A stretch of 64,000 nt of DNA. Origin: Heterostelium album PN500 (lineage: Eukaryota; Evosea; Eumycetozoa; Acytosteliales; Acytosteliaceae). Shown here piece after piece: positions 1-64,000 of this stretch. How positions within the stretch are numbered: position 1 is the first letter of the stretch; the number at the start of each line of letters is the position of its first letter. The notes beneath the pieces are model-generated. The model was not told the origin of the DNA, did not search any database, and saw only the letters and a list, made by a program, of their open reading frames with translations. The stretch is from positions 1,736,001-1,800,000 of the forward strand of contig NW_008805070.1 in NCBI RefSeq assembly GCF_000004825.1. Reading direction: 5' to 3'. Position numbers and translations under genes: made by a program.

Positions 1-1330
1 AATTCATAAACATACAACTGAACATCTTGTTGATACAAATATTAATGAATTAAAATATTTAATTTAAATAATCAATTTTTTTGATAGGTTACTTTCTAAT
101 AATAATATTAGTAGTATTACTATTGATACATTCACAGCAGATTCAACAGATTAATATTCAATAACAAAAATATTACTATCAATTAAGTTCGTCTCAGATA
201 ATAATCAAATATTGTTCAATGAACATCATGATCAATTCAACACTCAAGAACTTCAAAGACAACACAACAATGATTCATCGTCAATATTAATTGATATCAT
301 TATTAAATACAAAAATTCAAATCTAAAACAATCGATGATGTATCAACATCTTATGTTTTATCAATCAAACAACCTGGTTTCAATCTTTTAATTCAATTAT
401 TAAACAATCAATAAATATTGAAAAATAGTTTTCACAATGAAATTAAATCATCATATATTTTCACAAAACATCAATTAGAAGGAGTTGCAACACTGATCTA
501 TACTATAAATAACAATTCAATCGAACAATTCAAATTTGATTATGAATTTATTGTACTTTCCAATCAATTGTCGCAAATCGTTAATATATCTATGCATTCG
601 GTTGAATCAACACTAATAAACGGATTAAATTCTCAATAAAATTGAAATCAGTTAAACACATTGGTGAAACCGATTGTAAATTTCGTGGTTATTATTTATC
701 AGTTTGTTATTCAAGATCATATCTATTTGATGAATTATCCTAATATGCAGATAAAGTTGATTGATTCAACATCAACTAAATGAAGGTTAGTTACCTATTG
801 AAAATAGTCATTATTCATCAATGATATTCAAAGGTTCATTATATTCAAATTCAATAAAAATATGTTATTTCAAATCGATTTGGCTACCAAAAAATAAGTT
901 ATTATTCAATTAACATTCTGCCAGGCTCGGCATTTAATGATAACTATGGAAATTTTTAATATATAAAACCAAAAGTTTAAAATTTTCTTCCAATACAATG
1001 TTGAGCGCAACCATATATCCAACTCTAAACCTATTCCCATCAAAGATGGTAGTCCTTACTTGATGTATCATCGATAGTCAAAACATCAAGCTATATCTAT
1101 TCATTTGGAGGTGTCGAATATGGTAATTCAAATATTCAATATTGATTGATTTCAATTAATTGAACAATTCATCCAACAACAAAGCAACAATGAAATAATT
1201 GAATATTTAAATAATAATAATGAAATCAACAAGAATAAGATACAAAATAATGATAAGAATAATAATGATACCATCAAAACATATAGTATTAATGATTATT
1301 CAATTTTAGAAATCTTTGAAAATCACTTTG
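1..1330 (+). pseudogene. Decayed B-box/kelch-like gene remnant
   Basis: This stretch is a broken relative of the B-box/kelch-like genes at 37568 and 57822. DNA around 200-300 (GTTCAATGAACATCATGATC and the following run) closely matches 38325-38400. The region 460-800 matches the propeller part of the same gene around 38620-38900. From about 1160 to 1320 the match changes to the 57822 gene (its 58550-58720 part). No long frame is open; only 73 codons remain at 418-639. No B-box coding part is seen, so it is probably cut by the window edge or lost. The switch between two parent types suggests a hybrid or two adjoining fragments. It is a host gene relic, not a working gene. Confidence 0.75.
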
Positions 1331-1639
1331 TAATCATATATATTTATAATAAATATTAAATACTCAAATTTAATATTTGAGTTGAGTATTTAAAAATTAT
1401 ATTTAGGAGTATTGGTTATGAAATCTCTGTCTGCACTCCTGTTCCAAAGTAGAACGCTCATCTATTTGATCTATCTATCTTTATTTTTGGTTATTCGATT
1501 TTTTGTGGACGGGATCCTGAACCTAATTCTTTTTAACAAGTAGAAGAAGATAGTGGGAAGCTCTGCGATTGTTGAGGATGATTTGTAGTAATTACACGTC
1601 TAATATTCATACTATTTCATAGCACATCTGGAAGGGGTT

Positions 1640-1800
1640 TTCAAACTTTAGTCTTTTATCACTTTTGCCAAAAACGTCAAGTCTTTCCAAAGATAAGAGG
1701 GTTCTTTGTAACAGGGGAGTATGTAAGAAGGTTCATCTGTGTGATGCTTGTGGAGAAGATCATAATTCGTTAACTTCCCTTTTGGCATTGAGGGAAAACT
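1640..1800 (+). mobile_element. Retrotransposon gag-like zinc-knuckle fragment (fossil)
   Basis: A short stretch of higher GC content encodes a Cys/His cluster of the form C-x4-C followed by H-L-C-x2-C-G-x3-H. This resembles the zinc motif of DIRS-type and related retroelement gag proteins. It lies close to a tRNA gene, a common landing place for dictyostelid retroelements. Only this scrap is recognisable; no end repeats or polymerase were seen. It is broken and probably old. The family is a guess from the motif alone. Confidence 0.35.
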
Positions 1801-1863
1801 AATTGGTTTACAAATTGATTAGTAAATATGCGCGCATACTGGGTCTAGTTAAATAAAGGGATT

Positions 1864-1934
1864 AGCATCTGGAAGTTTCGATCGACCGACCTGTGGGTTA
1901 TGGGCCCACCGCTCTTCCTCTGAGCTAAGATGCT
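1864..1934 (-). tRNA. Initiator tRNA-Met (CAT anticodon)
   Basis: Read on the minus strand, 71 bases fold as a tRNA. The acceptor stem AGCATCT/AGATGCT is a perfect 7 bp, the D stem is GCTC/GAGC and the anticodon stem is GTGGG/CCCAC around loop CCCATAA, giving anticodon CAT. Eukaryotic initiator marks are present: an A:T first acceptor pair, C before the anticodon, a GGG/CCC anticodon stem and a T loop of the A-T-C-G-A-A-A type instead of T-T-C. The T stem (GGTCG against CTTCC) pairs at only three of five positions, so the gene may be weakened or a pseudo-copy. The 3' CCA is not encoded, as expected for a nuclear tRNA. Confidence 0.8.
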
Positions 1935-2152
1935 ACTTTGATGATAACAATGATTCAAAAAATTTTTTTAATATTTTAAAAAAACTTAAAACAATATAAA
2001 CATATGGTTCTATAGAAATTTCTTTGGGGAATAAAAGTATTCTTATTGATTTGAAAGGAATGATTATGAACCTAAACTAGTTTAATAACTCTCTAAAATT
2101 TCAAACTTTTCTTTTATAAAAATGTCAAGGTTTAAATTCAATCACTTAGAGA

Positions 2153-2429
2153 ATGGTTCAAGTATTTCGTGGTTATCTATTAGAATGGTATGTCTTTTAC
2201 ACAATGACTGATTGATAATATTAATACATATAAATATGATAGTGATCCACCAACGAGACAATTTGTTATGTGGATAGAAAAACAAGAAAACTTTGTGGTT
2301 GTGCCTCTTGACGATACACACCTATTCTTGCAAGGCGTGAGTGACAAGGTTATAGATACTATACAAAGGAGACTCGACGAACTACAAGATCAAAATACCT
2401 ATTCAGTTTACGATCAAAACATACAGTAG
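2153..2429 (+). CDS. tfb5: TFIIH subunit TFB5 / p8 (GTF2H5-like)
   Basis: Two exons, 2153-2187 and 2243-2429, are joined by a 55-bp intron (GTATGT...GATAG) and give a 73-residue protein. The splice creates the family's E-C-D-P sequence at residues 11-14. Family-like stretches follow: RQFVMWIEKQ (residues 17-26), the PLDDTHLFL block (33-41), and a C-terminal amphipathic helix with DELQDQNTYS (57-66). Human p8 is 71 residues, so the length fits. The protein stabilises the TFIIH core used in RNA polymerase II initiation and nucleotide excision repair, acting in the nucleus. The assignment is from recalled family sequence. The gene lies 220 bp from the tRNA gene. Confidence 0.9.
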
Positions 2430-5400
2430 ATAACAAATATTATAAGATAATAGTTGTACAAGATTGATTAGATAAATAAAAAAATATATGTAATTTTTTA
2501 AGTAATATAATATTATATGATTTAGTTTATAGAATTATTATGTAAGACATGTGATGCACTGTGGTTGGTACATTAATAATATGATCATGCCTACCTTTTG
2601 TTGTAAAGTCATCAGATACCAAGGACAACTTAATAAAGAATGAATTTAGAAGTAACATTGTAAAATACTCATCATCATCCTTAATTAATAAGCATGGTTG
2701 AACCAATTTTTAGAGTGATTCTATTATAATTAACAGGTTCAGTGATGAAGAGTAAATCATTGTAGTTTCAGTCTATTACTGTTAAATTCGTACCAAAATA
2801 TATATTTCAAAGTTTATACTTCTTAACATAATATTTAACGTTTGGTAATCGAAAGATCGATTATAATATATATATATATATATATATAAAGAAGAATTTC
2901 TTAAACTGACAAAATAAACAAACCACCTATATTTCAGTAACAGTTTAAGCTATTGCTTTTACCTTGTGAATAGTTGTTGTTGTTATTGCTGTTGTTGTCG
3001 ATGTCTCTTACTCTAATCTTTCCTTTGTCCACTAGTGATTAATAAAGATAACCAACAAACAAAAAAGTAATGATTATGATCGTATACGCAATGACGGTTT
3101 ATTTTTTTTTATTTTTGTTTTTTTTTTTATATCGTGAACTCACCACAAACCAACAATCTTTCAGTTAATTATTGAGTCTAGAGTTTAACAACATTATCTT
3201 GAGCGTTACAATTTATTGGTATTTATGATGAAGGTTATTTTTTGATGATGTTAATAAAGTAGAAACAAAAAGGAAATGTCGAATTGTGGAGATATAGAAT
3301 GAATAGCTTCAGTAACAACAACAATAATAATAAAAAGAAGAAGAACAATTACACATTTAATACTCAATGGTAAAAGTATGTTACTATATTAAGTAGTTAA
3401 TTGAATCAACGTTTATAAATCTATGCTTAGTTAACAGTTTTGATTTTTGGTGGTTATTTGTGGAGTTACCAATTAATTAGTGGTTTTGGTTGTGGTGTGG
3501 TTAATATGTCTTTATCTCTTACTCCCTCACTACTAAATATATTTCTATTAGTAGTAGTAGTTAACTTGTGGTGAATATTACTTATACTAATAGTGAAATC
3601 TTTACAATTATTATTTAATGAAGTAGTATCAACCTATCATAATTAAAATTTATTCTTAAAAAACAACAACACAATAAAGTGTGGTAATAGTGATTAATAT
3701 ATATATCCTATGGCCATTACTTATTGGTTGTTGGTTATTATTGTTGTTGTTGTTTATTATTTGTATAAGCGATAAGTAGTGTTCAAGGTTTAGTTTTTCA
3801 TTTCTTACCTTCACATCAACAATAACAGATAATTTCACCACAAATGAGCGAATTCAATGGACACCCACACATCCACTGCTGTCTTTACTATATAGATAGA
3901 ATAGGTAGGTGTGTGTGTTATTTAGTATATTAATAGTTGTATAGATTATATTATTGATGCAATTTAGTTGTTTAAAAGGAAAGGAAAGAAAGCAGCAAAC
4001 GAGATATATATATATGATAAAGAGGGTGAATGTAGTGAATGAGTGGAAACCAACACTCACACCAGATATGTACACAGTCTATTAAACAAACTATAGATCA
4101 ATAAGTTCATCAATGATAGATATTGTAAAAGTTGTTGTTGTTGTTATGGTTGTTGTTGTTGTTGTTGCCTGTTGTTGTTAGAGAAAAATGAAAACATATG
4201 TGGGTACTACTCTTTCACTTTCTTTATTTTATATTATTAACATCGAAGGAAGTGAACTGAACAGTAAGAGTGTTACATACATCATCCGAACTACCTTTAT
4301 CAAAAATAAAAATGAAAAAAACAACAACAATAATAATAGATAACAACAACAACAACAAGATGGTATGCAAAGAACAGATAGCCACTACACCCACAACATC
4401 AACAACCAAAACCATGTTTAAATAACTAATATTTATATTGGTATCGTTTTTTGCACTAAAGACACTGTGAATGAGATGTGTATGTATACTTAGTATTATC
4501 ATCGTGTCTGTAATATATATCTTATTTTTTATCTATGCATAGATACTGATATTTTTTGATTCATACTTTTATCATAAGTTGTTGGCAACAATAAAATTTT
4601 AACTTTAGTTGGTAGTGCAGTGTTATATTGTTATTGTCACTTTAATTACGACTATTGTTATTGCTTTTGTTGTTATTGCTTGTAGTAGTTGTTGTTGTAA
4701 TTGTTGTTGTAATTGTTTATTTGTTGGTGTAGGTATTTGATGTGTTGATGTGTGATGTGTTGATGTGTTATAATTGTGTGTGAGAATGAGTGTTAGAGTG
4801 TGAGTGTGTCTGTGTGAGTATGTGTGTGATGCTGTTGACACAGATAAAGTGATAGATGATATTTATAAAGTATATATATAATATATTTTTTAGAGTAAGA
4901 TAATAATAATAGTGATACAAATTTAAAATATTATTAGATTAATCATAATTTTACCAATAGGTAATTTTAAAATTGCACATTGTTATAAACAGAACAGGAC
5001 AGAACATAACATAATCAAATGCACAATATTAATATTAAGAAGTAGTAAATGTAAACACTGTAGAAATTATAAATAGACAAACAATTCAATTGAAAACAAA
5101 CAACTAACTTCTACATTATAAATTGTATGCCTACTACTATCAATATTGATAATTACAATTTGTGATAGTTTGATACCAGTTAATCTGTTAGATTGACCCA
5201 AAGAGAAACATTAAAATTCAACAAAAACAAAAAAAAACAATAGCAAAACAAGAAAAGAAAAGACAAAATCAATTTCAAATTCATCTTATCTCAAAATTGT
5301 TAATTTTATAATTTATATCAATAACAACAACAACAACAACAGCAATAACAACAACAACAAAATAATAACAATAACAATAGTAGTAATAAAAAAATAATAA

Positions 5401-8400
5401 TAAGAACCAATTGAAAAAGTTGTAGAAATTTGTTTGGAAAATTAATTGCTTCCAAATTCAATTTTGTTTTGAAACGGTTTTGCCAAACATTAAATCTGAC
5501 AAATCAATATCGTTTCATTTTCTGCTCGAGATAGTAGAATCTTTTGGATTTCCAAATACTGTTAACCCGGTTAGTCTTTGCTTTATCCAGCCAGTAAGCT
5601 TTCATCAATATAATTTCCATCTCCTACCCTCTTTGCGACACAGACACCACACACCCTCACACACCACTCTCACACACTCACATATAGACAATATCTAATA
5701 GTACTACTAAATAAGTAGTTCAAAATACTACAATTACTGTTACCGTTGGTTTGCTTTCTTAAAAGCACGTTCATTACACCAAACACCTCCAACATCACAA
5801 CCACTGCCACTAGTACCAGCAGCAGCAACAACAACAACAACTACTACTACAAAACAAACCTTATATATATATTTATTTTTATATAAATATACTTTTATAT
5901 TTATTCCACAAACACCACAAATATCTACATCGCAAGCACCTTTTAAACTTGGTATTAAATTCAAAGGTTATAAGAGTCTCTTATTTCTAGTCCATTTCTA
6001 TTTAATTATTCTAATCGATTCAATTGGATCATTTATTTATACTTATTAGTATCCTATTGGTTTGAAAATACTACAATAGAAGGACAAGAGCAAATAAATA
6101 GCAAAAGCGGTACAAAAGAAATAGAAATCAAACATTTATAAATTATCATTTCTTGAAAAATAATTAAATCAATATCAGTTATAATAATTCCAATTTTATA
6201 ATCAAATTAAAAAAGGTATATTAATCTTTAATTAATCGATCAAAAAATAATAATAATTTAATCTTCACTTTTGTAAACTCTATTTAATATATTTTCATAT
6301 GATTTATATGAAAAAACACACTTTTCTCTCGAATTCGAATTAATATATCTCTATATTATTGTTTCTATTTTAATCAATTTTCAAAAAATAATAATAATAA
6401 TGATAAGAATTTAAATCTTTAAAATCTGAAAGTAGATTTTCAAAACGTAGAATTTATAATAATAGTATAAAAATAGTATAAATTATAATTTTTAATTTCC
6501 TTTTTCAGTAAATAATAATAGAAATTGAAGATATAACACAATAAACCAATCATTAAACAAAAATGATCACTTAAATTTTTTTTACTCTGTTAATACCAAT
6601 CAAATTAATATTTATTATTAGTTTAAACTAAATCTATTTTTAACGAGATTTATCATTGGTACGATTATATTACTATGGATATTTAATTATCTTTTAGTGA
6701 ATTGATAGTCATTTCACCATAACATTTAGAGTATTTCTATTTAAATTGCACAATGATAGTTTACAACAATCTAAATATATAGGAAAACAAAAAAAACAAT
6801 AACAAACAAAACTTATATTGAGTTCATCTACAATCAATCAACCATACACTAAAAATATTTTTTATATTTATAGTCATTTTTATTTATAAAAATACAGATT
6901 GATTTTTTTGTTGTTGTGTTGATGTTGTTCGATTACGATGATGATGCTGTCACTTGTGATTGGGAAAAGAATTTGTTTGGTTTTTTCCTGTTTTATTATA
7001 CATTGTTGTTTTTAAAAGCATATTGTTATTATATATTGTTGTCATCACAATCACAATATTTATTTGTTAAAAAACGAAAACAAATAATAATAAAGACATG
7101 TAAATATAGCAATGGCTATTTAATACTTCCACAATATTTATCATATATCCAGTCAATCAAATTTTTTTTATTTTAACACATATTTTTTTTTGATTCTCCT
7201 CCTACACCCCCTTTTTTCCTAAACCACTATAATATTTTATTATTATATTTACACATTCACTCTCATTCAACTTTATCACTTCTCGAAAACTTGTTTTTGA
7301 TTTGTGAAAACAACGGAATTTATTTTGAATCATCGGAGGTAAGATGGATGTCAATTTTAAAATTCTATTATCTCTCTATCTCTATTTACAATGATTCATT
7401 GTAATAACATTATGTTCACATTTTTTTATTTCAAAATTTTAATAGTAATAAACAATTTTTTATCATTTATTAATAAATGTTAGTGTTTGTTTAGATGAGC
7501 GTGTGTGTGTCGGTGTGTTGATTGTGTGGGAAATTGTTATTACTATCAAACAGAGAAAAAAAAAATTGAATCCCTTCCCTCTATTACTTTTTGGTATACT
7601 TAACAAATGATTGACAAGCTTACCAAAGGAATAGTCACTCACATCATTAAACAGTGAAACCCCCCTGCTCAACAGTGTATCAATATGGTTACAAACACAA
7701 TGGATGTTTTGTATTTTGCATATTGATTTTTTGTTTTTTCTTATATTTTATTTTAATAACAACAACAATATTTATTTCTACCTTCATATTTTTGTTTTGT
7801 TTCATCACGATTTCTGTTTTGAAATTGATTGATGATTTTAATCTTATTATCATAAGAACCCCCAATGGTTTATTTATTTTTGTTTATCACAAGAAATTAT
7901 AAATATCGACAAAACAAACAATCAGATTTTCAATTTTCCAGTGTGTGTGTGAATGTTTTTTGTGTGTTTGATCCACTGGATATAGGTCAATGACCTGAAT
8001 AATCATGGTATAACAATACCATATATATACATTTTTAATAGATATTCCCACGCACGATTCGATCCAACAAAAACTGCAATAACTTTACCAACACCTACAG
8101 CTTCAAACCACAGTACTGTCCTCCTCCTTCCTTCCATAATAATAATTTTTTTACTATTACGAACTCACTGGTTGGTGGTACCACCACTACCACTCAATAA
8201 GAATTAATTAATTACTTCTCATTATCATCTAATTTAAATAATATCATACAAAGTAAATGATAATACTGATATTTTTAACTAATTAATTATATAATTTCAC
8301 CTTTCCTCTCTCCTCCCTCCTGTTTTGTTTGTTCAGACCATGCTCACAAGCTGTCAATTTTATGTATACTTTGTGAGACACGATATACAACCAATGTGTT

Positions 8401-9668
8401 TAGTGTGTGTTTGAGTTTGATTTGAGCACTGATACACTTTGTTTTTAACTAAAACTTTGTTTTACATCCTATATGTCCATTTTTTAATTTTTCTTTTATG
8501 TCGGTTATAGATGTGCTCCTTATCTTTTTTTAATATATATTCCACACACCCACCGTTACCACCCCAATAGTCACCTCCATATTCCACATACACCACACCA
8601 CTACAACTTGATCATCCCATCTACTATTCCCACCCAAGCGATACCCTCTACTATTACCTTCACCTCACAGCACGCCATCTGATATCTATAACAAAACACA
8701 AGTGGACAAAATCTAATATTGTCCTTCTTACAGTCCGACATTGCATGCGTATTCCAATTTGTTATACTGCAGATCAAAACTTGGAGTGTTCATAACTCTC
8801 CCAAATCGTCTATTTATTATTAATCTCGTTGTTATTTAAACCAATTTCCTCTATATTCAAAATCAATCCTTTCTCTTTTCCTTTCTTAGCAAATTGTTGA
8901 TAACGCTTTTTCCATATATGTTTAAGCACTATCAAACAATCTCATCATTATCATAAACCATCTTTTGATTATAGATCAGGTGTCTTGTCTATTCTAGTAA
9001 TATCTAACCAGTATTACCTAATGTTGTTATTTTAAACTCACTATTGACTGCTTCTGCGCTCTATTTTCTACACAATCCTATTTTTCCTAGTCGGCGCACA
9101 ACCATACAATTTTCCTATTGAAACAAAAAAAAAAAAAAAAAACTATTTATAATAATTTTATTTCAAGTAAAAAACAATTTCATTAATTTATCTACAACAT
9201 TTATTATATATAATTATAGATTTATGTGTTGTGTTTATACTTTTTTATTAATTGAATATATATTAATTAACATCAACAACAAACAACACCCTCATCATCA
9301 TCATCAATTCATTTCACTGACCAATCATAACCTGTTACTGACAATTGTACTATAAGAAAAACAAAATAGAGACAAGTTTCTTTCAAACAACTCCTACTTT
9401 AGTTTACGAATCTTCTCTACAAACTTTGGCCAGACTATTCCAGATAATTATTTATTTGAAAATTAATTTCCTCCTAAAATTTAATTTTCTTCCAGATCTT
9501 TCAATTAATCTCTATTTATTTAATCTTTATTTATTTATTCTTATTTTTGGCATAAATATTTTTTGTTGGTGTCCAACATTATTTTAAAAATAATTATCAT
9601 ATTCTTTATATTTATATTTTCAAATAATTTTAAATATTTTCCAATAACATAAATAATCAAAAAAAAAA
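2430..9668. other. 7.2-kb stretch with no recognisable gene
   Basis: No convincing coding unit was found in this very AT-rich stretch. It holds many low-complexity tracts: TA repeats near 2868-2890, GTT/TTG tracts near 3740, 4130-4180 and 4640-4720, an AAC tract near 5320-5360, TG/CA-rich tracts near 4780-4840 and 5640-5690, and a C-rich pyrimidine patch at 8540-8700. A few islands of more balanced composition (about 5480-5620, 7580-7680 and 8700-8800) could be small exons or RNA genes, but no family was recognised. It precedes the methyltransferase at 9669, so part may be its promoter and leader. Confidence 0.5.
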
Positions 9669-10831
9669 ATGGAACCAATGTCAGCGGATTATAATGATAA
9701 TTGTGCAATTCAACAAAATACAATCCAAAAAAATCTCGATGTTCTATTGAAAGGTATCGATTGTTGGTTGACAAATCCATATAACCAATCATTAAAAGAC
9801 ATTGATCTAAGATCATTCAACATATCCGATTTTGGTTGTTCCCATGGTAGAAGTTCACTCCTCCCGATCTCAGTGATCATCACACAAATCAGAAAGAGAA
9901 TGAGTGCTGTCGACATCACCGTTTATCACAACGACCTTCCACAGAATGATTTCAGTCAATTGTTTCTAGAGGTCAATAGTAATCCAGATAGTTACCTAAA
10001 GGTTTCAAATAATATTTTCACAATGGCAGCTGGTCGCTCCTTTTATGACAACGTTTTTCCATCAAATTCCATTCACTTTTCCATTGGATTCAATTGTTTC
10101 CATTGGGCTTCGAAACTCACATCACCCTTTAAAAACACAATATATTATGGTCACACTCAAGATGATAATCTAAAGAAACTTTGGAAAAAAGAAACAGTTT
10201 TAGATTTAATTACAATTCTTTCTGCTCGTGTAAGTTTAACTGAAAAACAAAAAAAAAAAAAAAAATAACATAGTATACTAATTAATAAATTTAGGCAAGA
10301 GAATTGGCTGTTGGAGGAGTTTTTGTTTCAAACTTTCTTACAGATGATAATAATGGTTTCGAAAAGAGTAGAATGTTTTATCACAAGGTAAAGAAGATAT
10401 GGGACTCTCTTGCAACAGATAATTATATTTCAGTGGAGGAAGCCGACAAGATGGTATATCCATTTAGATACTACGGAATGGACGACATTCAAACAGCGTT
10501 GGCCAGTCCAAAGGTGTCGGAGCACGGTTTGCAAATGGTGTTCAGTGAACTCAGATCGACTGCCTGTCCTTTTGAGCCTTTGATCAAGTCGCATGGTGAT
10601 AAATATTTTGCCGAGAAATTATTCCGTGGATTCTGTGCATTCACTGAGCCAACATGGAAAGCAATCATCAAGAAGAACAGCGAAGCCGTATGGCAAGAAT
10701 ACTACAGACGTTTCATCCAATACTTTACCGAAAACCCAAGTCATGGAAATATACCACATAATTATTATATAGTTGTTATGGAGAAGACACTTGTTAATTC
10801 GAGTGACCATCAAGGTAGTGCTTCATGTTAA
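9669..10831 (+). CDS. SABATH-family S-adenosylmethionine methyltransferase
   Basis: Two exons, 9669-10229 and 10295-10831, encode 365 residues. The 65-bp intron starts GTAAGT and ends TTTAG, giving the join ILSAR-ARELAVGG. The fold-defining SAM motif is D-F-G-C-S-H-G at residues 54-60, and the family hallmark H-N-D-L-P-Q-N-D-F is at 87-95. A W-A-S near residue 146 fits the substrate-cap part of the family. The length is normal for SABATH enzymes, which methylate carboxyl groups or ring nitrogens of small molecules in plants and some protists. The substrate cannot be read from the sequence. No targeting signal is seen, so it is probably cytosolic. Confidence 0.85.
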
Positions 10832-11041
10832 TAATATACTATATAATAATAAGTGTGTTATTTACATAAAATCTTTTTAGAATAAAATATTTAAAAAAAA
10901 AAAAAAACAAAAAAACAATATAAAAAAATTTATATATATAGAACATAACTTTCTTCTTTTGTTGCAAAATTTTTTCTTTTTTTGTTATATATTAATCTAT
11001 TAATCTTATTATTATTATTATTATTATTTCATATTATTTAT

Positions 11042-11651
11042 TTATGTTCCTTTCTTTAAATTCTTTTTAGCAACTGATTTAGATTTCGAAATTAATACTG
11101 GATTTCTACCTTGTTTCCATTGTTCAACCCAATGTAAAATCCATCTTCTATTCTGTACTGGTATTTGATTTACGTGTTTCATCTTATTGGAGCTGGCATT
11201 CATCAAATCCTCCCATGTTGGGAAGTGTTCTACATGTGCATCACAACCTCTACCTATTTTCTTTAAAAATTTCTCTACAGTATATCCATCTTTATAATAA
11301 TAATAATATTGTAAATATATAAGTTAAAATCTTGATAACAATCTATTATTATCTTCTTTTTCTTCTTCTCTATTTACCTCTTGGTTCAGTAAATCTAAAA
11401 TAAGTCTCTGCTTCAGATTCTCTTTTGAATGGATCTACATATTCGATGACTAGATCTTCTATTGATGATGGTCTAACTGAATCGGCATTTGGGAATGGTC
11501 TACCAAAGATCTCGCTTGATGACTTGAAACTTGTTACTATATCTTGTGATTCGTGTTCGGCAGTTGCTGTCGAATATGATCTGCTGAATCCACACAAGTT
11601 TGATCTAACTATTGATCTATTTAAACAATTGACTAATGATCTTGATAACAT
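11042..11651 (-). CDS. Mitochondrial small ribosomal subunit protein mS41 (FYV4-like)
   Basis: Two exons on the minus strand, 11651-11378 and 11289-11042, encode 173 residues. The intron begins GTAAATA, ends in AAAG and restores the join TEPRDGYTVEKF. The N-terminus is rich in Arg, Ser and Leu with no acids in the first 30 residues, a good mitochondrial targeting peptide. The C-terminal half holds the IGR-motif domain: FLKKIGRGCD followed by H-x-x-x-F-x-T-W-E-D-L-M (about residues 98-122), the signature of the yeast Fyv4/mS41 family. It should act in the small subunit of the mitochondrial ribosome. The C-terminus ends in a basic tail. Confidence 0.85.
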
Positions 11652-11871
11652 TCTTAGATTTACTTTTAAAATAATACAATAATAAAGAATAAATTAAAAA
11701 AACTAAAAAATGATCAGAGCATAATCACAATCAAAAAAAAATGATAATTATAAAAAAAAAAAAAAAAAAACGAAAAATTTTGATCAGATTATATTTTTGA
11801 CAAAAAAAAAAAATGCTCATAAACAAATTAATATAACAAATTTAAATAGGATTTATATATAACTCTTTCTT

Positions 11872-14577
11872 TTATGATTCATTAATATGATCATCAATTT
11901 CTTCAATTAATTGTTGTTGTGGTTGATCCGTTGATTGTTGTTCATTAGATTGATGATGTTGTTCAATATGATCGTTTTGATCTGATTGGTCTGTTTGGGT
12001 GATGATGTGATCATGATGATGATCATCATGTTGTTCATGTATTGTAGATTCGATATTCGATTCTAAAGGTGAATTATGTTGTTGTTGTTGATGATGGTGA
12101 TGTTGTTGTTGTTGTTGTTCCTCTTGTGATATGGAAGAGGTTGTAGAATTGTTAGTAAAATCTTGGTTGGTGGTTGATGTTATACTTGGTGAAGATGGTG
12201 AATTTTGTTGTTGTTGTTGTTCATTTGATAAGTTGTCGTGGTGTGTATTTGTTTGTTGTTGTTGATATTGTTGATGATCAACATCTTCAAGATGAGAGTT
12301 GCTATGAACTATATGTTGCTGGTGATGATGATGATGATGATCCTGGTGATGATGGTGATGATGGTGATCCTGGTGATGTTGTTGAGTAGTATCTCCACCA
12401 CCTTCGATCTCATTGTCATTCTCATGGCCATTCTGAACGACACCGGCTACAACAGCAATAGGAGCTCCAATACCATCGGTAACAGGTGCTGGTTTTGTTG
12501 AATCTTGACCTGGTCCGAGGATGATAGATCCATCAGATGTATCCATATGACTGTCGTGTTGCTGCTGTTGTTGTTGCTGTTGTTGTTGAATCTGATGCTG
12601 TGTGGAAGTGGCAGCAAGATGTGCAGCTGCTTCATCACTTGTCATTATTGGCTGCATTTCCATATGTTGTTGCTCCTCCGACTTCATATCAATAGACATG
12701 TCTTGGGAGGTGTTCAACTCCAAGCCACCAGCAGTCTCTGGCTCTTGTGATGCATGTTGTTGCTGTTGGTCGGCAGCACCGGCACCCTTTCTGGTGGATC
12801 CACGTTTGGTTTTCTCCTTCTTCTCAGAGGTGATGTCTTTAAGTTTATCGAGATTAGTCGAAGAGTTGAAGGTGTCCTGTCTAAGATTTGTCCAGATGTC
12901 ACCGCCGTTCGAGGTGGTCATGTCCTTCTTCATCGGACTCTTACGACGTGCCAAGTGACTCATCCAATCGACAGCAGAGTTACTACCACGCAAACCAAAG
13001 TAGAGACCAAGTACATCGAGCAAACCTTTACTATTATGTACGATAAAGTGTATTCCCTCGGAATCCCACTCGCAAAACTTATTGAACAAAGGATTGCTCA
13101 GCATAATCCAAAACAAACGGTAACGAAGTGTCCGCAGTGAACGGAATGCCTGCATCAGTGCGGCACGATGGTCGGCAGTCAATCCCAGCTTCTCAGCGGA
13201 TTGGATAAACTTGATGGTGTTGTGTTTCTCAAGTATTCCAGACTTGTAGATAAAGTTATCGCTGGGTACATACGGTTCGTATCCATGCTTCAGTAGCAGT
13301 TTGTAGTCGGCGGAATGGTGGTTGTCGCTCTGCACCGAGGTGTTGGCCAGTATGGAGAGCGGTGTTTCAAACGACTCGGCATTAGCTTTTTTGTATTCCT
13401 GCTCTGTTATACCTTGGAGTGTCGCTGCCATGTGGCTGTATCCCTTGTCGTGCGCCATCTCCACTGGATATTGGCGCGAGTAGTTTGGCACCGATTGGTC
13501 GGCTCCAAACGCGAGAAGCAGCTGGACCGCTTCGATATTGTTGGCTTTGACGGCCCAGTGCAAAGGTGTCCAACCTTCGTTGTCGGTGCGATTATAGTCC
13601 GCTCCACTCTTGAGGAAGTACTCGACGAGTCCATTCCAGTTGTAGGCACAGGCGTAGTGCAGCGGTGTGAATCCCTCTTCGTCACGCTTGTCAAAGTCGA
13701 ATACTTTGGTTTCCTGTTGGGTCTTGGCGTCGATGTGTTGGCGAACCATCTCTACATCACCAGTGAGAATCTGGTTGAATAGCTCGTCGCTAAGTGGTTG
13801 GTTGACAGGAACGGCTTCGCCATTCTTTGACGACTTGGACTTCTTACGCTTGCCAGCGGATTGAGAAATGGATCCACGCTTTCCAGTAATCTTATCATGC
13901 TTGGCAGCCTCTACATGTACAATGATAACATTACTCCAAACAATGTACTCATCCTCACTGTCAAATTGATGATGATTTGTTGTTGCTGTTGTAGTGGTTG
14001 TTGTGGTTGTTGTAGTGGTCACAGGAGAATCATGCATGATTTGTGATTGTGCATGTTGAAGATGTTGATTGTGATGATCTGGATCGACTACAACTTCCTC
14101 TTCCTCCATAAGAACAACACCAGTACCACCAATATTATTATTGTTATTTTGTACAAGATGAATTTGGTCGATATGTTGTTGTTGTTGTTGTTGTTGATCT
14201 TGGTGGTGTTGTTGTTGTTGTGATTCTTCGTGGATATGATGAATTGGTTGTTGTTGTGATTGTTCCTCGTGGATATGTTGTTGTTGCTGTTGCTGTTGTA
14301 CATCATCGATATGGTGTTGTTGAACAGGTGTGTTTTCATGACTGTGGATAGTCTCAATTTCGATTCCACCATGTTGAATCACTTGTTGCTCGCTCTCTTC
14401 ATGGAGTACCACCACTGGTTGTAGCTGTTGTGAGGCATTGTGTTGAGGTGAATGTGGATGTGTATCTTTAGATTCGACGGACACCATTGGTTCCTCTGAG
14501 ATCTGCAGACCACCTGCATCATGACCCTGATGTATATGTTGATCTTGATCTTCGTGCTCCTCTTCAATATGTTGTTG

Positions 14578-14608
<31 letters not shown>

Positions 14609-14953
14609 TGTTGCTGTTGTTCATCATGATGTTGAGTATGGTCGACAACATGTTGATCTGAATGATGATGGTGATGATGATCCTGATGTTGGACTATCTC
14701 CATTTGATCGACGCTCGGCTCAGTCATTAGAACATCATGATGATGCTCATGTTGTTGCTGCTGCTGTTGTTGATGATGATGAACATGATCTTGATGTTGA
14801 TGATGCACCTCTTCATGTGAAGTCAACGCGACACTCAAGTCGATATGCATATCTTGTTCCATATGTCCATTTCCATGATGGTGATGCTGATGTTGTTGAT
14901 GATGATTATGTTGATGATGTTGCTGAACAGTTTGTTGTTGTGATTGTACTTGT

Positions 14954-14994
<41 letters not shown>

Positions 14995-15715
14995 AGTAGC
15001 ATGTTGAGAAGCTTGATGTTGATGTTGTTTCAACTCTTCGAATGGATCGATCTTGAGAGTCTGAACAAGCTTATCGCTTTGGAATGCTTGCTCCATCTTT
15101 CGACAGTTGAAACCGACTCGCACGTTGTAAGTACCAGGCAGTATCTCTGGCACAATCACCACGACACACCTGTCACAGCACGGACTGATATCGATGTTCG
15201 ACACAGACTTTGGCTCATTGTCATTGGCGGCCGAAGTAGGAATGAATTGGACAACGAGGTATCTCGACATCGCTGGAAACGGCTTCAATCCTTCGCCACG
15301 CAGAACCAACGGTGCTTTCGCTATCACAGCAGACGGAATCGATGACACCACCACCGGTTTCGGTATCCTTTTACCACTTACAAATTCAATAATTTCATTT
15401 TCTTTCTTTGAAATTAATCCTACATAATTATTATTGTTTGTTAGTCATGTCACATTACATTATTATTATAGTGTCATAAAAAAAAAAACTGAAATTCCGA
15501 TACAAATAAATATTTGCTTAAAACACACATCACCTTAAAAAAAAATAAAAAAATAAAACGAACTATTTTTTAAAAAACAACAACCCAAGTTTTAATTTGT
15601 TTTTATCTTTGGAAACAACTACTAATACATCTATAAAGATATTATTATATAAAGATATGAACTATTTAGATTAACACTTACTTGCTATATGAGGACTATA
15701 GTTAATTTGCTCCAT
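11872..15715 (-). CDS. Ankyrin-repeat protein with Gln/His tracts and possible HSF-like winged helix
   Basis: Two exons on the minus strand, 15715-15682 and 15419-11872, give 1193 residues starting MEQINYSPHIA. The intron has GTAAGT and ATGTAG ends and leaves an open join. Residues about 30-140 form a beta-rich domain with a C-x2-C pair. Long Gln/His tracts fill about 145-500. Three to four ankyrin repeats lie at about 565-680, with classic G-F-T-P-L-H-Y-A and G-W-T-P-L-H-W-A cores. Residues 771-836 read like a heat-shock-factor winged helix: F-W-I-M-L-S-N-P-L-F, W-D-S-E-G-I-H-F, then V-L-G-L-Y-F-G and a basic recognition-helix-like end. A second Gln/His region closes the protein. A nuclear regulatory role is inferred, not shown. 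Confidence 0.8.
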
Positions 15716-18700
15716 TAGTTTTTTTTTTTGTTTTTTTATTTACTACTCATTGATAAAACATATGAAGTTGAGTAGTAGTAAGATATAAACAACCTTTGGT
15801 TAAAAGGGTTGCAATCAAATAAAACAAAACAAAACAATACTCTTTTCTAACAACTTATTTAACTTTTTTTTGTTTATATATTTTGTTATTGTTTAAATAA
15901 ATATTAAATTATACTACACTACTCTTGTTGTACTTGTTGTTTTATTATTTTAATTAATTAACTAGTTATAAAAAAGAGATATATAGATAGATAATATTAT
16001 TTATTAGAGTAAGAGTTCTGTGTGGTCCGTAGTTCGGTTGCGATAGAATTTAAAACTTAACAGTAGTTCATTTTTTTGTGTGACAAATTTTTTAGACCAA
16101 AAAAAATGAAAAAAAAAAAAAAAAACAAAAAATTAAAATTAATTTTTTTTATTAAAAAAAAAACTTTGGATAACTTTTTATCAAAATGAATGTTTAAAAT
16201 GACAGATTTATTTATAAGTATTGTGTATATGATTCAAAATTTATCTCAGGAATCACAATTCATTTTATCAATATTAATTAATGTTATTTTAAAGTTTTGT
16301 AAAATATTTATTTTTCTAACAATAATTATTTATAAAAAAATTGTTGAATTTTAATTGAGAAATTAAATATTTAATTTTTCAATGTTAAGGCTTTGAATAC
16401 AAAGGTTGTTTTTTTAAGGTGATAGAACTGACTTTTGCTGGTGGGGAATAAATTCAAAGAAGATGGTTCAAAATAATTTTTTATAATTTTAATTATTTTT
16501 TTGTGTTCTTTCGCAAAATGGGCATCATAATAAAAATGAAAACTTAAAAACATAATAATCATTTTTTTCTGTACAAAATAAATTAACATTAATCATAATA
16601 AAAATAATTAAGAATAAATTAATTAATCTATAGATAGATATATAATAAAGAAATAAAAATAGTGTAAAATATATATTGTCAAAAAAAAATATAATTTTGT
16701 TTCTATATCTAAATAGTATAGGTACGTCATAAAAATAAAAATAAAAATAAAAATAAAAATAAAAATAAAATAAAAATAACAACCCATTGCAAAGACCAAT
16801 AATAAATAAAATAATGTATTATACAATACAATATACAATGTTAATAGATTTTCGTTGTTTTTTATGTTGTTATTGCAGTTCAACTCGTTTCTACATTTAT
16901 CAATAACAACCACAATAATCAATCATATTAATGTTGTTACCCATATATATGTTGTTCACCCCACAATTTTTATTATTGTTAATGTAGCGAGCAAACATAT
17001 TATATTGTGTTTTTTATCATTATCATTGTTCAGTGTTTAATTACATTTGCAATCAAATGTTTTTGCATTTCATTGTTTTATGTTCGACAATGTCACCACA
17101 CACTTCATCACATATTACACTAACTACAAGCTTGCATTTCATTCTAAACAAACAAAAAACAAAAAATTAAAACTTGAATATTAAAATTCATTTAATGCAT
17201 ATCCCTTTCAATGGGTTATACATGGGATTGTTGAGTTTTGAAGAAAAAAAAATTGAAAAAAAACAACGAATTTTATATCGAGTTGTTTTTCTTTGCACAC
17301 ACATCTCAATTCTTACTATTTTCAAACAAACGAAACATATTATTTTTAATTTATTTTTTTTTTCTTGAACACCAAAAAAACAAAAAAAGGAACATAATAT
17401 ATGCAAACAAAGCAAAGCAAAACAAAGCAAAGCAACCATATATATTAAAACAATAACTTTTTTTTTTTTTTCATTCTTTCACAATTTGTATTTTAAATAG
17501 AATAGAAAAATTAGAATAATAAATAATTATAATTATAAACTTAGTTTAGTCAGTCTTCTTCATCACATCATCATCAAAGCAAACAAAACAACAAACAAAA
17601 CAATTAAAAACTTAATTGATTAATTAATAAAGTAATCAATTGACAATCACATCAGATCACAGCTTGTAAATTTATATTTTAAAAAGTTAGTAACAACAAT
17701 AATTGGTTAAAAAAAATTAAATAATAGTAACAATTGGCACTACACTCGTTTCTTGAACATAATTATTATTATTTTTGTTAATTGCTGCAACAACAAACAA
17801 ACAAACAAACAAACACGAGTTATTTATATAAATAAATAATATCATTAGATTGGATTTAACAATTAATTGTTGATATTCAACTTATACCCTCCTATCTCTT
17901 CTTGCACACGAATTCACATTTTTCATATCTCTTACCCAACCAAAAACCCAAACACCAACCAAACAAACAACAAACGAAATAATAAATATTCTATCGATTA
18001 GATTTTCATTTATTATCTGGCTGTTTTGACTTTTGATCTTTTTAATATCATTGTTTTATTATTAATATCATCATCATCAACATACAGTACCAACAACACC
18101 AGGCTACCATTAACAACAATAACAATATAAAAACAAATTTACCAACTACACAACACAACCCCCACATCTTCCAATTTCTTCTTGTTCTTTGTGTTCATTT
18201 TTTTTTTCATTTTTTTTTTTTTGCTCCAAAAACTACCAAAATTTTAACATTAATAATAACAAAAAACTGACATCAACCCAACACAAAATAGTATCATACT
18301 AATCCAAAAATAATAATAATAATAATAACATTGCTTTTAACTTCTCGTTTTTCAATTTTAAACATTCCTTTAATTTTTTTAAATATTCTTTTAATTTTAT
18401 TAAACTAAAAATAATATAAACAAACACACTAATTTTGATTTTATTTTAATTATTATAGAAATTATACAATTAATTTATATAAAATAAATAGTTGAATAGT
18501 AAATAGTATATTGAAATAGCATCTCTCTCTGCAGTTACATATACATAATAGCAGGAAATAATAATAATAATAGAGCAGCTCTAATTATAGCAATAGCATC
18601 ATTAGCAATTATCAGTCAGTCAATCAATTCCAAATTCGTTTGTTAATTTAACATCAAACTAACAAATCTTCAAGTCAAAATCAAATCAAACCATCAATTT

Positions 18701-18931
18701 AAAATAATAGTTTATTTAGATTGATTTTTTAGTATTATTCAATAATAATAGTAATAAGTAATTAATTAATTAATTAATTAGTAGGAAAGAAAAGTAAATA
18801 GAATTTTATATATAATATAAGTAGTTATTTATATAAAAATCAACAACACCTCCACTTCTCCTCCACCCCCAAAAGCAACATACAATCAATTAGAAACAAC
18901 CAAAACAGTTTTATTTGATCTTATAATTATA
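15716..18931. promoter_or_regulatory. 3.2-kb divergent intergenic region, low complexity
   Basis: This AT-rich DNA lies between the divergent ankyrin gene and the acidic-protein gene at 18932, so it should hold both promoters and leaders. Visible tracts are an AAAAAT tandem repeat at about 16732-16778, an AAAC repeat near 17797-17815 and a TAAT run at 18761-18780. Long T and A runs are present, as usual for dictyostelid promoters. No RNA gene or coding exon was recognised. Confidence 0.4.
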
Positions 18932-19074
18932 ATGGCCTTGTCACCAGTTGAACATAATCAAATTTCATCATTAATTCCACAAGCCGAAGTAGATTGTTGT
19001 CATTATCATCATCAATTTCAGAGTCATTATACAGATAGTTGTATGAATTATTTTAAAACCAACCTATTTTGGTA

Positions 19075-19114
<40 letters not shown>

Positions 19115-20822
19115 TATATATATATAAATATATAAATAGTATTTAAGTAAATAGTTTAGTAGTAATAATATATTAGAATTATATCAATACAAATCAATCA
19201 CCCTCAAACCCTACGCATTCTCCAACGCAATACAACACCACAACCACAACTCTCAACTCTTTCCAAACATCATTATGAATACATTGATGCCACAATTTGA
19301 TATCAAGCATCAATCTACCACTGCCACCATGTCAAGTGCAGCCGACACCCTTATGGGTTGCTCACCCAATCATCACATTGTTTCACCCTCGAATATCTAC
19401 TTTGATTTCGGTCAACTTCATCACCATCACCACCACCATCATCATCATTACAATCCAAAGTCAACCAATTCCTCAGGTGATCTCGTGGCATCGTCAACCG
19501 ACAGCAGTGAGAGTGAGAAAGAGTCAGGCGAACATCATATCTTTAGAATGTCTGGCGGATTGACCATCACCAATGGCGACGACGAAGATGAAGATGATAT
19601 GAGTGATTCAGATGAAGAGTCACTAAAACTACAGTCGTCCTCAACCGACGAGGAGCAGAGTGATCTTGACATGTCTGAGGAGGAAGAGGACGATGTGCTC
19701 ACCAATGACCAGACCGCTACAGAGTATGACGACGATTCATCTTCGGAATACGAAGATGATGACGAGGAAGACGACGATGAATCATCCAGTGACTATGAAC
19801 AAGAAGATTACAATCTGAGAAAGAGTTCATCATCGTTGGTCGTTAGAAAGTATCTCTTTAACAATAAGTATGATGAAGATGAAGACGACGACGATGAAGA
19901 AGAAGAAGACGATGAATCAGGTGATTCCGATTTCGACAATGACGATAACAACAGTGGTTCTTGCTCTAGTGATCTTTCATTGTTGGACGAGTTTGAAGAT
20001 TTAATGCCACCAACTTTCTCATACTCTATTACCAGTCCTGTCAAAGAGCTCTGTGCCAATCATAATAATAGCAATGGCGCACCATCAAAGAATAAATTCT
20101 ATGTGGAGACGGACGACGAAAACGACGTGCAAAGCGAGTTAGACGATGAAGAAGAGGAAAGGAATAAGCAAGACATTCACAATGCGCTACGCTATTCAAT
20201 TAGCAATGGTCCAACCGCTGTTTCCGTTCCGTGTTGGTTCGACAATGAAGACGAAGATCACATCCAATCGATCATCAAGGAGTATGGCAACTACCTCCAG
20301 CTGGACAATGAGATCAAGAGAATCCGTCGTGCTCCAAAGCCATTCGTTGGCAGGATTCACCGTCGCATCTTACAGTTTGGTGCCAACAAGCATCACAATG
20401 AGTTTATGACAATCGACACTGTCAAGGTGTACCGTTGGGAGATTCAGCCGATCGGTCGTCCGTTGAAACCCTGTAAAACCGTGCTCTTGCTCACCACCTG
20501 GGACAAAGAGTCGGGCTTCCCCATTCAATTCCAACCGATTGAATCGCTCTCGATGAAAGAGTACTGGATGCAAGCGTCGTGCTCCTCCAACATTCTTCAA
20601 TCCTCATATATCTATTGTTCACCGATTTTCGACCGCATCGATAACTATCGTTTTAGCGTTGGCACCGAGAAATATCCAATCGACTATCTGCCATCATCGC
20701 CACAGCTCAGCGTCAAGAGAAGTTCCTCGCCATCCTTAATTCTCTCTTCTCACATCTATTCGCATAGTTTGATTCCACAAAATCATTTCTTACTTAAGGA
20801 TACCTCAAACGATGATTCATAA
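18932..20822 (+). CDS. Acidic Asp/Glu/Ser-rich protein of unknown function
   Basis: The best model has two exons, 18932-19071 and 19160-20822, giving 600 residues. The intron starts GTAAAT, contains the ATA microsatellite at 19078-19113 and ends TTTAG. Frame is kept across the join, and the leader stays open up to the methionine at 19275. A model starting at 19275 gives 515 residues and is the fallback. The middle of the protein is strongly acidic with alternating Asp/Glu/Ser runs after a ten-His tract. The last 250 residues are a compact, Trp/Tyr/Arg-rich domain (for example KPFVGRIHRRILQFG) of no family I recognise. Its conservation in dictyostelids would be worth testing. No signal peptide or membrane segment is seen. 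Confidence 0.7.
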
Positions 20823-20978
20823 AAAAAAAAAAATAAGCAATAAGTTTCTTTTTTTTTTTTTTCCTTCCTTTCTTATACCCAACTTCCCCTCCCCATATAT
20901 TAATATAATAACCAACCAAACAACCACCTCGAAACCTTAAACTTGTAAATAAATAGAAAATTATAACCACCTTTTTTT

Positions 20979-21078
20979 TTTTGGTCTTTATTTATTAATA
21001 ACTTAACTTTGCAAAATAAAGAAGATAAAATGGATTGCAAAGTTAAGTTTTGAAGTAGGAGTCTTAAGAAGACCAAAA
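20979..21078. repeat. Two-step perfect inverted repeat (hairpin) between convergent genes
   Basis: An inner arm AACTTAACTTTGCAA (21000-21014) pairs perfectly over 15 bp with TTGCAAAGTTAAGTT (21035-21049) around a 20-base loop. An outer arm TTTTGGTCTT (20979-20988) pairs over 10 bp with AAGACCAAAA (21069-21078). The structure sits between the 3' ends of the acidic-protein gene and the GATA gene. It could be a bidirectional 3'-end signal or a small-RNA precursor; the sequence alone does not decide. Confidence 0.7.
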
Positions 21079-21170
21079 GAAATTCTTTTTTTTTGGGTCG
21101 ATCTTCAGGGTTGATGATTATTATCGTTGAACTATAACTATATTATTATAATTTATTTTGTATTTTTTCA

Positions 21171-22352
21171 TTACTTTTTCTTCTTCTTCTTTTTATCTGA
21201 AGAGCTACTCTTTCTTGAGTAGTTGTTGTTGTTGGTCTTATCATCGTCGTCATCTTCCTCTTCTTCTTCTTCGTGGTTGAGAATGTTACCTAAACTATGA
21301 CGGTCTTTTGATTTCTTTTCTTGTTTATTCTTTTTGATAAATTTGAGACCACACGCGTTACATAGTGGCTGTCCTTGAAAACCTTTACGCCATTCCGGTG
21401 TTTCTCTCTTGTGACACTGACTACATTCATAAGGCTATACAGTAAAACAATAAAATAAAGTTAATAAAAGAATAATAATAAAATTATAATTGATTATTAT
21501 TAATACATACTTTGACACCAGGTGGACGACCTTTCTTCTTTGCTGGTGTTGGCTGCTCAGGTATATGTGTGTTGCTATCTGAAGGTGGAGACGATGGAAC
21601 AGCAGGTGTAGAGGTAGAAGGGGTTGTAGAGGTGGTTGTTGTTGTTGTAGTCGTAGTGAACACAGGTGAGCTAGATTCTGTTCTTGTTGTCGAGTCTGAA
21701 TCAAACTCACTTGGAGGTGTCGAGGGAGCAGGTGGTGATAGATCAGATAACTTTGCTTGTTCTTCTTGTTGTTCGTTTTGTTGAGTATGCTCCTGTTGTG
21801 GACTTGAGGGGCTATTTCTATAGGTTAGTATCATTGTTTATTATATATTAAAGATATTATTTGTTTTTGATGATTCATCAACAACAATCAATAAATAAAT
21901 TATTATTTATTTCTTTCAGATCTGAACAGATCAAACAAACAATTATAATTATTGTGTAGATAATTTTATTATTTTGATATAATCATTTGAATATACCTAA
22001 TAATCAATATTTTTAACTAGTTATTATTATTAAAAGAATTCTCTATCAAACTTGTTAGCAATCCATTGAAATAAATGACCGACTGATTTGATTCGATTGA
22101 TTTGATTGATTTGATGTGATTGGTATGAAGTCATTTTGAATTAAGTTTGATATTCTACAATGACTATATTGATACTTCCAAACTTGAATATGATTATGAT
22201 TTAAACTAACACACTATTATGCAAAAGCACAAATTGGTAACAATAACAATTTTGTGCACATTTTGTATAATAATTATTATGTTCATGATTTTTTAAAAAG
22301 TTTCTAAATAAAATATAATTACATACCTATTCAAATTCAAATTTGGTTCCAT
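21171..22352 (-). CDS. GATA-type zinc-finger transcription factor
   Basis: Three exons on the minus strand are well supported: 22352-22327 (MEPNLNLNR), 21817-21511 and 21434-21171, giving 198 residues. The first intron ends with a textbook TACTAAC branch-like site 4 bases before its AG; an unspliced start at 21834 is the alternative. After a Ser/Thr/Pro/Gln-rich region comes a basic K-K-K-G-R-P-P patch. The GATA finger C-S-Q-C-(17 residues)-C-N-A-C-G follows, with the conserved T-P-E-W-R core. The tail is acidic then Ser/Lys-rich. It should bind GATA-like DNA in the nucleus. Upstream exons at 22989-23550 may extend its N-terminus in frame. Confidence 0.85.
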
Positions 22353-22636
22353 TAGACTCTATACAAAGTATAAATGAAAAATAAATAAATAAAATAATCA
22401 ATTAATTAAAAAAATAATAATTAATATGTATTATTTATATGTTGTCGACTATGAGGTTGCTCTATCTAGGTGGAGACTTTTTGAAAAGAGCATAGATAGG
22501 TAATATGGATTAAGAAATGAATGGCAAATAAACTTCTCAATAATAAAATCACAAGTTAACAAATGAGGATATAACTTTTTTGTGAATTGAATATACAGAA
22601 GAAAAGTGATTGATTTGAGATTGTTGCTGAGCTAGA

Positions 22637-22650
22637 GTTGCCGCGGCAAC
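22637..22650. repeat. 14-bp GC-rich perfect palindrome GTTGCCGCGGCAAC
   Basis: This perfect palindrome lies in an otherwise AT-rich stretch between the GATA gene's first supported exon and the upstream exons. It sits in a small GC island (22620-22680) that is also open for about 35 codons on the minus strand. It may be a protein-binding site or part of an unrecognised exon. Confidence 0.6.
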
Positions 22651-22988
22651 AACACTTTTTAAGTATATGTGGTTGGGATCGAATCAGAATAAAAATAAAA
22701 ATAAAATTAATTTTAAAACTAAAAAAAAATAACAAAATTAATCAAAAATTGTAATTTCTTTAGGTTTTGATTGAAGTTGGATGGTTTGGATTGAACGTCA
22801 TCGACTGATGGAATTTTTAAAAATAAAAAAACCAAAGTCAAAAAAAAAAAAAAAAATTCCGGTGTACCTGTGATTCATCTTCTTTCATTGTGTTGAATCA
22901 TTCAAGATCCTTTGTATTTTGTGGTGAGGGAAGAGTGTGGTGTGTGTGTGTGAACGATTGATTAATGTGACATTTTTGGGTAACTTAC

Positions 22989-23550
22989 AGTTAAATATGC
23001 AATGTTCTCAGGTGAAACAGCCATGGAATTTGTTAAACCAACGACTTGAGATACAAAGTCAAATGGACTTAGATTTTGCCCACCTTCACGAGTGGCCCTC
23101 AATGATTCAACCTGCAATGCAATCACTTCATTTAAAGACTATAATAGTTATTTGTAATAAAGATAAAAGAGAAAAAAGAAAAGAAGAAAAAAAAAATAAA
23201 TATCAATAAATGTGATTTCGACTTTAGAATGTAAACACAATGAGATAAAACATTAATAATTAAATATTTTAAATTTACCAACACGATCAAACAAAATTTG
23301 CACACCACCCAATTTTACCGCGATCCAACTATCTTTTTCATCAGTTTATAAAAAAAAGTTTAGATTTTGATTGGATTTGTAAAAAAGGTTTGAAAAGCAA
23401 ATGAGTTTTTTTTGTTTGCAAATTTAAAATAAAAAATCTGTTTTGGTTTTTTTATTTAATTAATTAAATGTTTTTTTTTGCAAAATTACTTACTCTTTCA
23501 TGAAAGGCTTTATAAGGCCTGTTTTTGTCCTCCATTTGTTTTCGCTGCAT
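22989..23550 (-). CDS. Two coding exons upstream of the GATA gene (N-terminal extension or separate small gene)
   Basis: On the minus strand exon 23550-23494 (MQRKQMEDKNRPYKAFHER) ends at GTAAGT in phase 0. Exon 23111-22989 follows a TTGCAG acceptor and encodes 41 residues with the core LSPFDFVSQVVGLTNSMAVS, ending at another GTAAGT in phase 0. The next acceptor in phase could be 22358, which reads SLMEPN into the GATA protein, or 22804, which adds 14 residues and a stop at 22760. The first choice makes these the N-terminus of the GATA factor; the second makes a 74-residue protein. Composition and clean splice sites say the exons are real. The domain was not recognised. Confidence 0.6.
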
Positions 23551-24609
23551 CCAAGAGCTAAACTAGTTTTTTAAAGTTTGGTTTCCTATCTATGAATCTT
23601 GTGGGATCGATCGATTCTATTGAATTTAATTTAGAGAGAGAAAAAGAACTGTAAATTTAGGAACACTTTTTGATTTTTTTAACTTTATTTAAAAAAAACA
23701 AATAAAACCTTAAAATTTTGAATCCAATCAAATTATTTAAACACTTTAACTATATAAAACAAAATAGAAGGAGGAGAATATATAGAATAGTCAATCAAGA
23801 CTCAAACTTGCAAGCGTATTTATATCATCTGCCAATTTATTTCCAGGAAATTGAAAGTTGATAAATTTGTTTTTTTAAAATAATCAACAGAGTACTCAAC
23901 AGGAGAAAAAAAAATGGGATTGAAATAAAAAATATAAAGAAAAAATCAACTATATATTGGGTATATAGGTAGGTGTTTAGCCAATGAAACAAAATAATTA
24001 ATCTCATCAATCAAAAAAAATTAAAAAAAGAAAAAAAAACAAAAGTACAAGTAAATTTAATCGAACATTGTGTGGTTTGGTGTGATAGTTCAAAATTAAA
24101 ATAGTGTTGGCAGATTTAGCAGAAGTGACGCGAACTTACAATTTTTTTGATTGGGTTATTTTTTTATTAAAATTGGCAGAAGTGCTCTATCATACAATCG
24201 TAAAAAAAAAAAAAAAAAAAAACAAAAAAATACACATGATATTCATTCAATCAATTGAATTGATACGATTTGGAAAAAACAATAACAAAATAAAATAAAA
24301 AAAAACAGCAGAAGTGTTCTCTCTTGAATTCCTAATCTGTTCAATTGATTCAGCGAGTAAATATTTCATGATACTTGCTTGCAACATAAAGAACGAGATC
24401 ATCATGATTTTACACTTGAATAGTACGAGGACAAGTAAATATAAACTATTTACTCGTCCGGCAATTTATTATTATCTTTGATATTTTAATTTCGAAGTAT
24501 TACGGTTGTTACTTGATTTATTATTATTATAATATAAATTACTAATTTTATCTTTTTTTCTTTTTGTTATTTTAACGACAATTTGAGTTGTAGATTGTTT
24601 TTTTTTTTT
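23551..24609. promoter_or_regulatory. Upstream region of the GATA locus
   Basis: About 1 kb of AT-rich DNA lies between the carboxylase gene's 3' end and the exons upstream of the GATA gene. The 9-mer GCAGAAGTG occurs three times, at about 24119, 24176 and 24308, always on the plus strand. No coding exon or RNA gene was recognised. A T run at 24598-24612 marks the end of the carboxylase gene. Confidence 0.35.
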
Positions 24610-26796
24610 TTAAACAATGGTTGCCAAAACTTTTTTATCTTCAACGATTTCATTGACGTTGAATGGCAGTGATTCTACTTTTCCGTCTTGTGGAGCACGG
24701 ATGGTGTGTTCCATCTTCATTGCCTCCATTAAAATGATTGGTTGTCCCTTCTTTACTTTGTCACCGACTGCCACCATGATCTTGGTGATCTTTCCTGGCA
24801 TTGGCGAGAGCAGTGAACCAGAGGCGGCGTCACCACCCTTCGATGTGACTTCGATTGGCAACTCCAGTTCGTACGATTGGCTGTCGTTGAAGACAAACAG
24901 CGAGTTCTTGGCTTTGACGGCACGCACCGACGGGTAGAAACGATCGGCAACGTATGCCTTGAGCAGAGTTTGGTCGGCGGCGTCCAGGTGTGATCCACTG
25001 ACAGTCAGCTTTTCGCCGTTTGGCATTGTCATTGTGTAGCTGTTATCTTTATTGTAGGTGACTGGCACTTGAATCTTTTGATCCTTTACATTGAATTTAA
25101 TTACACGTTCCGCTACATTGTTTACTCTGAAAGCGTTGCTGGCACTCCATGGTGAGAGAATGACACCACCATTGACACCGTTCAGACTCTTGTTGAGTGC
25201 ATTCTCACTGAGAATCATTGATAAAACGGCAAGACACAAGGTGTCGTTTGACATGGCTTTTTGTGGTGCCATAAGTGATTCACGATGAATTGGAATGAAA
25301 CCAGTTTCAACTTCTCCTTTTTGGAAAGCTGGATGTGATGATAAACGTTTCAAAAATGAAATATTTGTATTCAATCCTACAATCTAAAAATATTTATAAA
25401 AAAAAACCAATTAGTTTCTTTTCCAAATTATTAATGATAATATGATAGCGCTTCTTACGTGATATTCATCGAGTGCATTTCTTAAATATCTAAGTGCTTT
25501 CTCTCTGTTTGTATCCCAGACAACTAATTTTGCAATCATTGGATCGTAGTAAACACTGACTTCATCACCTTGACGTACACCGGTTTCAACACGGAGAGTT
25601 GAGGATGGCTCTGGAGTTGAGAGATGTAAGAGTTTACCTGTTCCTGGCATAAAGTCGCTGTCTGGATTCTCTGCGTAGATACGTGCTTCAAAGGCGTGTC
25701 CGTGAATGGCCAATTGGTTTTGACCGAGTGGGAGTGGTTGTGATTCCGCTACCTTTAGTTGCCACTCTACCAAATCCTGCTTGGTGATCATCTCAGTGAT
25801 TGGATGCTCCACTTGCAAACGAGTGTTCATCTCCATGAAATAGAAGCTGCCGTCCTGCGAGAGAATGAATTCAACGGTACCGGCACCGACGTAACCGACA
25901 GCCTTGGCAGCGGCCACGGCGGCATCTCCCATCTTCTTACGCAACTCCTCCGACAAGTGGGGAGCTGGCGCCTCTTCAATGATCTTTTGGTGACGACGTT
26001 GCACCGAGCAATCACGCTCAAACAAATGTACACAATTTCCGTGGCGATCGGCAAACACCTGGATCTCCACATGACGTGGATGCACAAGATATTTCTCGAC
26101 CAACACTCTGTCGTCGCCAAACGAAGCTTTCGATTCACGCTTTGACGAATTGATTCCATCCTCCAAGTCTTCGGGACGCTCTACAATACGCATACCTTTT
26201 CCACCACCACCCATAACCGCTTTGATGAGCACGGGATATCCAATCTTTTCGGCCTCGGATCGCAGTGTTTCGAACTCTTGATCCTCACCGTGGTAACCGG
26301 GAATGGTTGGAACGTTGGCGCGAATCATAATGTCTTTCGAGGCGGACTTGCTACCCATAGCCAAAATGGCGGACGAAGGTGGTCCAATGAAAATGATTCC
26401 TTCCTTCTCGCAGAGATCGGCGAATCCGGCGTTCTCAGAGAGGAAACCGTAACCCGGATGAATGGCTTGTGCTCCGGTGCGCTTGGCAACCTCGAGAATC
26501 TTGTCGGAACGCAAGTACGAGTCTTTGGCGGCGGCCGGACCAATGAGATACGCCTCGTCGGCCATGGCGACATGCATAGAGTTACGATCGGCCTCTGAAT
26601 AGACAGCGACCGTCTTTACACCACGCTTCTTTGCAGTACGCATAACACGACAAGCAATCTCACCACGATTGGCAATCAACACCTTATTGATCGGTGTCAC
26701 CACCTTGCTGGCATCGACAACAACCGACATAAATCTAATTCCATATCCATTGTTCAACAATGATTGTCTAAATAATAATTTATTTAATGATAACAT
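24610..26796 (-). CDS. mccA: Methylcrotonyl-CoA carboxylase subunit alpha, mitochondrial
   Basis: Two exons on the minus strand, 26796-25459 and 25383-24610, encode 703 residues. The intron (GTAAGA...TTTTAG) restores Y-H-I-V-G-L-N-T-N. The enzyme is the biotin-dependent subunit that carboxylates 3-methylcrotonyl-CoA in leucine breakdown. It begins with a mitochondrial-type leader, then the biotin carboxylase domain ([20 protein letters not shown], the glycine-rich [10 protein letters not shown] loop, [21 protein letters not shown] and [13 protein letters not shown]). A C-terminal biotinyl domain carries E-A-M-K-M-E-H with the biotin lysine near residue 669. The leucine-pathway enzyme is preferred over propionyl-CoA carboxylase because of the YHGEDQ and VGLNTNI segments. 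It is divergent from the PYROXD1 gene. Confidence 0.92.
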
Positions 26797-27211
26797 TGTT
26801 CTGTATTTTTCTTTCTATTATATTCTGAATTCTTAATCTATAGATCTTATATATTTAAAACTAACTAACTATTATTATTATTTAGTCAAAGATATATATA
26901 TTTAAATAAATCTATTTATTTAGATATTTATAAAAAAAAAAAAAAAAAAGAAAATATAATAAATATACAACTGACGTCAAAACAACAACAAAATACTTTA
27001 AATTTGAAATGATTATGATCACACACCACCATAGAAATTCACACACACACACATTGTAAAAAAAAAAAAATGATCAAAAAAAATTAAAAAAAAAAAAAAA
27101 AAACAAAAAAATAGAAATTTCATGTTGATTTTTATCGGGATTGCTAGTTCCCAATCGAGAAATAGTCAAAGCAAAGGGGTTTAGAAGTCTTGTCGTTTTC
27201 GCTGTTGTGTT
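26797..27211. promoter_or_regulatory. Divergent promoter of mccA and PYROXD1 with CRE-like palindrome
   Basis: This 415-bp region separates two divergent start codons. It contains the palindrome TGACGTCA at 26972-26979, the consensus site for CREB/ATF-type bZIP factors in other eukaryotes, and long A runs at 26933-26949 and 27058-27110. A shared control of the two genes is an inference. Confidence 0.5.
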
Positions 27212-28952
27212 ATGTCTCAATCGAAACATTTGATCATCGTTGGAGGTGGCATTGCAGGTGTGACATGTGCTCAATCATATAACTACTTAAGACCAAACGA
27301 TAAAATAACCATTATATCTCAATCACCATTATTAAAAGTAATTATTAAAATTGATATATTTATTTTTAATATTTATTAATATTAAATTATATATATACAG
27401 TCAGTTTTCAATGTAAATAAGATATCTAAAACATTGGAAGAATTTCAAGTAAAGGAATCAAATGTAAACGATCTATTCAATGGTGAAAAGAATAATAATA
27501 TTGAAATTGTTATTTCTAGTGTAACAGCAATCGATACAGATAAACATATTGTATATCTTGATGATAATGTTGTTAATTCAAAATCAGAGTTGACTTTTGA
27601 TTATCTTTGTATATGTAGTGGTGCAAGACCAAATGTATGTATAGTCTCTATCATTATACCAAAATTGATTATTAAATTAATGCTTTTGATTGATATTTAA
27701 GGTTATAAAAATAGAGAATGTAGAATTACAGAAATATATTATTGGTATAAGAGATACGGAGACTGTGAAGGATCTAAAAGAAAGATTGTTAGGTGCGAGA
27801 AGAGTGGTAATCGTTGGTAACGGTGGAATTGCACTGGAGTTAGTACATGAAATTTCGATGTGTGAAGTGATATGGTCGATCAAAGATAACCACGTCGGTA
27901 ATGCATTCTTTGATAGTGACGCTGCATCGTTTCTCTACGACTCCAAGCATTTAGGTGATGGTGGTGATCAACAAACAAAAAAAGATGATAGTAGTCTTAA
28001 TTTAAGTATGTCTTTATTATAACATGTTGTTGTTTTTTGTTAACTTTCATTAAAGAATTAAAATTACTAATATTGAAAACTATATATAGTGATTGTAGAT
28101 AGATCTTTGAATGGAGAAGATCTACCGATGTCTAATCGATCATCGATTGGTCCACAATGGTATTGTAAATATAAATTTATTGGTGGTGTAGATGCTTCAA
28201 AGATAAAGACAAACAACAATGGAAGTGTCGATAATATAGGTATTGAATATGAAACAACAGTTGTTAATCTTTTAGAAGGTGATTCAGAGTATCCTGTTTA
28301 TGTATTGCTATCGAACGGAAAGAAATATGGATGTGATTTTATTGTTTCTGCAACTGGTGTATTAACTAATCATGATACTATACGAACAATACCAACAACC
28401 TCAGCAACTTCAACTTTGGAATGTAGTAACGATGGATATATTGTAAATGAAAATATGATGACCAGTGTTAATGATGTTTTTGCAGCTGGCGATGTTGCCG
28501 ACCTTTCAAAGTGGCCGAACCTTTCACCACTCTGGTTCCAAATGAAGTTGTGGAGTCAAGCAAGAACCATGGGTCGTTACACAGCGCAGTGCATAGCCAA
28601 ACACACAGGATTACCTTATACCGACGAGATATCTACACGTTTCGAATTCGAGATATTTGCACACGTGACCAGATTCTTTAATTTGAAAGTAGTAATGCTT
28701 GGTTTATATAATGGACAACAACAACAACAACAATCAAGTAAACCATTAACTATTTATCATAAAGTAAAACCAGGTAAATCATATATAAAGATAACATTGA
28801 ATCAAGAAGGTAGATTAATAGGTGCATTACTCATTGGCGAGACCGACCTGGAAGAAACCTTTGAGAATTTAATGATGAATCAAATCGATCTATCAAGATT
28901 CGGTTCAGATATTTTAAATTCCGATGTAGATATAGAAGATTATTTCGATTAA
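27212..28952 (+). CDS. pyroxd1: PYROXD1-type FAD-dependent pyridine nucleotide-disulfide oxidoreductase
   Basis: Four exons, 27212-27337, 27401-27634, 27702-28005 and 28090-28952, encode 508 residues with consistent phases. The FAD-binding start is IIVGGGIAGVTCAQ (residues 8-21). The NAD(P)H fold is VVIVGNGGIALELVHEI. The second FAD motif A-A-G-D-V-A-D follows in exon 4. The C-terminus ETDLEETFENLMMNQ and final D-I-E-D-Y-F-D match the animal PYROXD1 family, which protects thiol-sensitive enzymes such as the tRNA ligase complex in nucleus and cytoplasm. As in that family no redox C-x4-C pair is seen in the FAD domain. The family assignment is strong; the cellular role here is by analogy. Confidence 0.92.
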
Positions 28953-28998
28953 AAATATAATATAAAATTCCTTTTTTTTTTCTCTTTATTTTTAAAAA

Positions 28999-29008
28999 GT
29001 CACGTGAC
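28999..29008. repeat. 10-bp palindrome GTCACGTGAC in a GC-richer island
   Basis: The palindrome opens a roughly 55-base patch of balanced composition between the convergent ends of PYROXD1 and the secreted-protein gene. It contains a CACGTG E-box. As it lies between 3' ends, it is not an obvious promoter element. Confidence 0.5.
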
Positions 29009-29180
29009 AAAAGGAAACTCGTGGCGCTCAAGGTAACTGGAGTTGGCGACACAAAAAAAAAAACAAAGGAAATAAATGTAGTATTTATTTATTATATTTT
29101 TAATTAACTCTTTATTCTTTTTTTTTTTAATTAAGGTTGATTAATTTTTTGGTTGTGTATCTTGACCTTTAAAAAATGTT

Positions 29181-29660
29181 TTAATTTGGAATTCTAGATT
29201 GGTAGAAATTTTCAAATGCTACGGTGAATGATGGACGTCCCGATTCTGGAGTCGATGCCATCCATCCAATGACCTTTTCCTCTGGACTAATAACTACAAT
29301 CCATTTGGTATCACCGGATGGTGGATTTTCAGCGACAAACTGTGAGACCTTATCGAGTTTGGTGTACTCTGGTGATCTCAAGATATCTTTAAAGTTGAAG
29401 ATCTCTTGGATGGTTAGTGATCTCGCTGGTTTCGGTGGGTTTCCAACTAGAACACTCTTGCTGTCTAGAACGACTTGGACAACGTTTGCATCGGTTTCGG
29501 AACGGATCCTTGCAATTTTGATCACTACCGGTGGTGGTGGTGGTGTTCTCGGTCCGAAATTAAAGATTGTCTCTTCGATTTCCAAATCGAAATCTACAGC
29601 TTTGACAACTGCTGAGAAAGTTAACAAACCTATTAAAAATATAGATAATAGTAACTTCAT
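29181..29660 (-). CDS. Small secreted protein, family unknown
   Basis: A single exon encodes 159 residues. The first 21 residues are a clear signal peptide (K-L-L-L-S-I-F-L-I-G-L-L core, likely cut after V-K-A). A short acidic stretch and a five-proline run (about 39-43) precede a mixed alpha/beta region with W-I-V-V-I-S near residue 118. There is no cysteine after the signal, so no disulfides are expected. It is probably exported or sent to the endolysosomal system. I do not recognise the family. It is convergent with PYROXD1 and 228 bp from it. Confidence 0.8.
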   Translation of the reverse strand: MKLLLSIFLIGLLTFSAVVKAVDFDLEIEETIFNFGPRTPPPPPVVIKIARIRSETDANVVQVVLDSKSVLVGNPPKPARSLTIQEIFNFKDILRSPEYTKLDKVSQFVAENPPSGDTKWIVVISPEEKVIGWMASTPESGRPSFTVAFENFYQSRIPN

Positions 29661-30099
29661 TGTTTTAACAACTGACCAATATGAATTAACTAATTAATAA
29701 ACAAAAAAAAAACAAAACAATACAATTTTAATTTATTATCATTATCTATTTTCATAATTATTATTTTTCATTGCTGGTTGTTTGTTGTAAATTTTAAAAT
29801 TATTATTGTCATTTAAATTTGATTGATCAGATGATAGTGATTACTGACCCCACACATTTATCTATCAAATTTACAATGAATATGATAATTTATCATAAAT
29901 ATTTAGTAATACAGATAATATTATAATAAAGATAAATCTTATTATGATGAACCACACCACTAAAACTGAACTATATGATGTGTGTTAAAACAAACTATCA
30001 AGATTAAATTTGAATGAAAAATTGAAGTTCAAAAACAAACATTTAATTTTTATTTAATTCTCTTGTTGTAATAAAACAAACAAACAAACAAACAAACAA
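29661..30099. other. Intergenic, CAAA repeat
   Basis: AT-rich DNA upstream of the secreted-protein gene ends in a CAAA microsatellite at about 30070-30098, directly before an F-box/LRR-like tail fragment. No gene was recognised. Confidence 0.4.
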
Positions 30100-30392
30100 C
30101 AATCTATTGGAATGAAACAAATCAATAAGAGCTCTGGGTATTGCATTTCATCGACTATTTTACCATCAAATGACAGGTGATAACAAATCAAGCTCTTTTA
30201 GGATTTAAATGGATAGAGATATTGAATCATTCTCACATTCATTACTCAAAAACAAAACAATCACAAGATTGGACATTCAAGAATATCAACCCTTTACTAT
30301 TTGAACCATATTTGAGAACATATTCAATTGTAATCATCAATATCTTTTGATTAAACAATAAATAATATTAAGAGTGTTTTATATTTTAAATA
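30100..30392 (+). pseudogene. 3' tail fragment of F-box/LRR-like family gene
   Basis: About 290 bp match the last part of the 30542-32737 family member (its 32447-32737 segment). The shared parts are the A-A-T-C-T-A-T-T-G-G-A-A-T start, the reading I-T-R-L-D-I-Q-E-Y-Q-P and the final T-T-T-T-A-A-A stop. Frame is not kept throughout. It is a relic of a further family copy upstream, with its 5' part missing. The match starts right after a CAAA microsatellite. Confidence 0.7.
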
Positions 30393-30541
30393 AAAATAAT
30401 AGATTTCTTTACACATAATATCTAATAAAGTTAAATTAAATTACAAACAACCCATTTTTAATAAAAAAAATAATGGCGAGACACTAACCCTTTATTTTTT
30501 GCAATTAACACTTTGGTTATCTGTTAACCACCTTATTAAAA

Positions 30542-32737
30542 ATGAGTTCAAGTTTATCAAAGTTAATACAATTCGAAATAATAAATAAGATATTAAATAA
30601 TAATAGCGATTGTTATCATAATAATAAATCATTTCAAACATTTCCATCGTTATACCCAACCTTGAAAGAATGTATGTACGATTACTCTATAAATCAAGAG
30701 GAATTCTATAGTTTAAAGAATTTCAAACAGTTGAACTATAATCCGGCGATAATAAAAGAATATTCATTGGTTTCAAAGGATTGGTTTAATTATATTACAA
30801 GTAGAACCGATCGATTGTATACAAAGAAACCAATAGATCTCTCATTTACTCATTCTATATATCAATTCTCCAACATCACACATCTCTATGCTGATTTCTC
30901 ACCAGAACCATCTTGGCTGAAGAACTTTACGAATCTAAAGAGATTGGTCATCAATACAAAAGATGCTAACAGTGTAAAGCAACTAGTTGATCAATTTCCA
31001 TCGATTAAATTAGAGGTGTTTGTAAATCAAGAAGAAAATATAAACGGTGATTTATCATCAATTGGATATGATACCCTGGAATTCGTTCATATCCATGCTT
31101 TCGATATCATTTATAAGCAAATATGTGGATGTTTTGATGGAGATACTGTTGAAGATTACTATAATAACAATCTTAAACCATGGCGTGTAAATTCGATCTA
31201 CCTCGTATTTGTAGATGTGTTCTAAAATTAACATTTTAGAATTATAATAACCAAATCAACTGACACTTCAATAATTTATTAAGAATTCAACTATCACAAT
31301 TCAAACAGTTTATGGACACGATTTCAAATAACTTAAATTAATAATCCAGCTGTTAACAATAATTAAATATATTAGAATAATATCAACATTCAGTGAATCA
31401 ACAAAATATCAATCTACCAAAGTTAACATAAAGAAATAACCAACAAGTTAATCTACAATGAATACCAAACTAGTTAATCAAGAACAGATTTCTGAGATTG
31501 AGCAACTGCACTGGTGAAGAAATCCAACAGTATAAATACCTTGGAAATCCATTATAGAAACTAATTTATTCAACATTATTCAACATTATCAATATTACCA
31601 AATATTATTATTATCTTCAAATTGTAAATTAAATAAATTATTGTCTCTAAATATTATACTGTAAATTATATCTCTAAACTTTATTACATTCATTAAATCT
31701 ATATTCTTCGTACCAAAACTATTCCTAAAGTAATTCCTAATCTTATATCAAAGTTGTAAGTATTATATTTATATGTTTATATGTATATTATAATATGATA
31801 TTATTACCATTGTAAAATAACAAGATGATAGCGAAGGTAGTGACGATTTAATACTCTATGATAAAATCTTCACCATTAAATCACTCAGAAATATTTTCCT
31901 TCCAACCGAATCATTCTATGCCAAAAAATTACAAAGGATTCTATCCAAAGATACTTTAATAGAATCGTTTAGCTGTAGAACACCTCTTGGTTTATTAGAT
32001 TTAGCTGAAGGAGCATTGGACAGTGGTGATGAGGATGATAAGAATAAAATTGGTGAGGATGAAGATGAATGTTGTAAATGTCTTTCAGATGGATATGAGA
32101 ATCATTGGCTGAAAATAAATCAAAACATTGGAAGCAATTCTGTTCTATTCTTGCTGATAATACACGCTTGACATCTTTTGAGTTGAAAAACTTTTGTAGT
32201 TCCTTCAATCAAGATATTTTCAATACTAGACGATCATATTCACATATGTTAAGACCAAAGATAATAGAATCAACATCATTGGAGCTCAGTAAAGCGTTGT
32301 CTATCAATACTACATTGACATCATTGACAATCACCTGTCAAGTAATATCGGATTCATTCTTTCAAACTTTGTCGCACTCGAACCAAACAATAAGTCATCT
32401 CTCACTCACAGAGTGTGGTATAGATCAACTTGTTCAAATTGCCAATCTATTGGAATCAAACAAAACAATCAGACGACTTGGAATTGCTTTTCATCGAAAT
32501 TATTGCCAACAAATGATAGGTAATAATACACCAAGCTCTTTTAGGATTAAAATGGATAAAGACATTGAATTATTCTCACTTTCATTACTCAAAAACAAAA
32601 CAATTTCAAGATTGGACATTCAAGAATATCAACCCTATACTATTAGATCTCATATTGAGTACCTATTTCAACGCAATCTTCAATCTCTATTCACCAAACA
32701 AATTAATAATACTCAGAGTGTTTTATATTTTAAATAA
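30542..32737 (+). pseudogene. F-box/LRR-like family member interrupted by a solo LTR
   Basis: The first part (30542-31217) encodes about 225 residues closely related to the whole paralogs at 33002 and 35461, starting MSSSLSKLIQFEIINK and holding the F-box-like Y-S-L-V-S-K-D-W-F-N-Y-I. Similarity stops at an inserted 605-bp element and resumes right after it at 31823-32737 with the K-S-L-R-N-I segment, the acidic hinge and the leucine-rich repeats ending at a shared stop. The later part also shows a one-base frame change near 32100 relative to the paralogs. The gene should not make the full protein. It is the first of three tandem copies. Confidence 0.8.
31218..31822. mobile_element. Solo LTR of an LTR retrotransposon (fossil)
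   Basis: The 605-bp insert starts TGTT and ends AACA, the usual TG...CA ends of long terminal repeats, and is flanked by the 5-bp direct repeat AGATG (31213-31217 and 31823-31827). Host-gene similarity stops at one copy of the repeat and starts again at the other. No internal coding part is present, so it is a solo LTR left by LTR-LTR recombination. A TATAAATA box lies near 31531. The clean ends and target repeat suggest a fairly young insertion. The retroelement family cannot be named. Confidence 0.8.
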
Positions 32738-33001
32738 TAATTAAAAATATAAATCAATTTTATTTTGTGTTTTCTAAATATTTATTATTATCTTTTTTTC
32801 AAGAAGATAGATATCAAAATTCCCTGAAAATAAGACTATCAAAGTATTAAAAAGAGTTTTTATTTTTCTTTTTATTCACTCAAAATTTAATGGTGGGAAT
32901 TTTGTTTAAGGTCATTTAAAAAAACAATTCAACAATTGTTTGACTCTCTCATTGAATGTCATTTTAATTAAAATCGCTAAATATTAAATAATCTATTAAA
33001 A

Positions 33002-34690
33002 ATGTTTACAAGTTTTTCTATATTATTACAACATAAAATTTTAGAGAGGTTAATAAATTATAATAGCGATTGTTATTATAATCATAGAACATTTCAAGAG
33101 TTACCATCATTCTATCCAACTTTAAAAGAGTATGCCTATGATTATACTGATGGTCAAGAGGTATTCGATAGTTTAGAGAATTTCAAGCAGTTGAATTATA
33201 ATCGATCAATAATAGAATATTCATTGGTTTCAAAGGAATGGTTTAATTATATCTCAAAGAGAACCGATCGATTCTATGCAGAGGAACCAATCGATCTCTC
33301 ATTGACTCGATCAATCTACCAATTCTCCAACATCACACATCTTTATGCTGATTTCTCACCAGAACCATCTTGGCTCAAGAACTTTTTGAATCTAAAGAGA
33401 TTGGTTATCAATACAGATGATGTTAATCGTGTAAAGCAACTCGTAGAACAATTTCCATCAATCAAATTAGAGGTGTTTGTAAAAGCAGATAGTGAAGAGT
33501 CACATACAAACGGTGATTTATCATCAATTGGTTATGATACCCTGGAATTCGTACATCTCTATGTAATGAATATATATTCCGATGTAGATCATGATAATCT
33601 TAAATGTTACTATAAAAAGTATGTCAAACCATGGCGTACAAATTCAATCTATTTTGTCTACGATGAAGGCGGTCACGATGGTATAGTACCTGAAACTCAA
33701 TATGGTTACCTCTTCGAGAAAGTAAAATCACTCAGAAACATTATCATTCCATGCGACCCATTCTTGGCCTTTTTATTACGATTCGCTGTTACCAATGATA
33801 CTCTCATCGATTCATTCAAATGTAGTACTCCACTTGGTATATTGGATGCATTAAATCGATCGACTCTCACGAACAGTGAAGATGAAGAAGAAGCTGAAGA
33901 TGAAGCTGAAGATAAAGATGAAGGTAAAGCAGTTGAAGTTAAATATGGAGATGAAGATGAAGAGGAATATAGTCATGCTGAATATATCGATTTACTAAAG
34001 AATTATAAATTTTATAGCTATTATTGTCGTTGTTTTCAATATGATACAGAGGCGGATACATTGGTGCTAAGTAAATTAACACATTGGAAACGATTCTGTT
34101 TGATGCTTGGAAGTAACACACGATTAAAGTATTTGGAGTTGAAAAACTATTGTAAATCCTTTAATAATATTAGAAGTCGAGAGGATGATTATCATGGTCA
34201 TTTTCTACTTCCAAAGTCAATCGAATCAACATCATTGGCACTCTGTGAAGCTTTGTCAGTCAATACTACATTAACATCATTGACAATCTCATGTCAAGTA
34301 CTCTCGGATTCATTCTTTCAAACATTACCACACTCGAACCAAACAATCAATCATCTCTCACTCACTGAATGTGGTATCGATCAACTTGTTCAACTCACCA
34401 ATCTATTGGAATCAAACAAATCAATCAAACGACTTGGTATCACATTTCATAAGAGATACTATCAAGAAATTATGAGAAAACAACTGGCCACCACTAAAAG
34501 TGAAACTGATAAAGCCATTGAATCATTCTCACTCTCATTACTCAACAACAAAACAATCACAAGATTGGACATCAAAGAATATCAACCCTATACTATTAGA
34601 TCTCATATTGAAAGCCTATTCAATGGTAAAGATCGATTCATATCCACTAAATTCATAAACCAAAAAACCAATTCCTTGTTTTTTAAATAA
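33002..34690 (+). CDS. F-box-like / leucine-rich repeat family protein (copy 2)
   Basis: A single exon encodes 562 residues. The N-terminal part has an F-box-like segment (E-Y-S-L-V-S-K-E-W-F-N-Y-I, about 78-90), followed by W-L-K-N-F-x-N-L-K-R-L-V type leucine-rich stretches. An acidic Glu/Asp hinge at about 297-325 differs in length between copies. Further ribonuclease-inhibitor-like repeats (N-T-T-L-T-S-L-T-I-S, I-N-H-L-S-L-T-E-C, I-K-R-L-G-I) fill the last third. Such proteins often act as substrate adaptors of ubiquitin ligases; that role is inferred. It is very similar to the copy at 35461, including 3' flank, so the pair arose by recent tandem duplication. Confidence 0.8.
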   Translation: MFTSFSILLQHKILERLINYNSDCYYNHRTFQELPSFYPTLKEYAYDYTDGQEVFDSLENFKQLNYNRSIIEYSLVSKEWFNYISKRTDRFYAEEPIDLSLTRSIYQFSNITHLYADFSPEPSWLKNFLNLKRLVINTDDVNRVKQLVEQFPSIKLEVFVKADSEESHTNGDLSSIGYDTLEFVHLYVMNIYSDVDHDNLKCYYKKYVKPWRTNSIYFVYDEGGHDGIVPETQYGYLFEKVKSLRNIIIPCDPFLAFLLRFAVTNDTLIDSFKCSTPLGILDALNRSTLTNSEDEEEAEDEAEDKDEGKAVEVKYGDEDEEEYSHAEYIDLLKNYKFYSYYCRCFQYDTEADTLVLSKLTHWKRFCLMLGSNTRLKYLELKNYCKSFNNIRSREDDYHGHFLLPKSIESTSLALCEALSVNTTLTSLTISCQVLSDSFFQTLPHSNQTINHLSLTECGIDQLVQLTNLLESNKSIKRLGITFHKRYYQEIMRKQLATTKSETDKAIESFSLSLLNNKTITRLDIKEYQPYTIRSHIESLFNGKDRFISTKFINQKTNSLFFK

Positions 34691-35460
34691 AAATAAATAT
34701 ATATTATATATTGTTGCTAATTAATTAATTTAAATGTTATTCCTTACATTATATTTATGTTTTTAAATTAAAAAAAAAAGAGATAAAAAAAACATCTAAC
34801 AATGATTGATTTAATTAAATGTTGAGGCTCATAAATCTAATGATTCTTCTCCACTATAACAGACAATAACTAAATGACGCCTCCATGAAGGTATTGTAGA
34901 GATCCTGATTGATTTGGGGGCATGGCGGTTTCAAATCTCTTGATTCAAACCCCTTCAACAGTTGTACTGCGTTTCTCCAGACACTTTTGGTAAACTGTTT
35001 GCACTACACAATGTCTCTACTATCCATATTAAAGCCATCTCTCTGAATGGTTTACCTAGAGGAATAACAACTCATCAAATACTGTTAATCGTGTACTGAC
35101 CCATCGGTTAACTAGTGTCGACCACCCATACTTAAATAGAAAACAATTGTAAAGAATAAAGTTTTAATTTGTCCAATCGATTACCTACTAAATCATACTC
35201 TAATTCTAAATAACAAATAATTATTATTTGATTAAAAAAATAAATAGTATAAAAAATTTAAAATTTAAAAAGAAGTATTTTTGAAGGTGAAATTTTAAAA
35301 TGATGAAGCGCGCAAATTTGATGGTTTCATAACGTTCATATAAAAAAAAAAATTCAATTTATTTTGACCTGAAAAGGCTCCTTCTCGCTCACTGTAGTGT
35401 GTCATTTTAATTATCACAAAACACAGTTATCATTTCTCTAGATTAATTAATCTATTAAAA
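34691..35460. other. Intergenic between tandem paralogs
   Basis: The first 120 bp after the stop match the DNA after the next copy (37114-37230), so the duplication unit included the 3' flank. A block of more balanced composition at about 34850-35120 has no match in the other intergenic gap and no recognised coding content; it may be an old insertion. The rest is AT-rich. Confidence 0.4.
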
Positions 35461-37113
35461 ATGTTTACAAGTTTATCTATATTATTACAATATGAAATAA
35501 TAAATAAGTTATTAAATTATAATAGCGATTGCTATTGTAATCGTAGAACATTTCAAGAGTTACCATCGTTCTATCCAACTTTGAAAGAGTATGCCTATGA
35601 TTATACTGATGGTCAAGAGGTATTCGATAGTTTAGAGAATTTCAAGCAGTTGAATTATAATCGATCAATAATAGAATATTCATTGGTTTCAAAGGAATGG
35701 TTTAATTATATCTCAAAGAGAACCGATCGATTCTATGCAACTCTACAAAACGATCTCTCATTGACTCTATCAATCTACCAATTCTCCAACATCACACATC
35801 TCTATGCTGATTTCTTACCTGAATCATCTTGGCTTAAGAACTTTACGAATCTAAAGAGATTGATTATCAATACAGATGATGTTAATCGTGTAAAACAACT
35901 CGTAGAACAATTTCCATCGATCAAATTAGAGGTGTTTGTAAAAGCAGATAGTGAAGAGTCACATATAAACGGTGATTTATCATCAATTGGTTATGATACT
36001 TTGGAATTCGTACATCTCTATGTGGTGAATATAGATTGCGCTGTAGATCATGATAATATTGATCGTTACTATAAAAAGTATGTCGAACCATGGCGTACAA
36101 ATTCAATCTATTTTGTCTACGATGAAGGTCATCACGATGGTATAGTACCAGATATTGAATATGGTTACCTCTTCAAAGAAGTGAAATCACTCAGAAACAT
36201 TATCATTCCAAGCGATCGATTCTTGGCCTTTTTACTAAAATACGCTGTTATCAATGATACTCTCATCGACTCATTCAAATGTAGTACTCCACTTGGTATA
36301 TTGGATGCATTAGATCGATCGACTCTTAATAACAGTGAAGATGAAGATGAAGCTGATGAGGAAAATGAAGATGAAGATAAAGATGAAGATGAATTTGATC
36401 ATGAAGAATATTGCGACATACGAGACAATGGCTTTTTCTATGACTACTATTGTCGTTGTTTTCAAGATGATACAGAGGCGGAGACATTGGTAGTAAGTAA
36501 ATTAAAACATTGGAAACGATTCTGTTTGATGCTTGGAAGTAACACACGATTAAAGTATTTGGAGTTGAAAAACTATTGTAAATCCTTTAATAATATTAGA
36601 AGTCGAGAGGATGATTATCATGGTCATTTTCTACTTCCAAAGTCAATCGAATCAACTTCATTGGCACTCTGTGAAGCTTTGTCAGTCAATACTACATTAA
36701 CATCATTGACAATCTCATGTCAAGTACTCTCGGATTCATTCTATCAAACATTGTCACACTCGAATCAAACAATCAATCATCTCTCACTCACTGAATGTGG
36801 TGTCGATCAACTTGTTCAACTCACCAATCTATTGGAATCAAACAAATCACTCAAACGTCTTGGTATCACATTTCATAAGAGATACTATCAAGAAATTATG
36901 AGCAAACAACTAGACACTAAATGTGAAACTGATAAAGCCATTGAATCGTTCTCACTCTCATTACTCAACAACAAAACAATTACAAGATTGGACATCAAAG
37001 AATATCAACCCTATACTATTAAAACTCGTATTGAAAGCCTATTCAATGGTAAAGATCGATTCATATCCACTAAATTCATAAACCAAAAAACCAATTCCTT
37101 GTTTTTTAAATAA
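35461..37113 (+). CDS. F-box-like / leucine-rich repeat family protein (copy 3)
   Basis: A single exon encodes 550 residues, differing from the copy at 33002 mainly by substitutions and a shorter acidic hinge (about 295-315). It shares the same start (MFTS followed by L-S-I-L-L-Q), the F-box-like E-Y-S-L-V-S-K-E-W-F segment, the leucine-rich stretches and the end T-N-S-L-F-F-K. Large blocks such as 36530-36700 are almost identical to 34110-34280, pointing to recent duplication or gene conversion. No signal peptide or membrane segment is present. Function in protein turnover is inferred only from the F-box-like and LRR layout. Confidence 0.8.
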   Translation: MFTSLSILLQYEIINKLLNYNSDCYCNRRTFQELPSFYPTLKEYAYDYTDGQEVFDSLENFKQLNYNRSIIEYSLVSKEWFNYISKRTDRFYATLQNDLSLTLSIYQFSNITHLYADFLPESSWLKNFTNLKRLIINTDDVNRVKQLVEQFPSIKLEVFVKADSEESHINGDLSSIGYDTLEFVHLYVVNIDCAVDHDNIDRYYKKYVEPWRTNSIYFVYDEGHHDGIVPDIEYGYLFKEVKSLRNIIIPSDRFLAFLLKYAVINDTLIDSFKCSTPLGILDALDRSTLNNSEDEDEADEENEDEDKDEDEFDHEEYCDIRDNGFFYDYYCRCFQDDTEAETLVVSKLKHWKRFCLMLGSNTRLKYLELKNYCKSFNNIRSREDDYHGHFLLPKSIESTSLALCEALSVNTTLTSLTISCQVLSDSFYQTLSHSNQTINHLSLTECGVDQLVQLTNLLESNKSLKRLGITFHKRYYQEIMSKQLDTKCETDKAIESFSLSLLNNKTITRLDIKEYQPYTIKTRIESLFNGKDRFISTKFINQKTNSLFFK

Positions 37114-37567
37114 AAATAAAATTATATATTATATATATTATATATTGTTGTTAAATTAATTAATTTAAATGCTATTCCTTACATTATATTTATGTTTTTA
37201 AATTAAAAAAATAGATAAAAAACATGTAACAATTTAATGGATCTTCTACTAGAACAGACAATGATCGCCTCTGGTATGGAATTTGAATTTAAGTAGCAAT
37301 CATTGACTATCAGTAAGCAGTGTGATAAGCTTAATCTAAAATGAATTAGAGCATATTCAAGCTCATTAAAAATTTAGTCATCATTATAATCAAAAGATCC
37401 TATAATATTTAAAAAAAATATAAAATCATTCTGTTATCTGATGAAAGAAAACTAAAAAAATAAGTCATAAGATTTTAAAAATTGTCTTATGTTAAAAAAT
37501 TTAACAATTTTATAGAATTTAACAATTTTGTTTCTTGAACCTTTATTTTAACTTTTAATTTAATTAA
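37114..37567. other. Intergenic, duplicated 3' flank then AT-rich
   Basis: The first part copies the flank found at 34691-34800. The rest is AT-rich leader for the B-box gene. No gene was recognised. Confidence 0.35.
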
Positions 37568-39412
37568 ATGACAACCAATTGCGCAAATCATTCAAAGACA
37601 TTCAAGTATATTTGTCATAAATGTAATATTCTGATGTGTTCAGTATGCACAGTAGATCATTGCAAAAAACGATCAGATCATTCCAATCATTGTGAACATA
37701 TCAATCAGATTAAACAATCATTAAATAATATATTTAATAATGAGATAATAATAGATAGTGCTATTGATAATAATGATAAAGATAATAGTGAACCTGTAAA
37801 GAAGAAACAGAGAATAAATGATTATAAAAACAAAAACAATAACAATAACAATAACAATAACAATAATAATAACAATAACAAAAACAATAAAGAAGAAAAT
37901 GAAGAAACAGAGCTATCACAAACAATTAAATCGATTTGGGAATCATTAAAATCATCGACATCTCAATATCAATCATTAACAACAACAGAGAATGAGATTA
38001 AACAACACTTTGAACAATTACATCAATATCTAATCATTGAAGAACATAAATTAAAGAAAGATATTATCAATGATAAAGATACAATCATAAATCAAATAGA
38101 TAATAATATAAATCATTTCAAATATTTAGTTAATATTATAAATATAAATAATAAATTAAATAATAATAATAGTAATAGTAATAATAGTGATAAAAAGAGT
38201 TATGATAGTGAATCAATGATATTAGATACAACAGATACAAAAGATTTATATTCTCCAACAACAATAATTCAATCAATAATATCGAGTTCAACATTAGAAT
38301 CATTCATCTCTGATAATAATCAAACATTGTTCAATGAACATCATGATCTATTCAATATCGATGAACTTATCAAACAACACAACAATGATTCATCACCATT
38401 ATTATTGGATATCATTCATAAATACAACAATCAATTCAACAAAACATCAGAAATCATTAATAATAATAATAATAATAACGAATCATTTTATCAACTATCA
38501 ATCAAACAACATGATTTCAATCAATTGAATTCAATGATCAAACAATCAATCAAACTTGTTAAAGTTACAACTCGATCATCAGTATTAAAAACAAACAGCA
38601 ACGATAATAAATCATCATATATTTTCACAACACATCAATCGAGAGGAGCAACACTGATTAACCTATCAAACAACAATTCAATCGAAGAGTTTGATATTTA
38701 TTATGGTTTTTGTGATACATTCCAATCGATTATTGCCATTGGTGAATATATCTATGTATTTGGGGGTGAGAAAGAAAACGAATGGATGAAATTCTCAATC
38801 AAATCGAAATCAGTTGAACATATTGGTTATATGAATGGTATAGATGGCGATTGTTATATATCAGTTTGCTATGATGGTCAAGATCATATCTATTTGGTTA
38901 ATGGTTATAAAATAAAGAATAGAATTGATCGATTCAACATCAAGACAGAGAAATTCGAAAGATATCATGGATTATCTAATGAAAACGGTAATCAAATATC
39001 ATCAATGATCTTCAAAGGTTCATTATATTCACTATTATACGAAAAGGAGAGGCTATTTCAATTCGATTTGACAAATCGAAAGATAACCTATCACCAAATT
39101 GATATTAGACCATACACAGCATGTCATGATAACAATGGAAATTTCTACACCATTAATGTGGACAATAGCAAATTGATCAAATACAATGTTGAAAACAAAC
39201 AATCCATCGCTCTAAAGCCTGTTCCTGCCCAATATCGTGATGCTTTTTTGATATATCATCGAGAATCATCAACCTCAAGTTTTCTCTATTCAATAGGTGG
39301 TCGGGGCTGTAATAATTACAAATATTCAATCAAAGACAATCAATGGGAACTATTCTTTGAAGATGATAAATTTAAAAGAGCATGGTGTGCATCTACATCA
39401 ATAATATTTTAG
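37568..39412 (+). CDS. B-box zinc-finger protein with kelch-like C-terminus (copy 1)
   Basis: A single exon encodes 614 residues. A B-box zinc finger opens the protein: C5, H8, C16, C19, C24, C27 and later His residues. Asn-rich linkers and a probable coiled coil (E-N-E-I-K-Q-H-F-E-Q-L, about 138-170) follow. The C-terminal 280 residues contain kelch-like beta blades such as Y-I-Y-V-F-G-G and F-L-Y-S-I-G-G-R-G, probably a partial propeller. This architecture is a large family in dictyostelids; its molecular role is not known. Decayed relatives lie at 1-1330 and around 56640-60180. No export signal is seen. Confidence 0.85.
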   Translation: MTTNCANHSKTFKYICHKCNILMCSVCTVDHCKKRSDHSNHCEHINQIKQSLNNIFNNEIIIDSAIDNNDKDNSEPVKKKQRINDYKNKNNNNNNNNNNNNNNNKNNKEENEETELSQTIKSIWESLKSSTSQYQSLTTTENEIKQHFEQLHQYLIIEEHKLKKDIINDKDTIINQIDNNINHFKYLVNIININNKLNNNNSNSNNSDKKSYDSESMILDTTDTKDLYSPTTIIQSIISSSTLESFISDNNQTLFNEHHDLFNIDELIKQHNNDSSPLLLDIIHKYNNQFNKTSEIINNNNNNNESFYQLSIKQHDFNQLNSMIKQSIKLVKVTTRSSVLKTNSNDNKSSYIFTTHQSRGATLINLSNNNSIEEFDIYYGFCDTFQSIIAIGEYIYVFGGEKENEWMKFSIKSKSVEHIGYMNGIDGDCYISVCYDGQDHIYLVNGYKIKNRIDRFNIKTEKFERYHGLSNENGNQISSMIFKGSLYSLLYEKERLFQFDLTNRKITYHQIDIRPYTACHDNNGNFYTINVDNSKLIKYNVENKQSIALKPVPAQYRDAFLIYHRESSTSSFLYSIGGRGCNNYKYSIKDNQWELFFEDDKFKRAWCASTSIIF

Positions 39413-39710
39413 ATTAATAATCAATTGTAGTAAAATAATAATAAATAAAATAAAAAAGATTAATTAACAATCAAATCAAAGAATAATAAAATACAATCTT
39501 GTATTTTTTGATGATTAATACTACTTTTTGAGTATTGCTCGCATTAAAGTTACTTTGGTAGAGCAAAGTGAAATTTATTTTTTTTCAATCTGATCGATTT
39601 GTGGTGTGTGTGTGTGAACTTCATTTTTATGATCTTGATTGCCCTCCTTTTAAAGTCTTAAAGTGGTTTAGGTTTAAAATACTTTAAAATAAACAAGAAA
39701 ACAAAAAAGA

Positions 39711-42212
39711 ATGAATAACAATTTAAAAGAATATAGTATTTATATAAAGCTATCAATATTTAGTTTAATTATATTTTTAGTTACACTTTCTATATATTCC
39801 AATACACTTGTAAATGAATTCACAGAGGATGAAGTGAAGTTAATCAAGGAGAATAGAGATGTCTATAGATTACCTAGTGACAATAGATCTAGTGTAGAAG
39901 CTATTGTTGATCTATTCTCTGGTAGATCTGCTAATAGTCAGAGTCAGAACATCGAAGAGATCGTCAGCGGCAAGAGTAAATACAAAACACCGATGACCAC
40001 ACTGTCGTGGATAGTCGACCGTCTATTCAGTCAGCTGACAGGTGCACCCGATGACGATGCAGAGCTCTATCATCTCTCCAACGTTCTACTACATGCAACT
40101 CTAGGTGTTCAAGTATTCCTATTCACCATACATCTAACAACCAGTTTAAAGAGTAGTAGTACACCTAGCATGTCACATTCATTTGGTAATGATCTTGCAT
40201 GTTTTATCGGTAGTTTGTTATTCGTTTTGCATCCGGTGAATGGTGAGATTGTTGCTAGTATTGGAAGTGGTAGATCGGTGTTGCTGTCTTGTAACTTTGT
40301 TATGTTATCGCTACTGACCTATCGATACAGTTTAATTGGTTCGTTGGTTTGCTTCTTGCTCGGTAGTTTGGCAGGTGGTATTGCCTATGCGCTAATGCTG
40401 CTGCTACCGTTGTATCATTACATTCTCCGTGGTAACCTACGATCGTTTATCGTAGTAGCGATGCTATTGATATCGGTCATTCAATATATATTGGCATCTG
40501 CTTATTTCAGTCCGTTCTCCTACTACATCAACACAGACGCTGTTGCCAATGGCGAAGTAGATGAAGTCTATGGTGAACTAAGATATGTAGATAACCACGT
40601 TGGTTTCGAGTCGAACCGATTGACACGTCTACTCACCATCGATTACTCACACGCGCATTACCTATGGTTGTTGTTAGTGCCAAAGACACTGTCTGTAGAT
40701 TGGAGTTACAATTGTTTGCCTACAGTTCAATCGTTGACCGACAAACTGAATATACAGACATTGTTGACCTATAGTGTTATATTCCTTCCACTGCTATTCA
40801 CCAACGTCAAGAAGCAATCGGTAGTTATCTTGTTTTACATTCTCTTTGGTGTAATTAACATGATTCCTAAATTAAACCTATTCTTTTACACCGATTCACT
40901 TGTTAGTGAAAACAACCTATATCTACCATCGATTGCATTCTGTATACTCCTAGGTAGACTATTAACATCACCATTCTTATTAATAGATTATAAAGAAGAA
41001 CAACAACAACAAAGACAACAAAAAGAAAAAGAAAAAGAAATAATAGATAATAATAATAATAAAGATAAAGAAGTAAATAACAAAGTAAAAGAAGATAGTG
41101 ATGATAATGAAAATGAATCAATAGTAAGAAGAAGAAAGAAATTACAAAAGGAAATGGATGAAAATGATAGTAATAGTAATAATAGATTACAAAAGAATAA
41201 GAAGAATAAGAAAGTATCTTTAACAACCACCTCCACCACCAAAAATAGATTATCAATCATCAACAAACTACTTATTGCAATAAGTTTAACAGCTACTATT
41301 TCAATTACTATTCTATATTCTTTAACAACCTATCAAAGAAATTTTATTTGGAGAGATAAAGTTAATATATTATTTGATTCATTAAATGTAAATATCTATA
41401 AATCAATCTAGATTACCACAGATAACAATAACTAACTAACTAACAAACTAACTAAATAAACAAATATAATATAATAGTCTTGTTCAAGTGTAAAACTAAA
41501 CGATGAGATTGCAGGTCTATATATTAAAGCAGAGGATTGGAATAACGCTAAACTTTACTGTGAGAATGCATTAGATATATTACCTTCTTATTGTCGTAAG
41601 TTAACTATTATTAATATTGCTTAAAAAAAAAAAGAGAGAAATAATAACAACTCATATATACTCAAACTTTACTTTAATTAAAAAGTATCAAATTACAAGT
41701 ATGGTATGATATTGTTACATACCAATGGCGATTACATTGAAGCCAGTAAGTACTTTGCCAAGAGTATAGGTCGTGGCTGTAGAGAGACACAACAGATGAC
41801 CTGGATGACCGTCGACGAACTCTATCAGAATCTAATGTCGAATGCACCCGAGAGTTTCACTGATTTGCGTGTACAGTTTGCAGAGTTGGTAGAGTCGATC
41901 GATCCAGAGTTGGCTGCGAAACACCTGTACGACGCTGCGATGATCGAATTCGAAACCAATGAGAACCTACCAAAGTCACAAACCTACATGGAACACTCAC
42001 TGGACATCGTACTCGACAACCACAAACAAATTCCTCTAGCTCAGTGGTGTAAGGTATTCGAATATATAGGATCAACATTCGAGCCTGCTAAACAATCTAA
42101 ACTAGAAAAACAACTAAACAAAGCATTATCTTTATGTACAAAAACTACGACGACAACAACAACAACTAAAACAACATCATCGAAGAAACGAAAACAACAA
42201 CAACAAATATAA
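39711..42212 (+). CDS. TMTC-type membrane protein with TPR repeats
   Basis: Three exons, 39711-41387, 41478-41595 and 41686-42212, encode 773 residues with matching phases. About eight or more hydrophobic segments lie in the first 450 residues, starting with one at about 12-30. The luminal loop holds H-L-S-N-V-L-L-H and a DUF1736-like segment with H-Y-L-W-L-L-L-V-P-K-T-L-S-V-D-W-S. An Asn/Lys/Glu-rich charged linker and a last hydrophobic helix precede TPR-like helices (W-N-N-A-K-L-Y-C-E-N-A-L and G-D-Y-I-E-A-S-K-Y-F). Animal TMTC proteins O-mannosylate cadherins in the endoplasmic reticulum. The substrate here is unknown; the TPR part is shorter than in animals. Confidence 0.75.
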
Positions 42213-43352
42213 ATAAATAAATAAATATATAAATACAATTGAACGAATGAATCTAGTTAGATTAACAAACGAAAAAAAAAAAGAAAATAATTTTGTTATT
42301 GGGTTTGGATAGTAGACTCTCTTAATTAATTTCTTTTAAAAATTGTTTGGTTTTTTTTTTTTTTTTCAAGTATCTGTATTATTAATTTTTGGTATTGGGT
42401 AAATGGGTTTGAAACTTGGAATGGGGAGGTTGATAGAATGATAGATTCGATTAGGATAGACACCTAAAAATACTTTATCCTAAATTAAAACTTTCGAAAA
42501 CTGTTTGAATATGTATTTGTGATGGATCAATTTATTTTAATGACGAAAAGCATGAAACAGTGTCTTGATTTAAATTAGATCATTAAATTCCAATCTAGAT
42601 TTATACATTAAAATAACCATTTTTTAAAAAAAAAATTGTTTTTTTTCAATATATTAAATTAAATTTAAAGATGTCATAATAATATTTTGAAAATGGATGA
42701 AAACAAAAAATATGCATTCCTGGCCAAAATAAAAGGGTTTAGAAATGATCACATGATTGTGAGTGGGGGTGGTTAAAAAACCAATCTCATTCCTCCTTGT
42801 ACCTTATAATGTCAAAACAAAAAAAAAAACAATTTTGTCGAATTCATCTCTATCTCTCATACCAAAAATAAAAATTCAAAAAATAAAAAAAAATATATTT
42901 TTACCCAAAAACAAATTTTCATCTCAGCCAATGAGAAAAATGGATATTTCAATCAGCTGAAAAATGGCTTTTATTGGGTTTTCAATTAAGAAATTATTAT
43001 ATCTTTTATTGAATTTTTTTTAATTTTTTTTTTGATTTTTCTGTTCAAGCTCTGTTCATCATCAAAAAGCAAGCGTGCAACCTTTGATCTCCATTCAATT
43101 CAGTTGTACACTAAACAATATAATTTCATATGTAAGAATTAAACAATATCAATCAATAATAAACCTCTTTGCTATAGTCAACTTACAGTAAAGAGAGATT
43201 GAATAGAACAATATTATAATATTCAAAAAAGTTTACATTCAACATATTCTAACTTGCAATAATTTATTTTTTTAAAATATCATTTTAGAAATTAAAAAAC
43301 CCCTTGTTGTAATCTATTTTTTTTTAAATAAAAAACCAAAAACTATATAATA
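42213..43352. promoter_or_regulatory. Intergenic, profilin upstream region
   Basis: About 1.1 kb of AT-rich DNA with long T and A runs precedes profilin. No coding exon or RNA gene was recognised. The last 40 bases are A-rich, the usual context of a dictyostelid start codon. Confidence 0.4.
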
Positions 43353-43734
43353 ATGTCTGCCTGGCAACCATATATCGATAACAACCTCGTTGGAGCTGGT
43401 TTCGCTAACGCCCAAATCATTGGTTTGGACGGTTCCAACTGGGCCGCCTCAAAGGGATTCTCCTTGAAGAACGGTGAAGAGAAGGCTTTGATCGGTGGTT
43501 TCACCAACCCAGCCAACGTTGTTTCCACTGGTGTTGTCCTCAACGGTACCAAGTACTACGTCCTCAAGTCAGACCCACGTTCCATCTACGGTAAGCAAGG
43601 TACCGGGGGTGTGGTGTGTGTGAAAACTGGAAAAACTGTTATCATCGGTGTCTACAACGAGAAATTTGCAACCAGGTGCTGCTGCCTCCGTCGTCGAGAA
43701 GCTCGCTGATTACTTGATCGATCAAGGTTATTAA
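43353..43734 (+). CDS. pfn: Profilin, with an apparent one-base frame change near its end
   Basis: The gene reads M-S-A-W-Q-P-Y-I-D-N-N-L then G-F-T-N-P-A-N-V and Y-Y-V-L-K-S-D-P-R-S-I-Y-G-K-Q-G, the actin-monomer and poly-proline binding profilin fold. After G-V-Y-N-E-K the frame changes: taken literally the protein ends at 43709 after 118 residues with an unrelated tail. One T in the run near 43673 is extra relative to the inverted partial copy at 48910-49086. In that other frame the DNA reads LQPGAAASVVEKLADYLIDQ and stops at 43734, exactly the usual 126-residue length. High GC at third positions marks a highly expressed gene. Either the base is an assembly error or this copy is damaged. 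Confidence 0.85.
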
Positions 43735-43965
43735 ATTATATAAAAATAAAGTAATATATATAAAATCATCCTAAAAAAACAAAACAAAAAATTCAAATTT
43801 TTTTTGTGTTTCTTAAAAAAAGTCAAGTCATAATTAAGAATAACTTACTAATGATATGGATAAACTATGAAAAGACAGATTTATTATCTACCATTGTCTT
43901 TTGGATATCAGATTGATAAGCAGTTCGTCTTTCTATGAAGCAGATAATGAAGATGAAATCAACAC
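43557..43965 (+). repeat. Inverted repeat arm 1 (profilin 3' half plus flank)
   Basis: These 409 bases recur inverted at 48679-49086 (408 bases). They look almost identical throughout, including non-coding flank; the one clear difference is the extra T inside profilin. The arm runs from the Y-V-L-K-S-D codons through the stop and 230 bp of 3' flank. Similarity ends abruptly at both edges. The near identity of non-coding DNA means the duplication is recent or kept alike by gene conversion. Confidence 0.85.
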
Positions 43966-44296
43966 CATGGATATTCAATGCGGCAATGCATTGTAAACTC
44001 TACTTTCAATGAAAACTAAAAATAAATAAAAGAACAAATTTGTTTTTTTCATTAATTAATATGCACAAACAATGCAGTGATCGAACAAATATGTTAAAAA
44101 AAAATAAAAAATTTTTACAATACCGTGATTTTTCAATATATAATATTAATATGGTCCTCATGTGTGTATGGTTGTTGATAAAAGTAGTTTTATTGAAGTA
44201 AACAGATAAATACACTTACGATTTCAACATTGTTTCTCATTATATATCCTTGTGGTAAAAAAACGCAATCATATTTATTAAATCTTAAAACATTCT

Positions 44297-47200
44297 TTAT
44301 TTGTTATTCTTAATAAACTCTCTTCTCGATTTTTTGTTTGCCTTGAAATGTTGTAAACAGAGTTTGCCAATTTCTAAATAAACTGGAATATATTCATTAC
44401 ATCTTTCATTCTTATCACTGATGTATTGACATTTACGTTTGAAGAGTTCAGATTCTTCAGAAACTCCATCAGAGATTGCACAACTACTTGAACAATACCA
44501 TTTATCAACACTTCAACATCCTTCTTCAAGTATACAATTCGGATGCCACAAATAGAGCAGTTAGGTTGAGTAGTCTGTTGCTTGGGAACTTTTGACTTGG
44601 CTGGGGGAGCATTAGTAATTTGCTGATCAGAGCTTTCGGTACTATAGTTCCTGTCAACATCAAACATTTCAACATGATGTAATCGTTGAATACTAAAAAA
44701 AAAAAAAGTTATATTAATAAATATAATATAAAATGCTTCAACAATTTTTTTTTTCCTTACCTTTCAACAATATCTCTATGTTCTTTTGTTGAAGTTGTAC
44801 TGGATTTGGAATTGAGAGTTTGGTTGTGGTAATGTTTAACTAGAATTTCAATGCCATCTTCTAATTTGTTACCACGGTTATTGTAGCTCAAAAGTTTGGC
44901 AACTTCTTTGATCATTGTTGCTAAATTAGGACCCATCACCCAAGAATGTACAATATCAACCAACTCTGGATTCTGATATGAAATGACATTCAAGATATTC
45001 AATCGGGATCTTGGATTACTGTCGTCTTTCTCTTTCTTGGTCTTATTGGGAGATTGTTCAACAGTTGAAGCTGGTCTCTTTATGCCAGAGCCAACGACAT
45101 TCTTGGAGTCATCTGTGCCGAGAATGGCCTTTGCAGACTTGCCTAATTTGTAGGGACTCATAATATATCCAGTGTATTCATGGAATAATCGAGAATTTTT
45201 CAAAGCTTCGAATAGAAATATGAATGATTTTGAATTGACAATAAATGGAAACCACAGAGAGGGTTGGAATGGTGCGAAAGAATTACCACTTTGATAATTT
45301 CAATAATTTGATCTAATTGACACCCATACAATGTTCTTTGATGCATATGATTGTTTGGACCAATGCATCAGAGAAATTTGATTTGATTGATAAAAGATAA
45401 TCAGTCGGGGGAAAGAGACCAACTATCATACAATTAAGAGCATTTGCAAATTTAATAATGATTTCATTTCTAGTCAATCGATCCGCTCCAGTAAATGTCA
45501 TGATCCAAGGCTGAATCTTGTGGGGGTTGATATTGTATTCTTTGAGAGTACTCTTCACTAGATCATCCATTTCAACATTTAATCTATGCACTTATTTGTT
45601 TTGATAAACAAATCTCTTTGAATAAATTAATAACATCTTGACAAATAAATTTAAAGAAACTAAATAAATAATAGTTAATATTAATTGAATTTAATTTTGT
45701 ATATTAATAATAAATTTGTATATATATTTAACACAACCACAAACTATATAATCAATCTACTATATATATATATCATATAACTATAATCATATATACTTTT
45801 ATCACTCACCACACACTCCCGCTCTCTCAATATAATATAACACATACACAATAAAACATGTCATACTCACATATATATATGCCACATGCCGATAAAGGCT
45901 ATTCTCACCACCTTGGTAAGTATATCTTTTTTTCTTTTTCTTTTTCATCTTCACTCTCTTCTTCATCATCACTTTCTTCTTCAATAGTTACTTTGATACC
46001 ATGATCATTATCGTATAGCTTCTCTTCAACCTTTTCATTTTGTTTTTCAATGGTTGATTCATCGATTGCCATCTTTAGCAATGGATTGGCACTTTGAGAA
46101 AAGCATACAACTGCCAGCATGCAATTAGGAAGCTTAAATAAGAAACCTTGACTTGATCATTGATTGAAGTACCACTATTAGGTTTACCATTAATCAAAGG
46201 ACGTGACATTCTTGAATAGATCGCTACATTATTAATATCACCTAGTGTATGAGAGAAAAATGATTTAATCTCTTTGCGATTGTGGACTTTGGTAATCCAA
46301 TGATTTGTGGTGTGATGTCGTTTCTATATAATCCATATTCACTTGATAGAGCAAAGTATCTTGATCCGGTTTGTTGGACTTCCGTTTCAAACTCTTCAAA
46401 GGTCATTGATAGTCTAATGAAACAATGTTTTGAATCCAAAGTCAACAATATATTTACCAGACTTTATGTTGGGAGTTTTCAGGTTATGGATATACAGAAT
46501 AATTCCCAATTCCCGGAAATATCCAAATATTTCAATAATCTCTGATGTATTTCTTGAGATTCGGTCGATACCAGAGACAATGATAAGATCTCTACAGTCC
46601 ATATTTTGTATAAGTATCTGAATTTGTCTTCGAAAATTGAAAGGGAACCAGAATGAACTGACGACCTCCAAAATGAAACGCAACTTGTATGTAACTACTT
46701 CAAGATCTGATGTTGGGAGAATGCTTTCTTTGTCATTGATTGATTAAATTAATAAATATAGAGCATCTCTTGTATCATGAATTGACAATAAACCATCAAA
46801 GTTGGATGGAGAGAAGAATTGATATTGTATATCAATGTAGCCTGGTGTTGGAAGATTCTTTTTCTTAAAGTACATTAACACCATCATCTGTGTATTCCTA
46901 GGAACCTTGGAATAGAGTATTTCCCTTTTTGAACCATTCAATTTTTTTCCATTACCCTTAACTCCATTGAGATCATCGATTCTACTTTTTTGGCCAAGCA
47001 AAAGAACTTGAGATAAGCAATAGTCTCTGGGCCTGCCCAATTAAAACTATCGATAAACTTAATTGTAATTTCATCACTTGGGAACTTTAGCCTGTTATTC
47101 TCAACCTTACAAAGATGGAAAATGTAAGGGAATAGAATGAACTCGATACCAACAGGATGAGGAGTGTAGGAGAATGCATGTGGGAACATGAAAAGGTAAT

Positions 47201-47309
47201 TGAGTACTGCTAAATAATGTAGATTATTGAGTTCAGTATATGATTGGAAAGAAGGTGCCAACTTGTCATACTCTTTGAATTCTGTGGTTGGTAATCCTAT
47301 TTTAACCTG

Positions 47310-47347
<38 letters not shown>

Positions 47348-48470
47348 TATTACTATTGTTATTGTTATTGTTGTTTGTTGTTGTTGTTGTTGTTGTTGTT
47401 GTATTTGGTTTGGTTATATTATTTAACAACTTGGTTTGATCGGGAAATGCAGGTACTTTCTTGATTGATACATTCCATGGGAAATCCTTTGATGGATTGA
47501 CTCCGGCTTTCTTTACAGCTTCGGGAACCTTAGGTACTAGCACTAAACGATCTTTTGAATTTTCAAGTTCCAGGGGTAACGGCACAATAATCTTTGATTC
47601 AGAACCATTTGACTGTTTGTCTCCAGCATCAGTACCTTTGGGTAATGGAACAAGAATATTTGACACAATAACATTTGACCGTTTGATACCAGCATCAGTA
47701 CCTTTGGGTAATGGCACAAGAATATTTGATCCTAAACCATTGGCCTGCTTGACAACAGCTTCAGGGCCTTTGGGTAATGACACAGGAATATTTGATCTAG
47801 AACAATTGGACTGCTTGACACCAGCTTCAGGACCTTTGGGTAATGACACGAGAATATTTGATCCACTCTCATTAGATGAAATATCACCATCAGAGCAATC
47901 CCTCTCATCAGACGAACTATCTTGAACTGTAGTTGTAGCTATCTGTGACTTTTGAATATCATTCTTGATGATTGTTTGAATTTCACCTAAGGCTTTGACC
48001 TGTTCATCATTCTCGGCTAGAATTATATACTTTATTCTCTGAAAACAAACGAATATCGCTTCTGTTTTGAAATATGACACAATTTCAGGAAGGTTGTCTT
48101 GGACAATATCCGGATTTTCAAGAAGTCTAAACTTTAAATTGTTCAATTTAGCTATTTTTTAAAAAGAAATTTTATTTAATTTTAAAAAAAAAATTTAAAA
48201 AAAAGTTTCTATTTTTAATCTTACCTTTGCCAATATTTTTGACAAGAATTACATTTGGGAGAGGATCCAATTTGAATCTTTGGAATTCATTATGAGTGAC
48301 TATGGCTAGGAACTGATAATCATGCAACTCTTGTACAAGATAGTCGAGTAAATTTGCATGTTTATACAGGGAAGTGGCGAGTCTAATAGTCTCTCTGGTC
48401 TTAACCCTTTGGACCAAATTGTTAACAATAGGTAATAGGTTTTGTTTATCCGTAATATTTATTATATTTG
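44297..48470 (-). pseudogene. Interrupted serine-recombinase-like locus filling the inverted-repeat spacer
   Basis: One minus-strand locus fills almost all DNA between the arms. An intron with GTAAGA and AAATAG ends lies near 48150-48220. The order is: N-terminal helical part; about five tandem copies of a unit with S-N-I-L-V-P-L-P-K-G (47490-47880); a Thr/Asn tract; a conserved-looking block; DRISRN plus E-L-G-I-I-L-Y-I-H (46549-46566 and on); I-Y-S-R-M-S followed by G-T-S-I-N-D-Q (46150-46221); an acidic stretch; DRLTRN (45466-45483); and a C-terminal Cys/His cluster (44297-44620). Y-x-R-x-S with a nucleophilic Ser, S-I-x-D-Q and D-R-x-S/T-R are hallmarks of serine recombinases. The frame is interrupted several times and no clear ATG was found. 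Two motif sets suggest two tandem modules. A plain transposon gene is my preferred reading. Confidence 0.55.
47490..47880 (-). repeat. Tandem protein-coding repeat, about five units
   Basis: Within the recombinase-like locus the unit reads roughly S-N-I-L-V-P-L-P-K-G followed by P-E-A or T-D-A, then G-V-K-Q-S-N-G, about 25-28 residues each. Later units are less alike. The frame is clean across the array. Confidence 0.75.
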
Positions 48471-48678
48471 TAAATTAATAAGAACTGTTGATTTAATCAC
48501 AATCATATCACCTATTTTTATATCAATTCAATTGTCAATCATAGTTGAATAAAATAAAATATAATTCAATTTTCATATTGTCAAACTCAGTAGATTTTAT
48601 TTGTTTCTTTTGATTTAGATAATCTATTGTCAATCATGTAAAACACTTTTCTTAAATTTCAATTTGAAAAATGTCAAT

Positions 48679-49086
48679 GTGTTGATTTCATCTTCATTAT
48701 CTGCTTCATAGAAAGACGAACTGCTTATCAATCTGATATCCAAAAGACAATGGTAGATAATAAATCTGTCTTTTCATAGTTTATCCATATCATTAGTAAG
48801 TTATTCTTAATTATGACTTGACTTTTTTTAAGAAACACAAAAAAAATTTGAATTTTTTGTTTTGTTTTTTTAGGATGATTTTATATATATTACTTTATTT
48901 TTATATAATTTAATAACCTTGATCGATCAAGTAATCAGCGAGCTTCTCGACGACGGAGGCAGCAGCACCTGGTTGCAATTTCTCGTTGTAGACACCGATG
49001 ATAACAGTTTTTCCAGTTTTCACACACACCACACCCCCGGTACCTTGCTTACCGTAGATGGAACGTGGGTCTGACTTGAGGACGTA
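48679..49086 (-). repeat. Inverted repeat arm 2 with truncated profilin copy
   Basis: The minus strand repeats arm 1 (43557-43965). The profilin part (49086-48910) runs from Y-V-L-K-S-D to the stop and lacks the extra T of arm 1, so its frame is the expected one. The first half of profilin is absent. At 49087-49107 arm 2 is joined to another short internal profilin piece (the I-I-G-V-Y codons), so the copy has a scrambled edge. As it stands it has no start or promoter and is a truncated host-gene copy. Confidence 0.85.
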
Positions 49087-49107
49087 GACACCGATGATAA
49101 CAGTATT

Positions 49108-50742
49108 GATTAAATGATTCTTAAAAATAACATACCTATTAATAGATTCTTTTCTTTCTTTAGTTCTTTTAATGTATTGTGATACATTGTGGTAGCTAAT
49201 CGATTAATCGATCTCCCAGTCACTAAATATCTGTTCAACTGCGACTTCATTGCTCTAATCAAAGATTGAAAATAAATAGTAAGTTCCAATGATACTAAAT
49301 TATTATTTCGGTACATATTTGATTGAATAACTCTTAGCTTTCCGAAATTGCTTCCTGTTCGTATCTATGCTACTCTGTTGAGTTGTTGTTGTTTCTGAGA
49401 CACTCTTGTTGTCTGTGTGCACATATTATGATAATAGTTCAATAGTACAAGTAAATAAGTTAATAGTTCTTTTTTAATAAATGTATTTGATGTTTTAATG
49501 AATAATAATAATAATAATTAATATAAAACGAATGAATGATTTGTATACTGCTCAGTACAACAGACATGTTTATTTAAAACAAATTTAGAATTGTATACGT
49601 TAATGAGAGTAGAAAGATACAAAGTTATATCAGTTGACCATACAGAGTAACGCCATACAAACAAGCAGCGTAACGAAGCAATACCATGGAACCACAGAGT
49701 GACATGCACAATAGAATCTGCTCGAAACAATAACCCTCAAATGACTGATTATTGTTCTTTTATAGATTATGTTGTGACTCTTACTTGCTGATTAGAATAC
49801 GTATTATATTTGTCAATTCATCACTTCAAAGAGTTTATTAAATCATCAAATATTTAATTTAATTTAATAAAAAAAAAAAAAAAAAAGAATTTTTGCACAG
49901 TCTTTGCAAGTGAGCAAACAAAGTGGAAAAAATGAACAAAAACAGAATCAACCATCCAAAAATAGTAATAAATGATTTATAATCTCTTTAAAAAAATATC
50001 CAATTCTTTCACAAAATCAGATATTTATATTTTTTATTTTTTATTTTTTTAGCAAGTTGGATGTGGAATAAAAAAGAAATCGAGGACCACAATTTTTTTT
50101 TCAAATCTTGCCTGGTAATGACACAATTAAAAGTTTTGACATAGAATTTTATTATTAATACATAAATAAAAGTTGATATTATTATTTATATAATGAAAAG
50201 TATTTTGATTTCTAAAAATAAAATGATCATTTTTTGTTTAAGGTGTTTATGATGCAAATATTTGGTAAACATTTTTTTGTTGATATTTATGGTGATTCAC
50301 AATAAAGTTTTCTTTTTATTATTCATATTAATCTTATTATTTATTTTGAGAGCTTCACTTTATATGACATCAACCTTTGCACCATCGTTTCGTGATCAAA
50401 AAATCAAAAAACAAACAATTGCAGTGTGATGTTGTTGGTGTTATACATCAGAAAAGATTAAAAACATTAATTTTTTTTTTTTAAAAAAAAGGTAAGTTTG
50501 AATATACCTTTGAACAAGTTTATCGGCATTTGACCACAAAAATTGCAAAAAAATATCTTCGGTATTTTTTTTTTTTGATTACTCCGAATAAAAAAAAATG
50601 TAAATTAAAAAATATCAATAGTTTTAAAAACTATAAATCAGATCTCAGAAGAACTTGAGTTATTCATTTATAAACATTCACTTTTTAAAAATAATAATAC
50701 TTTATAATCAAATAAATAAAACTATATATCTCGAAATAAACA
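49108..50742. other. Intergenic with an orphan exon-like stretch and an unexplained GC-richer block
   Basis: On the minus strand 49316-49124 encodes 64 residues beginning MYRNNNLVSLELTIY and ends at a good GTATGT donor, like a first exon whose partner would lie in or beyond arm 2. It may have been cut off by the rearrangement. The block 49340-49800 has more balanced composition than its surroundings but no recognised coding or repeat ends. From 49860 on the DNA is AT-rich leader for the gene at 50743. Confidence 0.35.
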
Positions 50743-51156
50743 ATGAGAACCTCAACTACTATTCTTTCTGTATTCTTTGTTGCTGCTTTGCTTTTGGCTT
50801 GTTGCTCTGCTGAAGGTCCATGGATTTTGGGTCCAGTAAGTATATTAATTAACAATAGAAAAGACAATCGTAAAAAAATATAATATTTATATTCAATTCT
50901 ATTTGAATATTTATTCTATCATTAGGGTCAATCACAATCTGGAATTAACACATGGGTTTGGCCAAGAATGACCACAGTCGGAGTGAAGAATGCTAACAAT
51001 ACTGAAGGAAGAATTAGAATGCAAGCTGGTCTTTCACCAGAGGAAGAAGATGATGTTGCTCCAATGTCTGCCACCACCTACGAGAGAGATTTCGGTGCTT
51101 TCCCACTCACTGTTACAAACATCGGTTTCACTGAATTGACTGTCTACACTGCTTAA
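50743..51156 (+). CDS. Small secreted protein, family unknown
   Basis: Two exons, 50743-50835 and 50926-51156, encode 107 residues. The first 24 are a signal peptide (M-R-T-S-T-T then a V-F-F-V-A-A-L-L-L-A core, likely cut at C-S-A). The intron has GTAAGT and CATTAG ends. The mature part starts E-G-P-W-I-L-G-P and holds T-W-V-W-P-R and a beta-like C-terminal half (F-P-L-T-V-T-N-I-G-F-T-E-L-T-V-Y). No cysteine remains after the signal. It is probably exported; I do not recognise the family. Confidence 0.8.
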
Positions 51157-51415
51157 AACATTCTTTCTTTTTAGTATACTCGAAATAAATCCCTTTTTTA
51201 AAAGTTAAACTGTAATATTAACAATTTCTTAATTTTAGAGCAAGACAATTATTAATTCATAAAATATCGGCAAATTCCATCGGCTTTTTTTTCATTTCGC
51301 AAAATGATTTTTAATTTATATATCTCGAAAGGATTTAACACTTGGGCATAATAATAAAATATTTTATTATTATTATTATTAACTTAAAATATTTGAAATT
51401 TAGCAATATTATTTA

Positions 51416-54400
51416 TTAACCTATTCTTTTTAATTTACGTTCCATATCCTTGTTGTATCTCTTTGCTCTCATTCTTGATTTATAATAGAAAATAGCACCT
51501 ATTACAGCAGCACAAAATACAACACAACCAACAGTGATACCTGCAATTGCGCCTGCACTCAGCTTGTTGCTACTCTTGCATTTCGCACCTGAAGGTTGAT
51601 CGCTGTCAATGAGTATTGAAAAGTCGGGATCCAGTTTAACATTGATTTCGAATTGTGGTATGTTGATTCCAATGAATGTTTGTACACTGGATTCATTGTT
51701 TACAGGATTCATTTGCGCGTCCAGCAACTCGTTAGTGATGGGTACAACCGATTGGTCAATCTCTGCAACCCTAAGGAATCTACCATAGAGCGACTGATTG
51801 TCAATATTCAACTTTATCCAACTGATATTATCGTTTGGTCCACCGTAGGTTTTCTTTGAACAAGTATCGTGATCTTCTGTTTCCAGTGCTGCAGACATGA
51901 CAATCTGAAGTGTTGATAGCTTATCGCTGAAATCATAGGGTGTCAAGGAAATAGAGTATTTAATGGTTGACGGTAACATTGTAAAGTTTTCTTTGGCAAA
52001 TGTTATCGTTGTTTCGTTCAAAAAGAATTCGACATCCACTGAAACATTGGTAAAATGTTTAACGGTGGTTTGATATCTATAGAGGAATTGGCTTGGTGTA
52101 GATAGGTTAAAGAGAACCCAATCGGAGAGTTGGTAAGTCGCAATAATCTCGCCACTCGATGATATCTCTCGAAGTGAATCAACGGAAATACGACCAATAA
52201 TATTGAAACCATCTTCGAAAGGAATCGTAGTATTGATAGTAGGCTGATTCGGTTGTATAGGAGGAGGTGGGAGAATATGATTTTTAGAATTACAATCCGG
52301 TCCATACCATAGACGATCACACAAACATTCACCATTGATACATTGTCCATGATTTGAACATGGAGTTGTTGAACCTGGACAATTTGGAATTGGTGTACCT
52401 GTTGTTGAGCCAGTGGTAGTTGTTGTTGATGTTGTACCAGTATTAGTGGCGGTTGAGGTGGTAGTCGCGCCATTTGAAGTGGTAGTAGTTGATGTTACAC
52501 CAGTTGTCGAATCAGTAGTAGTAGTCGCGCCATTTGAAGTGGTAGTGGTAATGGTAGTGGTGGTAGTGGTGGTAGTGGTAGTTGATGTTGAATTTCTTTT
52601 TGGAGGACGTGGAGCAGGTGGCGGAATAGTATATTTATTGATTACCAATTCATTGGATGACGATCCGTTTACAAACAGTTGTACTTTAATCGATGGTCCA
52701 GTTACGGTACCAATGTTTATCAGGAAGATAGATGGATAACGAAGATCTATAGTGATAGGTTGATATCCACTACCATAGTCAATCTGACAAGTAACAGTAT
52801 CGTAATTAAATCCCATTTTCTTTCCACGAATATATAGAGGACCTCCACTTTCTTTGAGTGTTTCCGTTGCACCTTCCAACACAGGTGATATCAAGTTGAA
52901 TATTGTTGTACCATAGTATGACGAAGGATATATAGACTTTAGCTCTGACGATGTAATTCCACCGAGATTTCTATGATTATCTACACCACCATATATAGAT
53001 ATCAAGAAAAATCCTCTCATTGCGAAACCAAATGGAACTTGTCCACTTACAGAGTAGGTTACAGATAGACCACTAATAGATTCAAATTTCGATTTGAACA
53101 TTGTTGTTTCTCCATAGTAAGTCGATAGATATACAATTGGATTGTCTTTGGTATTTGTAGAAATACCGGAATCATCATCAGTAAAAGTAAAGCTAGCTTC
53201 AAACAATCTATTGTTTGATCCAACATCGATAGTCGAGGTGTGTACCTCTAGCATAGTTATGATTGGCGGAGTGGTATCTGGTGTTGCCGTACAAGTTACC
53301 GTAATGTTGGTGAGTGACTCCAAAGTAGCGTCACCCCACATCTTATAGAATGGATTCAACTTTGGTAAGATTGAACCGATTCTAGAGTCAGCTTCATTCC
53401 CGAGATAATCAAAGAGTACCAAATCAATATGATATACAGCACTTCTACAATTTCCATTGATTGGAATTCTAATTGAATAGTTTCCAGTGAATTCATCGCC
53501 ATCTGTATTATTGAATGCAGTGAACGACACGTTAATTGGCATAAAGTCAATATTCGATGTAATCATCGCCACACCATATTGGAATCCACTTGGTTTATCA
53601 AACAATGTAAAATCCCAACCAATAGATTTTGTCTCACTAGATCCTATAGTTATAGTGCTACCTGGATATTGTGAAATACTTTCAACATTTGGTCCCATTT
53701 CATCAGCAACTAAAATAATAATAATAATAGTTAATAAAGATTAAAATGAATGTTGTTATAATAAACAAAAACTTACAATCAGAATGTACATATAATAAAG
53801 CATCTGATCCAAAATTTAATACAACCATATCTCTTGAAATATAAGTTGGTACAGCTGTAATGTTGTAGTCGAGTGATCTAGAGAATACTTGTTGTTTGAT
53901 AGTAATTGGAATGTTGAAATTTTGTGTTGTCTGATTATAGTAACCAGTAAACACATTGTTTTGATCGATAATTCCTGGGAGATGACTGTTTGATGGTATA
54001 TAAATCGAAGGTCTATCGCTTTGTTTACTATTTTTAAAATTGAATACCAAAACAGTAGTTCCAGTTCCATTCGATACATCAACAATATTTGGTACAAATT
54101 TAAAATATGTAATATCATTTAAACTAAATGAAGCTAAATAATCATATTAGTATTAGAATTAATATAGTAATAGTTAATTATTAATCTACTTACTTAATTG
54201 TGGTGGAATATATTTAAAGAATTGAAAATTTTGATTGATTACCGAAATTTCATAATCCTTTCCAAAATCTATATTTGGGTAGTAGGATTGTGCCTTGACT
54301 TGTACTAGGTTTGCCATTAGATCCCAAGAGATAAAGGTTTCGAATACACCTTCGTTAAGGTTACCTTGAATCAAATCCCAAGCATTGATTTTCGTATTAT

Positions 54401-56206
54401 ACAAATCTACACCTCTAATTCCAGTGTATAGTATATTTTTCAAATTCAATCTTATTACGAATGAAAAAGTTGAAACAGGATAGTATTGTATATCTTGATA
54501 ATAAATAGAGGTGCCTATTTGTGAAGGAACTAAAATTAAAAATAAAATAGTTAATAAAACTATTTGTTAATAAAAAAAGGTTAATATTTTTACATACGAG
54601 CTGGTATCCAAGGACCAAAATTAGTTTGAAAAGAAATTCGTTTGAAATTGGTTGTGAAAAATATAAATTCACCATTGTTTGTGCAGTTTGGATAGATCGT
54701 ATCGAAATAGAATTGATAGGTGGCACCTTCGATTCCGTCGTTTCGGAGTGTTCTTAATCCAGCAGGGTAGTGATAGTAGTTGAGATTCTCTATCGAAGAG
54801 TAGGAAATCGTGATCGGTGTCAGTCCAACAACCGAGAGTGTAACGTTGATATTATGAATGTAGCCATTGATTGTGTTGTCTTGAGTGGCAGAGCCTTTAC
54901 CTGAATAGGTCGATAGTGGGTTCGTTGTATTCCCAAAGATATCGGGGTAGGACAGTGACGATTGATCGTAGACATAGAGTGGTAGCGCACCGGTCGGTGT
55001 CGTTGCATTGACAAATATATGGTAGGTTGCATTCGCTGGTGTTCCCAGCACTGGGAAATACCTTGTTTCGAACGCACCATCTCCAAAACCAAGCGCAGAA
55101 TTCAAATTTTGAACATTCAAAATAAGATTATGTGAACATATCTGTGAAAAAGTGATCTGTCTTGAATTATATCCTAAAATAGTTGTTCCAATATCTTTTT
55201 TTTGCAATTGTTTAATATCTGTGTATTAACTTTTAAAAAATGATTAATTTTGCAAACTTACTATTATATGGATTGTTTTGTGGTATGTTGGCTGATTGTT
55301 GAGGATATAGAGGTGGATAAATAGTTGCATTGACTGAACCAAAGCTTGGTAGTAGACTTGTTGCCTTAAATGAAATGGTTACCCATCCTTGTGGTAACCA
55401 AGAGTTTGCTCTAATCTTGATATCTTTCCAATAGTTTGTAGCTGCTGCACCATAGCGAGGATTGACTATGTTGAGTGGATTCTTAAGTTCTACATACTGA
55501 ATGAATCTCATTGCATATCTATCTTGGTATACTGGTGAAGCTGAAGCTATTTCAAATTTAACATATGCTAATGGGTAGTAATGAACAATGCATTGAATAT
55601 GATTAGATTATTATTAAAAAAAAAAAACCAAGTTGATTATAATCATCAATCAAATATTGTTGTTGTTGTTGTTGTTGTTGTTGTGTATGATATGATGGAT
55701 GTATGACTTACGTATACATGAAATCGGACCAATAGATTCTTGTGATATATTTGAGAGTAGAGAGGCTGTAAAATCTAAAGTTGTTAGACTTGCTGGAATT
55801 TTTGAGGCATCCATTACGTTATTGATGTAGTTTGGGTACAGAACTGCGTAATCCATGTTGTAGGAAAGAGTGTATAACTACCGGTGACAGAGTATTGCCA
55901 TTGCACGGAATCTGTGATTGTAAAAAATCTGTATGTACATTCTGTATTTGTTATTGCTATAAAGAATGTTGGTTGATATTGTCTAATGAACACGGTTCTA
56001 TCTAAAAAATAATAATTATTTGATTTTTTTTTTTGTTTTTACCAAAAAAAAAAAAAAAAAAACATTGTGTTTGTTAGTATGATAATGATAATGAAATCAA
56101 TTTAAAAATATTAATATAATAATATCTTCTTACATGTTACTTTTACTGTAGACACTAGTAATAGTATTAATAATGGTACAAAAGAATATTTATTGTTGCT
56201 CATCAT
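51416..56206 (-). CDS. TIG/EGF-domain single-pass surface protein (dictyostelid type)
   Basis: Eight exons on the minus strand are read: 56206-56134, 56001 to 55712 (one exon with a frame change, see below), 55567-55262, 55218-54598, 54529-54194, 54133-53777 and 53709-51416, about 1425 residues. The start MMSNNKYSF plus leucines is a signal peptide. Beta-rich repeats follow, then an IPT/TIG-like domain (P-L-Y-I-R-G-K-K-M-G-F), a Thr-rich stalk, an EGF-like module (C-S-N-H-G-Q-C-I-N-G-E-C-L-C, then W-Y-G-P-D-C), another beta region, a transmembrane helix (A-G-I-T-V-G-C-V-V-F-C) and a short basic tail. Within 55712-56001 the frame shifts by one base near 55860, so this is either an assembly error, two exons with an odd intron, or a lesion. 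Related proteins act in cell-cell adhesion or signalling. Confidence 0.75.
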
Positions 56207-56639
56207 TTGTTATAACAATGAGTGAATATAAATCACGAGTTAAGTAAAAAAATCATTATAAAACACGATATGTGATCTTTTATACAATATCGAGATTTTA
56301 ATTTAAACGATTGGTATTCAAAACAAAACTGGCTGCCAACCCCTTGATATTTTCACTAAAAATCTGTTTTTTTGACATGTCTGGTCAGGTGTGGGGGTTT
56401 ACTTGATTTTTCATCAAACGAATTATATTATGTGCAAAAAAACAAAAAAAATGGGTGAACAGAGTGGTTACCACAATCATGATTATATGAGATGATATTA
56501 TCAACGTTTTTTTTTTTTTTTGATTTAAATTATAACTGTTAACAATTATTTGTTTATTTATTTTGGTATATATGGGTTGATAAAATATAATTCGTTTGAT
56601 GAAAAATTACTTGTTTATGTTAAATAGAATAGTTTTTTT
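56207..56639. promoter_or_regulatory. Upstream region of the TIG/EGF gene
   Basis: AT-rich DNA with A and T runs. No gene was recognised. It lies between the TIG/EGF gene start and the tail of an inverted B-box relic. Confidence 0.35.
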
Positions 56640-57680
56640 ATCTGTTATAAGTTGGAAATTCGATGTCTTGAGATGTGATTCTTTCCATTTGTTAACCTCT
56701 CCGTCATAGACAAAGCTTTTATCTTTTGTAAAAGATAAATCTTTGAATGATGACCTTCACAAAGATAAACAAAGAATAGGTCAAATTCATAGCAGTGAGT
56801 TATGAATGTAGGTTTGACATCACTGATAATAGTAGAGAATCTGTTGATAATAGTTGAAAACTTTTCTTATTCTACCAATTTTATGTCATTGGCTTGCTTA
56901 TCATACTGCAACGTGAATCTGTTCAATTCTGGTTCAAATGAATCGTTAAACAAAGCAAATGGAATGATATCACTATTCTTATGTCTCTTATTCTTGTTGA
57001 TTTCATTGTTATTATTTAAATATTCAATGATTTCATTGTTTTGTTGTTGAATATTGAATATTGTATTACTATTATTATGAATGAGTTGTTCTAAGTTGTA
57101 TCGGTGAGAATATCAAAATCATTATTATACATGTTGTTATTATTTGTTGATTAATATCAAGATCTTTCTCCTTTTCATCTGATTTAAGAGATGGAGTGAT
57201 TGATTGAATGATATTGTGTAATGATTGTATTTCTTTGATGATTGATCAAGTTGTTGCTTTACTTTGATCGATTTCGTCAATGAAGTTGTTTTAATTTACT
57301 TTCTTCTTTCATTAACATTTCATAATATTATTTGAAATTATTACTGATTTCATTCTCTAATTCACTAAGTTTCTGAATATGATTGACTGTATAGTTAGCT
57401 TTATTCCATAACTATTCTATTCTATCTGGAATTATATCATTATTATCATTAACTGTATTATCATCTTTATATTTTTCTATATCCGTGTTATTATCTTTAT
57501 CGTTGGCATCCTCATCTTCATTATTATTCTTATTTTTATTAACAACAGAATAATCTATATTTAAAATTGATTGTTTGATGTCATCTGTGTGTAGTGTATC
57601 GTGTTTATTATGATTAGCAACACAACGATAACATATTACAACATTACAATCTGAACATAATAGATAAAAAAAAAAAAAGA
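56640..57680 (-). pseudogene. Inverted decayed copy of the B-box/kelch-like gene
   Basis: The minus strand carries a broken relative of the 57822 gene in head-to-head orientation. 57665-57412 encodes L-L-C-S-D-C-N-V-V-I-C-Y-R-C and T-L-H-T-D-D-I-K-Q-S, almost identical to the B-box of the neighbour, but the first dozen residues are missing. The far end (56640-56790) matches the neighbour's C-terminus (K-D-K-S-F-V-Y, then W-K-E-S-H-L). The middle is much shorter than in the neighbour and frames are lost, so a large part is deleted. Confidence 0.75.
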
Positions 57681-57821
57681 AAATGGTGAAATAACAATGA
57701 ACATAATCGATCAAAAGATAGGAGTGGTAACGATACCTTCTAAGTTTGAAAAACCGATTGACCTTGAGGTTTTTTTATTTTATTTATTTCTGTTAACTAA
57801 ATTATCATTATTAAGCAAACA

Positions 57822-59793
57822 ATGACTAGATGTGTTGAACATGATAAAAAACTTGATATATTATGTTCAGATTGTAATGTTGTAATATGTTATCGTTGTC
57901 TCATGACAAATCATAATCAGCATCGTACACTTCACACAGATGATATCAAACAATCACTTTTAAATATAGATTATTCTGTTGTTGTATATGATGACAGTAG
58001 TAATCATGATCTAGATGAAGATCAATTAGAAAATAATAATAGTATTACAGATAATGATGAAACGAATAATAATAGCATTAGTAAAGATAATAATAGTAAT
58101 AAAAATAATGACAAAGATAATTCATTGATTTCAAATAGATCAAACAATAACAGCAATAACAATATAATTCAAGATAGAATTGAATGGTTATGGAATAAAG
58201 CTAACGATTCAGCTAATCATATTAGGAAACTTAATGAAATGGAGAATGGAATAAGCGATCATTTCAGACAATATTATGAAATGTTAATGAAAGAAGAAAG
58301 TAAATTGAAACAACCAATCATTGATGAACTCGATCAAACCAAACAACTACTCGATAAACTAATCAAAGAAATACAATCATTATACAATATCATTCAATCA
58401 ATCACTCCAACTCTTAAACCTGAAGAACATAACAATGATAATAATAATAATAACAATAATGAATATGATATTCTTTCAGATGCAACAATCAATTATTCAA
58501 TTCCCACATTGATTGAATCAATTAAACAATCAACAACATTAGAACAATTCATTCATAATAATAGTAATACAATATTCAATATTCAACAACAAAACAACAA
58601 TGAAATCATTGAAATATCTAAAAAATAACAATGAAATCAACAAGAATAAGAGACATAAGAATAATGATAATATAAAGACAAACAATAGCAATAATGATAA
58701 CTCAATATTAGAAATCATTCGTAATCATTTTAAACAACACAACACTGATATCAATCAAATATTAAATATGAATAGTAAATCTATTTCAGTTTCAAAGTCT
58801 TGCCATAATCAGAGTTATTTAGATGGAATAAGATATTTTATTCCAAGATCTCTTTTTATCTATTTTGATCGAAAGGATAACAAAAACAATAGCTTACATA
58901 ATAATACATACTTTATCACTCAGGATGAATCATTATCATTATACACATGGGATTTCAAATCAGGCAATCAAATGAAACTGATGGAGAAAGAATCAAAAGA
59001 ATTGGTTGAACAATCTAAAGGTTCTGTACAGTCAACTTCTTTCATTGGATCATCAAACACCACCATCTATGTATTCCTCAGAGACGAATTAATTGCTTAT
59101 TCAACCATTAGCAACTCATTCAGTAAAGAAAATTTTTATGGTTTTTTCAATTTCATTAATCAACCTGTAACTTGTTACAAAGAACCATTCTACATCTACT
59201 TCTATGGTAAGGAAAGAACCAACATTGACGGAGTTACCAGGGGTGGAAATAACATTATTGTAAGATACAATACGATGACACAAACATTTGAAAGATTGTT
59301 TGTTGACAAATACTCTGAAGAAAGAACACCATTGGCATTGTTTTTCAGATTTAACGTCTTATTCTCGATGTATTATGATGCATTATCAAAGGATATTGTC
59401 TTTGTTGAACACAAGTCAGATACAAACGAAGTCGTTGCTGCCTATCTGATTATCAAAAACATCATACCAACATTCTTCACCTATTGCTCTGTTAATTTAG
59501 GCACATCGTATCTTTATTATGGTCGCAAAAGCTCTGACTATTTCCTAAAGTTGGACAATTTTGGAACCAAACCAAAAATCACCGATAAACTAGCAACCAT
59601 TGAAGGACGTGCAAAAGTTAAGTCTCCCAACAACCAAGTTTTAGTTTTGACACCAATGGTTCACAATGATAAAATGTTGTATCTTTACACCAAAGATAAA
59701 GCCTATGTCTATTCAATCAAAGGCAACCAATGGCAACACTCTCATCTTCAGATACCGAATATTCAACATATACTAAAAGTCAAAGAAATATAA
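57822..59793 (+). CDS. B-box zinc-finger protein with kelch-like C-terminus (copy 2), one frame change
   Basis: The frame from 57822 encodes a B-box (C4, H7, C15, C18, C23, C26 and later His), Asn-rich linkers and a coiled coil (M-K-E-E-S-K-L-K-Q-P-I). It stops at 58628. The overlapping frame from 58600 continues to 59793 with the beta-propeller-like part (T-Y-F-I-T-Q-D-E-S-L-S-L-Y-T-W and T-K-D-K-A-Y-V-Y-S). Relative to the related relic at 1160-1260 one extra A lies near 58614, so a single-base insertion or assembly error splits the gene. Joined, the protein would have about 655 residues, like the 614 of copy 1. Literally, two shorter products are predicted. Confidence 0.75.
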
Positions 59794-59819
59794 CAACTTT
59801 CAATCATTTTAAACAAAAT

Positions 59820-60180
59820 AAAGTCAAATTGGATATTTGTTGTCTTGAAATGGGATTGTTTCCATTTATTCTTCTTTTCATCATTGACAAAAAAGATAAA
59901 TCTTAGGAAGGTCATCTTCATAATAAACGTTGATCATTGGAGTTAAGACTAAAATTTCATTGGCATCTGGGTCAACTTGAATTGTACGTCCTTCAATGAT
60001 AGCAATAGCAATAATATTATTATTTTTATTATCTTTTAATTTATCTATATCAATTGTAACCTTCTCTTTATATTTATCATCAATAATATTATTGTCATCT
60101 TTTATTTTTATCTATAAATTGAAGTGTGCGATCATTACTTCATTAAAAACTGTACAGAATAGACTAAGATCTTTATGATG
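59820..60180 (-). pseudogene. C-terminal fragment of another B-box/kelch-like copy, inverted
   Basis: The minus strand reads I-I-E-G-R-T-I-Q-V then N-E-I-L-V-L-T-P-M, matching the A-T-I-E-G-R-A-K-V and L-V-L-T-P-M part of the neighbour, followed by a degraded tail. The orientation is tail-to-tail with the 57822 gene. With the head-to-head relic on the other side, this gene is bracketed by inverted relatives. Confidence 0.65.
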
Positions 60181-61330
60181 TTCAATGCATTGTGTCATTG
60201 TTTAAAGGAACATTTCTGATCAGTGTTTTAAGGAAAAAAAATATAAAAAATATCAATAACTGGTGTTATTTTTTGATCAAAAATTGTTGAGGAATGACCC
60301 ACCAAATATTATTTTAAAAATTTTTTTTTGGTTTATTTTAATTCTTTGTTTAAATATTTTCTAATAAAGTCAAAGAAAGATAATTTTTATTTGAAGAAAT
60401 ACTATCGTAAAGATTTTTTTTTTTATATATCAATATCTTTTTTTTAATCATATTGACTTGCACTCTTTTAATTGTAAAAAATAAAGATTTCCTTTTTTGG
60501 TGAAAAAAAACCACTAACAAAATTCACTTTTAAAACACCACTAAAACATATTCTTTTATTATTTCCCTCAACATGTTGAGGGAATTACATTTGTTTATGA
60601 ATCATTAGTTTTCAATGATCCAAATCAAAATGAATCTCAATTTGTTTCATTTCGATTTATAAAAGTAAAAATCAATAAAATTTCAGAAGATTTTGTATTA
60701 TGATTATGATTCGTAGATAATGTGTATTAATATGTTGAAAACTGCCATTGGCCAACACTGAACAAAATTGTCAACCCAGATAAAAAATATTATTATTATC
60801 AAGTCAATGATGTTTTTCGTGATACCTTTTTTTTTCAGTTTCTCATAGCAATATAAGATGTAAGATCTAACTGTACGTTATCGAAGTCAGGCTATAAACT
60901 TTAAGCGTGCCGAAGTCTGTAAAAATGATCTATTTTTGGTAAAAAAAATTTTCGAATTTTTTGGAATTTTTAAAAATGCATGGTTTTACCCCCTCTTTGG
61001 CATTAATTCATTCAAAAGATGCTTGGAACTGTAAAGGCAGGTATTCATTACATTTTTTACTTCTTCTGACTAGAGATACACGAATACTGCCTTCCGGGTT
61101 GGTAAAGTAATGATGAGATTCCAATTTTGGAAGATTTTTGTAAAAATATCTGAAAAAACCACTCGTTTAAAAGTTTAGAGCAAAAACGATTTTGACTTCT
61201 ATAAAGCCTGGTTATCTTGGGGAAAATGTTTTCGTTTTGAGGAAAAAAGTATATATAGAAGAAACATGTCTAGATCTAGTTGATTTCATTGTTAACATCA
61301 TTCAAACAATATTTTATAAATATATAAAAG
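60181..61330. other. Intergenic, chitobiase-like upstream region
   Basis: AT-rich DNA with T runs. A patch of more balanced composition at about 60860-61130 has no recognised coding content. It contains no match to the DNA before the second chitobiase copy except the last 60-80 bases before the start codon. Confidence 0.35.
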
Positions 61331-62374
61331 ATGAATACAAAAACATTAATATTACTATCAGTTCTCTTGGTTGTAACATTATCTTTAAATGTAGATAGTG
61401 TTTCGGCTGCTTTCCCACCAGGTGTAGATTATGATAAAAAGATGATGTTCTCCTACCTTCTCCTGAACAATCAACCGTTGTCAGTCTACGAGAATCTCGT
61501 CCAATGGAGTTCCTACAATAACATCGTCACTTCATTCAGTGAATGGAATAAAACGTTGTTGACCGAATTCATCCAACATTGTCATGGCAGAGGTGTCGCC
61601 GTTCACAACATGGTACAGCTGAATTGTAATGAAACCGATTGCAATTCCTACTTCAACAATGGATTATATAATAGTAGCATCGCTCTATTGGCTCAAGTCG
61701 GTGGAGATGGTCTACATTTGGATGTTGAGCAATTCAGTAATACTACTACATCTGCCACCTACAAAGGTTGGGTGAACACCGCCTTCCAACATCTCAGGGC
61801 GAACAACACCAAATATGTCGGTTCGATGGCTGTCGCTTGTACTAATAACTCTTGGTCGTTCCACAACGCTGACTTTGCAGATTACTTCATCTTGATGTGC
61901 TACGACATGGGTGGGGGTTCCAATGTGCTGGCACCGAACTCACCGATCGACATCATCAGAACCTACGTCAACAAATGGAAGGGCTCCGTCAACAAACCGG
62001 CCAAACTCATCATGGGACTCCCACTCTACGGATACTATGCCAATTGCACTTCAATGGAGTACGGTCTGTTTGGAACCACTTGTCGTGTCGATGGTAACAG
62101 CACATTTTTGGGTGTCAACGGAATCTACGACCTTGTGAATAACTACCCAGCAGTATCATATCAAGAGTTGAATGGTGTAGCGTTTGCCAATGTATTCCGT
62201 CCAGGTTCATCGAATATTACACAATTTATGTATGACACACCAGCGACACTATACCGAAAGTCTGTCAGTATGGGTATTGGTGGAACTGCTTGTTGGAGAA
62301 TCGACTTTTTAAAAGGTTTACCACAATCTCTCATTACCACCTATTACATTGCATTAAATCCAAATAATACATAA
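61331..62374 (+). CDS. GH18 family chitobiase-like glycosidase, secreted/lysosomal
   Basis: A single exon encodes 347 residues. Residues 1-26 are a signal peptide (L-I-L-L-S-V-L-L-V-V-T-L core, cut near V-S-A). The GH18 active-site motif D-G-L-H-L-D-V-E lies at 126-133 with the catalytic Glu at 133, followed by Q as in di-N-acetylchitobiases. Other family segments are M-C-Y-D-M-G-G-G, L-I-M-G-L-P-L-Y-G-Y and the late G-I-G-G-T-A-C-W-R-I. Several N-x-S/T sites suggest glycosylation. The enzyme should cleave N-acetylglucosamine from the reducing end of chitobiose units in lysosomes, or act on chitin-like food. A decaying tandem copy follows. Confidence 0.88.
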   Translation: MNTKTLILLSVLLVVTLSLNVDSVSAAFPPGVDYDKKMMFSYLLLNNQPLSVYENLVQWSSYNNIVTSFSEWNKTLLTEFIQHCHGRGVAVHNMVQLNCNETDCNSYFNNGLYNSSIALLAQVGGDGLHLDVEQFSNTTTSATYKGWVNTAFQHLRANNTKYVGSMAVACTNNSWSFHNADFADYFILMCYDMGGGSNVLAPNSPIDIIRTYVNKWKGSVNKPAKLIMGLPLYGYYANCTSMEYGLFGTTCRVDGNSTFLGVNGIYDLVNNYPAVSYQELNGVAFANVFRPGSSNITQFMYDTPATLYRKSVSMGIGGTACWRIDFLKGLPQSLITTYYIALNPNNT

Positions 62375-63178
62375 ATAAAAAATAAAATAAAAACAAAGTT
62401 TTGACTTTTTTTGACGATCACCGATCTACATTTTTTTGTTTTTTAATTGATAAATCAAAACAAAACTGGCTCCCAACAACTTTCGCCTGCTCATTAATTT
62501 TAAAAAAAATGAAAAAATTAAAAATTAGTGGGGTTAATGTGATCAGAGTGGTTTTTTTTATTTTATTCGATTTATGGTTACAAGCAAGAGCCTGTTTTGT
62601 TTTGTTTATAAAATCAAAAATTTTAATAAATAATACTCTTGTTAACATCAATAAATAATCAATTATTGTGTATATCTATTATGTCTCATTATAATTATAA
62701 CGTTAAAGATGATAGTGCTTACCAAAAGATAACTTCATCCAGTTGTTAGATAAATAACATGGTAAAGAAAAGGTCAATGTAACAAATTAAATACAGAGCG
62801 AGTTAATCAAAAGTAAATCAAATTTATAAAGAGGTTCATTTTGATTAGATGACAATCATGATTGATAAACTAATTTCCAATCCCTCATTTGTGTGTGTTA
62901 AGTGTTCTCTTCCTTAATTTTTGTTTGCCTCATCTTCCCTCATTTAAAAACTTTAATTAAAACGGTTTTGATGTTTAAAGACTTTTAGATATTTGTTTAT
63001 TGGTTTACCGATTTTCACTAAATTACTATGTACTATTCATTATTGTAGGGTAGATATTAGGAAGATGAAGAATAACCGAACATATTATTTTTGTTTTTTT
63101 TATAAGAAAAATCATCGGAGCAGATTGATTTCATTGATTCATATCATTCAAAAACATTTTAATAATATATAATAAAAG
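62375..63178. other. Intergenic between chitobiase-like copies
   Basis: AT-rich DNA with no recognised gene. The last 70 bases resemble the DNA just before the first copy's start (C-A-T-T-G-A-T-T-C-A-T-A-T-C-A-T type), so the duplication included part of the leader. Confidence 0.35.
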
Positions 63179-64000
63179 ATGAATACAAAACATTAATATT
63201 ATTATCAGTTTCTTGGTTGCAACATTATCTTTAAATTTAGATAGTGCTTTGGCTGCTTTCCCACCAGATGTCAATTTTAATAACAAGTTGTTCTCCTAAC
63301 CATCCTATCAACCGTTGTCAGTGTACGATAATCTAGTCGATTGGAGCTCCTACAACATCCTCACTTCATTCAGTGAATGGAATCCAACATTGTTGACCCA
63401 ATTCATCCAATATTCCCATGATAGGGGTCTCGCCGTTCACAATATGTTATCGCTGAATTGTACTGCCATAAATTGTTATACCTTCTTCAGCACTGGACAA
63501 TACATTAGTAGTGTCACTCTATTGACTCAGGTCGGTGGAGATGGTCTTCATTTGGACATTGAACAATTCGGAAGTAGCTGGGCAAACACATCCTTCCAAT
63601 ATCTCAAGTCTGTCAACAACAAGTATGTCGCTTCGATGGCTGTCGGTTGCTAATACTGATTCTTGGTCGTTCTACAACGCCGACAATCAGATTACAGAAA
63701 CAACGTCAACAAATGGAAGGACTATGTCCACAAACCAGCCAAACTCATCATGAGACTTCCACACTACGGATTCTATGCTGATTGCGGTCCAATGAACTGT
63801 TCGGAACCATCTGTAACATCGTTGGTGGTAGCAACCCCAATCTTCCTATTGTTTACAACAAAATCTACACCTTGGTCAATAACTACCCAGCGGTAACCTA
63901 TCAAGAGTTGAATGGTGTAGCTTTTGCCAATGCATTCCTTCCTTCTACATTGAATGTCAGACGACACTCTATCAAAAGTATATCGGTATGGGTATTTGTG
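63179..64000 (+). pseudogene. Broken tandem copy of the chitobiase-like gene, cut by the window end
   Basis: From the start codon onward the DNA follows the gene at 61331 closely, with the same leader and the segments V-G-G-D-G-L-H-L-D-I-E-Q and Y-Q-E-L-N-G-V-A-F-A-N. The frame is lost several times, first in the signal-peptide region. About 90 bases around the M-C-Y-D-M segment are missing. The active-site motif is still readable, so decay is not old. The 3' end lies outside the window. Confidence 0.85.

Follow-up and report, generated by a model that had tools for sequence, protein, structure and literature searches.

Analysis of a 64,000-nucleotide window of the Heterostelium album genome uncovered the remains of a large gene whose dispersed relatives carry two serine-recombinase-like modules, here called SR1 and SR2, and include one copy, on contig C27, with an intact reading frame. 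With slightly less than even confidence, we read this family as the relic of an old, low-copy mobile element that encoded a two-in-one serine recombinase and left the C27 copy as its one intact survivor. Serine recombinases are rare in eukaryotes, and the main value of the finding lies outside the window: a eukaryotic gene, intact and apparently under selection, that encodes two serine-recombinase-like modules.

Motifs at the window locus

A preliminary description of the locus had named four peptide motifs on the minus strand as serine-recombinase catalytic motifs. Six-frame translation of the whole window recovered all four where they had been placed (Table 1), each as a single occurrence and all in the same minus-strand frame. 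A loose DRxxR pattern occurs twice within 43966-48678 and not once across the remaining 59 kb of the window; a loose Arg/Ser pattern is common, with 7 matches inside this interval and 29 outside.

In gene direction the motifs follow the order DRISRN, YSRMS, GTSINDQ, DRLTRN. In serine recombinases the Arg/Ser motif stands ahead of DRxxR. Because DRISRN precedes YSRMS, these two motifs belong to different catalytic sets, and by the usual order DRISRN therefore closes a predicted first module, while YSRMS opens a predicted second one that continues with GTSINDQ and ends with DRLTRN. The motifs are present as described earlier, but DRISRN and YSRMS, being in reversed order, do not form one set.

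Table 1 Features of the window locus, exons of the C27 copy and places of the gene family (window positions unless a contig or locus is named)
Feature	Location	Strand	Basis
tRNA-Met	1862-1935		
Left arm: 3' part of profilin gene and 3' flank	43556-43965	plus	Pfam Profilin, arm comparison
Cys-rich end, two frames	44315-44691	minus	tblastn, C3 residues 1268-1390
Helical region	44760-45287	minus	tblastn, C37 residues 1087-1270
SR2 second half with DRLTRN	45328-45576	minus	part of tblastn match 45328-45654
DRLTRN	45466-45483	minus	six-frame translation of window
SR2 continued past frame change	45959-46129	minus	tblastn, C3 residues 784-844
SR2 first half with YSRMS, GTSINDQ	46135-46260	minus	tblastn, C3 and C37 models
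GTSINDQ	46153-46173	minus	six-frame translation of window
YSRMS	46204-46218	minus	six-frame translation of window
SR1 second half with FRRQ (46624-46656 stretch), DRISRN	46414-46743	minus	PF00239, tblastn
DRISRN	46549-46566	minus	six-frame translation of window
In-frame TAA	46744-46746	minus	adjoins junction where C37 residues 499-654 are missing
N-terminal region continued, other frame	46753-47028	minus	tblastn, C37 residues 414-498
N-terminal region, open	47004-48113	minus	tblastn, C37 residues 89-419
First exon-like pseudogene piece	48226-48444	minus	tblastn, C37 model residues 8-82
Right arm: inverted copy, profilin C-terminal part and 3' flank	48679-49087	minus	arm comparison
C27 exons	L035 2815-4020, 4094-5249, 5330-5413, 5483-6164, 6249-6591		
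C3 places	804.9k, 605k, 608k		
C4 place	1443.9k		
C9 places	the window; 1486.9-1489.6k		
C12 places	454-457k; 699.6k		
C24 place	1218k		
C27 places	1434-1438k; 1429k		
C37 place	4.5-10.9k		

Homology evidence for the two modules

Profile searches bear out the proposed serine-recombinase homology for the first module. The window piece at 46414-46743 matches PF00239 (Resolvase) with an E value of 5.3e-6 and 27.0 bits, above the Pfam cut-off of 23.3 bits, and a genome-wide search with this profile brought up the window and two other places above that score. SR1 of C27 scores 28.2 bits, while for C12 the genome search gave 23.6 bits and a protein scan 22.1 bits. A profile built from four copies matched 16 PDB sequences at E ≤ 1, of which 14 are serine recombinases; gamma-delta resolvase is the best match (2.6e-4), Sin, TP901-1 integrase and Tn3 resolvase are among the others, and the two remaining matches are RNase H2 subunit B, at 0.45. 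The alignment places the SR1 Arg and DRxxR on their gamma-delta resolvase equivalents (Arg 45 region). The four copies agree throughout in the RES Arg and Ser, in one further Ser and one further Arg, and in the two Arg residues of DRxxR; RES and DRxxR are both present in C3, C12 and C27, and C37 has Glu for Asp (ERxxR). NCBIfam gave weaker matches, of the window piece to an Mpi-type invertase (E 4.1e-4, far under the family cut-off) and of C27 to XisF (E 0.012); a single-sequence structure model of the window piece, at pLDDT 43, was not usable. As judged by these alignments, SR1 in the fuller copies is a complete serine-recombinase module.

For SR2, the residues R, S, D, R and R are invariant in four copies, stand in the right order and account for five of eight invariant columns in the 84 that have no gaps, in an alignment that itself leans on the motifs and so makes the estimate of chance agreement look too favourable. 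The Gln of SINDQ is invariant in one of two alignments and variable in the other. Apart from 46414-46743, no scanned piece of the window locus passed a Pfam cut-off, and at a threshold of E 1 there was no match at all for the YSRMS piece (46075-46323) or the DRLTRN piece (45313-45591); the C37 SR2 piece matches Resolvase at E 0.14, with no match over the cut-off, and SR2 gave no hit in the PDB at E 10. A profile comparison between SR1 and SR2 covers 28 columns only, with a probability of 13%, and no SR2 counterpart of the SR1 Arg that corresponds to resolvase Arg 45 was seen by eye. The lack of a profile match over a cut-off, the weak comparison and the Arg not seen by eye are what one would expect if SR1 alone were a serine recombinase and SR2 a degenerate or unrelated domain with similar motifs, perhaps a structural partner. 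We consider this unlikely given the five invariant residues in catalytic order and the DRxxR that recurs at the SR2 position in the window copy and in the C3:605k fragment. The tandem arrangement suggested earlier agrees with the motif order and conserved residues of the family, but no profile search placed its second module by itself above a cut-off; SR2 is recognised from motifs only, and catalysis, above all by SR2, is a prediction from these residues.

The window copy and its lesions

Parts and lesions of the window copy were mapped by tblastn with the C37 and C3 gene-finder models, together with the open reading frames. In gene direction, a frame change at about 47004-47028 is followed by the loss of C37 residues 499-654, about 156 codons that include the SR1 Arg/Ser motif (143 residues when measured by the C3 model), by frame changes near 46413 and 46260, and by a further one at 46135-46129. 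The tblastn match at 45328-45654 (minus strand) covers C37 residues 925-1046; residues 1047-1086 (about 40 codons) are missing between 45328 and 45287, where the frame also changes, and another frame change lies in the Cys-rich end at about 44509-44533. This end (44315-44691) matches zf-C3Hc3H at E 0.0027, under the Pfam cut-off. Altogether the copy carries at least five frame changes and two long deletions, and C37 and C3 have no intron at the lesion points. The window copy cannot make the protein; as judged by its reading frames it is a pseudogene, a dead relic, and the earlier suggestion of a domesticated gene does not apply to it. Gene-finder models of the broken copies (window, C12 and C3) were rejected as real proteins, their false introns jumping the lesions.

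The profilin arms

The decayed gene lies between two inverted profilin arms. A Pfam Profilin match lies within window positions 43332-43706, and the genome holds ten profilin matches, eight of them outside the window pair. The near-identical inverted arms described earlier are present, at 410 and 409 bp and not 408 bp, and are identical save for one extra base (one indel) in the left arm. In the longer profilin copy this base breaks the frame, so that the normal end is lost; the right copy keeps the frame of the normal end and lacks the first part of the gene.

These arms had been taken to bound a recombinase element. As element ends they were rejected, the gene between them being strongly decayed while the arms hardly differ, and they look like a younger rearrangement. 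On this contrast, either the inverted copy arose after the decay or conversion kept the arms alike. Contig C14 (about 1000028-1000250) joins two stretches that are apart in the window, one resembling 49303-49172 (A) and the other 43895-43979 (B). Stretch B sits at the inner end of both arms, its left match extending 14 bp beyond the arm. A short inverted pair of B may predate the arms, outward copying from B having then made them.

A misjoin in the assembly, affecting the inverted arms or the entire 4.7-kb interior, would account for arms that differ by one base, the same one that puts the longer profilin copy out of frame. It is a very unlikely explanation for the locus, as two long deletions and several frame changes are not single-base errors and relatives occur on six other contigs.

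A dispersed gene family

Within this genome (32.9 Mb, 39 contigs) the family was located at about 12 places on seven contigs, these counts being lower bounds (Table 1). Besides C9, which carries the window, contigs C3, C12 and C27 have more than one place, and most places hold fragments. The figure of about 12 depends on grouping: the three C37 pieces and the two C9:1487-1489k pieces count as one each, and C3:605k/608k and C27:1429k/1435k as two each. It leaves out 10 of 19 rows in one search (a low-complexity Asn-rich query stretch, by eye), one of 12 in another (C6:407006) and four of eight, all short, in a third.

A large part of the gene is present in five copies (window, C3, C12, C27 and C37). 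The fuller copies share a layout of N-terminal region, SR1, SR2, helical region and Cys-rich end, the C12 copy having no N-terminal region. The protein models are about 1150-1400 aa long, with two motif sets and introns, and their SR exons are only distantly alike (36%, 32% and 22% identity to the C3 copy for C37, C12 and C27). Several dispersed copies, many of them decayed, are the pattern of a transposable element. Self-comparisons of the loci revealed neither element ends nor terminal repeats nor target duplications that the copies share. C12:455k and C9:1488k additionally have a neighbouring repeat in common, which segmental duplication would explain.

An intact copy on C27

The C27 copy consists of five exons that form, with no base changed, an open frame of 1156 aa with both catalytic residue sets. 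Its third exon (84 bp), which carries the strand preceding the second DRxxR, was placed by hand, as the gene finder had omitted it (1128 aa model); two other acceptors for this exon give 1145 and 1144 aa. Against the adjoining degenerate fragments, the Nei-Gojobori omega is 0.27 for the SR exon (134 codon pairs) and 0.43 for the N-terminal exon (245 codon pairs, from fragments that overlap in the query). From these ratios and the open frame, the C27 copy is apparently kept under selection.

Among the other copies, the C37 model (1379 aa) ends early within the Cys-rich part, and its intron at L032 7443-7515 may hide a frame change. In C3 the frame breaks directly after the SR2 DRISR and the first exon is not recognisable. 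C12 has a 36-bp perfect inverted repeat around an SR2 piece that reads on in the other strand. Omega is 1.17 for the Cys-rich exon between C12 and C9:1488k (143 codon pairs, a few counted twice) and 0.5 for a C37 fragment pair (59 codon pairs).

Genes next to the copies

At eight places a recognised gene has its 3' end facing the copy: profilin, cofilin, EF-2, ribosomal L15, S-adenosylmethionine synthetase, formin, S-adenosylhomocysteine hydrolase and a proline-rich protein without a Pfam match. Expression was approximated by the proportion of C as against T in the third position of two-fold sites. Formin apart, these genes exceed the 95th percentile of 39 other open reading frames (7 of 8, against 2 of 39 in the background; Fisher p 4.4e-6), a pattern that was noticed before testing, on few genes, against a small background of partly bare open reading frames, and in a tally that excludes places without a recognised gene. 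Two further neighbours score 0.10 (a LANC-like gene near C27:1429k) and 0.42 (the gene on the far side of C12); adding the first gives 7 of 9 (p 1.6e-5), and adding both 7 of 10 (p 4.4e-5). In a gene-dense genome a nearby 3' end is often expected by itself.

At C12, the 123-128 bp adjoining cofilin form a direct repeat (96%) with a sequence 5 kb distant, and the C27 gene is flanked by direct repeats of about 900 bp (87%) that belong to a wider repeat. Targeting of tRNA genes was rejected, 11 of 12 loci having no tRNA gene and L052 alone a tRNA-Phe.

The family may also be one of host genes, derived from a serine recombinase acquired long ago, with C27 as the working gene and the others as pseudogenes spread by segmental duplication and rearrangement. 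This is possible, though less likely than not: C27 is intact with omega below 1, the copies have no common element ends, and C12:455k and C9:1488k share their neighbouring repeat. Such an origin fits less well with so many places, mostly fragments and on some contigs more than one, and with neighbours skewed to codon-biased genes, and we favour an old mobile element of which one copy survives.

Relatives and known systems

Peptide-pattern scans gave 86 matches in viral contigs and eight in prokaryote genome contigs, none of them a relative by tblastn; as only two and one patterns were used, respectively, this is weak evidence of absence. The C37 SR exon matched five phage records by tblastn (E 0.7-0.8), of which four bear an integrase or recombinase annotation and one bears none. 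With the C27 SR exon, 45 plasmid records were matched, the best 8 of 45 at E 0.006-0.5, seven of these eight annotated as recombinase family protein and one without annotation. Distant bacterial serine recombinases are among the phage and plasmid matches. A recent capture, as once suggested, finds no support, given the introns, the SR exons with only 22-36% identity to the C3 copy, and the viral and prokaryotic scans, which gave no relative.

Small serine recombinases (gamma-delta/Tn3 resolvase, Sin) are bacterial single modules with a C-terminal DNA-binding domain. Large ones have an N-terminal catalytic domain followed by recombinase and zinc-ribbon domains, and IS607-type TnpA is a short protein with an N-terminal MerR-like DNA-binding domain and a single catalytic domain. 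The family resembles the small enzymes in SR1, which can be aligned with them at the Arg 45 region and at DRxxR, but its protein is large, is encoded with introns and has a second module, and gamma-delta resolvase is described as a single module with a C-terminal DNA-binding domain (PMC6188088). Like large serine recombinases and phage integrases of the TP901-1 and XisF type, it continues past the catalytic part with a long region and a Cys-rich end, the TP901-1 catalytic domain is among its PDB matches, and C27 weakly matches XisF. Unlike these, it has two modules and several hundred residues before SR1 (C27, C37 and C3 models), and Pfam scans of the pieces gave no match over the cut-off to their recombinase and zinc-ribbon domains; it falls outside the large serine recombinases.

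With the IS607-type TnpA found alongside Fanzor2 in eukaryotes and giant viruses, the family has in common that a serine recombinase is present in a eukaryotic genome (PMC3627910). IS607-type TnpA is described as small and single-module, with an N-terminal DNA-binding domain (PMC6188088), whereas the family has proteins of about 1150-1400 aa with two motif sets. No IS607 match is among the listed Pfam, NCBIfam and PDB results, and no MerR-type family appeared in Pfam scans of the pieces; the family falls outside this group too. Saccharomyces kluyveri has six related IS607-like nuclear genes with dN/dS of about 0.19 and the catalytic serine lost in two, encoding one-module proteins of about 250 aa that are 24-31% identical to prokaryotic proteins over their length (PMC2715888); several related nuclear copies are common to both cases, but the family described here is two-module and much longer. 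Among the titles and opening lines of abstracts listed by searches of open-licence papers, neither a two-module serine recombinase nor such a dictyostelid family appeared.

Proposed mechanism and significance

Serine recombinases act as dimers on each DNA site, and therefore one chain with SR1 and SR2 would be a built-in dimer. Two such chains would form a tetramer in which both strands are cut through Ser-DNA links, the ends swapped and rejoined, and the Cys-rich end, perhaps with the N-terminal region, would select the DNA. The old element would have been moved by its own protein and settled mostly 3' of strongly expressed genes, where most copies broke and selection retained the intact one on C27. 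It is doubtful whether all of this will hold in its strongest form, namely a new eukaryotic mobile element or recruited recombinase that is a fused natural single-chain dimer, has two catalytic modules in the intact copy and, the genome being compact, targets DNA 3' of strongly expressed genes as a safe haven.

The eukaryotic serine recombinases described in PMC3627910 and PMC2715888 are small IS607-type proteins; if our reading is true, a large intron-bearing two-module protein would be a natural single-chain recombinase. The C27 copy may now serve the cell, which would raise the question of what role a serine recombinase has in an amoeba nucleus. Dictyostelid retroelements target tRNA genes (PMC5006619), and if the neighbour preference holds, settling 3' of codon-biased genes would add to this a further way of reaching a safe haven in compact genomes.

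Repeated sequences in and around the recombinase gene copies

Two stretches of the window, A and B, are also present on contig C14 of the same genome, where they directly abut one another, the same two being separated in the window; no additional copies of either were reported beyond the window and C14. The longer profilin copy, whose 3′ part lies in the left of the inverted arms flanking the recombinase pseudogene, carries one more base than the right arm and thereby loses the normal C-terminal frame. This extra base represents either a genuine mutation or an error in the sequence.

Within the pseudogene, a 66-nt unit recurs in tandem in the N-terminal region. Elsewhere in the window, related genes form an array that includes two ORFs of ~570 aa and has stretches resembling one another at 78-91%. 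Direct repeats of ~900 bp (87% alike) lie on either side of the intact gene on C27 and are portions of a wider repeat. Around the C12 copy, the 3′ flank of cofilin occurs as a direct repeat, the two units being 96% alike and ~5 kb apart. Also on C12, a perfect 36-bp inverted repeat encloses a short recombinase-gene segment, which seems to be flipped.

Positions of repeats and shared features in the window and other stretches of the genome
Feature	Sequence	Position	Location
Stretch A	window	49172-49303	outside right arm
Stretch B	window	43895-43979; 48679-48749	inner end of both arms
Stretches A and B	C14	L064:1364-1585	
Longer profilin copy	window	43353-43709	
66-nt tandem repeats	window	47574-47903	
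Related-gene array	window	30509-37233	
~900-bp direct repeats	C27	L035:966-1862; 9070-9953	
Cofilin 3′ flank repeats	C12	L031:2416-2538; 7556-7683	
36-bp inverted repeat	C12	L031:3649-3778	
Kelch gene	window	37568-39409	
Kelch-like fragments	C12	L031:6145-6604	
Kelch-like fragments	C9	L041:2141-2888	

The window also encodes a gene bearing Kelch motifs, and fragments resembling it adjoin both the C12 copy of the recombinase gene and the copy at C9:1488k. Therefore, these two places have more in common than the recombinase gene.
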